This document shows, in pieces, positions 1 to 64,000 of a stretch of 64,000 bases of DNA. The notes below the pieces were generated by a model. The model had not been told where the DNA came from. It did not search any database and worked only from the letters and a program-made list of their open reading frames with translations. A program made the position numbers and the translations under genes. Each line of letters starts with the position of its first letter. Within the stretch, counting starts at the first letter, position 1. The stretch is from an uncultured Lachnospiraceae bacterium (GTDB taxonomy: Bacteria; Bacillota; Clostridia; Lachnospirales; Lachnospiraceae), in assembly GCA_947589095.1 (NCBI GenBank), contig CANQBX010000010.1, positions 1-64,000 of the forward strand, in the 5' to 3' direction.

Positions 1-161
1 CGTATGGTTGGTGGATCGATCAGTCACTGCACAATGTATTTATAACATTTTCCGATGGACAGCGTCAATAGGAACGGGAAAGTTTTGCAAAAAATACAAG
101 CGCGGAGTCACCGGCGCCTTGCCTGCATGGAAATACAATCAAGCCATTTTCCGGGGAACGC

Positions 162-190
162 TTTACAAGAATGGCGAAAATTGGTATCAT
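162..190 (+). promoter_or_regulatory. Predicted sigma-A promoter upstream of the DUF512 gene
   Basis: TTTACA (162-167) and TATCAT (185-190) are separated by exactly 17 bp. This is a good housekeeping promoter about 200 bp upstream of the first gene. Bases 1-161 hold no convincing gene. Confidence 0.5.
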
Positions 191-235
191 AGGATATGAG
201 AATGAAATGCCGGAGCCCCGGCAGCGCGGGGCAAA

Positions 236-310
236 GGAACAGAATGCAGCGCAGAGCGAAGCAACAGAATGCACGCAGAGTGAAGGAGCAGTATGCAGAG
301 CGGGGCGGTA
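236..310. repeat. Degenerate tandem repeat, about 24 bp unit, in the leader of the DUF512 gene
   Basis: Three imperfect units of 24-25 bp built around CAGAATGCA and GCAGAG/GAAG follow each other here, and the AGAATGC core recurs further downstream (around 322 and 351). The stretch lies between the predicted promoter at 162-190 and the DUF512 start at 392. It shows no convincing coding frame of its own, so it is probably transcribed leader. Confidence 0.4.
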
Positions 311-391
311 GGCGTAGAGTGAGAATGCAGTATGCGGCGGAACGAAGGGCGCAGAATGCGGCGCGGCAGGTCAACACAGAAAGGATGCAGA

Positions 392-1759
392 ATGAAGAAA
401 GAACGCGGCCATCGGATCCGCTCGGTGGATCCCGGATCCATCGCGGACGAGCTTGGGCTGGAGCCGGGCGACCGTCTGATCTCCATCGACGGACACGACC
501 CGGAAGACATTTTTGATTATGAATACTACCTGGAGAATGAATCCGTCGTTGTGCTGGTAGAGAAAGCCGACGGCGAGGAGTGGGAGCTGGATATCGAGAA
601 CGACTATCAGGATCTGGGACTGACCTTTGAAAACGGCCTGATGAGCGAGTATCGATCCTGCACGAACAAGTGCATTTTCTGCTTCATCGACCAGATGCCG
701 CCGGGAATGCGGGACACGCTGTATTTCAAGGACGACGATTCCCGGCTTTCGTTCCTGCAGGGGAATTATATTACGCTGACGAATATGAAGAAGAAGGATA
801 TCGACCGGATCATCCGCTTTAAGCTGTCGCCGATCAATATCTCGGTCCACACCACGAATCCGGAGCTTCGCTGCAGGATGCTAAATAATCGGTTCGCTGG
901 GCAGTCGCTTAAGAATATCGACCGCCTCTATGAGGCGCAGACGCCGATGAACGCCCAGATCGTGCTCTGCAAGGGCATCAACGACGGGGACGAGCTGGAG
1001 CGGACGATCGGCGATCTGAGCCGATATATTCCGTATATGGAGAGCGTGTCGGTGGTGCCGGTAGGACTTACGAAATTCCGGGACGGACTGTATCCGCTTA
1101 AACCGTTTACGGCGGAGGATGCGGGGCGGGTCATTGATCAGATCGAGCGGTGGCAGAAGAAGTTATACGCGGAGTCTGGGACCCATTTCGTCCATGCCAG
1201 CGACGAGTTCTATATCCTGGCCGGGCGGGAGCTTCCGGAGGAGGCGCGCTATGACGGCTATATCCAATTGGAGAACGGCGTGGGCATGGTGCGGCTGATG
1301 ACCGAGGAAGTGCATGAAGCGCTGGCGGAGATGGACGGCGACCGGGAGGCGGAGGAACTTTCCGTAGCCACAGGTCTTCTGGCGGAGAAGTATCTTCGTG
1401 GGTTCCTTAAGGAGATCGCGGAGAAATTCCCGAACCGGAAGGTGCATCTCTATCCGATTGTCAATGATTTCTTCGGGGAAATGATCACGGTATCCGGCCT
1501 GATCACCGGGCGTGATCTGATCCGGCAGCTGAGAGGGAAACCGCTGGGGAGCCGCCTGCTTCTGCCGGTCAATATGTTCCGCAGCGGCGAGGAGGTCCTT
1601 CTGGACGATGTGACCAGACAGCAGGTGGAAAATGCTTTACAAGTTCCGGTGAATATTGTAAAATCAAGCGGTCAGGACTTCGTGGCGGCGGTGCTTGCGC
1701 CGCCGGAAGACGACGGGCCCGCGGAGCATGGGGCCTATGAGCTGCCGGAGATATTGTGA
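392..1759 (+). CDS. DUF512 family protein (PDZ-like plus radical-SAM-like cysteine cluster)
   Basis: A 455-residue protein. The first 60 or so residues look like a PDZ-type segment (SVDPGSIADELGLEPGDRL). A cysteine cluster of the form C-x3-C-x2-C follows at C90, C94 and C97, as in radical-SAM-related proteins, and then the DUF512 C-terminal region. Members of this family are common in Clostridia and Cyanobacteria; their reaction is not established. The frame stays open upstream to 332, but the ATG at 392 has AAAGG seven bases before it and gives the usual short N terminus. The next gene is der, which matches the order often seen in Clostridia. The family call is strong; an Fe-S enzyme function is inferred only from the cysteines. 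Confidence 0.88.
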   Translation: MKKERGHRIRSVDPGSIADELGLEPGDRLISIDGHDPEDIFDYEYYLENESVVVLVEKADGEEWELDIENDYQDLGLTFENGLMSEYRSCTNKCIFCFIDQMPPGMRDTLYFKDDDSRLSFLQGNYITLTNMKKKDIDRIIRFKLSPINISVHTTNPELRCRMLNNRFAGQSLKNIDRLYEAQTPMNAQIVLCKGINDGDELERTIGDLSRYIPYMESVSVVPVGLTKFRDGLYPLKPFTAEDAGRVIDQIERWQKKLYAESGTHFVHASDEFYILAGRELPEEARYDGYIQLENGVGMVRLMTEEVHEALAEMDGDREAEELSVATGLLAEKYLRGFLKEIAEKFPNRKVHLYPIVNDFFGEMITVSGLITGRDLIRQLRGKPLGSRLLLPVNMFRSGEEVLLDDVTRQQVENALQVPVNIVKSSGQDFVAAVLAPPEDDGPAEHGAYELPEIL

Positions 1760-1950
1760 GAACTTTTGATCGCTGGTATGGCGGGAACTTCATCCATAGT
1801 ATCGCTGTTTATTGTCCGGCTTTATGTAAGAGCTTTTATGAAAGAAACAGGCTGTGGCCGTACCGGCAGTATATGTGGAAGTGTGCCGGCAGTGCATCTT
1901 CGGTGCGGCACAGCAAACAGACAGATTCAGCATGAAGACAGGAGACCGAT

Positions 1951-3282
1951 ATGAGCAAACCGATCGTAGCCATCGTAGGCCGCCCCAACGTGGGCAAGTC
2001 CACGCTGTTTAACGCCCTGGCGGGGCAGCAGATCGCCATTGTTAAGGATACGCCGGGCGTGACCAGGGACCGGATCTACGCGGACTGTACATGGCTTGAT
2101 AAGAATTATACATTGATCGATACCGGAGGCATCGAGCCGGAGAGTAAGGATATCATCCTGTCCCAGATGCGGGAGCAGGCGGAGATTGCCATCGCCACGG
2201 CGGACGTGATCATTTTCATGGTGGATGTGCGCCAGGGACTGGTGGACGCGGACTTCAAAGTGGCGGACATGCTGCGCAAGGCGCAGAAGCCGGTGGTTCT
2301 CTGCGTCAATAAGGTGGACAGCGTCAAGAAATTCGGCAATGACGTCTATGAATTCTATAACCTGGGGATCGGCGATCCTTTCGGAATTTCGGCGGCTTCG
2401 ATGCTGGGGCTTGGGGAACTGCTGGACGAGGTGGTGAAGCATTTCGATCTGAAGCAGTTCGAGGATGAGGACGACGACAGGCCGCGGGTGGCCATCATCG
2501 GCAAGCCCAACGTGGGCAAGTCTTCGCTGGTCAATAAGCTGGTGGGAGAGAACCGGATGATCGTTTCCGATATCGCCGGGACCACCAGGGACGCGGTGGA
2601 CACGCAGGTGGTCTATAACGGCACGGAATACGTATTTATCGATACAGCGGGCCTGCGGCGGAAGAATAAGATTAAGGAAGAACTGGAGCGTTACAGTATC
2701 ATCCGGGCTGTGGCCGCGGTGGAGCGGGCCGAGGTGGTGATCGTGGTCATCGACGCGACAGAGGGCGTCACGGAGCAGGACGCGAAGATCGCCGGGATCG
2801 CCCACGAGAGGGGCAAGGGCATTATTATCGCCGTCAATAAATGGGACGCCATCGAGAAGAACGATAAGACTATCTATGAGTTTACGCGGAAGGTGCGGGA
2901 TACACTGTCCTTCATGCCTTACGCGGAGATCGTATTTATCTCGGCGGTGACAGGCCAGCGGCTTAATAAAATGTTTGAGACCATCGATATGGTGCGGCAG
3001 AATCAGAACCTGCGGGTGGCGACCGGCGTGCTTAACGAGATCATTACCCAGGCGGTGGCCATGAAGCAGCCGCCGTCGGACAAGGGCAAACGGCTGAAGA
3101 TCTTCTATGTGACCCAGGTGGCGGTGAAGCCGCCGGCGTTCGTGGTATTTGTGAATGATAAGGAGCTGATGCATTTCTCCTATCAGCGGTATCTGGAGAA
3201 CCAGATCCGGGAAACCTTCGGATTTAAAGGGACGCCGCTTAGATTCATGATTCGGGAGAGAAACGCGAAGGAGAACGCATAA
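1951..3282 (+). CDS. der: Ribosome biogenesis GTPase Der (EngA)
   Basis: A 443-residue protein, the usual length for Der, with two tandem GTPase domains. The first P-loop is GRPNVGKS at residues 10-17 and the second is GKPNVGKS at residues 184-191. Each domain has its DTxG switch (DTGG, DTAG) and an NKxD-type base-specificity motif (NKVD, NKWD). The C-terminal 90 residues form the KH-like domain. Der acts in maturation of the 50S ribosomal subunit and is essential in most bacteria. AGGAG precedes the ATG. plsY follows 14 bp downstream, so the two are probably co-transcribed. Nothing is missing from the family pattern. Confidence 0.98.
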
Positions 3283-3296
3283 GAGAGGAGAAAGCG

Positions 3297-3938
3297 ATGG
3301 AACGAATCATCTGTCTTATGATTGGGTATGCCTGCGGGCTTATCCAGACCGGGTATTTCTACACGAAGGCGCACCATGTGGATATCCGAAGCGTGGGAAG
3401 CGGCAATTCCGGCAGCACCAACGTAATGCGGACTATGGGGGCGAAGGCGGGACTGATCGTATTTCTGGGGGACGCGTTTAAGACGCTGATCCCCTGCCTG
3501 ATCGTTCGCGAGGTATTTCAGGCGCGGATGCCGGAGATGGCGAACCTTCTGGTGCTCTATACGGCGTTTGGCACGATCCTGGGGCACAACTTTCCGTTCT
3601 ACTTAAAGTTTAAGGGCGGCAAGGGGATCGCTTCCACAGCGGGGCTTCTGGCGGCCATGGACTGGAGGGTGATGATCATCTGCCTCGTGGCGTTCATCAT
3701 CATCGTGGCGGCGACCCGATATGTGTCGCTGGGGTCGCTGGTCGTGGTGAGCCTCTTCCTGATCGGTATGATCTTCTTCGGAAGCCGCGGCGACTATGGT
3801 CTGGCCCCTCAGCTTCTGCCGGAATTCTATGTGCTTTCCGCGGCGGTGACGGCGATGGCGTTCTGGCGGCACAGGGCGAATATCGTCCGGCTGATCCACG
3901 GGAATGAGAATAAGATCAGCATCGGGCATGCGAAGTGA
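3297..3938 (+). CDS. plsY: Acyl-phosphate:glycerol-3-phosphate acyltransferase PlsY
   Basis: A 213-residue polytopic membrane protein that makes 1-acyl-glycerol-3-phosphate from acyl phosphate and glycerol-3-phosphate, the first step of phospholipid synthesis. It carries the family motifs SGNSGSTNVMR near residue 40 and GHNFPFYLKFKGGKGIAS near residue 95, together with several hydrophobic segments. GAGGAGAAAG precedes the ATG. gpsA, which supplies the glycerol-3-phosphate substrate, follows after 208 bp, so the pair makes metabolic sense. A weak terminator-like hairpin lies just downstream. Confidence 0.96.
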   Translation: MERIICLMIGYACGLIQTGYFYTKAHHVDIRSVGSGNSGSTNVMRTMGAKAGLIVFLGDAFKTLIPCLIVREVFQARMPEMANLLVLYTAFGTILGHNFPFYLKFKGGKGIASTAGLLAAMDWRVMIICLVAFIIIVAATRYVSLGSLVVVSLFLIGMIFFGSRGDYGLAPQLLPEFYVLSAAVTAMAFWRHRANIVRLIHGNENKISIGHAK

Positions 3939-3946
3939 TGCAATAT

Positions 3947-3974
3947 CGGGCGGAGGAAGCAGAGCCGCCCGTTT
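3947..3974 (+). terminator. Weak terminator-like hairpin after plsY
   Basis: CGGGCGG (3947-3953) pairs perfectly with CCGCCCG (3965-3971) across an 11-base loop. Only three T follow, so termination would be partial. The rest of the 3939-4146 gap shows no gene. Confidence 0.4.
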
Positions 3975-4146
3975 GCTGTGCGCAGTGTGGTAAGAATGTT
4001 ATTTTGAGATGTAAGTATAAATTGGTGTCTGATGGAATAACTCTGTTGCTGATTCAGTGATATAAAAACAGCAGCGGCATCAGGCAGATATAGTCAAAGA
4101 ATCAGAATATACGCTCATTGTGGGCGGGAGAAGGGGGACGTTCAAT

Positions 4147-5160
4147 TTGACGGATATCGGAATCATCGGAGCGGGAAGCTGGGGCGTGGCGCTTTCGGTC
4201 CTTCTGCATGGGAGCGGCCATCGGATCACGGTCTGGTCGGCGCTTCCGCAGGAGATCGCGGAGCTTAAGGAGAAGCATGAGCACCGGACGCTGCCGGGCG
4301 TGATCCTGCCGGAGGAGATGGCATTTACGACGGAGCTGGGAGAGGCCATGGAGCAGAAGGATATGCTGGTTCTGGCGGTACCTTCCGTCTATACGAGGCG
4401 GACGGCGGCGTCCATGAAGCCTTACCTGAAGCCGGGACAGCTGGTGGTTAATGTGGCGAAGGGAATCGAGGAGAGCACGCTGATGACGCTTTCCGAGATC
4501 ATTGAACAGGAGCTTCCCGAAGCGGTCGTGGCGGTGCTTTCCGGGCCCAGCCATGCGGAGGAGGTGAGCCGCGGACTTCCCACGACCTGCGTGGCGGCGG
4601 CCCGTTCGAAGGAAGCGGCCGAGACGGTCCAGAACCTGTTCATGGGACCGGTATTCCGGGTCTATACAAGTCCGGACGTCCTTGGCGTGGAGCTGGGGGG
4701 AGCGCTGAAAAATGTGATTGCCCTGGCGGCCGGTATCGCCGACGGCCTGGGATACGGCGACAACACGAAGGCGGCCCTGATCACCCGCGGTATCCATGAG
4801 ATCGCCCGCCTGGGCATGGCCATGGGCGGCAAGTTCGAGACCTTCTGCGGGCTGTCCGGCATCGGCGATCTGATCGTCACCTGCGCCAGCATGCACAGCC
4901 GCAACCGCCGGGCCGGTATCCTGATCGGCAAAGGCTATACGATGCAGCAGGCCATAGACGAGGTCAGTATGGTGGTGGAGGGCGTTTATTCCGCTAAGGC
5001 GGCGCTTAAGCTGGCGGAGAAGTACCAGGTTCCCATGCCGATCATCGAACAGGTGAATAAAGTGCTTTTTGAGGGCAAGCCTGCGGCGGACGCGGTGGGG
5101 GATCTGATGATGCGTGACAAGGCGGTGGAGGCCCCTGCGCTTCCATGGAGTAAAGCGTAA
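4147..5160 (+). CDS. gpsA: Glycerol-3-phosphate dehydrogenase [NAD(P)+] GpsA
   Basis: A 337-residue cytoplasmic enzyme that reduces dihydroxyacetone phosphate to sn-glycerol-3-phosphate for phospholipid synthesis. The N terminus has the Rossmann motif GIIGAGSWG, and the family motifs NVAKGIE, LSGPSHAEE and GGALKNVIALAAGIADGLG follow. I chose the TTG at 4147 because AAGGGGG (4131-4137) lies nine bases upstream and the protein then begins M-T-D-I-G-I-I-G as in other GpsA proteins. A GTG at 4120 is in frame but sits upstream of that ribosome binding site. In Bacillus this gene lies close to spoIVA; here spoIVA is 51 kb away. Confidence 0.97.
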   Translation: MTDIGIIGAGSWGVALSVLLHGSGHRITVWSALPQEIAELKEKHEHRTLPGVILPEEMAFTTELGEAMEQKDMLVLAVPSVYTRRTAASMKPYLKPGQLVVNVAKGIEESTLMTLSEIIEQELPEAVVAVLSGPSHAEEVSRGLPTTCVAAARSKEAAETVQNLFMGPVFRVYTSPDVLGVELGGALKNVIALAAGIADGLGYGDNTKAALITRGIHEIARLGMAMGGKFETFCGLSGIGDLIVTCASMHSRNRRAGILIGKGYTMQQAIDEVSMVVEGVYSAKAALKLAEKYQVPMPIIEQVNKVLFEGKPAADAVGDLMMRDKAVEAPALPWSKA

Positions 5161-5230
5161 AATTGCCCCTGAAAATATATTTCGCGAATGTCAAAAATAA
5201 GATTGCTTTATGGTTTAAAATATGGTAGAG

Positions 5231-5264
5231 TGGTGGCGATGTCGGACATCTCCACCATTCTTTT
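5231..5264 (+). terminator. Rho-independent terminator after gpsA
   Basis: A 12-bp stem with one mismatch (5231-5242 with 5246-5257) has a three-base loop and is followed by TTCTTTTA. A TTGCTT-N17-TAGAGT promoter-like pair (5203-5231) runs into the hairpin, so I do not call a promoter there. Confidence 0.6.
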
Positions 5265-5396
5265 ATGTTAGGAAAGCTTGCGGGAGAACCTGTGCGGCAG
5301 CGCGCCTTCCGCATTGAAAATGGACGCGGCGGGCCGGCAGAATCGAGTCGATAACGAAAGAAAAGAACGGAACAGCAACGAAAACAGGAGGGTGAC

Positions 5397-11757
<6,361 letters not shown>

Positions 11758-11763
11758 GCGGCA

Positions 11764-12942
11764 ATGATGAACAGCACACAGGCACAGGATTGTGTCAGGA
11801 ATCTCTGGGAGCAGCACTGCAGAGAACTTCGGGAGGATCCCAAACGGATCCGGGAAGTGGAGGAAAAGTGCATCGCCTTCGGGGATGTGCGGATGAAGTA
11901 TGGCCTGGAGGTGATCGGAGAGCCGGGAGAGAACGGCTATCCGGTCTACATTGCCCTTCACGGAGGCGGCGGAGCGCCGTTTCCGGATATCAATAACCAG
12001 CAGTGGGCGCATATGGGGATTTATTATAAAGACAGCGTGAAGAACGGCATCTATGTGAATCCCCGCGGCGTCCGCGACACCTGGGATACCCATGCCAATC
12101 CGGAATCCTATCCTCTTTACGACAGGCTGATCGAGAACCTGATCGTATTCTACGGGGCGGATCCCAACCGGATCTATCTGCTGGGCTTCTCGGCCGGAGG
12201 CGACGGCGTCTATCTGGTGGGACCTCGCATGGCGGACCGTTTCGCGGCGCTCCATATGTCCGCGGGACATCCCAATAAGGGGAGCATGGTCAATCTCTAC
12301 CACACGCCGATCCAGCTGCAGGTAGGCATGAACGACGCCGCTTACGACCGGAATCATGAGACCGTGCGCTACCAGATGGTTCTTGACCGGCTGGAAAAGG
12401 AGAATCCGGACGGCTACACCCACAATGTCTATGTCCATGTGGATAAGCCCCATAATTTCCGGGACAATTCCCAGGAGTTCCAGCAGGTGATGATCGATAA
12501 CCTGAGCTGGCTGCATACGGGGCTGGTGACCCGGCGGACCGTGGATTCCAACGCGGTGCATTTCCTGGATGAATTCACCAGACAGCCGGTTCCGGACCGG
12601 GTGATCTGGGATCTGGATACCAGGGATCGGCTCGTAGATCGGAGCGTGGACAGCTTCTACTGGCTGAAGGTTCCGGCGGAAGTCGACAGCGGGACGGTGA
12701 TCCTTCATCTGGATCCGAAGGAAAATGGCATCGTAGTGGAGCGGGACGATACCCGCGGACAGGTTACTGTGCTTCTGCGCGACGGTATGCTGGATCTGGA
12801 CCGCCCGGTGACGGTGCGGTACCCGGACGGAATGAAAAGAAGGTTCAAGGTGGAGCGCTCGGCGGAGACCATCCGGGAGACCCTGGCGGAGCGGGGCGAT
12901 CCGAATTATATCTTTACAACGAGTTTAAAAGTGGGAGCATGA
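11764..12942 (+). CDS. Alpha/beta-hydrolase, esterase or depolymerase-like
   Basis: A 392-residue cytoplasmic protein with an alpha/beta-hydrolase core. It shows an oxyanion-type HGGGG near residue 62, the nucleophile elbow GFSAGG (serine near residue 142), a likely acid in GMNDAAYDRN and a likely histidine in KPHNFRDN. The last 120 residues form a separate beta-rich region. The fold resembles polyhydroxybutyrate-depolymerase and feruloyl-esterase-like enzymes. It starts six bases after the beta-galactosidase stop with AAAGGAGA upstream, so it is part of the same operon. Removal of O-acetyl or other ester groups from sugars would fit the context, but the substrate is not shown by the sequence. 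Confidence 0.75.
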   Translation: MMNSTQAQDCVRNLWEQHCRELREDPKRIREVEEKCIAFGDVRMKYGLEVIGEPGENGYPVYIALHGGGGAPFPDINNQQWAHMGIYYKDSVKNGIYVNPRGVRDTWDTHANPESYPLYDRLIENLIVFYGADPNRIYLLGFSAGGDGVYLVGPRMADRFAALHMSAGHPNKGSMVNLYHTPIQLQVGMNDAAYDRNHETVRYQMVLDRLEKENPDGYTHNVYVHVDKPHNFRDNSQEFQQVMIDNLSWLHTGLVTRRTVDSNAVHFLDEFTRQPVPDRVIWDLDTRDRLVDRSVDSFYWLKVPAEVDSGTVILHLDPKENGIVVERDDTRGQVTVLLRDGMLDLDRPVTVRYPDGMKRRFKVERSAETIRETLAERGDPNYIFTTSLKVGA

Positions 12943-13020
12943 GGCTGCCGGCTGGCCCGGCAAAGACATCTTAAGGATACGGCCGTAACCGGTCGCCGCA
13001 TCAAAAAGGAGAGTATGAGT

Positions 13021-14871
13021 ATGATTTTGCTGCCGACACCCAAGCAGGTAGTGACGAAGGAAGGAACTTTGAAGCTGAATCTCGGAACCATGATCGCAAT
13101 CGACGGTTCCTGCCCGGCAGGTACCATGGTGTACGCCCGGATGCTGAAGGAAGAGATCCGTGAGTGGGCCGGACTGAATCTGGCCATTGTGCGCGGCGCC
13201 GCCCGGAAGGGAGACATCCTTCTGAAAACGGACGCCGCCCTTGCCGAACAGGCCTATCGCATGGAAATTACGGAAACCGGCGCCGTCCTCTGCGGCGGAA
13301 GCAATGCGGCCGTCGGCTACGCGGTTGCCACCCTGCGCCAGATCGTGCGTCAATACGCCGGTCTGCTGCCCTGTGTGAAGATCGACGACGAGCCGATGCT
13401 GAAAGCCAGGGGCTTCTACCATGACGCGACCAGGGGCCGCATCCAGACCCTTGAGAATCTGAAAAAGATGGCCGACACGATGGCGTTTTATAAGCTGAAC
13501 CAGCTGCAGCTGAATGTGGAGCATACCTATCTGTTCCGCGGCATCTCGGAGCTGTGGCGGGACGACACGCCGCTGACGGCCGAGGAGATCATGGAGCTGG
13601 ACGATTACTGCTATGAGAGAGGGATCGAACTGGTGCCGTCCCTGGCGACCTTCGGCCATCTGCATAAGCTGTTGAGCTCCAGAACCTATGAGCATCTCTG
13701 CGAGCTGCCCGACAGCGCCGGCAGGCCCTTCTCCTTCGAGGACCGGATGGCGCTGCACACGGTGAATGTGTCCGACCCGGATTCCATAAAGCTGATCAAG
13801 GAAATGATCACGGAGTATATGTCCCTGTTCCGCACGAACAAATTCAATATCTGCGCGGACGAGACATTCGCTCTGGGCAAGGGCAGAAGCAAGGCCCTGG
13901 CGGACGAGAAAGGCGTCGGCACCCTGTATGTGGATTATATCTGTGAGCTGTTTGATTTCCTTAAGAAAGCCGGGAAAGAGCCCATGTTCTGGGGTGACAT
14001 CATCTGCCGCCATCCGGAGCAGGCAGACCGCATTCCGAAGGATGTAATCTGCTTAAACTGGGGCTACAGCCCGACCCAGAGGGAATACGAGACGCAGGTT
14101 CTCGCGGAAGCGGGGGTCGTTCAGTATGTATGCCCCGGCGTCTGCGGCTGGAACACCTGGGTCAATATCCTGTCCAACAGCTATTACAACGTGAAGACCA
14201 TGATCGGCTACGCGAAGAAGCACGGCGCGGTCGGCATGCTGAATACCGACTGGGGCGATTTCGGCCATGTCAACCATCCGGTATTCTCCATTCCAGGGAT
14301 GATCTACGGCGCAGTGTTCGCCTGGAGCGGCGAAGCGCCGGAATTTGAGGAGATCAATAAGCAGATCTCGGAGCTGGAGTTTACCGATCGGAGCGGTGAA
14401 CTTGTGGCCTGCTTAAAGGAAATTTCCGATGAGATGCGCTTCTCCTGGCACAACGCGGTGAAGCTGAAAGAGCATACCCAGAAGGGCTTTCCGCGCGAGA
14501 AGCTGGAAGAACTGTTCTATCAGGAGGATATGGGAAAGGTGCCCGCAAGCAACGCGAAGCTGGGCCAGATGGAAGAATGGCTTCGCGTGATCAGCCGCAG
14601 TATGGACAGCAGCCGGCGGGGCATCGTGGCGGTCACCCTTTCGGCGATCGACGCCATGCGGATCTTTAATGACGTGGGCGTGTACCTGGCCTGTATGAAG
14701 GATGGAAAGGCCGCAGAAGGCCAGGACGGTTTCGCGCTGGCGGAACGGCTGGAGAACTGCCTGTACCATTATAAGAAGCAGTGGCTGGAAAACAGCAAGC
14801 AGAGCGATCTGGAGAAGGTGGCGGAGGTGTTCTACTGGTATGCGGATCTGCTGAGAAAGTCATCGAAGTAG
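13021..14871 (+). CDS. Glycoside hydrolase family 20-like beta-N-acetylhexosaminidase
   Basis: About 616 residues. An N-terminal alpha/beta domain (residues 1-115, GH20b-like) precedes a TIM barrel that opens with ARGFYHDATRGRIQTLENLKK and carries the Asp-Glu pair typical of GH20 at D280-E281 (NICADETFALGKG). In GH20 these act in substrate-assisted removal of terminal beta-GlcNAc or beta-GalNAc. The C-terminal 200 residues are helical. There is no signal peptide. Two ATGs are in frame (13015 and 13021); AAGGAG at 13006-13011 is nine bases from the second, which I prefer. It lies 78 bp after the esterase gene and is probably in the same transcription unit. The match is to a divergent GH20 branch, so the exact sugar is less certain than the fold. 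Confidence 0.85.
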   Translation: MILLPTPKQVVTKEGTLKLNLGTMIAIDGSCPAGTMVYARMLKEEIREWAGLNLAIVRGAARKGDILLKTDAALAEQAYRMEITETGAVLCGGSNAAVGYAVATLRQIVRQYAGLLPCVKIDDEPMLKARGFYHDATRGRIQTLENLKKMADTMAFYKLNQLQLNVEHTYLFRGISELWRDDTPLTAEEIMELDDYCYERGIELVPSLATFGHLHKLLSSRTYEHLCELPDSAGRPFSFEDRMALHTVNVSDPDSIKLIKEMITEYMSLFRTNKFNICADETFALGKGRSKALADEKGVGTLYVDYICELFDFLKKAGKEPMFWGDIICRHPEQADRIPKDVICLNWGYSPTQREYETQVLAEAGVVQYVCPGVCGWNTWVNILSNSYYNVKTMIGYAKKHGAVGMLNTDWGDFGHVNHPVFSIPGMIYGAVFAWSGEAPEFEEINKQISELEFTDRSGELVACLKEISDEMRFSWHNAVKLKEHTQKGFPREKLEELFYQEDMGKVPASNAKLGQMEEWLRVISRSMDSSRRGIVAVTLSAIDAMRIFNDVGVYLACMKDGKAAEGQDGFALAERLENCLYHYKKQWLENSKQSDLEKVAEVFYWYADLLRKSSK

Positions 14872-14912
14872 ATGAGAGCGTACCTGAGACTGCCTGCGGT
14901 TTATATTTGACT

Positions 14913-14940
14913 TTGATAAGTTTGGCTATGTTTGTATATT
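14913..14940 (+). promoter_or_regulatory. Predicted sigma-A promoter for the GH18 gene
   Basis: TTGATA (14913-14918) and TATATT (14935-14940) are 16 bp apart. A second consensus -10, TATAAT at 14981-14986, lacks a good -35. Either could drive the GH18 gene that starts at 15029. Confidence 0.45.
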
Positions 14941-15028
14941 GAAATTGCGCTGCAAACAGTGTCAGGCGAAAAATGGATAATATAATATGCGGCCGCCGGA
15001 TCACGGCGGCAGACAGGAGAATCCGATT

Positions 15029-16048
15029 ATGAAAAATGAGATCATCGGCTATGTAGGAAGCGGCGCTTTCACGGAGAGCGACGCGAAGAAGCTGACCGGC
15101 ATCAATCTGGCGTTCGGCCAGTTGCACCGGGACGGCAGCGTCACGGTGCAGGGACGGATCGATAAGCTGGAAATGATCCCTCAGATCCGCAAATGGAACC
15201 CGGACCTGCGGATCATCCTTTCCATGGTCCAGGCGGACCGGGACGCATTTACACGATGCTGCGCGGATGAGAAACTCCGCAGAACCGCGGCCGCGGCCCT
15301 GGCGGACGTGACGGTGCGCTATGACCTGGACGGCGTGGATCTGGACTGGGAGTATCCCTGCGTCCCCTCCAACGGGAGCAAGGTGTCGCCGGACGACCGG
15401 CATAACTTTACGCTGCTGTGCGCGGAGATCCGTAAGTGCCTGGACGGTATCGGCGGCGGGCGGAAGTATTATCTGACCATCGCGGCGGGCGCGGATCTTT
15501 ACTATGTGAACTGCGTGGAACTCCCCGAGCTTATGGAGTATCTGGACTATATCAATGTGATGACCTACGACCTGAAATGCGGCTTCCACGCGCTGGCGGG
15601 GCATCATACGGCGCTGTATTCCAACCGGGGCGACGTATTTTCCAACAGCTGCGCCCAGGCGCTGGCGCTCTTCGAGTCAAGGGGCGTTCCGGCGGACCGG
15701 CTGCTGATGGGCGCCGCCTTCTATTCCCGCAAATGGACGGATCTGGAGGACAATGAGAACCATGGTCTCCTGGTGCTCTGTCCCAAGGGCGGCGGCTACG
15801 GCCCGGATTATGAGCCGCTTGTGAAGGATTATGTGAATAAGAACGGCTATGTGGAGTACTGGGACGACGAGGCCCAGGCACCGTATCTGTTCAACGGCTC
15901 CACGTTCCTGTCCTACGATAACCCCAGGTCCCTGGCGGCAAAAGCGGCGTATGTGAAAGAGAAGGGGTACGGCGGGATCTTCTACTGGGAGCACAAGTGC
16001 GACGGCACCGGCGTGCTTCTGGATACGCTGTACCGCGAGCTGCGGTGA
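15029..16048 (+). CDS. Glycoside hydrolase family 18 protein (chitinase or endo-beta-N-acetylglucosaminidase-like)
   Basis: A 339-residue single-domain enzyme. It begins with the GH18 first strand (IIGYVGSGAF) and has the catalytic DxxDxDxE signature in DGVDLDWEYP, with the acid E108, followed by INVMTYDL and a final YGGIFYWEHKCD strand. GH18 enzymes cleave beta-1,4-GlcNAc bonds with the substrate N-acetyl group as nucleophile; members include chitinases and enzymes that cut the chitobiose core of N-glycans. No signal peptide or binding module is present, so it should work inside the cell on small substrates. The ATG at 15029 has AGGAGA eight bases upstream; an earlier in-frame ATG at 14987 has none. 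Confidence 0.92.
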   Translation: MKNEIIGYVGSGAFTESDAKKLTGINLAFGQLHRDGSVTVQGRIDKLEMIPQIRKWNPDLRIILSMVQADRDAFTRCCADEKLRRTAAAALADVTVRYDLDGVDLDWEYPCVPSNGSKVSPDDRHNFTLLCAEIRKCLDGIGGGRKYYLTIAAGADLYYVNCVELPELMEYLDYINVMTYDLKCGFHALAGHHTALYSNRGDVFSNSCAQALALFESRGVPADRLLMGAAFYSRKWTDLEDNENHGLLVLCPKGGGYGPDYEPLVKDYVNKNGYVEYWDDEAQAPYLFNGSTFLSYDNPRSLAAKAAYVKEKGYGGIFYWEHKCDGTGVLLDTLYRELR

Positions 16049-16078
16049 GACAGATATAACAGTTTCGGAGGTTTTGTG

Positions 16079-18961
16079 ATGTTTTCGAATGAATATATGC
16101 GGGAGATCAGACAGGGCTTTGACCGGCAGATGGTGCTGATCGACGACGAGATCGGAAAACTGGAGAAAGCGTTGGCCGGGCCAGATCAGCCGCTGACGCT
16201 TATTTCCGGCGGTCTGGGGGCGATCCGCCTTCCGCTGCTTCGGGAAAAGAAACAGGAGATCCTGGATGCCCTCGGCGGATGTACCGCTGATGAGGCGGAG
16301 GCGCTGCAGTTTCTCTACAGCGCCATGCCCATAAGCGACCTTCTGGATTATCCGGCACAGCTTTTCCTGACGTACGCCCGGCACGGCGTGTTTCTGTGGA
16401 AGCAGGGGCCCTTCGCGGGCAAAGTCCCGGAGCGTCTGTTTGCCAATTATGTCCTGCATCACCGTGTGAATAACGAGGATATCGTGGATCTGCGTCCGTT
16501 TTTCTATGAAAAAGTAATCGGCCGCGCGGTTCCGGAAAGCATGGAGAAGACGGTCGTCGAGATCAATTACTGGTGCGCCCAGGAGGGAACCTACCGTTCC
16601 ACCGACGGACGCACCCAGAACGCCAGAACCATGTATTCGACGGCCACAGGCCGCTGTGGCGAGGAATCGACCTTCGCGGTTTCCATTCTGCGCAGCATCG
16701 GCATTCCGGCCCGGCAGGTCTACGCGCCGCTTTGGACCCATTGTGACGATAATCACGCGTGGGTGGAGGCCTGGTGCGATGGAAAATGGATCTTCTTTGG
16801 CGCGTGTGAGCCGGAAGAACGGCTCAACTACGGCTGGTTTATCGGACCGGCTTCCCGCGCCATGCTTCTGCATTCCAGATGGTTCGGACCGGATGAACCG
16901 CTGGATCCGGTGCTGGGAAGAAAGGGCATGAGCCGGATCCTAAATCATCTGGAACGGTATGCTTATACGACTTATCTGACGATCCGCGTGGAGGATGAGA
17001 ATGGACGCCCTGTGCCGGATGCGAAGGTGGAATGCCAGGTGGTGAACGCCGGCGAGCTGCGTCCGATTGCGTTCCTTAAGACCGCAGGGGCCGATTCACC
17101 GGACTGTGGAACCGTCCGGATGCTGACCGGCTATGGGGATCTGTATGTGACGGCGTCGGCGGAAGACGAGTCGTCCAGCCGCGCACAGCGGACGGAAGCT
17201 TCGGAAGCGGGGCGGATCGACATCATGTACGGGGCAGAAGCTTTGGAAACCGGGCGGACCTGCCATGCCGTGTTGTATGGCGAGACAAAAGTCTCCATGA
17301 TCGGTCTTGCGGCAGGACAGGAGGCGGAAGCCGTAGTTGTCCTGCACGACGGTCCCCGGTGTACGGATGGATTCGAGGATCTGGAATTCTATGCCCCGAA
17401 GGTAGGCAATATTAACGACGATACATTGACGGATGAGCAGAAGACCATCGGTCTGGCCCGCAACCAGGAAGCCGCCAAATACCGCGCCCGGAAGAAGGAA
17501 GCGTTCTATGACCGGGACAAGGCGGAGACGGTTCTTAAGCGGTTCCCGGAGGCGGAGCGTGCGGAACTGGATGAGCTTCTGCACAGATCCCTTGGAAATA
17601 TGTCCGAGATCCTTGATTTCCTAACCTGGGAATCCGACTGTCTGGCTGCCCAGGAGCGACGCGACGCGAAAGCGGATGCTTCAGAATACGCCGGATGGTT
17701 CAGGGGGCGCCACGGAGAGCCGGAAGAGAGAAAGCCGGGCAGCTGGAAGCTGGAAGTGCTGCGGGCGCTTCGGGAAAAGGATCTGTGGGATATTAAGGCG
17801 GACATTCTGAAAGAGTGCTGTGAAATGGCCGCGCCCTATGCGGGGAGTATGCCGGGCGGGGTATTCTATCATTTCCTGGTAAATCCAAGGGTGGCCAACG
17901 AGATGATCCGGCCATGCAGACGGTTCCTGGCGGAACACGTGAGCGCGGAACAGAAGGAAGCGATCCGAAAGGATCCGTCCATATTGCCGGCGCTGGCGGA
18001 TCTGTGGATCCATTCGGTTCCCGATCAGGAGTATGAGGATCTGGTTACCTCGCCTGCAGCGTGCCTTAGGGGCGGCATCGCGAGCGTCATGTCGAAGAAG
18101 GTTTTCTGCGTTATCCTGTACCGGGCTTTGGGAATCCCGGCGAGGGTCCGTATGATCGACCGCAGTCTGGAATATTACCGGGACGGCGTATTTGTGCCGA
18201 CGCAGCCGGGCAGTCCGAAGAAGGCGGGGCTTACGATAAGCGGAAGCGAATCCCTGCATCTGACTGACTGGGCTCATTATTCGCTGGACCGTTTCGAGGA
18301 AGATCATTATGTCCGCGTGGGCATGTGGGATCATTTTGAGGAGCTTCAGAAGAATGAAGTCTATCTGGATCTGGAGCCGGGCATTTACCGTGCGCTGACC
18401 AGCAACCGCCGTGCGGACGGCAGCCAGCTGGTGAAATTCATGACCTTTGAGCTGAAGGACGGGGAACGCCGCGAACTGGAACTGAGCCTGCGGGAGATCT
18501 CGCCGACGGCCCTGCGGACTGAGTACGAAGTCCGCGATTTGGGACTTAAGACGATGGACGGCAGAGATGTGCGCCTTAAGGATCTGTCCGGAGACGGCAG
18601 GGCGCTTCTTGTATGGCTGGAGGTCACAAGAGAACCGACGGAGCATATTTTGAACGAACTGTATGAGAAGAGCGCTGATTTCGCCGCGCTGACGCAGCCG
18701 CTCTATGTGGTGGTGAAGAAGCCGGAAGACTTAAAAGATGCCACGCTGGCCCGAACGATGGCGGCGATCCCGAATCTGAAGCCGCTGCTGCACGATTTCG
18801 GCGAGGAGTATAAGGTTCTTGCGGAGGAGATCGGTCTTGTGGCCGGACGCCTGCCGTTAGCCATGGTGCTGGAGGGCGGCGCGAAGTCGGTCTACGGCGA
18901 CGCCGGCTACAATGTGGGGCTGGCGGATATGCTGTACCGGATTTTGAGCGCGGAGGCGTGA
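16079..18961 (+). CDS. Large transglutaminase-core protein with a second, degenerate core
   Basis: About 960 residues, no signal peptide. The first transglutaminase-like core has the Cys in GRCGEESTFAVSILRSIGIPAR (C193) and the His in DDNHAWVEAW (H226). Then comes a carboxypeptidase-regulatory-like beta-sandwich (IRVEDENGRPVPDAKVE). A second stretch (VMSKKVFCVILYRALGIPARVRM, then a WAHYSLDRF segment) repeats the core outline but lacks the usual Cys-Gly context. The C-terminal 110 residues resemble a thioredoxin-fold segment. GGAGG lies seven bases before the ATG at 16079. It follows GH18 by 30 bp and is probably co-transcribed. A peptidase or amidase role, such as removing peptide or Asn from glycopeptides, is possible but unproven. 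Confidence 0.75.
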   Translation: MFSNEYMREIRQGFDRQMVLIDDEIGKLEKALAGPDQPLTLISGGLGAIRLPLLREKKQEILDALGGCTADEAEALQFLYSAMPISDLLDYPAQLFLTYARHGVFLWKQGPFAGKVPERLFANYVLHHRVNNEDIVDLRPFFYEKVIGRAVPESMEKTVVEINYWCAQEGTYRSTDGRTQNARTMYSTATGRCGEESTFAVSILRSIGIPARQVYAPLWTHCDDNHAWVEAWCDGKWIFFGACEPEERLNYGWFIGPASRAMLLHSRWFGPDEPLDPVLGRKGMSRILNHLERYAYTTYLTIRVEDENGRPVPDAKVECQVVNAGELRPIAFLKTAGADSPDCGTVRMLTGYGDLYVTASAEDESSSRAQRTEASEAGRIDIMYGAEALETGRTCHAVLYGETKVSMIGLAAGQEAEAVVVLHDGPRCTDGFEDLEFYAPKVGNINDDTLTDEQKTIGLARNQEAAKYRARKKEAFYDRDKAETVLKRFPEAERAELDELLHRSLGNMSEILDFLTWESDCLAAQERRDAKADASEYAGWFRGRHGEPEERKPGSWKLEVLRALREKDLWDIKADILKECCEMAAPYAGSMPGGVFYHFLVNPRVANEMIRPCRRFLAEHVSAEQKEAIRKDPSILPALADLWIHSVPDQEYEDLVTSPAACLRGGIASVMSKKVFCVILYRALGIPARVRMIDRSLEYYRDGVFVPTQPGSPKKAGLTISGSESLHLTDWAHYSLDRFEEDHYVRVGMWDHFEELQKNEVYLDLEPGIYRALTSNRRADGSQLVKFMTFELKDGERRELELSLREISPTALRTEYEVRDLGLKTMDGRDVRLKDLSGDGRALLVWLEVTREPTEHILNELYEKSADFAALTQPLYVVVKKPEDLKDATLARTMAAIPNLKPLLHDFGEEYKVLAEEIGLVAGRLPLAMVLEGGAKSVYGDAGYNVGLADMLYRILSAEA

Positions 18962-19075
18962 TTCGATCAAGGGTCTTATGTGTAGCTGCGAGATCTGGTC
19001 GATACATGATGAAAACCTGCTGTTCGTTACTGTCGTAAGTAGTCTGAAATTTTGGTGTAGGCAGATAATATATCG

Positions 19076-19103
19076 TTGATGCAGACAGATTAAAGGGTAG
19101 ACT
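19076..19103 (+). promoter_or_regulatory. Possible promoter upstream of fucosidase 1
   Basis: TTGATG (19076-19081) and TAGACT (19098-19103) are 16 bp apart in the 260-bp gap between the transglutaminase-like gene and the fucosidase. The match is moderate. Confidence 0.3.
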
Positions 19104-19221
19104 AGTATTGGTTATAGGGAGACAGGACTGTAGTTTGCGGGTGGTGTAAAAGACCCGGTTAGTAAGGTAGAGCTACCACAACTGCAGAGAACAGTTCAGA
19201 GGCAGGAGAAGGGTGGAAACG

Positions 19222-20595
19222 ATGATATCATTTCTGAAGGAGGCCGCGGCGGTCGCTCCGTCGAAACGGCAGTTGGACTGGTTTGACATCGGGTTTTACG
19301 CGTTCGTTCATTTCGGCATGAATACATTTACGGACCGGGAATGGGGCGACGGGACGGAGAGCGAGCGGCTGTTCACACCGTCTGATCTGGACTGCGATCA
19401 GTGGGTGGAGACGGTGAAGCAGGCCGGCATGAAGGGCCTGATCCTAACGGCGAAGCATCACGACGGCTTCTGTCTGTGGCCGTCCAAGTACACAGAGCAC
19501 TGTGTGAAGAATTCCCCGGTTCCCGTCGATGTGGTCGGCGAGGCGGCCAGAGCTTGCCAAAAGGGCGGTATCCGCTTCGGCGTCTATCTGTCGCCGTGGG
19601 ACCGCAACAGCGCTTACTACGGCACACCGGAGTATAACGACTATTACTGCAATCAGCTCACGGAGCTTCTGACCGGCTACGGCGATCTGTTCTGCGTCTG
19701 GTTCGACGGCGCCTGCGGGGAAGGCCCAAACGGCAAAAAGCAGGTCTACGATTTCCCGAGATATGTGGAACTGATCCGTAAGTATCAGCCCGGCGCCGTG
19801 ATCTTCTATGACAAGGGGCCGGATGTCCGCTGGTGCGGCAACGAGGCGGGCAACGGACGTATTTCCGAATGGGCCGTCGTGCCTGGCGAGCTCTGTACGC
19901 TGGCGCAGCGGCAGACCGGACCGGGACCGATGGCGGACGAGGGCGATCTGGGCTATCTGTATAATACGGACCAGTATCTGGGCGGTATGAGCAGTATCCT
20001 GTACTCCAAGGGACTGGCTTACGTTCCCGCAGAGGTGGATACCTCCATACGGAAAGGCTGGTTCTGGCACGAGAACGAGGATCCCAAGTCTCTTCCGGAG
20101 CTGTTTCGGATCTATAAGGCCTCCGTTGGCGGAAACGCCTGCCTGAACTTAAATATTCCGCCGGACCGCCGCGGACGGATGGATGATCGGGATGTAAAAC
20201 GCTTGAAGGAGTTCGGCGATCTGCTGCAGCAGGAATTCGGAACGCCTGTCGAGGCGAAGGTGGAGAAGCCGGATAACGGCTATCCGACCCAGCCGGAGTA
20301 CTTGGTCACATTGGCGCATCCGGTGTCCCGTGTGAAGCATGTGGTGCTGGAGGAAGACATCGCGAAGGGCCAGCGCGTGGAGAATTTCCGCATCGAGGCC
20401 ATGTTTACCAGCGAAAGCCAGTTCCCGCTGTATCAGGGTACGACGATCGGCCACAGGAAGATCTGCACGCTCACGGATCCGTTCGCGGAGCAGAACCGCC
20501 TTCTGGATGACAGCGCGGATAGGATCGACCGGCTGCGCGTCCGGGTGACGGCGGCCAGGGGAGAGGTATTCTTAAAGGACGTGAAAATATACTAG
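19222..20595 (+). CDS. Alpha-L-fucosidase, glycoside hydrolase family 29 (copy 1)
   Basis: A 457-residue enzyme. The GH29 barrel starts at LDWFDIGFYAFVHFGMNTF, includes TAKHHDGFCLW, and has the probable nucleophile D162 in VWFDGACGEGPNG. A beta-sandwich of about 110 residues completes the C terminus. GH29 enzymes release alpha-fucose with retention. This copy differs strongly from the second GH29 at 44384: in the barrel opening (GFYAFVHFGMNTF against GIFIHYGIYAV) and around the nucleophile. That suggests different linkages, this one resembling the alpha-1,3/1,4 type. No signal peptide. The ATG at 19222 has AAGG nine bases upstream; a GTG at 19213 is also in frame. A strong terminator follows, ending the first enzyme block. 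Confidence 0.93.
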   Translation: MISFLKEAAAVAPSKRQLDWFDIGFYAFVHFGMNTFTDREWGDGTESERLFTPSDLDCDQWVETVKQAGMKGLILTAKHHDGFCLWPSKYTEHCVKNSPVPVDVVGEAARACQKGGIRFGVYLSPWDRNSAYYGTPEYNDYYCNQLTELLTGYGDLFCVWFDGACGEGPNGKKQVYDFPRYVELIRKYQPGAVIFYDKGPDVRWCGNEAGNGRISEWAVVPGELCTLAQRQTGPGPMADEGDLGYLYNTDQYLGGMSSILYSKGLAYVPAEVDTSIRKGWFWHENEDPKSLPELFRIYKASVGGNACLNLNIPPDRRGRMDDRDVKRLKEFGDLLQQEFGTPVEAKVEKPDNGYPTQPEYLVTLAHPVSRVKHVVLEEDIAKGQRVENFRIEAMFTSESQFPLYQGTTIGHRKICTLTDPFAEQNRLLDDSADRIDRLRVRVTAARGEVFLKDVKIY

Positions 20596-20626
20596 GATCA
20601 GGATCGGATACAGAAACTGACCAAGC

Positions 20627-20676
20627 TGCCGGCCCTTGCGGGCGATCGGACATAAATCCCGCGGGGCCGGCATTTT
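20627..20676 (+). terminator. Strong Rho-independent terminator after fucosidase 1
   Basis: TGCCGGCCC (20627-20635) pairs with GGGCCGGCA (20664-20672), with an inner GCGGG/CCCGC extension, followed by TTTT. This cleanly closes the 5397-20595 block. Confidence 0.85.
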
Positions 20677-20779
20677 GCGTACATTTTAGGTATTAACGCG
20701 CGAAAGGTGGTCGATTCTGCACATTATTTATGCGTGAATGCTTAGCGTGAGAGAACGGAGTTATTTTTGATGAAATAGG

Positions 20780-20808
20780 TTGATAAACGCGATAATTTCG
20801 GCTATAAT
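20780..20808 (+). promoter_or_regulatory. Strong sigma-A promoter for the DUF4143 ATPase gene
   Basis: TTGATA (20780-20785) and a perfect TATAAT (20803-20808) have a 17-bp spacer. The start codon is 39 bp downstream of the -10. Confidence 0.8.
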
Positions 20809-20846
20809 AATATCAAATATTAAATTAGCCGAAGGAGTACTGTATT

Positions 20847-22070
20847 GTGTATATCAATAGACACGCAGAAAGAACTGTGCAGGAGCTGGCGCGGATGTTT
20901 GGCGCAGTGCTTGTTGCGGGACCAAGACAGGTCGGCAAGACCACCATGCTGGAGAGACTGACCAGCGGAATGAATTACGCCGCATTGGACGATCCCATAC
21001 TCCGTGCAAGCGCTGAGGAGGAAAGCGGAACTTTTTTTAAGGATAATCCGCCTCCTGTGTTTGTGGATGAAATTCAAAAGGCGCCGGCTTTATTTGAACA
21101 GATCAAGCTGTTTCTTGACCGGGAGCGGAAAAAGGGGCAGTTCTTTCTGTGCGGCTCTCAGCAGTTCAGAATGATGAAGGGAGTAAGCGAATCCCTGGCC
21201 GGACGCATTGGGCTTGTCACACTGCTCGGCTTCTCTCTGCGTGAATCCCACGGGATTGCGTTCGATGTTCCGTTCCTGCCCACAGAGGAATATTTTTCGC
21301 AGAGAAGACTGCACACGGCGAGTATTTCCTACGACGAGGTATGGAATACGATTCACAGGGGGTGTATGCCGGAATTACATGACAATCCTGATTTCAACTG
21401 GCAGATGTTTTACGGCGCGTATGTACGTACCTACATCGAACGTGACGTTCGGGAACTGTCGGAGATCGGGGATACCGTAAAATTTACAAGATTCATGGTG
21501 GCAGCCGCGGCTTCCACGGGGCAGCTTTTAAATCTGTCGTCTTTGGCAAGGGATGTCGGCGTCAGTCAGCCCACTGCCGAAAGGTGGCTTTCGATCCTCG
21601 TGGCATCCAATCTTGTGTACCTTCTTCCTCCCTATTCGAATAACATTACGAAGAGAGCGGTCAAAACGCCGAAACTGTATTTCCTTGACACGGGACTTGC
21701 CGCTTATCTGACCAGATGGAACACGCCGGACGTCCTGAAAAACGGCGCGATGGCGGGAGCGTTTTTTGAAAGTTTTGTGTTATCTGAGATTGTGAAGAGT
21801 TACTACAATCGGGGGATTTTGGAGCTTCCGCTGTATTTTTACCGCGACAAGGACATGAATGAGATCGATCTTCTGATCGAAGAAAATGGTATTCTGTATC
21901 CGATTGAAATGAAAAAGCACGCTGATCCGCGGAAAAAGGACGTGGAAGCCTTCGACCTGCTGGATAAGATTCCGGGCGTAAAGCGCGGGCCGGGCGGAGT
22001 TGTCTGCCTGTACGATAAGCTTATAGCTCTTCGGGGAGCGGACAGAATCATCCCTGTGAATTTCCTGTAA
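20847..22070 (+). CDS. AAA ATPase with C-terminal DUF4143
   Basis: A 407-residue cytoplasmic protein. The P-loop is GPRQVGKTT (K31), with a Walker B-like VFVDEIQKAP near residue 75. A winged-helix-like stretch (LLNLSSLARDVGVSQPTAERWLSIL) follows, and then the DUF4143 domain, which is related to PD-(D/E)XK nucleases (FESFVLSEIVKSYYN, EIDLLIEENGILYPIEMKK). Such ATPases are widespread and often vary between strains; their role is not settled. Start is GTG with AAGGAG nine bases upstream. The gene has its own strong promoter and stands alone between the terminators at 20627 and 22082, so it looks like an independent cargo gene in the island. Confidence 0.92.
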   Translation: MYINRHAERTVQELARMFGAVLVAGPRQVGKTTMLERLTSGMNYAALDDPILRASAEEESGTFFKDNPPPVFVDEIQKAPALFEQIKLFLDRERKKGQFFLCGSQQFRMMKGVSESLAGRIGLVTLLGFSLRESHGIAFDVPFLPTEEYFSQRRLHTASISYDEVWNTIHRGCMPELHDNPDFNWQMFYGAYVRTYIERDVRELSEIGDTVKFTRFMVAAAASTGQLLNLSSLARDVGVSQPTAERWLSILVASNLVYLLPPYSNNITKRAVKTPKLYFLDTGLAAYLTRWNTPDVLKNGAMAGAFFESFVLSEIVKSYYNRGILELPLYFYRDKDMNEIDLLIEENGILYPIEMKKHADPRKKDVEAFDLLDKIPGVKRGPGGVVCLYDKLIALRGADRIIPVNFL

Positions 22071-22081
22071 TCATAAATAAT

Positions 22082-22100
22082 GCGGATTTCCGCGTTTTTT
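22082..22100 (+). terminator. Short terminator after the DUF4143 gene
   Basis: GCGG (22082-22085) and CCGC (22090-22093) form a small stem followed at once by six T (22095-22100). The T run merges into the repeated promoter module. Confidence 0.55.
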
Positions 22101-22149
22101 AAAACAAACTATCTGCTTGCCATCGGCCCCGTGAAACTTTATAATAAAA
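22097..22149 (+). promoter_or_regulatory. Promoter module copy 1, upstream of the ABC exporter pair
   Basis: TTGCCA (22117-22122), a 17-bp spacer and TATAAT (22140-22145) form a near-consensus promoter. The -35 is preceded by an A/T-rich stretch ending in AAACAAACTATCTGC. The whole 53-bp module recurs at 25945-25997, directly after the exporter genes. Confidence 0.82.
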
Positions 22150-22196
22150 TGTGACCCGGAGATTTCGGGAGTTTATTCTGTATAAGCGGAGGGCAT

Positions 22197-24086
22197 ATGA
22201 ACAAGCATAAAAGTATCGACAACCTGCTCTTTGGCGTCCGGCGGCTTTGGGATCAGTCGCCGGGCTTTGTTATGCTTACTTTTCTGGGGATCCCGGTGAG
22301 TCTGGGCATTTCCCTGCTTGGCGTCTATCTGCCGTCGGTGCTGGTGGATGATATTTCCTCCCGGACGGCAATCCCCGTGATACTGACCCATCTGGCGCTG
22401 CTGGGCGGCGGCATGGTCCTGCTGAGTGGCTGTGGGAGCTGGATGGAGAATATAAAGATTCTGAAGAAAGAGCGGATCGGGTTTGACGGCTCCATGGAGA
22501 TTCACCGGCTGGCGCTGCAGGCGGACTATGAGACGATCGAAGATTCCGAGTTCGAGACGGAGTACTGGCAGCTGCTGAACCGGTCCATGTGGAATGATGC
22601 CTACACGCTTTTAGGCGGGCGTTTCGCGGAGACAGCCTGCGCCGTGATCGCCCTTGTGATGTATGCGGGGATGCTTTCGGGCCTGACGCCGTGGCTTGTG
22701 ATCCTGGCGGCGGCCTGCTCGGCGTTTCATCTGGTGGTAAGCATGAAATGCAACCGCTGGGACGCCGCTCACCGGCAGGAACTGTGGGATCTGGACAACC
22801 AGATGGTTTATCTGTGCAGGAACGTTGCTTCCTTTGACGTCTCCAAGGACGTCCACCTCTACGATATGCCCGGATGGCTTGCAGAGCTTTACGAAAAGGC
22901 GCTGAAAAAGCGGATGAAAAAGACTGTCTTTCAGCAGATGAACTATTATATATCGGGAAGCAGCGCGAGACTGGGGCAGATGCTCTGCGAGGGAGTCGCG
23001 TATCTGTACCTGATCGGAGGCGTCTGCCGGGGACAGCTTTCGGCTGCTCAGTTCGTGCTTTATTTCGGGATCCTGACCGCCTTTGCCGGGTACTGCAATT
23101 CCATCGCGGACTGTGTATCCGGACTGCACCAGACGCTGCTGCAGATCGGGGAGGACCGCGCCTTTCGGGAGAGGCTGCAGCCCGGCTCGGCGGCTCTGGC
23201 AGATGCAGACTTAGGGAATCTGCCGCAGGACGATCCGGGAAAGAAGACACAGGCACCCGCCGGATGTGAAGAGGATCTGGTTATCCCCGACGGCCATATC
23301 CCCGAGATCACATTTTCCGACGTGACCTTCCGATACCGCGGCGCGGAGGACGCGGTGCTTCACGGACTGAATCTGACGTTAAGGCCGGGAGAGAATCTGG
23401 CTTTGGTGGGCTTAAACGGCGCCGGAAAAACCACATTTATCAAATTGCTCTGCGGTTTCTATGAGCCTACGGAAGGGAAGATCCTGATCGACGGCGTGGA
23501 CCGCAGGCGCTACACGAAAAGCTCCTGGTTTCAGGCATTTTCCGCCGTGTTCCAGGATACGGAGTTACTGCCGTTTTCCCTGCGGGACAACCTGGTTCTG
23601 AATGGAGGCGCGGATGAGAAGCGCTTGTGGGAGGCTCTTGACTGGTCCGGCATGGGTGAACGTGTGGAAAAAACGCCGGGGCAGCTGGATACGATGGCCG
23701 GACTCAGTTATATTGACGGCGCGGCGGAGTTCTCCGGCGGGGAGGAACAGAGGCTGATGCTGTCCAGGGCGCTGTATAAGCAGGCACCGATACTGGTTCT
23801 GGACGAGCCCACGTCGGCGCTGGATCCGCTGATCGAGAGCGAACTCTATGAGAATTACCACCGCCTGTCCGCCGATAAGACGACGGTTTTCATTTCCCAC
23901 AGGCTGGCCAGCACCCGCTTCTGCGACCGGATCCTTCTGATGGAGAACGGCAGGATCACAGAGGAAGGAACCCATGAGGAACTGATGGCACAGGGGGGAA
24001 CCTACGCCTGGATGTTCGGGCTGCAGAGCCGGTATTATCTTCAGAAGGAAGCGGGACTGGAAGGGGAGGTGTGCGGCGATGTGTAA
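22197..24086 (+). CDS. ABC transporter ATP-binding/permease protein, first subunit of a heterodimeric exporter
   Basis: A 629-residue half-transporter: a transmembrane domain of about six helices (residues 20-310) and a C-terminal ATPase with Walker A GLNGAGKTT (near residue 408), signature FSGGEEQ in place of the canonical LSGGQ, Walker B ILVLDEPTSALD and H-loop FISHR. A 35-residue Ala/Asp/Pro-rich linker separates the two domains. It overlaps the next gene by eight bases, and that gene encodes a matching half-transporter, so the two should form a heterodimer in the cytoplasmic membrane. The substrate is unknown; peptides, lipids or drugs are all possible for this family. It is driven by the 22097-22149 promoter module. 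Confidence 0.93.
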   Translation: MNKHKSIDNLLFGVRRLWDQSPGFVMLTFLGIPVSLGISLLGVYLPSVLVDDISSRTAIPVILTHLALLGGGMVLLSGCGSWMENIKILKKERIGFDGSMEIHRLALQADYETIEDSEFETEYWQLLNRSMWNDAYTLLGGRFAETACAVIALVMYAGMLSGLTPWLVILAAACSAFHLVVSMKCNRWDAAHRQELWDLDNQMVYLCRNVASFDVSKDVHLYDMPGWLAELYEKALKKRMKKTVFQQMNYYISGSSARLGQMLCEGVAYLYLIGGVCRGQLSAAQFVLYFGILTAFAGYCNSIADCVSGLHQTLLQIGEDRAFRERLQPGSAALADADLGNLPQDDPGKKTQAPAGCEEDLVIPDGHIPEITFSDVTFRYRGAEDAVLHGLNLTLRPGENLALVGLNGAGKTTFIKLLCGFYEPTEGKILIDGVDRRRYTKSSWFQAFSAVFQDTELLPFSLRDNLVLNGGADEKRLWEALDWSGMGERVEKTPGQLDTMAGLSYIDGAAEFSGGEEQRLMLSRALYKQAPILVLDEPTSALDPLIESELYENYHRLSADKTTVFISHRLASTRFCDRILLMENGRITEEGTHEELMAQGGTYAWMFGLQSRYYLQKEAGLEGEVCGDV

Positions 24087-25935
24087 AGGACTTTTCAAAA
24101 AGATGCATGGGGAAAGCCTGAAAAAGGCCGTCCGCGTTCTGGTAAAAGACTGCCCGGCCTGCTTCCCGGCGGCGATCGCGCTGGCGGTTCTTAGGGCCGT
24201 TCAGCCTTATATCGGGCTCCTGCTGTCTTCGGAGATACTAAACGGGCTTGCGGGGCCGCAGCCGCAGATGAAACGTCTCGCCGTTCTGGCCGTGCTTCTG
24301 GTGGCGTTTAATTTTCTGGCCCAGCAGCTGTGCGGATTTCTCGGCCAGTTCTACGATGTGCTGAAATACAGGGAAATGAAGCAGGCGGTGGACGGCCGCG
24401 TCGCGCTAAAGGCATGGGGCATGGATTACGCCATGCTTTCCGACCCGGAGATCAATTCCCGGCGGATGCAGATCGCTCTGCATCTCTATGAACACGGCAT
24501 TGTACAGCTGATGGAAGAGTTCCAGGCGTTTCTCAGTTCGCTTATCACTATCGGCATCTCGCTGGCATTGGCAGCGGAATTCTTTTCCGCCAGGGCTGTG
24601 TCCGGCGGAAAGCTCGCGGTGTTTCTGAACTGCTGGCAGGCGCCGCTCATTTTCCTCGGACTCTTCGCGTTCAGTTCCTGGTTCACCCTGTGGTCGGCCG
24701 CCCGGCGCGAGAAGCTGCTTTACCGGAGAGAAGAGGACAACAGGGACGATATCAATCAATTCTACGGCGTCGCCGACGCCTGCTGCGCCCGGTATAAGAA
24801 CGGAAAAGACCTTCGGATCTTCGGCGGAAGCGGGCTGGCTTTCAGGCGGCTTAGAGAGATTACGGACCGGATGATTCTGCGGTACGGGGCATTTACGTCT
24901 GCGGCCCGGCCGCTTGAAGTGGCGGATACGCTGATCGACCGCAGCTTTGACCTTCTGATCTATCTGTTCGTGGGCTTAAAGGCGGTCTGCGGCGCGTTCG
25001 GCCCCGGAAGTATCCTGCGCTATACCGGTATGGTGGCGCAGCTGGGGAGAGGCGTCACGGGACTTTTCGATGTGATCCGGGCGTTTCTGCAGAACGGCGC
25101 TTATCTGGACGACTATTTCGCCTATCTGGAACTGCCCAACCGCACGGCGGAGGGGACGAAGCCGGTCACCGACGAGATCCGAAACGATTACCGCTTCGAG
25201 TTTCAGAATGTGACATTTACGTATCCGGGAGCCGCCGCGCCCAGTCTTTCCCGCATCAGCTGCAGTTTCCGCAAGGGTGAGAAGATCGCGGTCGTCGGCC
25301 GCAACGGCTCCGGCAAGAGCACATGGATCAAGCTGCTCTGCCGTCTCTACGATCCCCAGGAGGGGAGGATCCTCTTAAACGGCACGGACATCCGGGAGTA
25401 TAACTATGAGAACTATCTGCGGTTTTTCTCTACCGTATTCCAGGATTACCAGCTCTTTTCCTTTAAGCTTGGGGAAAATGTGGCCGCAACCGGCGATTAT
25501 TCTGCGGAAAGGGTGAAAACAGCCCTGGAGCAGGCCGGGTTCGGAGAGCGGCTGCGGCAGCTTAAGGATGGACTGGATACGCTTCTGTTCCAGTATTATT
25601 CCGATGACGGCGTGGAACTGTCCGGCGGCGAATCCCAGAAAGTGGCGATCGCCCGCTGCCTCTATAAGGACGCCCCCTGCGTGATACTGGATGAGCCTAC
25701 CTCGGCGCTGGACGCCGTGGCGGAGGCGGATATCTACCGGCGGATGGACCGTTTTACCAGCGGAAAAGGAGCCGTCTACATTTCCCACCGCCTGTCCAGC
25801 TGCCGTTTCTGCGATCGGGTATTCGTGTTTGACGAAGGAAGGCTTGCGGAGATGGGAACCCATGAGGCGCTTTTAGAGCGGAAAGGGCTTTACGCGAAGC
25901 TCTGGCACGCGCAGGCGCAGTATTACCAGACGTGA
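24079..25935 (+). CDS. ABC transporter ATP-binding/permease protein, second subunit of a heterodimeric exporter
   Basis: A 618-residue half-transporter with an N-terminal membrane domain and a C-terminal ATPase: Walker A GRNGSGKST (near residue 410), signature LSGGESQK, Walker B CVILDEPTSALD and H-loop YISHR. It is closer to the canonical ATPase than its partner, whose signature reads FSGGEEQ. The start codon lies inside the end of the partner gene (eight-base overlap, with GGGGAGGTG upstream), so translation is coupled. A second copy of the operon's own promoter module begins only 10 bp after the stop. Confidence 0.93.
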   Translation: MCKGLFKKMHGESLKKAVRVLVKDCPACFPAAIALAVLRAVQPYIGLLLSSEILNGLAGPQPQMKRLAVLAVLLVAFNFLAQQLCGFLGQFYDVLKYREMKQAVDGRVALKAWGMDYAMLSDPEINSRRMQIALHLYEHGIVQLMEEFQAFLSSLITIGISLALAAEFFSARAVSGGKLAVFLNCWQAPLIFLGLFAFSSWFTLWSAARREKLLYRREEDNRDDINQFYGVADACCARYKNGKDLRIFGGSGLAFRRLREITDRMILRYGAFTSAARPLEVADTLIDRSFDLLIYLFVGLKAVCGAFGPGSILRYTGMVAQLGRGVTGLFDVIRAFLQNGAYLDDYFAYLELPNRTAEGTKPVTDEIRNDYRFEFQNVTFTYPGAAAPSLSRISCSFRKGEKIAVVGRNGSGKSTWIKLLCRLYDPQEGRILLNGTDIREYNYENYLRFFSTVFQDYQLFSFKLGENVAATGDYSAERVKTALEQAGFGERLRQLKDGLDTLLFQYYSDDGVELSGGESQKVAIARCLYKDAPCVILDEPTSALDAVAEADIYRRMDRFTSGKGAVYISHRLSSCRFCDRVFVFDEGRLAEMGTHEALLERKGLYAKLWHAQAQYYQT

Positions 25936-25944
25936 GGACATTTA

Positions 25945-25997
25945 TTTTAAAACAAACTATCTGCTTGTCATTTGCCTTATGAAACTTTATAATAAAA
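25945..25997 (+). promoter_or_regulatory. Promoter module copy 2, upstream of the leader peptide and CD3324-family gene
   Basis: TTGTCA (25965-25970), a 17-bp spacer and TATAAT (25988-25993). Apart from about ten changes in the spacer, this 53-bp module is the same as that at 22097-22149, including the upstream A/T-rich part. It should start an RNA near position 26000 that contains the small frame at 26049 and the structured leader. Confidence 0.82.
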
Positions 25998-26048
25998 AGA
26001 GTGTGTACAAGCCTGACTATGGGCCGGATGGCAGAAGGAGGGGAAGAC

Positions 26049-26096
26049 ATGAATTATCTATATAAGAATTACGGGTATTTTATCCACGCAGAGTAG
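26049..26096 (+). CDS. Predicted 15-codon leader peptide, tyrosine-rich
   Basis: The frame reads MNYLYKNYGYFIHAE and then TAG. AGGAGGGG lies just upstream at good spacing, which makes translation likely. Four of 15 residues are tyrosine and one is phenylalanine. Its last codons lie inside the first strand (26082-26090) of the interleaved pairing downstream, so a ribosome finishing this frame would disturb that structure. This is the layout of a translation-sensing leader peptide. The sequence does not show what signal it senses. Confidence 0.55.
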   Translation: MNYLYKNYGYFIHAE

Positions 26097-26143
26097 CATG
26101 CATATAGGATTTTGCGTGGGTTGAAAGTTCTATATGCACTGCT
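26082..26143 (+). promoter_or_regulatory. Interleaved inverted repeats: pseudoknot or alternative-hairpin leader
   Basis: Strand a (26082-26090) pairs with a' (26113-26121) over nine bases with one G-U. Strand b (26099-26107) pairs perfectly with b' (26130-26138) and can extend to 26095-26098 with 26140-26143 past a one-base bulge. The order a-b-a'-b' means the two stems either form an H-type pseudoknot or compete. No T run follows, so a transcription terminator is not evident; control of translation is more likely. Confidence 0.5.
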
Positions 26144-26152
26144 GCTTCTGCA

Positions 26153-26182
26153 CTTAATGATCATTACATTTCTATCATTAAG
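26153..26182 (+). promoter_or_regulatory. Inverted repeat overlapping the Shine-Dalgarno of the CD3324-family gene
   Basis: CTTAATGAT (26153-26161) is perfectly complementary to ATCATTAAG (26174-26182). The second arm covers the first two bases of AGGAGG (26181-26186). The first arm also contains a separate 12-bp palindrome, TAATGATCATTA (26155-26166), which could instead be a protein-binding site. Confidence 0.45.
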
Positions 26183-26191
26183 GAGGACAGA

Positions 26192-26449
26192 ATGAAATAT
26201 CAGAACGCAGCAGAGGTATTACCGGAGGAACTGTTAAAGACCCTTCAGGGATATTTTCAGGGAGGACTGCTCTACATACCGGGAACGGATGAGAAGACGA
26301 AGTGGGGCAGCATCAACGGCGCCAGGGAATATTACGAACGGCGCAACCGTCAGATCCGCGAAGCTTATAAGGAGAACATCTCCACGAAGGAGCTTGCGAA
26401 ACAGTTCGGTTTGGCGGAGAACACGATCAAGAAGATCTTATATCAATAA
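26192..26449 (+). CDS. CD3324-family small helix-turn-helix-like protein
   Basis: An 85-residue protein. The N-terminal half (YQNAAEVLPEELLKTLQGY, then LLYIPG and a charged stretch) and the C-terminal half, with the helix-turn-helix-like pattern STKELAKQFGLAENTIKKIL, match the CD3324 family of Clostridia as I recall it. A DNA-binding or regulatory role is suggested by the C-terminal helices only. AGGAGG is five bases before the ATG. It lies behind the duplicated promoter, the leader peptide and the hairpins described above, and is closed by a strong terminator, so it forms a short unit linked to the ABC exporter. It is the only regulator-like protein in the glycan island. Confidence 0.8.
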   Translation: MKYQNAAEVLPEELLKTLQGYFQGGLLYIPGTDEKTKWGSINGAREYYERRNRQIREAYKENISTKELAKQFGLAENTIKKILYQ

Positions 26450-26450
26450 A

Positions 26451-26505
26451 AAATGGGACGGTCCGGGGAGGCGTGCTGCCTGATACGGACGGTCCCATTT
26501 TATAG
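26451..26505 (+). terminator. Strong Rho-independent terminator after the CD3324-family gene
   Basis: A 15-base arm (26451-26465) pairs with 26486-26500 with one mismatch. An A run precedes it and TTTTAT closes it, so it may act in both directions. Confidence 0.85.
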
Positions 26506-26509
26506 AGTG

Positions 26510-26690
26510 CAGGGCGCCGGTGACGTTCTGTATACGTATTTCCATGCGGCAGGGTGCCGGAGACGTTCTGGCCGTATTTCCATTAGGGCTGACATTCTGG
26601 CCGTATTTTCATGAGGGTAGAATGCCAGTGACACTCTCGCTGTGTTTTTTTGAAATTCTGTTCGTATTTCCTGGCGGTATCGGCGGGCCG
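26510..26690. repeat. Decaying tandem repeat between convergent genes
   Basis: Two well-matched 40-bp units begin at 26510 and 26550 (CAGGGYGCCGGWGACGTTCTG, then CGTATTTCCAT). A shortened third unit follows near 26590, and weaker echoes of the CTG..CGTATTT part occur to about 26680. The stretch lies between the terminator at 26451-26505 and the end of the minus-strand CBM9-like gene, and holds no gene. Confidence 0.5.
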
Positions 26691-26715
26691 GGAATGCGCT
26701 GTCGGCATATGACGG

Positions 26716-27780
26716 CTATCCGAATATCTCCGTTCGCCCGTCAGAGAAGACGGCGATCACGCCCTGGCCGTCTGCCGTCGGACAGGTGATCTCGAAAGAA
26801 TGAGGCGTGACGAACAGGGTATAGGTCAGATCCAGGACAGTGCGATTGGCATCGCAGGGGCTGTTCTCCGCAAGAACCGATGTCAGTGTTTCCAGGCTGT
26901 CCGTATAGCAGCCGTGAGTGTCCAGATAGGCCTGCTGGGCATAGTAAAGCTTTCGCAGTTCCCATTTGCGGATTTCGTCCTCGGGAATCGTGAAATCATC
27001 TGCGGATTGGTTCCCGTCCGCGAAGAAGACAAAGCTCCACAGCTCCGGATAATGGATATTGACCACGCCGGTGGGCACCCAGACCCAGTTGTCTTCTGGA
27101 AGAGGCGTATCGGTGCCGGGACGGAGCCGCTTGTGGAATGCACCATCCGTTATGTCCACTTTCCACTGTACCCGGGAGAAATTGACACGGTAATAATCGC
27201 CGCGCGCAGGCTTCTTGCTCGCCATATTGCATTCAGCCAGCGTGTAGAAGGGGATTACGACCTCCACGGACCAGCGGCGGTTCTGCGGGCCGGGGGCATT
27301 CAGCGTCCCGTCGATCTTAACAGCGCTTTGAAGGCCGCGGATCTCCAGGCTGTTGACCGGCTTTCCCATGTCGCGGTAGGCCTTAGTCAGCAGAAGGTCC
27401 CAGTTGGTATTCATCGCATTCATTTCATATTCGATATAGATCTGTGTATCCGAGTCCGTGTCAATAAAGATCTCGAAATCGTTGTCCCGGAAGATCACGT
27501 CGTCGTGCTCGGTTACATTTGCCCAGATCTCATCGCCTTCCAGAACCGCGCCGATATACAGGTTCTCATCATCCCACGTCATCTTGGCGCGGGTCGTAAA
27601 GCGCGGCTTTGGGCGGATATCGCCTTCGATGTCCGTAAACGGTTCTGTGAACGGAATGTCCTTCCAGAAGTCCTTGTCCAGATCGCCGTCCAATGTGAAC
27701 GGCTTCGGGTTATAGCGGCAGGCGTAGACCGGCGGAGCAAAAGAAACCGCCGGGATCGGGATTCGAAGTTCGTTGTCCAT
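26716..27780 (-). CDS. Carbohydrate-binding family 9-like protein
   Basis: A 354-residue protein without signal peptide. Residues 20-220 match the CBM9-like beta-sandwich: LDGDLDKDFWKDIPFTEPFTDIEG, then TRAKMTWDDENLYIGAVLEGDEIWANVTEHDDVIFRDNDFEIFID (two pieces of one strand pattern), and WSVEVVIPFYTL. The C-terminal 110 residues are helical and then beta, of unknown role. Stand-alone CBM9-like proteins occur in many Firmicutes and Bacteroidetes next to glycosidases; their function is not settled. This is the only clear minus-strand gene in the window. It has GAGG eight bases before its ATG and its own promoter at 27869-27897. Confidence 0.85.
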   Translation of the reverse strand: MDNELRIPIPAVSFAPPVYACRYNPKPFTLDGDLDKDFWKDIPFTEPFTDIEGDIRPKPRFTTRAKMTWDDENLYIGAVLEGDEIWANVTEHDDVIFRDNDFEIFIDTDSDTQIYIEYEMNAMNTNWDLLLTKAYRDMGKPVNSLEIRGLQSAVKIDGTLNAPGPQNRRWSVEVVIPFYTLAECNMASKKPARGDYYRVNFSRVQWKVDITDGAFHKRLRPGTDTPLPEDNWVWVPTGVVNIHYPELWSFVFFADGNQSADDFTIPEDEIRKWELRKLYYAQQAYLDTHGCYTDSLETLTSVLAENSPCDANRTVLDLTYTLFVTPHSFEITCPTADGQGVIAVFSDGRTEIFG

Positions 27781-27868
27781 GGTATCCTCGCTTTCATTGT
27801 GTGATGCATTGGTGACGTCTGCGAAAGAGCCTCATCCAGCCGTTCCGCATTGTCCATTTCTACGTGAA

Positions 27869-27897
27869 AGTATACCATCAGTACTACGGCGTGTAAA
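27869..27897 (-). promoter_or_regulatory. Sigma-A promoter for the CBM9-like gene
   Basis: On the minus strand, TTTACA (27897-27892) and TATACT (27874-27869) have a 17-bp spacer. The start codon is about 90 bp downstream. Together with 27941-27969 it forms a divergent promoter region in the 313-bp gap 27781-28093. An inverted repeat CAGATTGATCTG (27916-27927) lies between the two promoters and is a possible operator. Confidence 0.7.
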
Positions 27898-27940
27898 TAG
27901 AGTATCCGTCAAAAACAGATTGATCTGTCAAAAAACATGG

Positions 27941-27969
27941 TTGCCGTATCGCCCCGAATGTGCTATAGT
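27941..27969 (+). promoter_or_regulatory. Sigma-A promoter upstream of the Rpn-like gene
   Basis: TTGCCG (27941-27946) and TATAGT (27964-27969) have a 17-bp spacer, and TGC directly before the -10 makes it an extended -10 promoter. Confidence 0.65.
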
Positions 27970-28093
27970 AAATATGTTCATTTCTATTCTGTAATCTGGT
28001 TTTTCGTTCGGCAGATCCCGGCGAATTCCAACTATTTTGTTACAGGTTGTTTACAAACAACACAATTTTGAGGTACAATAAGGGGGTAGTGGA

Positions 28094-28528
28094 ATGGCAG
28101 AAAGCTATGTAAACAGAGAGTATAAATCCAGTCTGTTCGCCTGGATTTTCTCAGACAGGGAGGCGGCGGTAAAAGAGTGCATTCAGGAAGGTGTTTTAGC
28201 GGAATTTCTTTCAAAGCACAGGGCGGAGGTGACGAAAATGATTTTAGAAGAGTTTGATCTGGAACGTCATATGCAGAGTGAGAAACAGTTAAGTTATGAA
28301 GAGGGGCGAGAAGAAGGACGAGAAGAAGGACGAGAAGAAGGCCGGGAGAAAGGCCTTATTAAACATATATGCCGCGCTCTCAGCCGGGGAAATAGTCCGG
28401 CTGCGATAGCGGATCTGCTTGGCGAAAAGCTGTCTCTGGTTGAAGCGATATGCGGGATCGCGGGAGACTTTGCTCCGGACTATAACGAGGATAATATCTA
28501 TGAGGCGCTGAAACGCAGGAATAAATGA
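28094..28528 (+). CDS. Internally deleted Rpn/PD-(D/E)XK transposase-family protein
   Basis: A 144-residue protein. The first 15-20 residues (VNREYKSSLFAWIFSDREAA) resemble the N terminus of Rpn-type PD-(D/E)XK proteins. The text then jumps directly to ECIQEGVLAEFLSKHRAEV, which in those proteins lies near residue 200-250. The nuclease core between them is missing. The C-terminal part keeps the usual EGREEGRE repeat (four 12-bp units at 28298-28345) and a helical end. The frame is intact, with AGGGGG seven bases before the ATG and a promoter upstream, so a short protein may still be made. It should be catalytically dead. A separate small family with this architecture is the alternative. Confidence 0.7.
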   Translation: MAESYVNREYKSSLFAWIFSDREAAVKECIQEGVLAEFLSKHRAEVTKMILEEFDLERHMQSEKQLSYEEGREEGREEGREEGREKGLIKHICRALSRGNSPAAIADLLGEKLSLVEAICGIAGDFAPDYNEDNIYEALKRRNK

Positions 28529-28530
28529 TG

Positions 28531-28575
28531 AACGCTGCCTGCGCGGCTGAGAAAGCCGGCTCGCAGCGTTTTTTT
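28531..28575 (+). terminator. Terminator between the Rpn-like gene and the propeller gene
   Basis: AACGCTGC (28531-28538) pairs with GCAGCGTT (28563-28570), with an inner CGGCT/AGCCG stem and a run of seven T. The T run is followed immediately by AAAGGAG, the ribosome binding site of the next gene, so that gene must rely on read-through or on a promoter inside the hairpin. Confidence 0.75.
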
Positions 28576-28591
28576 AAAGGAGACGACATCA

Positions 28592-30556
28592 ATGGGACCG
28601 AAATATATCGGAGAAATACATCCAAACTGCGATTATTTTCATGGGCAGATCCCTTACGCGAAGGGAGTACATTTGTATCAGGTATCGCGGGCGAACCGGG
28701 AGGAGCCGGAACTGGACGACGGCACCGGCCACACCTATAAGCACGCGCCTGACCTGTGCTGGTATGCGGGAAAATACTATATCCAGTATCTGACGAACCC
28801 GAAGGATGAGCATGGAGGAGCCGGAGTGTCGGTATTGGCATCTTCCGCGGACGGTTGCGAGTGGGGAGATTATCAGATCTCATTTCCGGAATACCGGATC
28901 CCGGCGTGCGAAGTGACGGACTATAAAGGTCTCCATCATGTGTTCGACGGTACGAAGCCGGCGTTCATGCACCAGAGGATGGCATTCTATCAGGCGAAAA
29001 ACGGCGTGATGCTGGTGCTGGGTTTCTACGGCTGGTCGCCGGAAATGTGGATGACCAACTGGGACAACTATGGTATCGGGCGGGTAGTACGCAGGCTTTA
29101 TCCGGACGGACATATGGGGGAGATTTTCTTTATCCGCGTGAACTGGCAGGGCGGGTGGAAGGAAGAGCAGCTTCTCTATCCGATCTATGAGGAGAGCGGG
29201 GACGAGCCGTTTAAAACCGCGTGCCGGGAACTTTTGAATAATCCGCTGGCGGTTCAGCAGTGGGCGGAGGAGAACGGGGATCAAGACCCGATGATCCGCA
29301 TCAAACATCCGGAGCGGGGGACGTATCAGGCGTTTTGCTGGTATCATCGTTCCGAAAAGGATGTGGTGGGCCTGTGGAAGCATTCCTTTGTGTCAGAGAG
29401 CCATGACGGCGGAGAAAGCTGGGAGACGCCGGTGAAATCGCCGAGCCTCGTCATGAGCGGGCAGAAGATATGGGGAGCGAATACATCGGACGGACGGTAC
29501 GCCCTGGTCTATGATCCGACGCTGGAGACCCAGCACCGTTTCCCGATGTGCGTTGTGACCTCGGACGACGGACTGCGTTTTGATCATATGCGGCTCGTCC
29601 ACGGAGAGGTGCCGCCGATCCGTTATGAGGGTTTCTGCAAGGATCTGGGTCCCCAGTATATGCGTGGGATCAGCGAGGGGAATCCCAGGCCGGACGGGGA
29701 ACTCTGCTTAACCTATTCCGTAAATAAAGAGGACATCTGGTTCGCCAGGATCCCGGTACCGGTGCTGGGAGGAACACAGTCGGCTGCAGAAAAGGTGCAG
29801 AGTGACTGTGCTGCGATACATTCTTCAATCGGTATCAATGAGATGAATGGAAACAGAACGGATATCTGTGAAAATGCTCCAGATGAAGCGGTGATTGAAA
29901 GCGACAGAGCGATCAGGGAGTCTTTCTTTGACGATACCATTCTTGACCGGTGGAACCTCTATCAGCCTTCCTGGTGCCGCATCGTCTGCCTGTCGGCGGG
30001 CCGTCTGCTCATGGAAGATCATGAGCCCTATGACTACGCCCGTCTGGCGCGGGTATTTGCACCGGCCAGAAGGATCCGTGTCACGCTGCGCCTGCGTATC
30101 CTGGCCCTTGCGGACGGTAAGTCTCTGCAGATCGAACTGTGCAGCGCGAAGCACCAGACCGCCGTCCGGATCCTGTTCCGCCCGGGCGGGAGGATCCGTC
30201 ACCGCACCGTATGCGAACTGGATCTTGGAAAGGAACACTGGCGGGAAGGAGAGGAGATCGAACTCGCTGTTGAGGCGGACTGCAGAAGTTTTTCCTATAC
30301 GGTGACGGTCAGAAAGCCCGGTGAAAATGCCGGTGCAGTGCCGGACAGCCCGAAGACAGCTGTTGAGAAGCGCCGTTTCCCATTCATGGCGGCCGTGAAT
30401 GAAATTGCCGAACTATCCCTGCGGACCGGCGAGCCCCGGTATCTGGCGGATGTGGAGAGAAATCCGGACGGCCTGCCGAAAGAACCGCTTGTGGGCGGAA
30501 TGCTGAAAGAAGGAGCGCAGATAGAGCTTCTTGGGATATGCGCAGAGTGTGAATAA
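28592..30556 (+). CDS. Asp-box (BNR/sialidase-like) beta-propeller protein with C-terminal beta-sandwich
   Basis: A 654-residue protein without signal peptide. Residues 1-390 look like a five- or six-bladed propeller of the sialidase/GH43-like type: GHTYKHAPDLCWYAGKYYI, an Asp-box SHDGGESWETP near residue 270, and VVTSDDGLRF. The C-terminal 215 residues form a lectin-like beta-sandwich after a low-complexity linker of about 45 residues. No complete sialidase arginine triad can be assigned by eye. It may be a glycosidase of an uncharacterised family or a binding protein. AAAGGAG precedes the ATG, but a terminator stands right before it. It lies just upstream of the sugar-uptake operon. Confidence 0.7.
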   Translation: MGPKYIGEIHPNCDYFHGQIPYAKGVHLYQVSRANREEPELDDGTGHTYKHAPDLCWYAGKYYIQYLTNPKDEHGGAGVSVLASSADGCEWGDYQISFPEYRIPACEVTDYKGLHHVFDGTKPAFMHQRMAFYQAKNGVMLVLGFYGWSPEMWMTNWDNYGIGRVVRRLYPDGHMGEIFFIRVNWQGGWKEEQLLYPIYEESGDEPFKTACRELLNNPLAVQQWAEENGDQDPMIRIKHPERGTYQAFCWYHRSEKDVVGLWKHSFVSESHDGGESWETPVKSPSLVMSGQKIWGANTSDGRYALVYDPTLETQHRFPMCVVTSDDGLRFDHMRLVHGEVPPIRYEGFCKDLGPQYMRGISEGNPRPDGELCLTYSVNKEDIWFARIPVPVLGGTQSAAEKVQSDCAAIHSSIGINEMNGNRTDICENAPDEAVIESDRAIRESFFDDTILDRWNLYQPSWCRIVCLSAGRLLMEDHEPYDYARLARVFAPARRIRVTLRLRILALADGKSLQIELCSAKHQTAVRILFRPGGRIRHRTVCELDLGKEHWREGEEIELAVEADCRSFSYTVTVRKPGENAGAVPDSPKTAVEKRRFPFMAAVNEIAELSLRTGEPRYLADVERNPDGLPKEPLVGGMLKEGAQIELLGICAECE

Positions 30557-30817
30557 TCTGCCAGAGAAGCTGCTTAGTACATAGGTCGGACGCTTTTCAG
30601 AGGCATGAGAGTGCAGTGTCCGGCGGAAATCTGCGATGGCTGAGCCTGTATAATTATTCATGAAAAGCCTGAAATACCACAGTATTTTCCTAAATGAGGG
30701 AATATTTGCGGCAGCTTCGGGGATTCAGAAAATGTTCAGAGAATATTTGGTTGATAAAAAATTAACGAAATTATTGGGAATAGTATCTAATTTTTGCAAT
30801 TGTATGGAAAAAATACA

Positions 30818-30847
30818 TTGACAAATTGTTCAATTCCGTTATATATT
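30818..30847 (+). promoter_or_regulatory. Sigma-A promoter of the sugar-uptake operon
   Basis: A perfect TTGACA (30818-30823) and TATATT (30842-30847) are 18 bp apart in an A/T-rich region. The remainder of the 30557-30955 gap holds no gene; its first 250 bases show nothing I can assign. Confidence 0.75.
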
Positions 30848-30852
30848 AAAAG

Positions 30853-30938
30853 AAGCAGTTTATTGCTTTTGACGGTAGTTACAGCCGGGCTTAGGAAGTG
30901 GGTGCGGCTGAGACTATAAATCTATACGACAACGTATA
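30853..30938 (+). promoter_or_regulatory. Structured 5' leader of the sugar-uptake operon
   Basis: Three perfect short hairpins follow one another in the roughly 100-base leader: AAGCA/TGCTT (30853-30857 with 30864-30868), CAGCCG/CGGCTG (30882-30887 with 30905-30910) and TATACG/CGTATA (30923-30928 with 30933-30938). The last ends four bases before AAGGAGG. No known riboswitch class is recognisable. Confidence 0.4.
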
Positions 30939-30955
30939 AAAAAGGAGGACTATTG

Positions 30956-32530
30956 ATGAGAAAGTCAATGAAGAAGCTTTGCGCTGTAGCACTTACAGCA
31001 GCAATGGCCGGAAGCCTTGTCGCCTGCGGCGGCGGTGGCGGCACCACATCTACAACTGCGGCTCCGGCGGAGACCCAGGCTGCGCAGACTACGGCGGCAG
31101 CGGAGACCACAGCAGCGGCAGCCGGTGAAGAGACCACGGCAGCGGCGGCTGAGGAGACAGCAGCACCCGAAGAAACTTACGACTTCGGGGGGGCGACCGT
31201 ACGTGTAAGCGGCGGTATCTTCGGTGACCTGAACGAAGAGAACAGCGCGAATGCAAGCTATGTCACCAAGTGGGATATGGCGCATCAGGTTGAAGAGAAG
31301 TACAACATCAAGTTTGAGTATACCAAGCTTGAAGGCGACGATGGTTATACCACCATGGACGCCATTCTGGCCGGCATCACCAATGGTGAGGCATATGCCG
31401 ACATCTTCTGCCAGGGCGATGATATCGTCGTGGGTCTGAGAGATTATCTTGCTGATATCACAGATACGGTTGATGAGCTGCAGATCGGTTCTATCTATAA
31501 GGAAGCCGGTACATGGGCGGGCCATACATATGGCTGGACCTATGACAACATGGGCAGCGTTTACGTTATGGCCTACAGCCGTGACTATCTTGATTCCATC
31601 GGTATGGATACGACGCCGACCGATATGTTCGAGCAGGGCAAGTGGAGTTATGATGACTGCATCGAGTATCTGACTGAACTTAAGAGCAAGCTTCCGGATG
31701 GAACCTATCCGATCAGCGTACATCCCAACCACTGGGTTGCCATGGCTCCGGCAGCCAACGGCGTTGTTTCCGTTGATTCCGACGGCAACATTCATCTGGC
31801 CGATGAGCCGTATGCTTCCTCTCTGGAGTTTTATAAGCAGCTGCTTCAGTTAGGCCTTGCGGCTCCGTTTACTGGCCTTGAGATCGATGCGGAGTCCGGC
31901 GCCATCGGCGCTGACATGCCTTACGGCACGAACGGTCTGAGCGCAGTTGGTAATCCCGGAACGCATGTTATGACCATGGTCGAGGCTTGGCAGATGGAAG
32001 GTCTGCAGAGCAGCATCGGCGACTGGGGCATTGTTCCGTGGCCGTGGGATCCGAATTATGTGACCTGCAGCGGCGATTACACGACTCTGAGCGATACCTA
32101 TAAGACGGCTCAGGCTATCTGGACCGACGTTCTGGTTCCGAAGGCAGAGTATCGTGCGGCAGGCGCGAAGGACATTCCGGACATCGTTCTGCACAAGATC
32201 GCACAGGATTTCGTTGATCTGACCAGCGCTGACGGCGCGGCGGCGAGACTGAAGATGTATGAAGCCGAGAAGAACGGCGAAACCTACGTGAACATGGGAT
32301 ATACTCCCGGCACAGCAGGTGCGTTCAGCACCGAGCAGGATGTTGCGATTTATGACTGGCTGCATTCCAGAGTTGTCTGCGATTGGGGTCATTCCATGAA
32401 TTCCAACTCGATCGTCAGAGTGAACCGTAACGCTATGTACGTAATCGGCAATGGCGATGACGCCAGATCCAGCGGCGAGTCCTACAAGGCGGCCGGCGAT
32501 CAGGCTATGAAGGATCAGGGATTCAAATAA
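30956..32530 (+). CDS. Extracellular solute-binding lipoprotein (sugar ABC transporter)
   Basis: A 524-residue lipoprotein. The signal peptide ends in the lipobox LVAC (lipid-modified C24) and is followed by a 45-residue Gly/Thr/Ala/Glu-rich tether. The rest resembles large family-1 sugar-binding proteins: an N-terminal lobe with a DIFCQGDDIVVGLRDYLADIT segment, a GWTYDNMGSVYVMAYSRDYL hinge region and an Asn/Trp/Tyr-rich pocket. It captures the substrate outside the membrane for the permeases downstream. The ATG at 30956 has AAGGAGG seven bases upstream. It is the first gene after the TTGACA promoter, and a stable hairpin follows it, which may raise its level over the membrane proteins, as is common for binding proteins. 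Confidence 0.9.
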   Translation: MRKSMKKLCAVALTAAMAGSLVACGGGGGTTSTTAAPAETQAAQTTAAAETTAAAAGEETTAAAAEETAAPEETYDFGGATVRVSGGIFGDLNEENSANASYVTKWDMAHQVEEKYNIKFEYTKLEGDDGYTTMDAILAGITNGEAYADIFCQGDDIVVGLRDYLADITDTVDELQIGSIYKEAGTWAGHTYGWTYDNMGSVYVMAYSRDYLDSIGMDTTPTDMFEQGKWSYDDCIEYLTELKSKLPDGTYPISVHPNHWVAMAPAANGVVSVDSDGNIHLADEPYASSLEFYKQLLQLGLAAPFTGLEIDAESGAIGADMPYGTNGLSAVGNPGTHVMTMVEAWQMEGLQSSIGDWGIVPWPWDPNYVTCSGDYTTLSDTYKTAQAIWTDVLVPKAEYRAAGAKDIPDIVLHKIAQDFVDLTSADGAAARLKMYEAEKNGETYVNMGYTPGTAGAFSTEQDVAIYDWLHSRVVCDWGHSMNSNSIVRVNRNAMYVIGNGDDARSSGESYKAAGDQAMKDQGFK

Positions 32531-32577
32531 ATCTCTGAAGAGACACGCAGTACTGCATCTTTAATCTTAATCTCAAT

Positions 32578-32618
32578 ATGTGGCCACGGAATCTACGGCA
32601 GTAGGGCCGTGGCCGCAT
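32578..32618 (+). promoter_or_regulatory. Intercistronic hairpin after the binding-protein gene
   Basis: A 12-bp stem (32578-32589 with 32607-32618, one G-U) encloses a second small stem CTAC/GTAG in its loop. No T tract follows, so it is more likely an mRNA-stabilising or partial-termination element than a full terminator. Confidence 0.6.
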
Positions 32619-32645
32619 GTTATTTGAAAAGAAAGGGTTAATGGC

Positions 32646-35591
32646 GTGAAAAAGAAAAAACAGCGTGCTCGCATTCGAAACATATGCATCCTGGTCGCAT
32701 TGATCGTAGTCGCTGTGGTCGCCTTTAGGCTGGCGTCCAGCGATGAATACGCACAGACCCGTGAGGATGTGCTGGCGAAGAATTTGAGCTATGAAGATTC
32801 AGACGCGGTCACTTATGATGACTATCTGGCCCTCCATCAGGGGGCGTATCCGTCCGGTTCGGCTGGGACGGTCGCGCTGAATGCTTCTGATTATTCCGAG
32901 ACGGACATGGAAGGCCTTACAGAGACGAACGGCGTTCTGTGGACGCAGGATGAAGGCTCCGTTACATATGCGTTTGATGTGCCGGAGGCCGGACTGTATC
33001 ACATCCGTCTCACCTATTATCCGGATACGACCGGAACACAGAGCATACTTCGCGATGTATATGTGAATGGCGAGATTCCATTTGATGATTGTGAAGATAT
33101 GAGCATCTCCCGGCTCTGGGTAGATGACAATAAGAACTGGCTTATGAACACTTCCGGCAACCAGGCGGCGCCTACGCAGGTGCAGGATGCAGGACCGGGA
33201 GTTGCTTATCTTGAGTCGGACGACTGCGATACGATTGGAAGTTATATGTTCTATCTTAATCAGGGAAGCAATACGCTGACTTTCACTTCCAAGCAGGCTC
33301 CTCTGGGACTTTCCGAGATCGCTCTGGTGCCGGCATCGGCGGTTCCGACTTATAACGATTATATCGCGTCCTATCAGGGCAGCGCTTCCCAGGTGGCAAG
33401 CAGCGAGATCCCGGACGGCGCGTTTATTGTTCAGGCCGAAGACGCGTCCTTAAAGTCCAGTTCTTCCCTTTCGGCCAATAACGACCGTACTTCTGTAGCG
33501 ACGCAGCCGTATCATCCCTCCTATATCATTTACAATACGATAGGCGGAGAGAACTGGGCGAGCGCGGGCCAGCGGATCAGCTGGACGGTGCAGGCCCCCA
33601 AGGCAGGTCTCTATAAGATCGGCGTCCGTTTCAAACAGTATCTGAACCGCGGTTTCTATTCCGCGCGTTATCTGACCGTGAACGGAGAACTTCCGTTTGA
33701 GGAAGCGGCGCAGATCGATTTCTATTACGGTCCCGACTGGCAGATCAGTTACCTGGGCGGCGACGCGGGCGACTACTATTTCTATCTGAATGAAGGCGCG
33801 AACACCATCGCCATGACGGCTACTCTCGGCGATCTGGCGGATGCGGTCGATATGGCCAGCTTAAGCGTTGACAACCTGAATATTCTTTACCGTGAACTGA
33901 CGGCGGTTACCGGAACGGATCCGGACGAGTACCGTGATTACCAGATTACGACTTACGTTCCTGGTATGACGGAAGTACTCGAGAAGGAATACACCAGACT
34001 GAACGCTGTTGTGGAAGCCTTCGGCGAGAGTATGGATTCCGCCAACAAGACTTCCCCTGTCGTTGATATGATGAACGCGATGGTCAAGCTGATCAAGAAG
34101 CCGGACGACGTGGCCAAGTATCTGGGAGATTTCAATGACGCACTGTCTGCTCTGGCTGAGTGGCTTACCAGCGTGAACAACCTGCCGCTGGAACTGGATT
34201 ACCTGATGGTGACCGGCGACGGCTATAAGCTTCCCGCTGCGGAAGGCGGATTCTTCGCCGGACTGGCCCATAACTTTAACGCGTTTATCGGATCCTTTAC
34301 CAACGACTTCCAGGTACATTCCGAAGGCGAGTCCAAGGATAAGAAGACGCTGACCGTATGGGTGGCGGTAGACGCGAGGGCGCAGTACGATATCATCCAG
34401 AAGATGGTGCTCGCCAGCTTTGCTGATTCTCCGTACAATGTGAATATCAGCATGGTCGGCGGCGATACGGTTCTTCCCGCGACGGTCGCAGGATCCGGTC
34501 CCGACGTTGTGCTTCAGTCCAGCTACAGCACGCCTGTGAACTTCGCGTACCGCAACGCTGCGCTGGATCTGACCCAGTTTGCTGATTTTGAGGATATTTT
34601 CAAACGGTTCCCGGCGGATACCAGGGCGTTCCTTCAGTATGAAGGCGGCGTCTACGGACTTCCGGATCAGGTCACGTTCCCGGTGACGATCTACCGGAAG
34701 GATATTCTGGAGGCCAAGGGACTGGAGGTTCCGGAGACATGGGATGACCTGATCGCTATCATTCCTTATCTGGAAGCCGACAATATGACCGTTTATCTGG
34801 GCAGCAACGAATATACGACGCTGGGCGGCGGCACCAGTTCCACGACGGTGCCTGTGAACAGCATCTTCCTTTCCATGCTGTATCAGAACGGCTATGAACT
34901 TTATAATAAGGATTTCACCGCCACGAATCTGGATCAGGTGGAACTGATGGAGGTCTTCAAGTACTGGACCGAGTATTATACGAAGCAGGGCCTGAATTAC
35001 TCCATCAACTTCGTGACCAGGTTCCGTACCGGCGAAGTTCCGCTGGCGGTTGTTGATTACAACAGCTATGTAAACCAGCTGAACGTGTCTGCTCCGGAGA
35101 TCGCCGGCAAGTGGTCCATCGCCAAGATGCCGGGCACCGTGAAGGCGGACGGCACCGTGGATCACACCGCGGCCAGCATGATCAGTACCTGCTTCATCGT
35201 TTCCACAACGGTGGAGAAGGACGGCATGAAGGATGAGGCGTGGGATTTCCTGAAGTGGTGGACAGACGCAGAGACGCAGGCTAATTATTCTACCGAACTG
35301 AAGGCTAAGAACGGTGAAGCTTCCGAGTTCCCGGTGGCCAATGTCGAGGCGATCGCCAACGGAAGCCTGAACGAGGAGTTCAAGCAGGTTGTTCTTTCCC
35401 TGCTCGATGACCTCCGCGCGGAGCCCCAGGTTCCCGGCGGATATATCACAGGCCGTGTGCTCCGCAACGCGTTTACCACAGTTGTAACCGATAACGTGGA
35501 TCCGGTCGATACGCTTTATATCCAGCTTGACGAGATCAACGCCGAGATTGACAGCAAGCGTACCGAGTTCGGTCTGAACACAGCAGAATAG
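32646..35591 (+). CDS. Membrane-anchored fusion: carbohydrate-binding-like modules plus solute-binding protein
   Basis: A 981-residue protein with one N-terminal membrane helix (residues 10-28) after a Lys/Arg-rich start, and no lipobox. Two similar jelly-roll modules follow, roughly residues 75-235 and 255-420. Both have the AGLYxIxxxxxxY..VNGEIPF/VNGELPF pattern of CBM6/35-like domains. A helical spacer (about 430-560) leads into a complete family-1 sugar-binding protein (about 565-970; KKTLTVWVAVDARAQYD, GVYGLPDQVTFPVTIYRKDIL, WDFLKWWTD). It should sit on the outer face of the membrane and both grip a polymer or long oligosaccharide and deliver it to a permease. GTG start with AAAGGG eight bases upstream. 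It is the second binding protein of the operon. Confidence 0.85.
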   Translation: MKKKKQRARIRNICILVALIVVAVVAFRLASSDEYAQTREDVLAKNLSYEDSDAVTYDDYLALHQGAYPSGSAGTVALNASDYSETDMEGLTETNGVLWTQDEGSVTYAFDVPEAGLYHIRLTYYPDTTGTQSILRDVYVNGEIPFDDCEDMSISRLWVDDNKNWLMNTSGNQAAPTQVQDAGPGVAYLESDDCDTIGSYMFYLNQGSNTLTFTSKQAPLGLSEIALVPASAVPTYNDYIASYQGSASQVASSEIPDGAFIVQAEDASLKSSSSLSANNDRTSVATQPYHPSYIIYNTIGGENWASAGQRISWTVQAPKAGLYKIGVRFKQYLNRGFYSARYLTVNGELPFEEAAQIDFYYGPDWQISYLGGDAGDYYFYLNEGANTIAMTATLGDLADAVDMASLSVDNLNILYRELTAVTGTDPDEYRDYQITTYVPGMTEVLEKEYTRLNAVVEAFGESMDSANKTSPVVDMMNAMVKLIKKPDDVAKYLGDFNDALSALAEWLTSVNNLPLELDYLMVTGDGYKLPAAEGGFFAGLAHNFNAFIGSFTNDFQVHSEGESKDKKTLTVWVAVDARAQYDIIQKMVLASFADSPYNVNISMVGGDTVLPATVAGSGPDVVLQSSYSTPVNFAYRNAALDLTQFADFEDIFKRFPADTRAFLQYEGGVYGLPDQVTFPVTIYRKDILEAKGLEVPETWDDLIAIIPYLEADNMTVYLGSNEYTTLGGGTSSTTVPVNSIFLSMLYQNGYELYNKDFTATNLDQVELMEVFKYWTEYYTKQGLNYSINFVTRFRTGEVPLAVVDYNSYVNQLNVSAPEIAGKWSIAKMPGTVKADGTVDHTAASMISTCFIVSTTVEKDGMKDEAWDFLKWWTDAETQANYSTELKAKNGEASEFPVANVEAIANGSLNEEFKQVVLSLLDDLRAEPQVPGGYITGRVLRNAFTTVVTDNVDPVDTLYIQLDEINAEIDSKRTEFGLNTAE

Positions 35592-35601
35592 GAGGGGAGT
35601 C

Positions 35602-36531
35602 ATGGCTGCGAATAAGATTTCTATGAAGAGAAGGGCGCAACTGACCCTCAGGGATATGAAGCGCAGTGTTCCGCTTTATATCATGATTGCCCCCTTTATG
35701 ATCCTGTTTTTTGTATTCGTAGTATATCCGGTCCTTACCGCGATCTGGTACAGCTTTACGGACTTCAACGTCCTGGAGAAAGCCAATTTTATCGGACTGA
35801 ATAACTACAAGAAACTGTTCCTGGACGACAGCATTTTCATCACTGCCATCAAAAATACGCTGATCATCGCGGTGATCGTAGGCCCCGGCGGATATATCAT
35901 GTCCTTCCTGCTGGCCTGGATGATCAATGAGCTGCCCCACAAGCTGGGCGTGGTTCTGACCGTGATCTTCTACGCGCCGAGTATGGCCGGCAGCGCGGTG
36001 CTTTCCGTCTTCCAGCAGATCTTCTCCAACGACAGCAACGGCTATCTGAACGCGTTTTTGCAGAACCTCGGAATTATCAGCGAGCCGATCCTCTGGCTTT
36101 CCGATTCCGACTATGTCATGGTCGTTGTGGTGCTGGCTTCCCTGTGGACCAGCATGGGCGTAGGCTTCCTGTCCTTCGTCGCCGGCATTAAGGGCGTTGA
36201 CGACGCCCAGTATGAGGCGGGCGCCATCGACGGGATCAAGAACCGCTGGCAGGAGCTGTGGTTCATCACGCTTCCCAACATGAAGCCCCAGCTGATGTTC
36301 GGCGCCGTCATGGCGATCACCAGCTCCCTCTCCGTAGGAAGCGTCGGCGACGGCCTTGTCGGTTTCCCGAGCCCCAACTACGCGACACATACCATTTATA
36401 ACCATCTGATGGACTATGGTTCCATACGTATGGAGATGGGGTACGCGTCCGCGATCGCTTTTGTCCTGTTCCTGCTGATGATCGTTGCGAACATGCTGAT
36501 TCAGAAGCTGCTTAGCAAGGTTGGAACCTGA
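35602..36531 (+). CDS. Sugar ABC transporter permease, MalF type (pair 1)
   Basis: A 309-residue inner-membrane protein with about six helices (first at residues 28-50). The EAA loop that contacts the ATPase is EAGAIDGIKNRWQELWFITLP near residue 205. It partners with the MalG-type permease that follows after 21 bp. GGAGGGGAG precedes the ATG, and the gene begins 10 bp after the fusion protein, so all are in one transcript. No ATPase gene is nearby. Confidence 0.93.
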   Translation: MAANKISMKRRAQLTLRDMKRSVPLYIMIAPFMILFFVFVVYPVLTAIWYSFTDFNVLEKANFIGLNNYKKLFLDDSIFITAIKNTLIIAVIVGPGGYIMSFLLAWMINELPHKLGVVLTVIFYAPSMAGSAVLSVFQQIFSNDSNGYLNAFLQNLGIISEPILWLSDSDYVMVVVVLASLWTSMGVGFLSFVAGIKGVDDAQYEAGAIDGIKNRWQELWFITLPNMKPQLMFGAVMAITSSLSVGSVGDGLVGFPSPNYATHTIYNHLMDYGSIRMEMGYASAIAFVLFLLMIVANMLIQKLLSKVGT

Positions 36532-36552
36532 TGGGTGAAAGGAGAAGTGACT

Positions 36553-37482
36553 ATGGATATCATTACTAAGATCAGAGCGAATTATCTGAAAAAGAAGAAA
36601 TCCAAGCTTGATTTTGCCCCATCAGTCAAGAAGTCGGAGAGAAGTTTCTGGGGGAATGTGCTCCTGGGCCTGTTCCTTTTCGCCATGGGCTTCGCGTTCT
36701 TCTTCCCGGTCATTTTCATGATCAGCCAGTCTCTGAAGCCGATGAACGAGATGTTCATTTTCCCGCCGAGGATCCTGGTCCATAATCCGACGATGAACAA
36801 CTACCGCGACTTTGTGAACGTCCTGGCCAATACGGTCGTCCCGGTAACCAGATCCCTTTATAACTCCCTGTTCGTGGTTGTAGTCGGATCGGTGGGACAT
36901 ATCGTCATCGCGTCCCTGTGCGCGTTCCCGCTGGCCAAGTTCCGTTTCCCGGGCTCCAAGTTCTTCAATCAGCTGATCGTGTATTCGCTGATGTTCAACG
37001 GAGCGGTTACGATGATCCCCAACTTCTTAACCATTGCCCGTCTGGGCTTTCTGGATACGCAGTGGGCTATCATTATCCCGGGTTTCGCGTCCACGCTGGG
37101 TCTGTACCTGATGAGAAACTTCATGGAGCAGATCCCGGACAGCCTGACTGAGGCGGCTCAGATCGACGGAGCGGGATATTTCCGCATCCATTTTACGATC
37201 GTTATGCCGGTGGTGAAACCGGCGCTGGTTACGGCATTTATCATGGTGTTCCAGAGCTTCTGGACCAACACGGGCGCCAGCTTCATCTATGCGGAAGCTG
37301 AGAAAGGCTTCGCTTATGTAGTAGGCCAGCTGGCCAGCGGCAACGTCGCCGGCGTAGGCGCTTCCTACAAGGGCATCGCATCCGCGTCCTCGGTCATCAT
37401 GTTTGCCGTACCGCTTATCGTGTTCCTGATTATGCAGAACAACGTAGTATCTACGATGGCAACATCCGGCATGAAAGAATAA
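36553..37482 (+). CDS. Sugar ABC transporter permease, MalG type (pair 1)
   Basis: A 309-residue inner-membrane protein with about six helices and the EAA loop EAAQIDGAGYFRIHFTIVMP near residue 200. The N terminus is Lys-rich and cytoplasmic. I chose the ATG at 36553 because AAAGGAG (36538-36544) stands eight bases upstream; a GTG at 36535 is in frame but precedes that site. Together with the previous gene it makes the first complete permease pair of the operon. Confidence 0.93.
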   Translation: MDIITKIRANYLKKKKSKLDFAPSVKKSERSFWGNVLLGLFLFAMGFAFFFPVIFMISQSLKPMNEMFIFPPRILVHNPTMNNYRDFVNVLANTVVPVTRSLYNSLFVVVVGSVGHIVIASLCAFPLAKFRFPGSKFFNQLIVYSLMFNGAVTMIPNFLTIARLGFLDTQWAIIIPGFASTLGLYLMRNFMEQIPDSLTEAAQIDGAGYFRIHFTIVMPVVKPALVTAFIMVFQSFWTNTGASFIYAEAEKGFAYVVGQLASGNVAGVGASYKGIASASSVIMFAVPLIVFLIMQNNVVSTMATSGMKE

Positions 37483-37492
37483 GAGGTGGCGT

Positions 37493-39568
37493 ATGAAGAT
37501 ATCTGTTAAGATCCGGAGAAAGTGCGCAGGCGTACTTGCTCTCGTATTATGTGCCATCCTTGGATTTGGCACGGTGTCCTATGCGGCAGATACTTATTCT
37601 TATGACATCTGGGGCAATCTCGTAGAGGCTCCGGTTGCGTATGAATTGGAACAGACGATTTATGGCGCTGACCTGGGACTCAGTTCCATGGCATCAGCAT
37701 CTGCCGTGTTCTATCGGAATGACAAGCTGTATCTTGCACTGAACGGCTATATCGTCATCACCGATAAGAACTTTGAGAATGTAAGCTATATTACAGAATA
37801 CACAAGAGAAGACGGTACAAAGAGTGCGGTCACGGCTCCCACAGGCATTTTTGTCACGGAAGATGAGCATATCTACATCTGTGAGAAGGATAAAGGGGAG
37901 ATCATCGAGTTCGATGAGAACGGACAGTATGTGCGCGCCATCGGCGATCCGCACTGCATCGGTCTGACGACGACCTACCGTCCCAAACGGCTTGTCGTGG
38001 ACAACGTGGGACGTATCTATGTACTGGTTGAGAACTGCTACGAAGGTTTCGCAGAGCTGGATCCGGAAGGCAACTTCAACCGCTATGTCGGTGCGACGGA
38101 AGTAACTTATTCGGCATTGGATCTGTTCTGGAGACAGTTCTCCACGGAAGAGCAGCTGGCCAGAAGCGAACTGTGGCTGCCGACTTCCTACAGCGACCTG
38201 GCTATCGATCAGGATGGGTTCATCTTCGCAAGCGTTGCGGATTCCACGACGGAGCATCCGATCAAGAAGCTGAACTCCTCCGGTAAGGACGTTATGCAGG
38301 AGCATGATTTCGTCAATCCGCCGATCGGCGATTATGAAGGTGAGAAATCCATTTCGAACCTGGTCAGTATCGCATGTGCGGATGACGGAAGATTCGCGGT
38401 TCTGGATTCCAACTACTCCAGGATCTTCGTCTACAGCGCGGACGGCTATCTGCTGTACGAACTGGGCGGAAGCGGCAACAAGCAGGGACTTTTAAGTTCC
38501 CCGTCTACCTTCTGCTTCATGGACAATAAGATCGTGGTAGTCGACATCGTATTCCAGACACTGGAGGTCTTTGCGCCTACCACTTACGGCGCTCTGATCA
38601 ATTCCGCGCTGGAGGCCCAGTCCAAATATGATTATGAGACGGCCGCCGGTTACTGGGAGCAGGTGCTGGACATCAACAATAACTTCTATTACGCGAACCT
38701 TGGCCTGGGCAAATACCAGATGCGTACGGGAGAGTATGACAAGGCGCTTGACAACTTCTACAAAGGCGCCGATCAGTCTTACTATTCCAGCGCTTATGAG
38801 CAGGTAAGCGGCGTATGGATGGATGAGCATTTCGGCATCATCGTCGGCGTCATCGTCGCGATCCTCGTTCTGCTCGTCGCCTGGATGCTTTACAAGAAGT
38901 TCCGTAAGGGCGAGCCCAAGGATACGAAGCTTCGGAGAGCGTGGAAGAAGTTCAAGTTCACGGTATTCGAGTGGCCGGGATATGTGCTTTCCAGTCCGTT
39001 CAAGGCCTTCGACGACGTGAAGTATTATGACGACGGTTCGCTGGCATTCTCCATCATCGTCATTATCCTGTACGGATGGGTCATGCTGGTCAAGTACCGC
39101 TACACGGGCTTCCTTGTAAGCTTCGTGGATATCGAACATGTGAACGTGCCGATGATCGTGGGCAGCGCGATCCTTCCCTATGTGGCCTTTATCGCGGGCA
39201 ACTGGGCGGTGGGCGTGCTCATGTCCGGCAAAGGCAAAGCAGTCCATATCACCAAGGTCGTCGGATATTCCCTGTATCCCGCGCTGTGGCTGAACCTGCT
39301 GGGGACGCTGCTCTCGAACTTCGTAAGCCTGAATGAGGCCGCTCTGGTAAGCGCTTTGTTCATCCTGGCCTACGTGCTGTTCTTCTTCTATATGTTCGTG
39401 GGCACCCTGATGGTGAACCAGTACACATTTACGAAGAACGTGGGAACGCTTCTGTTGTCGGCTGTGGCTTTGCTGATCATCTGCTTTGTGGCAATGCTGT
39501 TTGCGACACTCCTCGGACAGTTTGTAAACGACTGGGTACAGATTGTCAGAGAGTTCATGATGCTGTAG
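37493..39568 (+). CDS. NHL propeller, TPR and Yip1-domain membrane protein
   Basis: A 691-residue multidomain protein. A cleavable signal peptide (to about residue 32, VSYAADT) is followed by an NHL-type beta-propeller (about 50-360; repeats such as GIFVTEDEHIYICEKDKGEIIEF in pieces, RLVVDNVGRIYVL). Two TPR-like helical repeats come next (about 375-430; AAGYWEQVLDINNNFYYANLGLG, then YDKALDNFYKGA), then one membrane helix (about 445-465), a basic cytoplasmic stretch, and a Yip1-type domain with about five helices at the C terminus. The propeller and TPR should lie outside the cell and the Yip1 part in the membrane. It lies between the two permease pairs with 10-16 bp gaps. A scaffolding or sensing role is inferred from position only. 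Confidence 0.8.
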   Translation: MKISVKIRRKCAGVLALVLCAILGFGTVSYAADTYSYDIWGNLVEAPVAYELEQTIYGADLGLSSMASASAVFYRNDKLYLALNGYIVITDKNFENVSYITEYTREDGTKSAVTAPTGIFVTEDEHIYICEKDKGEIIEFDENGQYVRAIGDPHCIGLTTTYRPKRLVVDNVGRIYVLVENCYEGFAELDPEGNFNRYVGATEVTYSALDLFWRQFSTEEQLARSELWLPTSYSDLAIDQDGFIFASVADSTTEHPIKKLNSSGKDVMQEHDFVNPPIGDYEGEKSISNLVSIACADDGRFAVLDSNYSRIFVYSADGYLLYELGGSGNKQGLLSSPSTFCFMDNKIVVVDIVFQTLEVFAPTTYGALINSALEAQSKYDYETAAGYWEQVLDINNNFYYANLGLGKYQMRTGEYDKALDNFYKGADQSYYSSAYEQVSGVWMDEHFGIIVGVIVAILVLLVAWMLYKKFRKGEPKDTKLRRAWKKFKFTVFEWPGYVLSSPFKAFDDVKYYDDGSLAFSIIVIILYGWVMLVKYRYTGFLVSFVDIEHVNVPMIVGSAILPYVAFIAGNWAVGVLMSGKGKAVHITKVVGYSLYPALWLNLLGTLLSNFVSLNEAALVSALFILAYVLFFFYMFVGTLMVNQYTFTKNVGTLLLSAVALLIICFVAMLFATLLGQFVNDWVQIVREFMML

Positions 39569-39584
39569 AAAGGAGGCATAGAGG

Positions 39585-42164
39585 ATGAGAAAATTCAGAG
39601 TTTTATCGTATGGTTTAATATCCGTTCTTTGCCTTACCCTTCTTAGCGGCTGCGGTTCCGGAGAAGAAGCAGTCACCACCACCACGGAGGAGACAGAAAG
39701 CTACTGGGAGACGCAGACCTATGACAATGTGAGCGGAGCCGATTTCGTGAAGGTGGGAGAGAGCGCTAAGATGCAGCTGCTCTTAAACCCCGCTACCGGC
39801 ACCGTCCGCTGGCTGGAAACTGCCACCGGTATTTTCCAGGACACAAATATGGCGAAGGATGAAGGAATGGCGGGCGCCCTGTCGAACGCGGAGCAGTCTG
39901 ACCTGATCGTCCGGTATTTCTCCGGCTCCAAGAACGCCAACAAGCTTTACTGGAGCACCAGTACCTACGACTCCTACAGTATGTGCGCGAGCCTTGGCCA
40001 GCTGTCCTATCAGCTTATGGATAACGGCGTGCGCATCGTCTACACGCTGGGCGACGACAGCGTTACATACAAGAACTTCCCTTACCGTATCTCGGATGAG
40101 AGGATGCAGGAATATGTGATACAGTACTTAAGCAGTTCCCAGCAGGAGATCTTAAAGAGCCGTTATACTCAGCTGTCTTCCGGCGACTGGATCCGCGGAT
40201 TTGGCGGCGGCGAAGGCGGTGCGCAGAACAGACTGGGTACTCTGGCCATGAAGGAAATCTACAATATCTTCTATGAGGTTGGCCAGTATACGGATGAACT
40301 GCTGTACGAGGATCTGGCTACCTGGGAGGTTGCTGCCGATGAATATCCCAGCAACTTAAAGATCCGTATCCCGATTGAGTACTATCTGGACGGCGACGAG
40401 CTGATCGTGAATCTGGATACGTCGAAGATCGAGACCGGCAAGGACAACCCGATCAACAACATTCAGCTGCTGCCGTATTTCCTGAATTCCAGCTCGACGA
40501 TCGATGCGGAAGAAGGATATATGTTCATTCCGGACGGAAGCGGAGCCCTGATTTATCTGGACAGCACAAAGAACAAAGAATACCATTATCAGGCTCAGTA
40601 CTTCGGCGGTGATAAACTGGTTGGTTCCAAGACTTACAGCGGTCTGAATAACCTGATGCAGCTGCCGGTACTTGGCATGAAGACTTCCGAGCACACCATT
40701 TTCGGAGTGATTGAGGAAGGCGCTGAGGTCGCGACTCTTGATGCGTATGTGAGCGGTACGGATAATTCCGAGCCCTTCAGCAAGATGAAGCTGAGCTTCG
40801 AGATCCAGACCCAGCAGATCATGTCTTCCGGTGCCAAGAGCAGTTCCGGCGACTTCAATCTGTACAAGGCATCCACCGATGTCTATGATGAGAACATCAC
40901 TCTTCGTTATTTCTGGCTGGGCAAGGATGCCGGATATGTGCAGATGGCCCAGTGCTACGCGGATTATCTTGAAGGGAAAGGCGTGCTGACCGAGAAGACG
41001 AAGGAAGCGGATCCGCCGTTCTTTGTGGAATTCCTCGGAACGACAGACAAGACCCAGTATATGCTGGGTATCCCCTACGACGGCACGCAGGCGCTGACGA
41101 CCTTTAAGCAGGCGAAGCAGATCCTGGAGGATGTGACTGCTCAGGGCGTCAAGAACGTGAAGCTGATCTACAGCGGTATCGTCAATGGAGGTATCAACCA
41201 GCGGTCCCTGGCTAATAAGGTCAAGTTTGCACCGGGCTTGGGCGGAAGCAGTGATTTCAATGCCCTGAAGACCTATGCGGATTCCATCGGTACGATGATC
41301 TATCCGAACCTGCTTCTGCAGACGGCGGATACGAAGGCGAAGCTTTCCAACGAGCTGGTAGCCTGGAACATCATCAATGAGAAGGCGCAGATATACAAGT
41401 TCGATCATGTCAAGCATCAGATTGACGAGGAGAACAAGTTCCCGGTTTATATTATTAACCCGAACGCGCTGGCTTCTTACCTTCTGAATGCGAAGGGCTC
41501 CTATTCCAGCCTGACCGGATTGAGCAACATGGCGTCGGAAGATCTGTATACCTTTATCAGTACCAATTATGGCGAAGGTGAGGTGTCTCCGTCTACAGGT
41601 GCGGATATGATAAAGGATGCTGTTTCGCAGTTTGCGGACGGTATGTCCCTGATGCTGAGCAATCCGATCGTGGACGCTTACGCTTATGCCGATTATATCA
41701 TGGATGTTCCGGTTGAGAACAGCGGCATGAGAGTGCTTGACGCGTCTGTACCCTTCATGGGCATGGTGCTTGACGGACATCTCCAGTATTCTGCGGAGAG
41801 CTCCAACAGGGAGAGCACCGATGTATTCCTGAACATCATGCATGCGATCGAGAGCAACGCGCAGCCGAAGTTCACTCTGATGTACGAGAACAGTTCCCTG
41901 CTGACCGGCACGGAGCAGGAGCACTATTTCGCGGTCGATTACTCTTACTGGAAGGACCAGATCGGATTCTATTACAACGAGTACCGGAACTTCTATGATA
42001 AGACGAAAGACGCGAAGATCGTGGACCATGAGATCGTAGACCGCAACGACAAGCTCCGCGTGGTGACGTATTCCAACGGAGTGAAGGCGTACTTCAACTA
42101 CAGCGATCTTGATGAAACACTTGACGGCGTCACGGTTCCGGCATTCTCGTATCTGGTACAGTAA
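39585..42164 (+). CDS. DUF5696-like surface lipoprotein, possible cryptic glycosidase
   Basis: An 859-residue lipoprotein with lipobox LSGC (C23) and a short Thr/Glu-rich tether. Residues 60-440 appear all-beta, resembling a galactose-mutarotase-like sandwich. Residues 470-740 alternate strands and helices as in a TIM barrel (GVKNVKLIYSGIVNGGINQ, DSIGTMIYPNLLLQTAD, KFPVYIINPN). A final beta domain follows. This is how I remember DUF5696 proteins, which travel with this type of ABC operon in Firmicutes. The layout would suit a surface glycoside hydrolase, but no catalytic pair can be assigned by eye. GGAGG precedes the ATG. It directly precedes the second permease pair. Confidence 0.72.
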   Translation: MRKFRVLSYGLISVLCLTLLSGCGSGEEAVTTTTEETESYWETQTYDNVSGADFVKVGESAKMQLLLNPATGTVRWLETATGIFQDTNMAKDEGMAGALSNAEQSDLIVRYFSGSKNANKLYWSTSTYDSYSMCASLGQLSYQLMDNGVRIVYTLGDDSVTYKNFPYRISDERMQEYVIQYLSSSQQEILKSRYTQLSSGDWIRGFGGGEGGAQNRLGTLAMKEIYNIFYEVGQYTDELLYEDLATWEVAADEYPSNLKIRIPIEYYLDGDELIVNLDTSKIETGKDNPINNIQLLPYFLNSSSTIDAEEGYMFIPDGSGALIYLDSTKNKEYHYQAQYFGGDKLVGSKTYSGLNNLMQLPVLGMKTSEHTIFGVIEEGAEVATLDAYVSGTDNSEPFSKMKLSFEIQTQQIMSSGAKSSSGDFNLYKASTDVYDENITLRYFWLGKDAGYVQMAQCYADYLEGKGVLTEKTKEADPPFFVEFLGTTDKTQYMLGIPYDGTQALTTFKQAKQILEDVTAQGVKNVKLIYSGIVNGGINQRSLANKVKFAPGLGGSSDFNALKTYADSIGTMIYPNLLLQTADTKAKLSNELVAWNIINEKAQIYKFDHVKHQIDEENKFPVYIINPNALASYLLNAKGSYSSLTGLSNMASEDLYTFISTNYGEGEVSPSTGADMIKDAVSQFADGMSLMLSNPIVDAYAYADYIMDVPVENSGMRVLDASVPFMGMVLDGHLQYSAESSNRESTDVFLNIMHAIESNAQPKFTLMYENSSLLTGTEQEHYFAVDYSYWKDQIGFYYNEYRNFYDKTKDAKIVDHEIVDRNDKLRVVTYSNGVKAYFNYSDLDETLDGVTVPAFSYLVQ

Positions 42165-42177
42165 AGGAGGAGTTAAG

Positions 42178-43131
42178 ATGAGTAAAGAAAAGAAAAAATC
42201 CGGTAATGCGTCGGCTCTCTCCTGGTATAAGAAAATGGATTTCTCCAAGAAGACTGCGATGTGGGGCGTCATTTTCCTGCTTCCGTGGCTGTTTGGTCTG
42301 ATCTTCTTCTTCTTAAGGCCCATGGTGAATACCCTGTGGTACTCGCTGTGCAGTATGCAGCTGACAAACGGTAAGTTTTCAGGATCCTTTATCGGAGCCG
42401 AGAACTATAAGTGGGTTCTTGGAGTTGATACGAACTTTAACCGGATGTTTGTTGAGGCCTTTACCAACATGGTCAAGGAAGTACCGTTCCAGATCTTCCT
42501 GGGCCTGTTCATCGCGATCCTGCTGAACGGCGAGTATAAGGGGAGAGGATTCTTCCGTGCGATCTTCGTGATCCCGATCATCCTGGCCACGGGCGTGGCT
42601 TCCCCGACACTGTCCTCCGCTGAGGCACAGTTTACAACGGAGACCGCAGAGGCAGTTATGAACATGGAATGGCTGGAGCAGCTGGTCATCAATTCCGGTA
42701 TTCCGCAGCAGCTGACTACGCTGTTAGTGGGCTACGTAGAGAATATCTTCGATGTGGTGACAAAATGCGGCGTACAGGTGCTTCTGTTCCTGGCCGGTCT
42801 GCAGGCGATTTCTCCGTCCCTCTATGAGGTGGCGAAGATGGAAGGCTGCACCCAGTTCGAGACTTTCTGTAAGATCACGCTGCCCATGGTCTCCCCGACC
42901 ATTCTGGTGTGCCTGGTCTACAGCATTGCGGAGTCCTTCGCGAACGCGCAGGTAGCTTATGGTGATTCAACGATTGCGTTCTCAAGCTACATCCGCAGTA
43001 TTACGTTCAACGGCAACGCGGCCTATTACGGCTACGGCGCAGCCATGAGCTTCATCTACTTCGCAGGAACGCTGGCAGCAATCGGCATCATCTGCGGTAT
43101 CGTGTCGAAGGGGGTGTTCTACTATGACTAA
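42178..43131 (+). CDS. Sugar ABC transporter permease, MalF type (pair 2)
   Basis: A 317-residue inner-membrane protein with about six helices. The first is WGVIFLLPWLFGLIFFFL near residue 30, and the EAA-type loop is EVAKMEGCTQFETFCKITLP near residue 230. A 40-residue insertion between helices (SSAEAQFTTETAEAVMNMEWLEQ, in two parts) makes it unlike the pair-1 permease. AAAGGAGG is seven bases before the ATG at 42178. It overlaps the next gene by eight bases. Confidence 0.92.
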   Translation: MSKEKKKSGNASALSWYKKMDFSKKTAMWGVIFLLPWLFGLIFFFLRPMVNTLWYSLCSMQLTNGKFSGSFIGAENYKWVLGVDTNFNRMFVEAFTNMVKEVPFQIFLGLFIAILLNGEYKGRGFFRAIFVIPIILATGVASPTLSSAEAQFTTETAEAVMNMEWLEQLVINSGIPQQLTTLLVGYVENIFDVVTKCGVQVLLFLAGLQAISPSLYEVAKMEGCTQFETFCKITLPMVSPTILVCLVYSIAESFANAQVAYGDSTIAFSSYIRSITFNGNAAYYGYGAAMSFIYFAGTLAAIGIICGIVSKGVFYYD

Positions 43132-44200
43132 AAAGGGAATGACCCGACAGGAACGGCGCGCGAAAGCGGAGACAACGGCCGGCATCAGCTTCTGGGTAGA
43201 CTTAAAGAAAGGCCGACTGAGCAAGTATTACATCCAGAAGATCATCCGGAACTTTATCATGTCGCTCTTCCGGTATGTGATCCTGATCTGCCTGGGCTTC
43301 ATCGTCATTAAGCCGCTCTGGTCGCTTCTGAAGAGCGCGATCACAGCGCCGGCTATGCTGGGCGACAAATCGGTCATGTGGATCCCGCAGCATATTTCCA
43401 GGATCTTCATAGACATGTCCATGTCCCAGAGCCTGATGAATTACTGGAAGAGTCTGGCGTATACCCTGCCGGTGACGGTGGCGCTGACAGCCCTGCAGGT
43501 AATCTCCGCGGGACTTGCGGCTTACGCGTTCGCGAGACTGAAGTTCAAGGGAAGCGGCATCCTGTTCTTCTTCGTGATCCTGACCATCGTTGTGCCGAGC
43601 GACGCGATCATGCTGGCGCAGTACGCTGCGTTCCGTAATTTCGATATCTTCGGAATTATCGGTTTGATCAACGGAACCGGTTCAGGCATCAACCTGATCG
43701 GCAAACCGGTGTCTCTGTATATCCTGGCCGGAACCGGTATGGGCCTTAAGAGCGGTCTGTACATTTACTTCCTCCGCCAGGCGGTCAGGGGTCTTCCGAT
43801 CTCTGTCGAGGAGGCGGCGTTCGTGGACGGCGCAGGTTTCCTGCGTACCTTCTTCACGATCGTTATCCCGAGTATGTCCGGTTCCATCCTGACGGTATCG
43901 GTTCTGAGCTTCTTGTGGAACTACACGGATACGTACTACACAAGCCTTCTGAACCCGAATACCAGCCATCTGGCCTACAACCTGTCCTCCCTGTCCGGCA
44001 ACATCCGCTGGTACATCACTACGGCGGCGCAGACAAATGAGACATGGCTGACGACCATCGATGCGACTAACCCGTTCGTACAGCAGGCTATGATCTCTGC
44101 CTGCTCCCTGCTGACGGTGCTGCCGCTGCTGATCATGTACGCGTTCGTACAGAAGAGATTCGTACAGGGCGCGGCCCGAAGCGGTCTGGGCGGCGATTGA
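43124..44200 (+). CDS. Sugar ABC transporter permease, MalG type (pair 2)
   Basis: A 358-residue inner-membrane protein, longer than usual because of a basic 45-residue N-terminal tail and extra loop sequence. The EAA loop is EEAAFVDGAGFLRTFFTIVIP near residue 230. Its start lies within the end of the previous gene, so translation is coupled. It closes the operon. No MsmX-type ATPase is present, so all four permeases must share one encoded elsewhere. Confidence 0.92.
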   Translation: MTKKGMTRQERRAKAETTAGISFWVDLKKGRLSKYYIQKIIRNFIMSLFRYVILICLGFIVIKPLWSLLKSAITAPAMLGDKSVMWIPQHISRIFIDMSMSQSLMNYWKSLAYTLPVTVALTALQVISAGLAAYAFARLKFKGSGILFFFVILTIVVPSDAIMLAQYAAFRNFDIFGIIGLINGTGSGINLIGKPVSLYILAGTGMGLKSGLYIYFLRQAVRGLPISVEEAAFVDGAGFLRTFFTIVIPSMSGSILTVSVLSFLWNYTDTYYTSLLNPNTSHLAYNLSSLSGNIRWYITTAAQTNETWLTTIDATNPFVQQAMISACSLLTVLPLLIMYAFVQKRFVQGAARSGLGGD

Positions 44201-44220
44201 TCCAAGATATGTTATCGTAT

Positions 44221-44251
44221 GCGGGTATTCCGGCTGCGGCCGGATTCCCGC
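44221..44251 (+). terminator. Hairpin after the sugar-uptake operon
   Basis: GCGGG...CCCGC arms with an inner CCGGC/GCCGG stem form a strong hairpin, but no T run follows. A second, weaker GGGAA...TTCCC hairpin lies at about 44277-44305. Termination here is likely to be partial. Confidence 0.4.
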
Positions 44252-44326
44252 GTACAGACGCAATTGTATTATGGTGGGGGAAGCGCATTATGTGCGTTTA
44301 TTCCCGCATATTGATACGATTTACCG

Positions 44327-44378
44327 GGCGATGTCGGGAAGCTTCATTCAGGCATCGCCTGTTCTGTTGAACAGGAGG
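44327..44378 (+). promoter_or_regulatory. Competing hairpins over the Shine-Dalgarno of fucosidase 2
   Basis: CCTGTTC (44358-44364) pairs perfectly with GAACAGG (44369-44375) around a TGTT loop, covering half of AGGAGG (44373-44378). GGCGATG (44327-44333) pairs perfectly with CATCGCC (44353-44359). The two stems share bases 44358-44359, so they compete, which would switch access to the ribosome binding site. Confidence 0.45.
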
Positions 44379-44383
44379 TTTCT

Positions 44384-45673
44384 ATGCAGGACTGGTTTAA
44401 GAAGGCAAAATTAGGAATATTCATCCACTACGGGATCTACGCCGTGAAAGGCGTGTCGGAGTCATGGTCCTTCTATCACGGCTCCATTTCTTATGAGGAC
44501 TATATGAAGCAGCTGGATGGGTTCACGGCGTCAAAATTTGACGCGGATAAATGGGCCGATCTGTTCAAAAAGAGCGGTGCGCGCTACAGCGTTCTGACGA
44601 GCAAGCATCATGACGGTGTGGCGCTGTTTGATACAAAATACAGTGATCTGAGCGTTGTGAAGAAGTCTCCGGCGGGCCGGGATATTCTGGGCGAATATAT
44701 CGCGGCCGTCCGCAGGGCGGGGCTTAAGGTGGGAGTTTACTATTCCCTTCTGGACTGGTCTCATCCGGATTACGCTTCGGTCTACCCGGACTGGCGGGTG
44801 CCGGAAGATCTTAACACGGTGAACGGCTACAGTTCGCCGAAGGACGGAACGCAGGATAAGGAGGCGTGGCAGAGGTTTCTGCAGTTTGACCGGAACCAGC
44901 TTAAGGAGATCCTGTCGAACTACGGCAAAGTGGATCTTCTGTGGTTTGACGGAGACTGGGAGCGGAACGCCGAACAGTGGGGACTGCCGGAGTTTAAGGA
45001 TTATCTGAAGAGTTTCAATGAAGACCTGATCATCAACAACCGGTTCGCCGGCTACGGCGATTATCTGACGCCGGAGCAGGGGATCCCGGTGAACCGTCCG
45101 AAGGGGGTATGGGAGTTCTGTACGACGATCAATTCCTCCTGGGGCTATCAGCACAGGGACAACCACTACAAGTCCCTGCGGCAGATCATTCATATGTTCT
45201 GTGACTGCTTAAGCATGGGCGGAAATATGCTTCTCGATATCGGGCCTATGGAGGACGGAACCGTGGATCCCAGGCAGGAGGCGGTGCTTCTGGGCCTTGG
45301 CGAGTGGATCCGTGCCAATGAGGAAGCGGTCTATGAGTCCGCGGCAGGGATTCCGGCCAATTATTATGGGGACGGAAGCGTCCTGTCGGAGGACGGGCAG
45401 ACGCTGTATCTGTTCGTTCATAACCGTCCGGCGGAGGCGCTCTGCGTCAAAGGACTTAAGAACCGGGTGAAGAGGGCGGCTATCCTTCATTCCGGAAAGG
45501 AACTGCGGATGGACGTTCACGGCGGCGCGCCTTGGAACGGGATCCCCGGTATTTTGTGGATCTATATGACCGAAAAGGATTGCGCGGAGATGACAACTGT
45601 GGTAAAACTGGAACTGGACGGTCCGGTGCGGCTGTATGACGGCGGCGGGGCGGTCATTACGGATAACCAGTGA
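44384..45673 (+). CDS. Alpha-L-fucosidase, glycoside hydrolase family 29 (copy 2)
   Basis: A 429-residue enzyme. The GH29 barrel opens with KLGIFIHYGIYAVKGVSESW and contains TSKHHDGVALFD, the probable nucleophile D189 in LLWFDGDWE, and the TPEQGIPVNRPKGVWEFCTTINSSWGY segment (in two parts) usual for the main GH29 group. The C-terminal beta-sandwich is short. No signal peptide. The barrel opening and active-site surroundings resemble broad-specificity fucosidases more than copy 1 does. The ATG is five bases after AGGAGG, which is partly locked in a hairpin. The GH3 gene follows after 196 bp; that gap contains two copies of GCTGCAGAGGCAA (45736, 45765). Confidence 0.94.
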   Translation: MQDWFKKAKLGIFIHYGIYAVKGVSESWSFYHGSISYEDYMKQLDGFTASKFDADKWADLFKKSGARYSVLTSKHHDGVALFDTKYSDLSVVKKSPAGRDILGEYIAAVRRAGLKVGVYYSLLDWSHPDYASVYPDWRVPEDLNTVNGYSSPKDGTQDKEAWQRFLQFDRNQLKEILSNYGKVDLLWFDGDWERNAEQWGLPEFKDYLKSFNEDLIINNRFAGYGDYLTPEQGIPVNRPKGVWEFCTTINSSWGYQHRDNHYKSLRQIIHMFCDCLSMGGNMLLDIGPMEDGTVDPRQEAVLLGLGEWIRANEEAVYESAAGIPANYYGDGSVLSEDGQTLYLFVHNRPAEALCVKGLKNRVKRAAILHSGKELRMDVHGGAPWNGIPGILWIYMTEKDCAEMTTVVKLELDGPVRLYDGGGAVITDNQ

Positions 45674-45869
45674 TCGCTTATCTGCCGGATGAGGCTGAAG
45701 ATGAAAGCCTATTGCTTTTTATGGCTGCAGGACAGGCTGCAGAGGCAAGAACGAAAGGCTTCATGCTGCAGAGGCAAAAGAACAGATCGTATCAGCTGTA
45801 TGAGCAGCATGAACAAAGAGTACGGATCTGCATCGGCAGGATAAAATGAGACAACGGAGGAAACTGGAT

Positions 45870-48182
45870 ATGGATCTAACCGAAAACCATGGGCGGCTTG
45901 AGGAATACCGTAAGCGCGCCAGGGAGATCGTCAGTCAGATGACGCTGGAGGAGAAGATATTCCAGACGCTTTACAACGCCCCGGCGATCGAACGGCTGGG
46001 CGTTAAGGCGTACAACTGGTGGAACGAGGCGCTTCACGGCGTGGCAAGAGCAGGCGTGGCGACGGTATTTCCCCAGTCCATCGGTCTGGCGGCTACATTT
46101 GACGAGGATCTGATCGAAGAGATCGCCGACGCGATCTCTACGGAGGCCAGGGGCAAATTCAATCTCCAGCAGGCCAAGGACGACACGGACATCTACAAAG
46201 GCCTGACCTTCTGGTCCCCGAACGTGAACATTTTCCGGGATCCGAGATGGGGCAGAGGTCATGAGACCTTCGGGGAAGATCCGTATCTGACTTCCCGCAT
46301 GGGCGTAAGGTTCGTGAAAGGCATTCAGGGACACGATGAGAAATACTTAAAGGCGGCGGCCTGCGCCAAGCACCTGGCGGTCCACAGCGGCCCGGAGGGC
46401 GTAAGGCACGGCTTCAATGCGGTCGTAGGAAAGCAGGATCTCTATGAGACCTATCTGTCGGCCTTCAAGGCCTGCGTTCAGGAAGGTCATGTGGAGGCGG
46501 TCATGGGCGCCTACAACCGCGTCAACGGCGTCCCCTGCTGCGCCAATCACGAACTGATCGAAGAGATCGTCCGCGACGAATTCGGATTTGAGGGCCATTT
46601 TGTCAGCGACTGCGGCGCGATCCAGGATATCTGCGACGGCCATCATGTCGCCGCGACCTACAAGGATGCGGCGGCGATGGCGATGGAGAACGGCTGCGAC
46701 TTAAACTGCGGGAAAATGTTCTATTTCCTGAAGCAGGCCGTGGAGGAAGGCAAGGTGTCGGAGAAGCGGATCGACGAGGCGGTCGAGAGGCTCTTTACGA
46801 CAAGGATCAAGCTCGGCGTGCTGGACCGAAAGGAAGAGAATCCCTTCGACCGGATCCCTTATACAGTAGTGGACAGCGAACCGATGCGCCGGCTGAATGA
46901 AGAAGCGGCCGCCCGCTGCGTGGTGCTTCTGAAGAATGAAGGCAGCTTGCTGCCGCTGGATCTCTCGAAGATAAAGACCATCGGCGTGATCGGTCCCAAT
47001 GCGGACAGCCGCAGGGCGCTGGTGGGCAATTACGAGGGAACCGCTTCCCATTACTGGACGGTTCTGGAAGGGATCCAGGACTATGTGGGCGATCGCGCCC
47101 GGGTCATGTATTCGGAAGGCTGCCATCTGTATAAGGACCGTACCAGCGGGCTGGCGGAGGCCAACGACCGGATGAGCGAGGTAAAAGGGGTCTGCGATAA
47201 CAGCGACGTAATCGTGGTCTGCCTGGGACTCGACGCCAGCATCGAGGGCGAGGAGGGCGACGCCAACAATGAGTACGGCAGCGGCGACAAGCCCGATCTG
47301 AACCTGCCGGGGCTGCAGGAGGAAGTCCTTAAGGCGGCCGGCGCGAGCGGAAAGCCGGTGATCCTCGTGCTTCTGTCCGGAAGCGCGCTGGCGGTGGACT
47401 GGGCCCAGGAGCGCGTGCCGGCGATCCTGCAGGGGTGGTATCCGGGCGCCTGCGGCGGCAAGGCGATCGCGAAGATTCTGTTCGGGGAGAAATGTCCGGA
47501 AGGGAAGCTGCCGGTGACATTTTACCACAAAGACGACGTGCTGCCGGATTTTGAAGACTACAGCATGAAGGGGCGGACCTACCGGTATATGAAGAATGAG
47601 GCGCTGTATCCCTTCGGGTACGGGCTGTCGTATACGAGCTTCGCGTATGAGAAGGTTTGGGCGGAAACAGCAGCGGATGGTTCAGAGACGGCGGGCAGTT
47701 CGGAAACGGCAGCGGATGGTTCGGAGACGGCGGCGGAGAGCTGCCCGGACAGGCAGGAAAGCGTCAGTGGAAATGCAGCTGTAGAAAACGGTGTTAGGTC
47801 TGGAGGTCGCTGCTCTGCAGAAACAGTCGGGGATGACTGCCTGACTGAGAAAAAGGCCGCAGTGACAATCCATGCGCTGGTAAAGAACACCGGCTCCGTT
47901 GCGGGTGCGGAAACCGTACAGGTCTATGTGAAGATCCCCGGTGAGGACACGCCTAATGCCCAGCTGAAAGGCATCCGCAAGGTGCGTCTCGCGCCCGGTG
48001 AGGAGAAAGATGTGGAGCTCCCGCTTCCGAGAGAGGCGTTCGGGCTTTACGATGAAGAGGGGCATTTCCATATTCATACCGGCGAGGCATTTGTCTATGC
48101 AGGCGGCCAGGGGCCGGACGCGCGGTCGGCTGAGCTGACAGGACAGAAGGTACACTGTCTGTCGGTTTCTATTGTTGAATAA
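45870..48182 (+). CDS. Glycoside hydrolase family 3 (beta-glucosidase/beta-xylosidase type)
   Basis: A 770-residue enzyme with the three-domain GH3 layout: a TIM-like barrel with WWNEALHGVARAG, a sandwich domain and a C-terminal fibronectin-III-like domain. The nucleophile is D247 in FVSDCGAIQD. The EALHG motif is common in the xylosidase and glucosidase branch. A low-complexity insertion of about 60 residues (about 598-660, built on ETAADGSETA repeats) precedes the fibronectin domain. No signal peptide. GGAGG is nine bases before the ATG at 45870; an earlier in-frame ATG at 45846 has no site. The sugar removed cannot be told from the sequence; xylose of plant N-glycans would fit the neighbours. 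Confidence 0.92.
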   Translation: MDLTENHGRLEEYRKRAREIVSQMTLEEKIFQTLYNAPAIERLGVKAYNWWNEALHGVARAGVATVFPQSIGLAATFDEDLIEEIADAISTEARGKFNLQQAKDDTDIYKGLTFWSPNVNIFRDPRWGRGHETFGEDPYLTSRMGVRFVKGIQGHDEKYLKAAACAKHLAVHSGPEGVRHGFNAVVGKQDLYETYLSAFKACVQEGHVEAVMGAYNRVNGVPCCANHELIEEIVRDEFGFEGHFVSDCGAIQDICDGHHVAATYKDAAAMAMENGCDLNCGKMFYFLKQAVEEGKVSEKRIDEAVERLFTTRIKLGVLDRKEENPFDRIPYTVVDSEPMRRLNEEAAARCVVLLKNEGSLLPLDLSKIKTIGVIGPNADSRRALVGNYEGTASHYWTVLEGIQDYVGDRARVMYSEGCHLYKDRTSGLAEANDRMSEVKGVCDNSDVIVVCLGLDASIEGEEGDANNEYGSGDKPDLNLPGLQEEVLKAAGASGKPVILVLLSGSALAVDWAQERVPAILQGWYPGACGGKAIAKILFGEKCPEGKLPVTFYHKDDVLPDFEDYSMKGRTYRYMKNEALYPFGYGLSYTSFAYEKVWAETAADGSETAGSSETAADGSETAAESCPDRQESVSGNAAVENGVRSGGRCSAETVGDDCLTEKKAAVTIHALVKNTGSVAGAETVQVYVKIPGEDTPNAQLKGIRKVRLAPGEEKDVELPLPREAFGLYDEEGHFHIHTGEAFVYAGGQGPDARSAELTGQKVHCLSVSIVE

Positions 48183-48263
48183 ACGTTTATGTAAACCCCA
48201 CTGGAGAGATGTACGGATACAGTGCCGGATGAAATAATTACATATCAGGACGGAGAGAGAATT

Positions 48264-50936
48264 ATGCAGAAACAATTACTGAATGAAGGCTGGCAGATGC
48301 GGGAATACGGCGTGGGCGAGTATCTGAGCGCCGCGGTGCCCGGAAGCGTTTTTCTGGATCTTCTGAAGAATGGACGGATCGAGGATCCGTTCTACCGGGA
48401 CAACGAACTTAAGACGCTGCCCTTAAGCGACCGGGACTACGAATACCGCACGGTGTTCGGCGTTTCGGAGGAGCTGTTGGGCTGCGACGAGGTGCTGCTG
48501 CATTTTGACGGCATCGACACGCTGGCCACGATCATGCTGAACGGTCAGGCAGTGGGAGAGGCGAAGAATATGCACCGGGTCTGGGAATTCCCGGTGAAGG
48601 GGCTTCTGAAACCAGCCGGAAATGAACTCCATATCGTGTTCCATTCCCCGACGAAATTCATCGCTGAGAGCTATGAGGAGAATCCGATTCCAGGCGACGC
48701 CAACGGCATGAAGGGTATGCCGCGGCTCAGGAAAGCCCACTGCATGTTCGGATGGGACTGGGCGCCGCGGATCCCGGACTCGGGACTTTACCGGCCGGTG
48801 AGTCTGCTGGGGATTGAGAAGGCGCGGATCGACGGCGTCTATATCGAGCAGAAGCATGAAGACGGAAAGGTGCGGCTTAAACTGACTGTGGAGACGGAGA
48901 GTGCCTGTGAGGCAGCGGCCCGCAGCGCGGCAAAAGCTGTGGGCGGGGCAGTGGTACCGCTCGAATCGGATAAGACTACAGATGGAACAGCGCTTGCCAT
49001 GGCCAAATCAGTGCTTTCGCTCGAATCAGAAAAAGACACGGCTGCGGTCGGGAACGCTTCTGTATCCACAGCGGCTGCATTTACTTACCGTGTGACTCTG
49101 ACAGACCCGAACGGCCGTGAAACGGTTTATACAGACAGCCCGTCGGAGATCGTGATCGAGGATCCGCAGCTCTGGTGGCCCAACGGTCTGGGCGCGCAGC
49201 CGCTTTATACGGTGCGAGTGGAGCTGCTGGAGAGCGCAGAGGCCGGAAAAGGGGCCAGGCGCGCAGAAACCGGCAGCCAGACGGATACAAGAAGCGTGTC
49301 CGACGCAGACGTTCGCGTCCTTGACACCTGGCAGCGCCGTATCGGCCTGCGGACCATGACCATGCATCGGGTCAAAGACCAGTACGGCGAGTCCTTTGCG
49401 CACGAGGTCAACGGCATGCCGTTCTTCGGCGTGGGCGCGGACTATATCCCGATGGACAGCCTGGTGGCCCGGGTGGACGCAGAGAAGACCCGAAAGTTTA
49501 TCGCCGCGGCAAAGGACGCCAATTTCAACGTGATGCGCGTCTGGGGCGGCGGCTATTATCCGGATGATTTCTTCTTCGACGCCTGCGATGAATGCGGACT
49601 GGTCGTGTGGCAGGATTTCATGTTCGCCTGCTGCGTCTACGACCTGACGGAGGATTTCGAAGCGAATATCACGGCGGAATTTATCGACAATGTGAAGCGG
49701 ATCCGCCACCACGCCTCTCTGGGGCTCTGGTGCGGCAACAACGAGATGGAGCTGTTCCTCGCCGATGAGAAGAAGGTTTGGTGCGACAATCCGATCCGCT
49801 ACAGCGATTACATCAAAATGTATGAGTACCTGATCCCGAAGGTGCTGAAGAAATATGATCCGCAGACCTATTACTGGCCGGCGAGCCCGTCCTGCGGCGG
49901 CGGCTTCGACAAGCCCAATGACGAGAACCGGGGCGACGTCCATTACTGGAGCGTATGGCATGGCGGACTGCCGTTCTCCGCTTACCGCAGGCTCTTCCCG
50001 CGCTATATGTCGGAATTCGGCTTCGAATCCCTGCCGGCGCTAAAGACTGTGGAGACCTTCACGGAGCCGGAGGACAGGAACATTTTCTCCTACGTGATGG
50101 AGAAACATCAGCGCTGCGCCTTCGGCAACGGTACGATCATGCGCTATATGGAGCAGACCTATCTGTATCCGACCAGCCTGGACATGATCATCTACGGCTC
50201 CCAGCTGATGCAGGCGGAGGCAATGCGCAACGGCGTGGAGCATTTCCGGCGGAACCGGGGACGCTGCATGGGCGCGGTGATCTGGCAGTTCAACGACTGC
50301 TGGCCGGTGGCCAGCTGGGCCATGGTGGATTATTTCGGCCGCTGGAAGGCCGTCATGTACTGCGCGAAACGGTTCTTCGCGCCGCTCCTTTTGTCCTGCG
50401 AGGAGGAGGGCATGCATACCCAGACGCTGAATCTGAACACCCAGCCCTTTGCCTATGAGAAATCCATCCGGCTCTGCGCGAACAATGAGACGCTCGCGGA
50501 GCGGAAGGTGACGGTCCGCTGGCAGCTTCGGGACGCTTCGGCCCGGATCCTTCGGGAGGAAAGCTGCGAGATGACCCTGGCGCCCATGTCGGCGACATGG
50601 CTTGACAAGGTGGAACTGCCGGATGCGGATGTATTTGAGAATTACGTGAGCTACCAGATGGAAGCGGACGGCGAGATCGTGTCGCAGGAGACGGTGCTCT
50701 TCTGTTTCCCGAAGTATTTCCATTTCCATAAGCCGGTATTTGAGGTGAAGGTGGAAGGCGACGAGCTGGTCGTAAGCGCGGACTGCTTCGCGAAGGGCGT
50801 GCGGATCCTGAATGCGGACGACGATATGCGGCTGGAGGACAATTATTTCGATATGAACGGCGGAACGCGGCGCGTGAAGATCGTTGAAGGAAAACCGGAA
50901 GGGATCACCGTCGGCAGCATATATGATATCAGGTAG
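48264..50936 (+). CDS. Beta-mannosidase, glycoside hydrolase family 2
   Basis: An 890-residue enzyme with the beta-mannosidase form of GH2: the N-terminal sandwich (QLLNEGWQMRE, AAVPGSVFLDLL), barrel with acid/base E494 in LWCGNNEMELF and nucleophile E584 in YMSEFGFES, and C-terminal sandwich domains. It should release the beta-1,4-mannose that joins the N-glycan core to chitobiose, or mannose from manno-oligosaccharides. An Ala/Ser/Thr-rich insertion of about 60 residues (about 212-270) lies in the second domain. No signal peptide. The ATG at 48264 has GGAGAG upstream; an in-frame GTG at 48222 is less likely. A terminator follows. Confidence 0.95.
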   Translation: MQKQLLNEGWQMREYGVGEYLSAAVPGSVFLDLLKNGRIEDPFYRDNELKTLPLSDRDYEYRTVFGVSEELLGCDEVLLHFDGIDTLATIMLNGQAVGEAKNMHRVWEFPVKGLLKPAGNELHIVFHSPTKFIAESYEENPIPGDANGMKGMPRLRKAHCMFGWDWAPRIPDSGLYRPVSLLGIEKARIDGVYIEQKHEDGKVRLKLTVETESACEAAARSAAKAVGGAVVPLESDKTTDGTALAMAKSVLSLESEKDTAAVGNASVSTAAAFTYRVTLTDPNGRETVYTDSPSEIVIEDPQLWWPNGLGAQPLYTVRVELLESAEAGKGARRAETGSQTDTRSVSDADVRVLDTWQRRIGLRTMTMHRVKDQYGESFAHEVNGMPFFGVGADYIPMDSLVARVDAEKTRKFIAAAKDANFNVMRVWGGGYYPDDFFFDACDECGLVVWQDFMFACCVYDLTEDFEANITAEFIDNVKRIRHHASLGLWCGNNEMELFLADEKKVWCDNPIRYSDYIKMYEYLIPKVLKKYDPQTYYWPASPSCGGGFDKPNDENRGDVHYWSVWHGGLPFSAYRRLFPRYMSEFGFESLPALKTVETFTEPEDRNIFSYVMEKHQRCAFGNGTIMRYMEQTYLYPTSLDMIIYGSQLMQAEAMRNGVEHFRRNRGRCMGAVIWQFNDCWPVASWAMVDYFGRWKAVMYCAKRFFAPLLLSCEEEGMHTQTLNLNTQPFAYEKSIRLCANNETLAERKVTVRWQLRDASARILREESCEMTLAPMSATWLDKVELPDADVFENYVSYQMEADGEIVSQETVLFCFPKYFHFHKPVFEVKVEGDELVVSADCFAKGVRILNADDDMRLEDNYFDMNGGTRRVKIVEGKPEGITVGSIYDIR

Positions 50937-50976
50937 ATCGTTTTAATAGTTATTTATTGTTGAATTGTTTTGGATG

Positions 50977-51034
50977 AGAGCCGCTGTCCTGGAGAACATT
51001 TTTGGTGCGTACATTTCGGGATGGCGGCTCTTTT
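50977..51034 (+). terminator. Terminator after the beta-mannosidase gene
   Basis: AGAGCCGC (50977-50984) pairs with GCGGCTCT (51024-51031) and is followed by TTT. The loop is long (39 bases). Confidence 0.55.
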
Positions 51035-51103
51035 GTCGGATTAGCATCAAAAGCCGTTCCGCTTTATCACACTGCCGTATCACAAGTTTGTAAAAGAAAA
51101 GCG

Positions 51104-51132
51104 TTGACATTTGTACAGAATGGATTTATAAT
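51104..51132 (+). promoter_or_regulatory. Consensus sigma-A promoter for livJ
   Basis: TTGACA (51104-51109), 17 bp, TATAAT (51127-51132): a perfect consensus, the best promoter in the window. It predicts high expression of the binding protein. Confidence 0.92.
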
Positions 51133-51190
51133 GTTGAAAGTTTTTTGAGGAAATAGTTCCTTAAAAACTGACAAAAAACGCAATTGTGCG

Positions 51191-51209
51191 TGCCGGAAAC
51201 AGTCCGGCA
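51191..51209 (+). promoter_or_regulatory. Hairpin in the livJ leader
   Basis: TGCCGGA (51191-51197) pairs perfectly with TCCGGCA (51203-51209) around AACAG. It lies 12 bases upstream of AGGAGG and does not cover it; it may stabilise the mRNA. Confidence 0.45.
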
Positions 51210-51234
51210 AAGAAAGAATGAGGAGGAAACTATT

Positions 51235-52485
51235 ATGAAAAAGGCATTAGCATTAGGTATGGCTATTGTGATGGCCGCTTCTCTGACTGCCTGTGGCGGC
51301 GGTTCCGGAAGTACCACGACGACGGCCGCTTCTTCTGAGACCACAGCAGCGGCTGCTGAGACGACTGCTGCGGCTGCGGGTGATACGACAGCGGCGGCTG
51401 AGACGGAAGTCGGCGCGGCGAGCACGGACGGAACATGGAAGCTTGGCGTAATTGGTCCGTTTACAGGTGGCGCTTCCGCCTATGGCCTGGCGGTAAGGAA
51501 CGGTGCCGAGCTTGCTGTGAAAGAGATCAATGAAGCCGGAGGCATCAACGGTTATCAGGTCGAGTTGAATTCACAGGACGACGCCAACGTAGAGCAGAAT
51601 TCCGTGAACGCTTACAATACCCTGAAGGACTGGGGAATGCAGATGCTGGTAGGTTCCGTTACTACGGCTCCCTGCATTGCTGTAGCTGAGGAAACCGTCA
51701 TTGACAATATGTTCCAGATGACTCCGTCTGCTTCTGCAGAGGAGTGTATCGCTCATGACAATGTATTCCGCATCTGCTTCTCTGATCCTGATCAGGGAAC
51801 CGCGGCTGCTATTTACATGGGTGAGAAGGGACTGGCGACAAAGATCGGGATTATCTACGACAGTTCCAGCGAGTATTCGTCCGGCATCCGTGAGTCCTTT
51901 GTAGCTGAGGCAGCGAATCAGGGACTTGAAATCGTGGCTGAGGAGGCTTTCACAGCCGACAGCGCGACGGATTTCTCTGTGCAGATTGATAAGATGAACG
52001 AGGCAGGCGCAGAGCTTGTATTTCTTCCGTTCTATTATCAGGAGGCATCTATTGTCTTGAAGCAGGCGTCTGATAAGGGCTTCGCGCCGATCTTCTTTGG
52101 CGTGGATGGTATGGACGGCATTCTGACAGTAGATAATTTTGATACTTCCCTGGCTGAGGATGTTATGCTTTTGACTCCGTTTGCCACTACGCAGGAAAGC
52201 AGCAAGAAGTTTACGGCTGACTATGTCGCGGCATATGGTGAGGATCCCAACCAGTTCGGCGCGGATGCTTATGACGTTGTGTATGCTATCAAGAAGGCGG
52301 CAGAGACTGCGGGCATCACTCCGGATATGAGTATTTCCGATATCTGCGAAGCGATGAAGTCTGCGATGGTTGAGATTTCTGTTGACGGGCTGACCGGTTC
52401 CAATATTACCTGGGACGCTTCCGGCGCACCGACGAAGGATCCGATCGTTGCCAAGATTGTAAACGGCGTATATGAAATTCAGTAA
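51235..52485 (+). CDS. livJ: Branched-chain amino-acid ABC transporter substrate-binding lipoprotein
   Basis: A 416-residue lipoprotein with lipobox LTAC (C20) and a Ser/Thr/Ala-rich tether of about 45 residues. The mature part is a type-1 periplasmic-binding fold of the Leu/Ile/Val family: KLGVIGPFTGGASAYGLAVRNG, AVKEINEAGGINGYQVEL and YDVVYAIKKAAE. It binds branched-chain or related amino acids for LivHMGF. The ATG at 51235 has AGGAGG eight bases upstream. It has its own strong promoter and its own terminator, so it is made separately from, and probably in excess of, the membrane components. Confidence 0.93.
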   Translation: MKKALALGMAIVMAASLTACGGGSGSTTTTAASSETTAAAAETTAAAAGDTTAAAETEVGAASTDGTWKLGVIGPFTGGASAYGLAVRNGAELAVKEINEAGGINGYQVELNSQDDANVEQNSVNAYNTLKDWGMQMLVGSVTTAPCIAVAEETVIDNMFQMTPSASAEECIAHDNVFRICFSDPDQGTAAAIYMGEKGLATKIGIIYDSSSEYSSGIRESFVAEAANQGLEIVAEEAFTADSATDFSVQIDKMNEAGAELVFLPFYYQEASIVLKQASDKGFAPIFFGVDGMDGILTVDNFDTSLAEDVMLLTPFATTQESSKKFTADYVAAYGEDPNQFGADAYDVVYAIKKAAETAGITPDMSISDICEAMKSAMVEISVDGLTGSNITWDASGAPTKDPIVAKIVNGVYEIQ

Positions 52486-52511
52486 TGAATCCGGATAGAA
52501 TCATCTGATCC

Positions 52512-52546
52512 GAGGAGGGGTCGTCAGAAAAGACGGCTCCTCTTTT
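52512..52546 (+). terminator. Rho-independent terminator after livJ
   Basis: GAGGAG (52512-52517) pairs with CTCCTC (52537-52542), with an inner GTC/GAC extension, followed by TTTT. Confidence 0.75.
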
Positions 52547-52582
52547 GGATTATTTCAATCGTTTGTATTCTTTCAAAATTGA

Positions 52583-52611
52583 TTGTGTATTGTTTGTTTC
52601 TGTGGTATACT
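52583..52611 (+). promoter_or_regulatory. Extended -10 promoter for livHMGF
   Basis: TTGTGT (52583-52588), 17 bp, TATACT (52606-52611), with TGG directly before the -10. The livH start codon is 35 bp downstream. Confidence 0.7.
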
Positions 52612-52645
52612 TTGATGCAGAATATCGGGGGAAGGTGGAAGGTCC

Positions 52646-53527
52646 ATGAGCTTTTTGTCATATTTTATCAGCGGCGTCAGCCTTGGAGCGGTCTATGCGA
52701 TCATTGCTCTGGGTTATACCATGGTATACGGAATCGCCAGAATGTTGAATTTTGCCCACGGCGATGTGATCATGGTAGGCAGTTTCATTATTTTTACAGT
52801 GGTCAGTACATTCGGCCTGAATCCTTTTATCGGTATTGCCGCAGGCGTCCTGGCCTGTACGCTTTTGGGCGTAACGGTAGAGAGGATCGCATATCGGCCG
52901 CTTCGTGAAGCGACTTCTCTGGCTGTTCTGATCACAGCGATTGGCGTCAGTTATTTCCTGCAGAATGTTGCCCTGTTGATTTTCGGGTCCAACGCACATC
53001 AGTTTACTTCAGTGGTCAGTCTGCCAAACCTGGTGCTGGCAGGAGGGAATCTGACTATATCGTCTACGGCAATTGTTACGATCATCAGCTGTATTATTAT
53101 CATGATCGCCCTGACCGCATTTATCAATAAGACGAAGATGGGGCAAGCTATGCTGGCGGTTTCCGAGGATCGTGGCGCGGCGTCCCTGATGGGGATCGAT
53201 GTGAATAAGACCATCGCTGTGACATTCGCCATCGGCTCAGCGCTGGCGGCCATCGCGGGTGCGCTGCTCTGTTCGGCTTATCCGTCCCTGACGCCCTATA
53301 CAGGTTCGATGCCCGGCATCAAGGCGTTTACGGCGGCTGTATTCGGCGGCATAGGGTCGATCCCGGGAGCGCTGATCGGAGGCATCGTACTTGGTGTTAT
53401 TGAGAATCTGTCAAAGGCATATATTTCTTCCCAGCTGTCGGACGCGATCGTGTTCGCGGTGCTGATCATCGTACTTCTGGTACGTCCTACCGGCATCCTG
53501 GGCAGGAAGATCAATGAGAAAGTGTAG
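52646..53527 (+). CDS. livH: Branched-chain amino-acid ABC transporter permease LivH
   Basis: A 293-residue inner-membrane protein of the LivH type, nearly all hydrophobic: LGAVYAIIALGYTMVYGIARMLNFAHGD (in two parts) is the family signature, and the C-terminal KAFTAAVFGGIGSIPGALIGG loop is the ATPase-contact region. It forms the channel with LivM. Short gaps or overlaps link livH, livM, livG and livF into one operon. GGAAGG precedes the ATG. Confidence 0.95.
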   Translation: MSFLSYFISGVSLGAVYAIIALGYTMVYGIARMLNFAHGDVIMVGSFIIFTVVSTFGLNPFIGIAAGVLACTLLGVTVERIAYRPLREATSLAVLITAIGVSYFLQNVALLIFGSNAHQFTSVVSLPNLVLAGGNLTISSTAIVTIISCIIIMIALTAFINKTKMGQAMLAVSEDRGAASLMGIDVNKTIAVTFAIGSALAAIAGALLCSAYPSLTPYTGSMPGIKAFTAAVFGGIGSIPGALIGGIVLGVIENLSKAYISSQLSDAIVFAVLIIVLLVRPTGILGRKINEKV

Positions 53528-53536
53528 GTGACGGAC

Positions 53537-54598
53537 ATGACGAAGAACAAAGTAAGAATTCAGAATGCAGTCACCTACGGGATGGTCATCCTGTTCTGGG
53601 TGGTGATCCAGGTGATGGACAAGACCGGCCATCTGAGCAGTCTTTTTAAGGGGCTTTTGGTACCGCTTTGTATGTATGCGATCCTGGCAGTGTCGCTGAA
53701 TCTGACCGTGGGCATTCTGGGAGAGCTGAGCCTGGGCCACGCGGGATTCATGTGCCTGGGCGCGTTTTCCGGCGCGTTTCTGACCAACTGCCTGGAGACG
53801 GCGGTTCCCAGCGTTGGGCTGCGATTCTTTATGGCGCTGATACTGGGCGCGCTGGTGGCTGGTGTCTTCGGCCTGCTGATCGGTATTCCGGTCCTGCGGC
53901 TGAAGGGCGACTATCTTGCCATTGTGACGCTGGCTTTCGGCGAGATCATCAAGAATCTGATCAACGTCCTTTACGTGGGGCGCGACTCCAACGGGTTTCA
54001 TTTTTCTATGAAAGATACCACTTCCCTCGGAATGGATAAGGAAACAGGAGTGGTTCTCATAAAGGGAGCGCAGGGTATTACAGGGACGCCGCGGGCGGCT
54101 ACCTTTACGATTGGCATCCTGCTGCTTCTTCTGACGCTGTTTATCGTGCTGAACCTGATCCATTCCAGGACCGGGCGAGCGATCATGTCCATCCGCGATA
54201 ACCGGATCGCGGCGGAGTCTATCGGCATCAATATTACCAAATATAAGCTGATGGCGTTTTCGATCTCGGCGGCTCTGGCGGGCATGGCCGGCGTACTTTA
54301 CGCTCACAGCCTGTCCACCCTGAAGGCTTCTTCTGATAACTTCGGCTACAACAAGTCGATCCTGATCCTGGTGTTCGTGGTGTTGGGCGGCCTCGGCAAT
54401 ATGCGGGGCTCCATCATCGCGGCCATGCTTCTGACGGCGCTGCCGGAACTGCTGCGCGGACTCAACGACTACCGCATGCTGATCTACGCCATCGTGCTGA
54501 TCGTCATGACGATCTTCAATTCCAGCCCGAAGGCGATCGAGCTGAGAAGCGTGGTCATGAGCAAGCTGCGCGGCGGCGCGAAGAAGGAGGTGGCGTGA
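53537..54598 (+). CDS. livM: Branched-chain amino-acid ABC transporter permease LivM
   Basis: A 353-residue inner-membrane protein of the LivM type with GELSLGHAGFMCLGAF, RLKGDYLAIVTLAFGEI and the contact loop IRDNRIAAESIGINITKYKL. It pairs with LivH. The ATG at 53537 with TAGGTGA upstream is preferred; a GTG at 53528, right after the livH stop, is also in frame. livG starts one base after its stop codon. Confidence 0.95.
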   Translation: MTKNKVRIQNAVTYGMVILFWVVIQVMDKTGHLSSLFKGLLVPLCMYAILAVSLNLTVGILGELSLGHAGFMCLGAFSGAFLTNCLETAVPSVGLRFFMALILGALVAGVFGLLIGIPVLRLKGDYLAIVTLAFGEIIKNLINVLYVGRDSNGFHFSMKDTTSLGMDKETGVVLIKGAQGITGTPRAATFTIGILLLLLTLFIVLNLIHSRTGRAIMSIRDNRIAAESIGINITKYKLMAFSISAALAGMAGVLYAHSLSTLKASSDNFGYNKSILILVFVVLGGLGNMRGSIIAAMLLTALPELLRGLNDYRMLIYAIVLIVMTIFNSSPKAIELRSVVMSKLRGGAKKEVA

Positions 54599-54599
54599 G

Positions 54600-55445
54600 A
54601 TGGCGGCAGATAGCAAGTCTGTGAAAATGGCGGACGGCGCGGTGAAAAGCGGCGGGTCAGCTGGACAGGCAGCCAAGGCAGGTACGGTACCTACCCTGGA
54701 GGTTAAAAACCTCAGCATTTCCTTCGGCGGCTTAAAAGCCGTGGACGGTTTCAACGTGGTTATCGAGAAAGGCCAGCTCTACGGCCTGATCGGCCCCAAC
54801 GGCGCCGGCAAGACGACCGTATTTAATCTGCTGACCGGCGTATATAAGCCGGACACCGGCGTGATCCTTCTGGACGGCAAGAACATTACCGGCAGGAAGA
54901 CCATCGAGATCAATCAGGAGGGCATCGCCAGGACATTCCAGAATATCCGCCTTTTCAAGGAACTGAGCGTTCTGGACAATGTCAAGGTGGGCCTGCACAA
55001 TCATCATAAATATTCCACGCTGGAAGGCATTCTGCGTCTGCCGTCCTTCTATAAGGTCGAGAAGGAGATGAACGAGCGGGCGATGGAGCTTCTGTCCGTC
55101 TTCGATCTGGACAAGGAGTGCGATTACAAGGCGTCCAACCTTCCCTACGGCAAGCAGCGGAAGCTGGAGATTGCCAGGGCTCTGGCTACGGATCCGAAGC
55201 TTCTGCTTCTGGACGAGCCGGCGGCCGGAATGAACCCCAACGAGACCGCGGAGCTGATGGAGACGATTCGCTTCGTCCGGGAGAAATTCAACATGACGAT
55301 CCTTCTGATCGAGCATGATATGAAGCTGGTGGCGGGCATCTGCGAGAGACTGACGGTGCTTAACTTCGGTCAGGTCCTGACCCAGGGCGAGACCTCGGAG
55401 GTGCTGAACGACCGCCGCGTGATCACGGCGTATCTCGGAGAGTAG
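54600..55445 (+). CDS. livG: Branched-chain amino-acid ABC transporter ATPase LivG
   Basis: A 281-residue ATPase. Walker A is GPNGAGKTT (near residue 66), and Walker B LLLLDEPAAGMNP and the LivG-type LIEHDM H-loop region are intact. The signature is the divergent LPYGKQRKLEIA usual for LivG. An N-terminal extension of about 30 Gly/Ala/Ser/Lys-rich residues precedes the normal start of the domain (LEVKNLSISFGG), which is longer than usual. AAGGAGG stands upstream of the ATG inside the end of livM. Confidence 0.95.
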   Translation: MAADSKSVKMADGAVKSGGSAGQAAKAGTVPTLEVKNLSISFGGLKAVDGFNVVIEKGQLYGLIGPNGAGKTTVFNLLTGVYKPDTGVILLDGKNITGRKTIEINQEGIARTFQNIRLFKELSVLDNVKVGLHNHHKYSTLEGILRLPSFYKVEKEMNERAMELLSVFDLDKECDYKASNLPYGKQRKLEIARALATDPKLLLLDEPAAGMNPNETAELMETIRFVREKFNMTILLIEHDMKLVAGICERLTVLNFGQVLTQGETSEVLNDRRVITAYLGE

Positions 55446-55456
55446 GAGGAGAGGAC

Positions 55457-56167
55457 ATGGCGATACTGGAAGTCAGGGACCTGGAAGTTTATTACGGCGT
55501 GATCCAGGCCATCAAGGGAATCTCCTTCGAAGTGAACGAGGGAGAGATCATTGCGCTGATCGGCGCCAACGGTGCCGGCAAGACCACGACGCTGCAGACC
55601 ATCACGGGGCTGATCCCGGCCAAGGCCGGCCGGATCGTTTACGACGGAACCGATATCACGAGAATGCCCGGCTATAAGCTGGTGTCCATGGGCATCGCCC
55701 ATGTGCCGGAAGGCCGGCGGGTCTTCGCGGAGATGACGGTTTTACAGAACCTGCGCATGGGCGCCTACACCCGTAAGGACAAGGCAGAGGTGGAAGAAAC
55801 CCTGAAGAGCATTTACCATCGTTTCCCGCGCCTTGAGGAACGCAAGAACCAGCCGGCCGGAACGCTAAGCGGCGGCGAACAGCAGATGCTTGCCATGGGC
55901 CGGGCCCTGATGTCGCGGCCGAAGCTGATGCTGATGGACGAGCCGTCCATGGGACTGTCGCCGATCTACGTGAATGAGATCTTCGATATAATAAAGGAGA
56001 TCCATAAGAGCGGAACCACGGTCCTTCTGGTGGAGCAGAACGCGAAGAAGGCGCTGTCCATCGCCGATAAGGCGTATGTGCTGGAGACAGGCCGGATCGT
56101 CTTAAGCGGCGACGCCCGTGAGATGATGGACAACGAGCAGGTCAAGAAGGCATATCTGAGCGAATAA
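55457..56167 (+). CDS. livF: Branched-chain amino-acid ABC transporter ATPase LivF
   Basis: A 236-residue ATPase of normal LivF length. Walker A GANGAGKTT, signature LSGGEQQMLAMGRALM, Walker B LMLMDEPSMGLSP and H-loop LVEQNAKKAL are all present. It pairs with LivG to power uptake and ends the operon. AGGAGAGG precedes the ATG. The spoIVA leader hairpin begins 17 bp after the stop and may also serve as the operon terminator. Confidence 0.95.
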   Translation: MAILEVRDLEVYYGVIQAIKGISFEVNEGEIIALIGANGAGKTTTLQTITGLIPAKAGRIVYDGTDITRMPGYKLVSMGIAHVPEGRRVFAEMTVLQNLRMGAYTRKDKAEVEETLKSIYHRFPRLEERKNQPAGTLSGGEQQMLAMGRALMSRPKLMLMDEPSMGLSPIYVNEIFDIIKEIHKSGTTVLLVEQNAKKALSIADKAYVLETGRIVLSGDAREMMDNEQVKKAYLSE

Positions 56168-56184
56168 AACATGCATACCATTTT

Positions 56185-56222
56185 CCCCTTGCTGCATATA
56201 TTTGTACCACCACAGCAAGGGG
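56185..56222 (+). promoter_or_regulatory. Inverted repeat covering the spoIVA ribosome binding site, possible terminator of liv
   Basis: CCCCTTGCTG (56185-56194) is perfectly complementary to CAGCAAGGGG (56213-56222) across an 18-base loop. The right arm includes most of AAGGGGG (56217-56223), the Shine-Dalgarno of spoIVA, and TTATTTTTA follows. It could end the liv transcript, hide the spoIVA start in read-through RNA, or both. Confidence 0.6.
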
Positions 56223-56231
56223 GTTATTTTT

Positions 56232-57707
56232 ATGGAAATGTATTCGGTATACCGGGATATTAAAGCCCGGACCGGCGGCGAGATCTATCTGGGCGTGGTC
56301 GGCCCGGTTCGCACCGGCAAGTCCACATTTATCAAGAGATTCATGGAACTGATGGTGCTCCCCGGTATGGAAGACGAGCATGCCAGGACTCAGACCAGGG
56401 ACGAACTGCCCCAGAGCGCTGCGGGCAAGACGATCATGACGACGGAACCTAAGTTTATTCCGAAGGAGGCCGCGCAGATAAAGCTAGACGACGCCGTTTC
56501 GGCGAAGGTACGCCTGATCGACTGCGTCGGCTTCATGGTGGACGGGGCCGCGGGGCACGTGGAAAATGACAGCGAGCGCATGGTGAGGACGCCCTGGTTC
56601 GATTACCAGATCCCGTTTGCGAAGGCGGCGGAGATCGGAACGCGTAAGGTGATCACGGATCATTCCACGATCGGTCTGGTGGTGACGACGGACGGAAGCA
56701 TTGGAGATATCAGGCGGGAGGCTTATGTGCCGGCGGAGGAGCAGACGGTCGGGGAGCTTAAGGAGATCGGAAAGCCGTTCCTGGTGCTTCTTAATTCGGT
56801 AAAGCCTTACTCGGACGAGACAGTGAAGCTGGCGGATGAGATGGAGGAGAAATATGGCGTGTCGGTACTGCCCGTCAACTGCGAGCAGCTTCGGAAGGAG
56901 GACATTTTCCGGATCCTGCAGATGGTTCTGAACGAATTCCCGGTGACACAGCTGAACTTCAGGATCCCCAAATGGATGGAGATCCTGCCTGCGGATCACT
57001 GGCTGAAGGCGGGTGTGATCGCGGCGGTGAAGGAACTGATGGGCAGGGTGACCCAGATGAAGGACGTAGCCGCGGCGCTTGCGTCGGCGGCCGCGGAGGC
57101 GGTGCGCGGGATGAAGGCGGACCGGATGGATCTGTCCGACGGTACAGTGGAGGTGACCGTCGATGTGGACGACGGGTATTATTATCAGATCCTGAGCGAT
57201 TACGTCGGAATGCCGATCGACGGCGAATGGCAGCTGATGCAGACGCTTAGCAGCCTGGCGAAGATGAAGAAGGAGTACGACAAAGTGCAGAACGCGCTGA
57301 GCCAGGTCCGGCTGCGGGGCTACGGCGTGGTGACGCCGGAGAAGTCGGAGATCCTGCTGGATGAACCGCAGGTGATCCGCCATGGCAACAAATACGGCGT
57401 AAAGATGCGGGCGGAGGCGCCGTCCATCAATATGATCAAGGCCCATATCGAGACGGAGATCGCTCCGATCGTCGGGAGCCAGCAGCAGGCGGAGGACCTG
57501 ATCGCGTACATAAAGCAGAATGCGGCGGAGAGCGAGGACGGGATCTGGAAGACCAATATTTTCGGCAAATCCATCGAACAGATCGTGGAGGACGGCATTC
57601 AGGCGAAGGTGGCGCAGCTGACGGAGGACTGCCAGGTGAAGCTGCAGGACGCGCTGCAGAAGATCATCAATGATTCGAATGGGGGTATGATCTGCATTAT
57701 CATCTGA
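56232..57707 (+). CDS. spoIVA: Stage IV sporulation protein A (spore coat morphogenetic ATPase)
   Basis: A 491-residue protein, almost exactly the length in Bacillus subtilis (492). It opens with the family signature VYRDIKARTGGEIYLGVVGP and the Walker A RTGKST, and ends with the family tail GGMICIII. SpoIVA polymerises with ATP hydrolysis on the forespore surface and is the base on which the coat is built. It shows that the host makes spores. The ATG at 56232 (M-E-M-Y-S) matches other SpoIVA starts and has AAGGGGG eight bases upstream; a start 30 bases earlier is in frame but lies inside the hairpin. I could not assign a confident sigma-E promoter. Confidence 0.97.
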   Translation: MEMYSVYRDIKARTGGEIYLGVVGPVRTGKSTFIKRFMELMVLPGMEDEHARTQTRDELPQSAAGKTIMTTEPKFIPKEAAQIKLDDAVSAKVRLIDCVGFMVDGAAGHVENDSERMVRTPWFDYQIPFAKAAEIGTRKVITDHSTIGLVVTTDGSIGDIRREAYVPAEEQTVGELKEIGKPFLVLLNSVKPYSDETVKLADEMEEKYGVSVLPVNCEQLRKEDIFRILQMVLNEFPVTQLNFRIPKWMEILPADHWLKAGVIAAVKELMGRVTQMKDVAAALASAAAEAVRGMKADRMDLSDGTVEVTVDVDDGYYYQILSDYVGMPIDGEWQLMQTLSSLAKMKKEYDKVQNALSQVRLRGYGVVTPEKSEILLDEPQVIRHGNKYGVKMRAEAPSINMIKAHIETEIAPIVGSQQQAEDLIAYIKQNAAESEDGIWKTNIFGKSIEQIVEDGIQAKVAQLTEDCQVKLQDALQKIINDSNGGMICIII

Positions 57708-57949
57708 GAAGTCCCCTCCCGGATGCACACAGGCTGGTTCCGTTTTTCGTACCGCTTTTAGCAAATCGCTGTGAACTTAGGCTTTTCCCGCGAGCAAACC
57801 TGAACCGCAGGAGGAGTATGCTTCCTTCGCGTATCTTCCGCGAATATAAGCAGTTTATTTTCAAAACGCCGCATCCTTTCGAGAAACTGCATTTTCTGCT
57901 ATCTTTTTTCCCGTCCATGCGTTATACTCTCTAGGGAGGAGCGGAGACC

Positions 57950-58059
57950 ATGCGGAAAAAGAGACTGCAGAGGAGAACGGTATCCGCAGATAAAGAATAT
58001 GAACAGGGATTCCGAAAGGAATATAAAGCAAAGAAAGGTAAAACCAGGAAGACAGAAAA
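57950..58059 (+). other. Likely true 5' end of the LCP gene, now out of frame
   Basis: An ATG at 57950 has the strong site GGAGGAG (57935-57941) eight bases upstream, and a TATACT -10 at 57923-57928. It opens a frame reading MRKKRLQRRTVSADKEYEQG and onward, basic and plausible as the cytoplasmic tail of an LCP protein. The frame runs to a stop at 58138 in the wrong register. Dropping one A from the AAAA run at 58056-58059 would join it smoothly to the LCP frame as KTRKTETPEPELNLDM. Confidence 0.55.
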
Positions 58060-59246
58060 CGCCGGAGCCGGAGCTGAATCTGGATATGCTGTGGCCGCCG
58101 GAGAACGACCCGGATCTGAAGGGTTATTACCTGGATGAAGATTATCCGGACGACGCGTTTTCAGAAGAAGACTACCTGTACGAGGATTATCCCGAAGTGG
58201 ATGAGACCGTTTTGGAACAATACGATCTGCAAAAGAATGCTCCGAAGAGGAAGGACGCGGCCGGCGGCGCCGGGCAGCCCAGGCAGAAAAAGCGGCGGAA
58301 GAAAAAACGCTTCCGTCCGGGAAGGTTCCTTCTGCTTCTGCTTTTGCTGGTTGCCGCCGCGGCCGGTCTCTGGGGCTTTGCGGTCAGCACGGTGTATGAC
58401 CGGATGCATTATGCTCCCATTGCGTCTTTACAGTATACGGCCATGGAGACGGAGGGCGTTACCAATATTCTCCTGATCGGCAATGACTCCAGGGACAAAG
58501 GCGACGACGGACGCTCGGACGCCATGCTGCTCGTGTCCGTGAATAACCGGACGAAAAAAATCTACCTGACTTCTTTCCTGCGGGATATGTATGTGGAAAT
58601 ACCGGGCCATAAGAATAACCGTCTGAATGAGGCGTATTCCTTTGGCGGCCCGGAGCTTCTGATGGAAACGATCCGGCTGAATTTCGGAATTGAAGTGAAC
58701 CGGTACATGCTTGTGAATTTCCAGGCGTTCGCCCGCCTGGTGGACGCGGCGGGCGGCGTGGATCTGGAGCTGACCAACGGGGAAGTGATTTATGTCAACG
58801 GCTATCTGACGGAATACAACGCGTTAGAGAACCGGCCCGCCGGTACGGATTATCTGGACGAGACTCTGAGCGGAATGATCCATCTGAATGGACCGCAGGC
58901 CCTGGCTTACTGCCGGAACCGCTATATCGGTACGGATTTCGCACGGACCGGGCGGCAGAGAAAGGTGCTGTCCGCTCTTATGGAGAGGGCGCCGGTTATT
59001 CTGGCCGGTCATTTCGCGGAGCTGGTCCGCGATCCGCCCGCGGACCTGACGACCAATCTTACAAAGGGCGAGTGCCTGCGGCTGAGCCTTATGGCGCCTG
59101 CGGCGGCGGTCTATGGGATCGTACAGCAGAGCGTTCCCGTCGACGGGAGCTATTCGGATGCCAGGATCCGCGACATGGCGGTGCTCGAGGTGGACTTTGA
59201 GAAGAACCGGCAGTTCCTGCGCGAGAGTATCTATGGAGAACAGTAA
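57999..59246 (+). CDS. LytR-CpsA-Psr (LCP) family cell-wall polymer transferase
   Basis: A 415-residue protein as read from the ATG at 57999. After an acidic, Tyr/Asp/Glu-rich cytoplasmic region and a Lys/Arg cluster there is one membrane helix (about 109-130), then the LCP catalytic domain outside the cell: NILLIGNDSRDKGDDGRSDAMLLVSV, LTSFLRDMYVEIPG, NRLNEAYSFGG and the final YCRNRYIGTDFARTGRQRKVL. The Asp and Arg residues that bind the polyprenyl pyrophosphate substrate are present. LCP enzymes attach anionic polymers to peptidoglycan. The start at 57999 has only a weak upstream site (AAAGAA); see the separate entry for a probable frameshift and better start at 57950. Confidence 0.9.
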   Translation: MNRDSERNIKQRKVKPGRQKTPEPELNLDMLWPPENDPDLKGYYLDEDYPDDAFSEEDYLYEDYPEVDETVLEQYDLQKNAPKRKDAAGGAGQPRQKKRRKKKRFRPGRFLLLLLLLVAAAAGLWGFAVSTVYDRMHYAPIASLQYTAMETEGVTNILLIGNDSRDKGDDGRSDAMLLVSVNNRTKKIYLTSFLRDMYVEIPGHKNNRLNEAYSFGGPELLMETIRLNFGIEVNRYMLVNFQAFARLVDAAGGVDLELTNGEVIYVNGYLTEYNALENRPAGTDYLDETLSGMIHLNGPQALAYCRNRYIGTDFARTGRQRKVLSALMERAPVILAGHFAELVRDPPADLTTNLTKGECLRLSLMAPAAAVYGIVQQSVPVDGSYSDARIRDMAVLEVDFEKNRQFLRESIYGEQ

Positions 59247-59259
59247 AAACGGAATGGAA

Positions 59260-59288
59260 TTGTAAAATCAGGTCCGGCGTGCTATACT
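59260..59288 (+). promoter_or_regulatory. Extended -10 promoter for the metallo-hydrolase gene
   Basis: TTGTAA (59260-59265), 17 bp, TATACT (59283-59288), with TGC directly before the -10. The start codon is 42 bp downstream. Confidence 0.7.
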
Positions 59289-59329
59289 GGTTATATCATA
59301 ATTCGGAGAAGAAAGCAGGGGATGCGCAT

Positions 59330-60949
59330 ATGAGGCTGACGTTTATAGGGGCGGATCATGAAGTGACCGGGAGCTGCCATTATCTGGAATGCGGCAGTAC
59401 GAAGCTCCTGGTTGACTGCGGTATGGAGCAGGGAGTCAACGTATATGAGAACGCGGAGCTGCCGGTCAGTTACGCGCAGATCGATTATGTGCTGGTGACC
59501 CACGCGCATGTGGACCATACAGGGTATCTGCCTCTGATTTACGCGAGGGGCTTTCGCGGGGAGATCGTCACTACGGTGGCTACCGGGGATCTGTGCGGGA
59601 TCATGCTCCGTGACAGCGCCCACATTCAGGAGATGGAGGCGGAGTGGAAGAACCGGAAAGCCCGCCGCGCAGGCCGTGCGGAGGTAGAGCCTCTCTATAC
59701 GCTGAATGACGCGGAGGGCGTGCTTCAGCTGATCCGGCCGCAGGAATATGACGAGATCGTGAAGCTGAACGACGACATTTCCCTTCGGTTTACAGACGCG
59801 GGACATCTGCTTGGCTCGGCGTCCATCGAAGTCTGGTGCCGGGAGAACGGCGTGGAGAAGAAGATCGTGTTCTCCGGCGACATCGGCAATAAGCACAAGC
59901 CGCTGATCCGGGATCCCCAGTACATCGAGGAAGCGGATTATGTTGTCATGGAATGCACCTACGGCGACCGCAGCCACGAGGTGGAAGGCGGCCGGAAGAC
60001 CACGCAGGAGCATATCGCCCGGTTCGCGCAGATCATCCAGGAGACGTTGGATAAGGGCGGCAATGTGGTGATCCCGGCGTTCGCGGTCGGCCGCACCCAG
60101 GAGCTTTTGTATTTCCTGCGGAAGATCAAGCTCGACCATATGGTCAAAGGGCACGACGGCTTCGAGGTCTACGTGGACAGCCCTCTGGCGATCGAGGCGA
60201 CCCATGTGTTTAAGAAGAATCTGCTGCGCTGCTATGACGAGGAGACGAAGGAGCTGGTGGAGCAGGGGATCAATCCCATCGAGTTCCCCGGCCTGAAGCT
60301 GGCGGTCACCAGCGAGGAATCCAAGGCCATCAATTTTGATAAGAATCCGAAGGTGATCATTTCGGCAGCCGGTATGTGCGATGCGGGCCGGATCCGCCAT
60401 CATCTGAAGCATAATCTGTGGCGGCCGGAGTGCTGCGTGGTGTTCGCCGGCTATCAGGCGGCGGCGACTCTTGGACGTGCCCTGATGGACGGCGCGGCAT
60501 CCGTGAAGATCTTCGGCGAGACCATCGACGTGGAGGCGCGGATTGCCGAGCTTCCGGGCCTGAGCGGACATGCGGATCGGGAAGGGCTTCTGGAGTGGAT
60601 CCGGGCGTTTCACAAGAAGCCCGGTATGGTCTTCATGGTTCATGGCGAGGACAAGGTCTGCGGTCTTTTCGCGGAGCAGCTGAACCGGGAGGAGAAGCTG
60701 ACGGCGTCGGCGCCGTTTTCCGGCTCTGTCTACGATCTGGCAGCCGGCCGGTGGATTCTGCAGACCGAGGGCGTACCGGTTGTTCGGGAGACCGCGGGCA
60801 GGAAGAGGAGCGACAGCGTATTCGCAAGGCTCGTGGCGGCCGCGGAGCGGCTCATGCAGGTCGTACGGAAGAATGAAGGCGGCGCGAATAAGGATCTGGC
60901 GAAATTCGCCGATCAGATCCAGTCGCTGTGCGATAAGTGGGACCGGTAA
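59330..60949 (+). CDS. Beta-CASP metallo-beta-lactamase-fold ribonuclease-like protein
   Basis: A 539-residue cytoplasmic protein. The metallo-beta-lactamase part has the zinc motif THAHVDHTG (HxHxDH), GHLLGSASIEVW and FSGDIGNKHKP. The beta-CASP insertion is followed by the C-terminal RMMBL motif LSGHADREGLLEWI and VMVHGE. Proteins of this group are RNA-processing nucleases related to CPSF-73 and RNase J, though this branch is not well studied. The ATG at 59330 has AGGGG eight bases upstream; the frame is open from 59279, but that part is the promoter. rnhA follows after 51 bp, so two nucleic-acid enzymes may be co-transcribed. Confidence 0.93.
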   Translation: MRLTFIGADHEVTGSCHYLECGSTKLLVDCGMEQGVNVYENAELPVSYAQIDYVLVTHAHVDHTGYLPLIYARGFRGEIVTTVATGDLCGIMLRDSAHIQEMEAEWKNRKARRAGRAEVEPLYTLNDAEGVLQLIRPQEYDEIVKLNDDISLRFTDAGHLLGSASIEVWCRENGVEKKIVFSGDIGNKHKPLIRDPQYIEEADYVVMECTYGDRSHEVEGGRKTTQEHIARFAQIIQETLDKGGNVVIPAFAVGRTQELLYFLRKIKLDHMVKGHDGFEVYVDSPLAIEATHVFKKNLLRCYDEETKELVEQGINPIEFPGLKLAVTSEESKAINFDKNPKVIISAAGMCDAGRIRHHLKHNLWRPECCVVFAGYQAAATLGRALMDGAASVKIFGETIDVEARIAELPGLSGHADREGLLEWIRAFHKKPGMVFMVHGEDKVCGLFAEQLNREEKLTASAPFSGSVYDLAAGRWILQTEGVPVVRETAGRKRSDSVFARLVAAAERLMQVVRKNEGGANKDLAKFADQIQSLCDKWDR

Positions 60950-61000
60950 CGGACCGGCGCGAAAGAAGAGCCGGGTCAGAAAGAGGAGCGGAGGGTAAAT

Positions 61001-61489
61001 ATGGGGAAAGTAATGATCTATACGGACGGAGCCGCCAGGGGCAATCCCGACGGTCCCGGAGGTTATGGGACCATCCTTCAGTATACGGACAGAAAGGGTG
61101 ACTTATATGAGAAATGCATCTCCGCCGGTTATGAGCGCACCACCAACAACCGGATGGAGCTGATGGCCGCCATCGCCGGTCTGGAGGCGCTGAACCGTCC
61201 CTGCGAGGTGGAGATCTATTCGGATTCCAAATACCTGACCGACGCCTTCAATCAGGGCTGGATCGATAACTGGGTCAGCAATAACTGGAGGCGCGGCAAG
61301 AGCGGCCCGGTGAAGAACATCGACCTGTGGGAGCGGCTCCTGGAGGCCAAGCGCTGCCACCGGGTGACGTTTATCTGGGTGAAAGGACATGCGGGCAATC
61401 CTTTAAATGAACGCTGCGACCTTCTGGCGACCTCGGCGGCGGACAGCGGGAATCTGCTGGTGGATGAAGGCGTGGAGGAAGCGCTGTGA
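61001..61489 (+). CDS. rnhA: Ribonuclease HI
   Basis: A 162-residue enzyme that cleaves the RNA strand of RNA-DNA hybrids. The four catalytic acids are D9 (YTDGAARGNPG-type strand), E53 (NNRMELMAA), D75 (YSDSKYL) and D140 (NERCDLLA), and the assisting H130 is present in KGHAGNP. Its length and order match bacterial RNase HI. GGAGGGTAAAT precedes the ATG. Confidence 0.96.
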   Translation: MGKVMIYTDGAARGNPDGPGGYGTILQYTDRKGDLYEKCISAGYERTTNNRMELMAAIAGLEALNRPCEVEIYSDSKYLTDAFNQGWIDNWVSNNWRRGKSGPVKNIDLWERLLEAKRCHRVTFIWVKGHAGNPLNERCDLLATSAADSGNLLVDEGVEEAL

Positions 61490-61540
61490 GCGGTATTCAT
61501 TAAGATTGATTTACAATATATTACTATTTTGGGCAGGCTA

Positions 61541-61569
61541 TTCCATTTTTATCTGCTTTGTGCTATGGT
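61541..61569 (+). promoter_or_regulatory. Possible extended -10 promoter for the LprI-like gene
   Basis: TTCCAT (61541-61546), 17 bp, TATGGT (61564-61569), with TGC before the -10. The -35 match is weak. The gene starts about 100 bp downstream. Confidence 0.4.
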
Positions 61570-61668
61570 AGATTTGTGAATTTGTCTCTGCCCATTTTAT
61601 ATGGATCTGCGGATGCCTGCACATCCTGCCGGGCAGAGTCTGTCGGATTGGTGTATTGAGGGATAAGA

Positions 61669-62886
61669 ATGAGGGATCGTAAGATTTTGTATATCCTGCT
61701 GCTGACGGCCGCGGTCGGAAGCGCGGTTACGCTTTGTACCGGTTTTCTGACGGGCGGCATGGATTGGGCCGGACAGGTAACGGTGACGCTGGAGGACAAG
61801 GCGGAGCCTGCCGGGAATGCGGAACGCATTGCCGCTTCGGACGCGGAAGGCGGCGTTAACGGGAATATCGCGCAGCCGCTCGGGGAGCCGCGGGCATACG
61901 AAGGGAACACCACGATAACCGGAACCGGGCAGGAGGGGCTGCCGGCCGTGGATGTTCAGCCGCAGGCGGACGCGGAAGCCGCAGCCGCGGCGGCGGATGT
62001 GGCGCTGGCGGGAGATATTCAGCCGCAGCCGGATGTGGCGCTGGCGGGAGATATTCAGCCGCAGCCGGATATGGCGCCGGCGGGAGATATTCAGGTTCAG
62101 GCGGATATGGCGCCGGCGGGGAATATTCAGCTGCAGGCGGATATGGCGCCGGCGGGAGATATTCAGGTTCAGGCGGATATGGCGCTGGCGGGAGATATTC
62201 AGCCGCAGGCGGATGCGGCGCCGTCCGGGGATACCGGGCAGGCGGGAGAGAAGCTTCCGGCGGGGGCGGAAGCGGCCCGGGATACGGCGGAGCCGGCGAA
62301 GACCGGACAGCAGGATGGCGGAACGGGCGGAAGCGCTTTGCAGGCTCCGCAGGATAACGGAACGTCCGCTTACGTGAAAGAGGAAGTCCGGCAGGTGGCG
62401 TTATCGCCGCTGGAAACGGCAGCCGTATATGACAGCGGCAGCGAGACGATGACCGCAAGCGCCGTGGCCGCCGACGGGGGGGCGTCTTCGGAGACGGAGA
62501 ACGCTTACCTTAAGAGGCTTAAGGAGCTGGATGCCCAGATCCGGAAGAGCAGGGAAGCGCAGAGCGCAGCGAATACCGCAGGCGCCGGCGGCAATTCCCA
62601 GGCGAGGAACGCGGCGGACAATGAACTGAAGCTGTGGGACAGCGAACTGAGTACGATCTATAATGAGATCCTGAAATCCCTGGACGAGAAGGAAGTGCAG
62701 GATCTGGTCACGGCGGAACGGCAGTGGATGAAGAACCGGGACGCCGCGGCAGTGGAGGCGGCGAAGAATTCCGCGGGCGGATCGCTCGAAAGCGTGGAAT
62801 ATACGGCTTCGCTGGCGGAGACCACGCGGGCGCGGGCGTACGAGCTTGTGGGGTTGTACGCGTCGGTGCTGACGGAGCGGGAATAA
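61669..62886 (+). CDS. Secreted or anchored LprI-like protein with a 12-residue tandem repeat
   Basis: A 405-residue protein. An N-terminal hydrophobic segment (ILYILLLTAAVGSAVTLCTGF) acts as signal peptide or anchor. A long low-complexity region holds six or seven 12-residue repeats with consensus D-[VM]-A-[LP]-A-G-D-I-Q-x-Q-[PA]. The C-terminal 110 residues (YLKRLKELDAQIRKS, DNELKLWDSELSTIYNEIL, AERQWMKNRDAAAVEAA) match the LprI N-terminal domain, the former DUF1311, known from a mycobacterial lysozyme inhibitor. The globular domain should be outside the membrane, displayed on the repeat stalk. The start codon ATG at 61669 follows GAGGGATAAGA. A lysozyme-related role is a family-level guess. 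Confidence 0.8.
   Translation: MRDRKILYILLLTAAVGSAVTLCTGFLTGGMDWAGQVTVTLEDKAEPAGNAERIAASDAEGGVNGNIAQPLGEPRAYEGNTTITGTGQEGLPAVDVQPQADAEAAAAAADVALAGDIQPQPDVALAGDIQPQPDMAPAGDIQVQADMAPAGNIQLQADMAPAGDIQVQADMALAGDIQPQADAAPSGDTGQAGEKLPAGAEAARDTAEPAKTGQQDGGTGGSALQAPQDNGTSAYVKEEVRQVALSPLETAAVYDSGSETMTASAVAADGGASSETENAYLKRLKELDAQIRKSREAQSAANTAGAGGNSQARNAADNELKLWDSELSTIYNEILKSLDEKEVQDLVTAERQWMKNRDAAAVEAAKNSAGGSLESVEYTASLAETTRARAYELVGLYASVLTERE
61996..62247 (+). repeat. 36-bp in-frame tandem repeat in the LprI-like gene
   Basis: Six complete 36-bp units (61996-62211) and a decayed seventh (62212-62247) encode the 12-residue repeats. Units 1 and 2 are identical in protein, as are units 3 and 5, so recent duplication or slippage is likely and copy number may vary between strains. 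Confidence 0.9.
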
Positions 62887-62895
62887 TAAATATCC

Positions 62896-62924
62896 TTGCT
62901 AAATCCGTTTTCTTGTGATAGGAT
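62896..62924 (+). promoter_or_regulatory. Promoter upstream of the small membrane protein and alaS
   Basis: TTGCTA (62896-62901), 17 bp, TAGGAT (62919-62924), with TGA before the -10 as an extended element. It begins right after the LprI-like gene. Confidence 0.5.
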
Positions 62925-63004
62925 AAGGGATGATCGAGAGTTATGTCTTTGGATCGCAGCGTTTTTGTTCCGGCAGGCGGAGAAGTGAGAAGGAGGCAGT
63001 GCAT

Positions 63005-63160
63005 ATGACGGCGATTCTTGGAAGCATCGCAGGCAATCTGATCAAGATGGTCATACTGGGCGCGGTAGCGGTGGCCGGTGTGATTTGCGGACGGAAGTTC
63101 CGGGATAAGAAGGATGCCGAGAAGGCGGCGAAGGCCGCGTCAGGATCAGAGAAGGAATAG
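63005..63160 (+). CDS. Small single-helix membrane protein of unknown function
   Basis: A 51-residue protein: about 15 uncharged N-terminal residues, one membrane helix (about residues 10-29, NLIKMVILGAVAVAGVICG) and a Lys/Asp/Glu/Ala-rich cytoplasmic tail. AAGGAGG lies eight bases before the ATG at 63005, which decides this start over an in-frame ATG at 62930. I do not recognise a named family with certainty. It lies 39 bp before alaS and probably shares its transcript. Confidence 0.75.
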   Translation: MTAILGSIAGNLIKMVILGAVAVAGVICGRKFRDKKDAEKAAKAASGSEKE

Positions 63161-63199
63161 CTTCACGGCCTGAATAACGATAACTGGAGGATGAAACAA

Positions 63200-64000
63200 T
63201 TGGAAAAGTATGGCGTAAACGAACTCAGGAAGATGTTCCTGGAATTTTTTGAGAGCAAGGGCCATCTGGCGATGAAGAGCTTCTCGCTGGTGCCCCATAA
63301 CGATAACAGCCTTTTATTGATCAATTCCGGCATGGCTCCCTTAAAGCCCTATTTTACGGGCCAGGAGATTCCGCCGCGCCGCCGGGTCACCACCTGTCAG
63401 AAGTGCATCCGGACCGGCGATATCGAGAACATCGGCAAGACCGCCCGTCACGGCACATTCTTTGAGATGCTCGGCAATTTCTCCTTTGGCGATTATTTTA
63501 AGAATGAGGCCATTTCCTGGTCGTGGGAGTTCCTGACGGAGGTGGTAGGACTGGATCCGGACAGGCTGTATCCGTCGGTCTATCTGGACGATGACGAAGC
63601 CTACGAGATTTGGAACAAGAAGATCGGCGTGCCCGCCGAGAAGATCTTCCGCTTCGGCAAGGAGGATAATTTCTGGGAGCACGGCGCGGGTCCCTGCGGC
63701 CCCTGCTCCGAGATCTACTATGACCGCGGTGAGAAATACGGCTGCGGCAAGCCCACCTGCACCGTCGGCTGCGACTGTGACCGCTATATCGAGGTCTGGA
63801 ACAACGTATTTACCCAGTTCGACAACGACGGCCACGGCAACTATACCGAACTGAAGCAGAAGAACATTGATACCGGCATGGGCCTGGAGCGGCTGGCGGT
63901 CGTCGTTCAGGACGTGGATTCCCTGTTCACCGTGGACACGAATAAGGCGCTCCTGGACGAGGTATGCGCCATGGCCCATACGACCTACCAGGCGGACGAG
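63200..64000 (+). CDS. alaS: Alanyl-tRNA synthetase, 5' part (continues past the window)
   Basis: The first 267 codons of AlaS, which charges tRNA-Ala. The class II core is clear: [63 protein letters not shown] and [17 protein letters not shown] place the start at the TTG at 63200 because GGAGG (63186-63190) is nine bases before it and the protein then begins M-E-K-Y-G-V-N as usual. An in-frame ATG at 63191 directly abuts the GGAGG with no spacing. The gene is cut by the window end, not broken. Confidence 0.96.

Follow-up and report, generated by a model that had tools for sequence, protein, structure and literature searches.

A conserved gene module with two CUT1-type permease pairs, a DUF5696 protein and an NHL-TPR-Yip1 protein in an uncultured Lachnospiraceae bacterium

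Gene content of the locus

The window, i.e., the whole stretch of 64,000 nucleotides analysed, carries genes for two solute-binding proteins (SBP1 and SBP2), two permease pairs (A1/A2 and B1/B2), an NHL-TPR-Yip1 protein, and a DUF5696 protein, with glycoside hydrolase genes on both sides (Table 1). All seven ORFs are contiguous on the forward strand and proved real in an ORF check of the window, and the spacing from SBP2 to B2 (10, 3, 10, 16, 13, and -8 bases) bears out an earlier note on this DNA, which had described genes separated by short gaps or overlaps. The start that note gave for SBP1 (ATG 30956) is preceded by AGGAGG. Permease B1 most likely begins at ATG 42178, the start used for the 13-base gap and also preceded by AGGAGG, rather than at TTG 42109, for a predicted product of 317 aa. 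Among 20 promoter-like sites found, compared with 13.7 expected from shuffles, the one 5' of SBP1 has the top score (11/12).

Table 1. Features of the locus, with positions counted from the first base of the window
Feature	Position	Strand	Remarks
Upstream set: GH38, GH2 beta-galactosidase, 392 aa protein, GH20, GH18, transglutaminase-like protein, GH29	5397..20595	+	no signal peptide or TM segment seen in any member
BT_1020-like beta-propeller with sialidase-like CBM	28592..30556	+	no signal peptide
Promoter-like TTGACA-18-TATATT, 5' of SBP1	30818..30847	+	consensus match only
SBP1, lipoprotein-type solute-binding protein	30956..32530	+	lipobox-like VAC near N-terminus; no Pfam match
SBP2, anchored solute-binding protein	32646..35591	+	N-terminal TM segment (residues 13-31), CBM35-like stretch(es), spacer, SBP domain (609-883)
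Permease A1, MalF/UgpA-like	35602..36531	+	EAA loop conserved
Permease A2, MalG/UgpE-like	36535..37482	+	EAA loop conserved
NHL-TPR-Yip1 protein	37493..39568	+	signal peptide, NHL propeller, TPR-like, TM segment (448-466), Yip1-like membrane domain
DUF5696 protein	39585..42164	+	lipobox-like N-terminus; GH129/GH101 relative without the first catalytic Asp of GH129
Permease B1, MalF-like	42178..43131	+	EAA loop conserved
Permease B2, MalG-like	43124..44200	+	EAA loop conserved
GH29 alpha-L-fucosidase, probable co-functional enzyme	44384..45673	+	no signal peptide
GH3	45846..48182	+	best NCBIfam model xylan beta-xylosidase Xyl3A, 778.5 bits (below cut-off 1250); no signal peptide
GH2, beta-mannosidase-like	48222..50936	+	no signal peptide

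All four permeases match BPD_transp_1 above the Pfam cut-off, and these matches and the coordinates confirm the proposal that two MalF/MalG pairs flank the NHL/TPR/Yip1 and DUF5696 proteins. Known MetI-type importers dock their ATPase at the EAA loop, the glycine of which is invariant in the 63 (A1), 62 (A2), 71 (B1), and 72 (B2) sequences aligned. The operon contains no ATPase gene. Elsewhere in the genome, a MalK-type ATPase (G000:C1:99747-100856) matches OB_MalK and TOBE_2 above cut-off, and profiles of the A or B permeases find no match in the 13 kb around it. The elements of a CUT1 importer are present here, namely two EAA-loop permeases (twice over), a solute-binding protein, and a MalK-type ATPase that stands alone and carries OB and TOBE domains. 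An MsmK-type ATPase is matched in 61 of 63 genomes with the module, the stand-alone status having been checked for the copy in the window's genome. The earlier note was thus right that an ATPase is needed and that none is encoded here, but this is not unusual, as Gram-positive oligosaccharide (CUT1) importers that share MsmK usually lack a local ATPase according to the available portions of PMC8579813 and PMC5215778. At loci L055 and L143, the pairs labelled 'ATP' are 229-330 aa long, shorter than MsmK.

The fold statements made throughout rest on sequence profiles. Distant relatives of SBP1 in Butyrivibrio (26 and 19% identical) are annotated 'extracellular solute-binding protein', and a phmmer search of SBP1 against solved structures returned one chance match. 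SBP2 matches SBP_bac_8 in Pfam (E 6e-21). Its description as a membrane-anchored binding protein with CBM-like modules stands with respect to the TM segment and to a profile of 25 SBP2 proteins, positions 282-404 of which match chains of cycloisomaltooligosaccharide glucanotransferase (E 3.6e-9 for the chain) in a region that we take to be the CBM35 of that enzyme, but the CBM_35 match of SBP2 itself (E 0.009) lies below the Pfam cut-off. The Yip1, NHL, and TPR matches of the NHL-TPR-Yip1 protein in the window are likewise all below Pfam cut-offs, and the orthologous split genes of Butyrivibrio score above them (Yip1 50.4 bits, NHL 50.1 bits). NHL and Yip1 are fused in some loci, and many relatives have them as separate genes of about 500 and 210 aa. 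The protein probably places its propeller outside the cell and its helices in the membrane.

The DUF5696 protein (Pfam score 442.7 bits in the window) belongs to a family whose profile matches 5opq, 8rzg, 8rzk, 5wzn, and 5wzq with E values of 5e-11 to 4e-10, clear indications that it is a GH129 relative with a homologous catalytic region. Two GH129-like loci outside the gene-order count (L074 and L075) served as GH129 controls. The column of the first GH129 Asp (D330 of NagBb, presumably catalytic), which is kept in both controls, holds Asp in 2/74 loci, Glu in 5/74, and Asn in the window. The second catalytic Asp we take to be D435; its column depends on the control, with Asp in 34/74 (including the window) when aligned to L075 and in 1/74 when aligned to L074. 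Since the first catalytic position is Asp in so few members, the surface trimming suggested in the earlier note is unsupported, and the flanking glycosidases similarly have no signal peptide or membrane segment. DUF5696 N-termini are lipobox-like or hydrophobic, and the protein appears to be GH129-derived, with one catalytic Asp mostly lost and alternative chemistry possible.

Conservation of the module across genomes

Gene order was compared at 74 loci, comprising 39 places from the family sample, 30 from the phylum sample, three further loci (L006, L009, and L010), and two on plasmids (L011 and L012); L006 and L073 lie on the same contig, so these are 73 distinct places, and the window's genome shares near-copies with its sister. 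The family places, which include the window, are 39 of the 44 with a full-length or nearly full-length DUF5696 gene (five were left out), and the phylum places are 30 of the 55 listed outside the window's genome, with at most three DUF5696 candidates scored per genome. Two 6 kb contigs (L007 and L008) stand outside the count. The order SBP2-A1-A2-NHL(/Yip1)-DUF5696-B1-B2, often with SBP1, is found at 60/74 loci, and NHL-DUF5696-B1-B2 stay together at all 74. The two halves are nevertheless separable, since they are swapped at 4/74 loci and the B half has no adjoining A half at 6/74 (five genomes). Permease pairs lying apart with their own ATPase, and Yip1 and DUF5696 genes that are unlinked, had been named in the earlier note as evidence against one system. 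The lone B halves come part of the way to that case, but all five genomes carry SBP2 elsewhere and no MsmK-type ATPase is labelled in the six stretches.

Co-occurrence of the NHL-Yip1, DUF5696, and CBM-bearing binding-protein genes, which had been proposed as a check, holds genome by genome. Full-length DUF5696, SBP2, and NHL-Yip1 are carried by the same 27 of 120 genomes in the family sample (including G016, whose locus is split over two contigs) and, with few exceptions, by the same 37 of 398 in the phylum sample. DUF5696 matches at E <= 0.001 extend to 48 family genomes, 21 of which have partial matches only and are outside the 27. In the 14 control genomes DUF5696 was matched twice, both times weakly and not above cut-off. 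Because it recurs across genomes and loci, the arrangement is far beyond chance.

The components are also inherited together. Over 56 loci, correlations between the pairwise distances of the seven proteins run from 0.84 to 0.94, values that are inflated by shared ancestry and stand without a background control. In trees covering 23 of the 74 loci, A1, A2, B1, and B2 each form one clade (support 100/98 or better) and the subgroups largely match, which supports A and B as anciently distinct pairs. Nearest-neighbour agreement, with all seven proteins pointing to a single neighbour at 13/56 loci, to two different ones at 19/56, and to three or more at 24/56, gave a mixed result and was set aside as evidence of co-inheritance in favour of the trees. 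These comparisons support the seven genes as an old conserved module and a single evolutionary unit.

Likely cargo and rival explanations

Judged by hydropathy, the enzymes encoded around the operon lack signal peptides and look cytosolic. Because they fit the removal of fucose, galactose, GlcNAc, alpha-mannose, xylose, and beta-mannose, the cargo in the window is probably complex N-glycans, perhaps of the plant type. Against this, the nearest relatives of the window's GH18 are chitinases and an N-acetylglucosaminidase rather than an N-glycan endoglycosidase, and SBP1 matches no solved chain of the N-glycan-binding protein NgtS. The GH38 matches no equivalog model above cut-off, and GH85, sought in the genome as an N-glycan-releasing enzyme, was not found. 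The transglutaminase-like protein was considered as a peptide:N-glycanase, a role that stays tentative, its only PDB match being weak (E 0.0044).

The explanation towards which we lean, with slightly more belief than doubt, is that of a conserved double CUT1 importer. SBP1, a lipoprotein, and SBP2, anchored in the membrane and armed with CBM35-like domains, would serve at the cell surface to capture oligosaccharides and pass them to the two permease heterodimers, both of which would be powered in trans by the stand-alone MsmK-type ATPase. DUF5696 would act as a non-cutting glycan-binding protein, and the NHL-TPR-Yip1 protein may hold it together with pair B, so that large branched oligosaccharides could be taken in with no further surface trimming and be dismantled in the cytosol. 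A composite surface complex, as the earlier note imagined, would go further, with two permease pairs, an NHL-TPR-Yip1 scaffold, CBM-armed and lipoprotein binding proteins, and a non-cutting docking protein forming one physical machine that here imports entire plant N-glycans in a single coordinated step; we regard this version as tentative, with doubt outweighing belief.

The same genes could instead encode two independent CUT1 importers of different specificities that are merely co-transcribed, with NHL-Yip1 and DUF5696 serving importer B only, a reading that we consider possible though rather unlikely. It corresponds to the published view of XloEFG and AxoFGE in Caldicellulosiruptor bescii (in the available portions of PMC8579813), and it is favoured by the 10/74 loci at which the halves are separate or swapped and by the 2/398 phylum genomes with full-length SBP2 and no DUF5696. 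However, genome-level co-occurrence persists even when the halves are unlinked (SBP2 is present in 13/13 DUF5696 genomes tested), and the order persists across a range from Lachnospiraceae to Paenibacillus, where unrelated co-transcribed importers would be expected to shuffle.

The part played by DUF5696 could also differ from that in the double-importer explanation. Its clear homology to GH129, two near-invariant acids (E756 in 71/74 and D343 in 68/74), and the second-position Asp in one of the two control alignments would suit a glycosidase or transglycosylase that is active at the surface and trims the cargo through residues outside the GH129 pair. No Asp or Glu is invariant across 28 aligned members, however, the first GH129 Asp is seldom kept, and trimming at the surface would in part duplicate the work of the cytosolic exo-enzyme set, making such activity improbable. 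Least credible, and by a wide measure doubtful, is a sensing role in which the half made up of NHL-Yip1, DUF5696, and pair B would signal the presence of cargo instead of bringing it in; a propeller joined to a membrane domain does resemble a receptor layout, and regulators lie near some loci (a histidine kinase with a response regulator in Butyrivibrio; LacI type), but both B permeases retain complete EAA loops for ATPase docking.

Comparison with known systems

The closest described counterpart of the double importer is the C. bescii xylan locus (XDL), for which the accessible text of PMC8579813 prints the order xloEFG-X-GH129-axoFGE, equivalent to SBP2-A1-A2-NHL/Yip1-DUF5696-B1-B2-SBP if X, by its place in the order rather than by its sequence, is the NHL-Yip1 gene. 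In that text the locus is one xylan-induced operon, raised on xylan, its CUT1 transporters have no ATPase of their own, and growth on oligo- and polysaccharides is blocked when msmK is deleted. Its cargo is regarded as xylan oligosaccharides, in contrast to the N-glycans fitted by the enzymes flanking the operon in the window, and is cut outside the cell first, since the locus also encodes secreted xylanases. Upstream of SBP2, three of the seven genomes of group g258 carry the XDL operator (20/20 bases; as given in the available part of PMC12285236), and L137 of this group has the same gene order as the XDL. A module found in 27/120 family and 37/398 phylum genomes is treated, in the parts of PMC8579813 available, as separate ABC transporters plus unexplained genes. 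If the module is viewed as a unit, DUF5696 and a bacterial Yip1 protein acquire roles that can be tested in a genetically tractable thermophile, and a way is suggested in which branched glycans too large for ordinary importers may be taken up by Gram-positive gut bacteria; were the one-machine version true, Bacillota would have a composite class of ABC importer that has yet to be described as one.

NgtS-P1-P2 of Streptococcus pneumoniae is likewise an ABC importer without a local ATPase, for which MsmK has been suggested; it binds N-glycan fragments and is proposed to import them, and it differs in having one binding protein and one permease pair, with no NHL-Yip1 or DUF5696 described in the available portion of PMC5215778. 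SBP1 of the window is unlike NgtS in matching no solved NgtS chain, and a link between the two was dropped for want of a useful solved-structure match; none of the best 60 of 111 structure matches of the SBP2 family is named NgtS. The catalytic region of DUF5696 is related (E about 1e-10) to that of NagBb, the GH129 alpha-N-acetylgalactosaminidase of Bifidobacterium bifidum, from which DUF5696 differs in the loss of the first catalytic Asp (72/74), in being encoded in an importer operon, and in its lipobox-like or hydrophobic N-terminus. The Sus-type systems of Bacteroidota, in which surface capture is followed by import of large glycans, resemble the module by analogy only. The seven proteins have no Pfam match to SusC, SusD, or TonB-type families up to E 0.1, and the module, unlike Sus-type systems, follows an ATP-driven ABC design.

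Gene content and recurrence of the module

Seven ORFs, all on the plus strand, were recovered at the place where the earlier note had described a seven-gene sugar system; that system is real (table). Pfam places BPD_transp_1 above its cut-off in four of the seven proteins, SBP_bac_8 in the second solute-binding protein (SBP2, with a membrane anchor at its N-terminal start), and DUF5696 at 442.7 bits in a further product. The branched-chain amino-acid-type transporter downstream is unrelated to the sugar module.

Coordinates and domain features of the module and its surroundings
Sequence	Positions	Feature	Details
Window	16076-18961	Transglutaminase-core protein	961 aa; E 5e-21; within GH cluster; without signal peptide
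Window	20847-25935	AAA/DUF4143 protein and membrane-protein pair	Pair with ABC ATPase domains (exporter-like); splits glycan gene set
Window	30953-44200	Seven-gene module	+ strand
Window		Middle protein of operon	Signal peptide; NHL propeller (profile matches to NHL structures); weak TPR match; one membrane helix; Yip1-like C-terminus
Window	51184-56167	Branched-chain amino-acid-type ABC transporter	Two ATPases of its own; directly downstream
SBP2 family profile	282-404	Matches to cycloisomaltooligosaccharide glucanotransferase chains
SBP2 family profile	566-876	Matches to sugar solute-binding proteins
L153 locus	6607-7935	ORF resembling an IS110-type transposase by its motif	Antisense; inside permease A2 region; A2 in two pieces

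Among 76 loci, two GH129-like proteins (L074, L075) were set aside, leaving 74. With ORFs taken as longest frames, some of whose starts and overlaps are artefactual (e.g., in the GC-rich locus L144), NHL, DUF5696 and permeases B1 and B2 are contiguous on one strand in all 74, with SBP2-A1-A2 directly upstream in 60 and downstream in 4; a contig end interrupts three loci, A2 is broken in one, and six have this B half without an adjoining A half. In one locus scored among the latter (L151, G461:C2), an SBP2 gene lies beyond one intervening ORF, so the two halves may be almost linked there. Many loci (e.g., Butyrivibrio) encode NHL and Yip1 in two genes and others in one fused gene, which argues that they act jointly. 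The window's own genome holds five module copies; because their DUF5696 proteins differ by 68-80%, these are old paralogues, every one retained as a full set. Its closest relatives in the contig collection searched, with DUF5696 identities of 82-99%, are uncultured Lachnospiraceae MAGs named 'Lapin', taken to mean rabbit.

The co-occurrence of Yip1-NHL, DUF5696 and CBM-binding-protein genes, to which the earlier note had looked, was found: of 120 family genomes, the 27 with full-length DUF5696 are also the 27 with SBP2 (E <= 1e-60) and NHL-Yip1 (E <= 1e-20). Across the phylum, strong matches to all three are present in 37 of 398 genomes; among the remainder, two have a full-length SBP2 (G223, G273), one a partial SBP2 and five an SBP-domain-only match, and the NHL profile finds one fragment (G362) and six weak NHL-only matches. 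SBP2 is present in 13 of 13 separately tested DUF5696 genomes, whether linked or unlinked. Permease trees were built from 23 of the 74 loci, with 3 or 4 other permeases added; in them, A1, A2, B1 and B2 each form a single clade (support 100/98 to 100/100) with largely matching subgroups. Window permeases A and B are just 23-25% identical, ruling out recent duplication as the origin of the two pairs. Distance matrices of the module proteins, correlated at 0.84-0.94 over 56 loci with no background control, only agree with these trees.

ATPase supply and the DUF5696 protein

The lack of an ATPase gene in the operon, remarked on in the earlier note, stands, but it is ordinary: a MalK-type ATPase in the window's genome (L146), which carries OB and TOBE domains, is matched at E <= 1e-80 in 61 of 63 module genomes (standing alone was checked for the L146 copy only), the other two being drafts of ~210 contigs. 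No module permease profile matches within the 13 kb around L146. The genome's second ATPase lies within an SBP-permease-permease operon (L147) and its third near one SBP and one permease gene (L149); in one Paenibacillus locus, a UgpC-type ATPase gene adjoins the module. A common MsmK for several importers is established: according to the available portions of the sources, msmK deletion in Caldicellulosiruptor bescii left no growth on oligo- and polysaccharides (PMC8579813; also PMC12838199), and MsmK has been suggested as the ATPase of a pneumococcal N-glycan importer (PMC5215778).

The DUF5696 profile (28 members) matches five GH129-related chains (E 5e-11 to 4e-10), and the Asp positions of the GH129 enzyme are presumably its catalytic residues. 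Aligned with 5wzn, the members show a variable residue opposite the Asp at position 330 (in GYD): Glu in 5 of 74 and Asn in the window. This Asp is retained in L074 (resembling the Bifidobacterium bifidum enzyme NagBb; E 2e-266 to 5wzn) and in the GH129-like L075. The second position is Asp in 34 of 74, including the window, by the L075 column and in 1 of 74 by the L074 column, and no invariant acidic column occurs in the 28-member alignment. The trimming role earlier proposed is unlikely, with the first Asp in only 2 of 74 members; what these alignments predict as most likely is a protein that binds glycans without cutting them. In the L074 and L075 loci, GH129-type genes with the first Asp adjoin CUT1-like permeases (and SBP-like genes), possibly a picture of an enzyme recruited into an importer operon, with catalysis lost later. 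The accessible parts of the literature name Trp398 and calcium for GH129 (PMC8106489), label the C. bescii gene in the DUF5696 position just GH129 (PMC8579813), and report GH129 and CBM35 proteins in a Paenibacillus exoproteome on crystalline cellulose only (PMC4867992).

Cargo and neighbouring enzymes

The 156 neighbouring ORFs, scanned in two halves and counted among the top 25 families of each, encode mostly hemicellulose enzymes, including GH43 (10), GH3 (7), GH26 (7), arabinofuranosidase C-domains (6) and at least 3 GH10. Seven neighbour proteins of the first set (78 ORFs, L012 to L076) score against CBM65_1, the strongest at E 1e-95. The window differs, with GH38, GH2 beta-galactosidase, GH20, GH18 and GH29 upstream, and GH29, a xylosidase-near GH3 and GH2 beta-mannosidase downstream, the order of the downstream three being preserved in two relatives (L006, L009); a hydropathy scan found no signal peptide or transmembrane segment in these flanking enzymes. 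The transglutaminase fold is common to cytosolic peptide:N-glycanases, and the transglutaminase-core protein in the GH cluster might act on glycopeptides.

Set against the plant complex N-glycan scheme of Bacteroides, as far as the accessible text of PMC9522356 gives it, the window covers most linkages, with GH38 replacing GH92. Counting against an N-glycan cargo are the GH18, whose nearest relatives are chitinases and an N-acetylglucosaminidase, and the releasing enzyme, sought as GH85 in the window's genome and not found. On balance, an N-glycan is the somewhat favoured cargo; a plant-type N-glycan is a tentative reading, rather short of an even chance, because the choice of plant over animal depends on a single GH3 assignment that scores under the cut-off of its model.

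Relation to the xylan degradation locus of C. bescii

The module is a conserved double importer, whose products may form a single complex as the earlier note suggested, and it has been published in pieces: the literature searched, with most subscription journals outside the search, neither mentions DUF5696 by name nor describes such a gene set as one module. The accessible part of PMC8579813 gives the C. bescii xylan degradation locus (XDL) as xloEFG-X-GH129-axoFGE-xyn genes, up on xylan and cellulose and read as two CUT1 transporters with seven CAZymes, three secreted; PMC12285236, likewise in part, gives the operator bound by XynR. The exact operator 20-mer occurs once each in three of the seven genomes of group g258 (very probably Caldicellulosiruptorales), upstream of SBP2, while its reversed control has no match in the group and the other four genomes have none to the operator within 2 mismatches. 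In one g258 locus (L153), a LacI-type gene, which we take to be of this family by its N-terminal sequence, precedes SBP2. This is the arrangement that the accessible text of PMC12285236 describes for operator-less genomes, and because of the operator upstream of SBP2 together with the LacI-type gene, the g258 module is the XDL itself.
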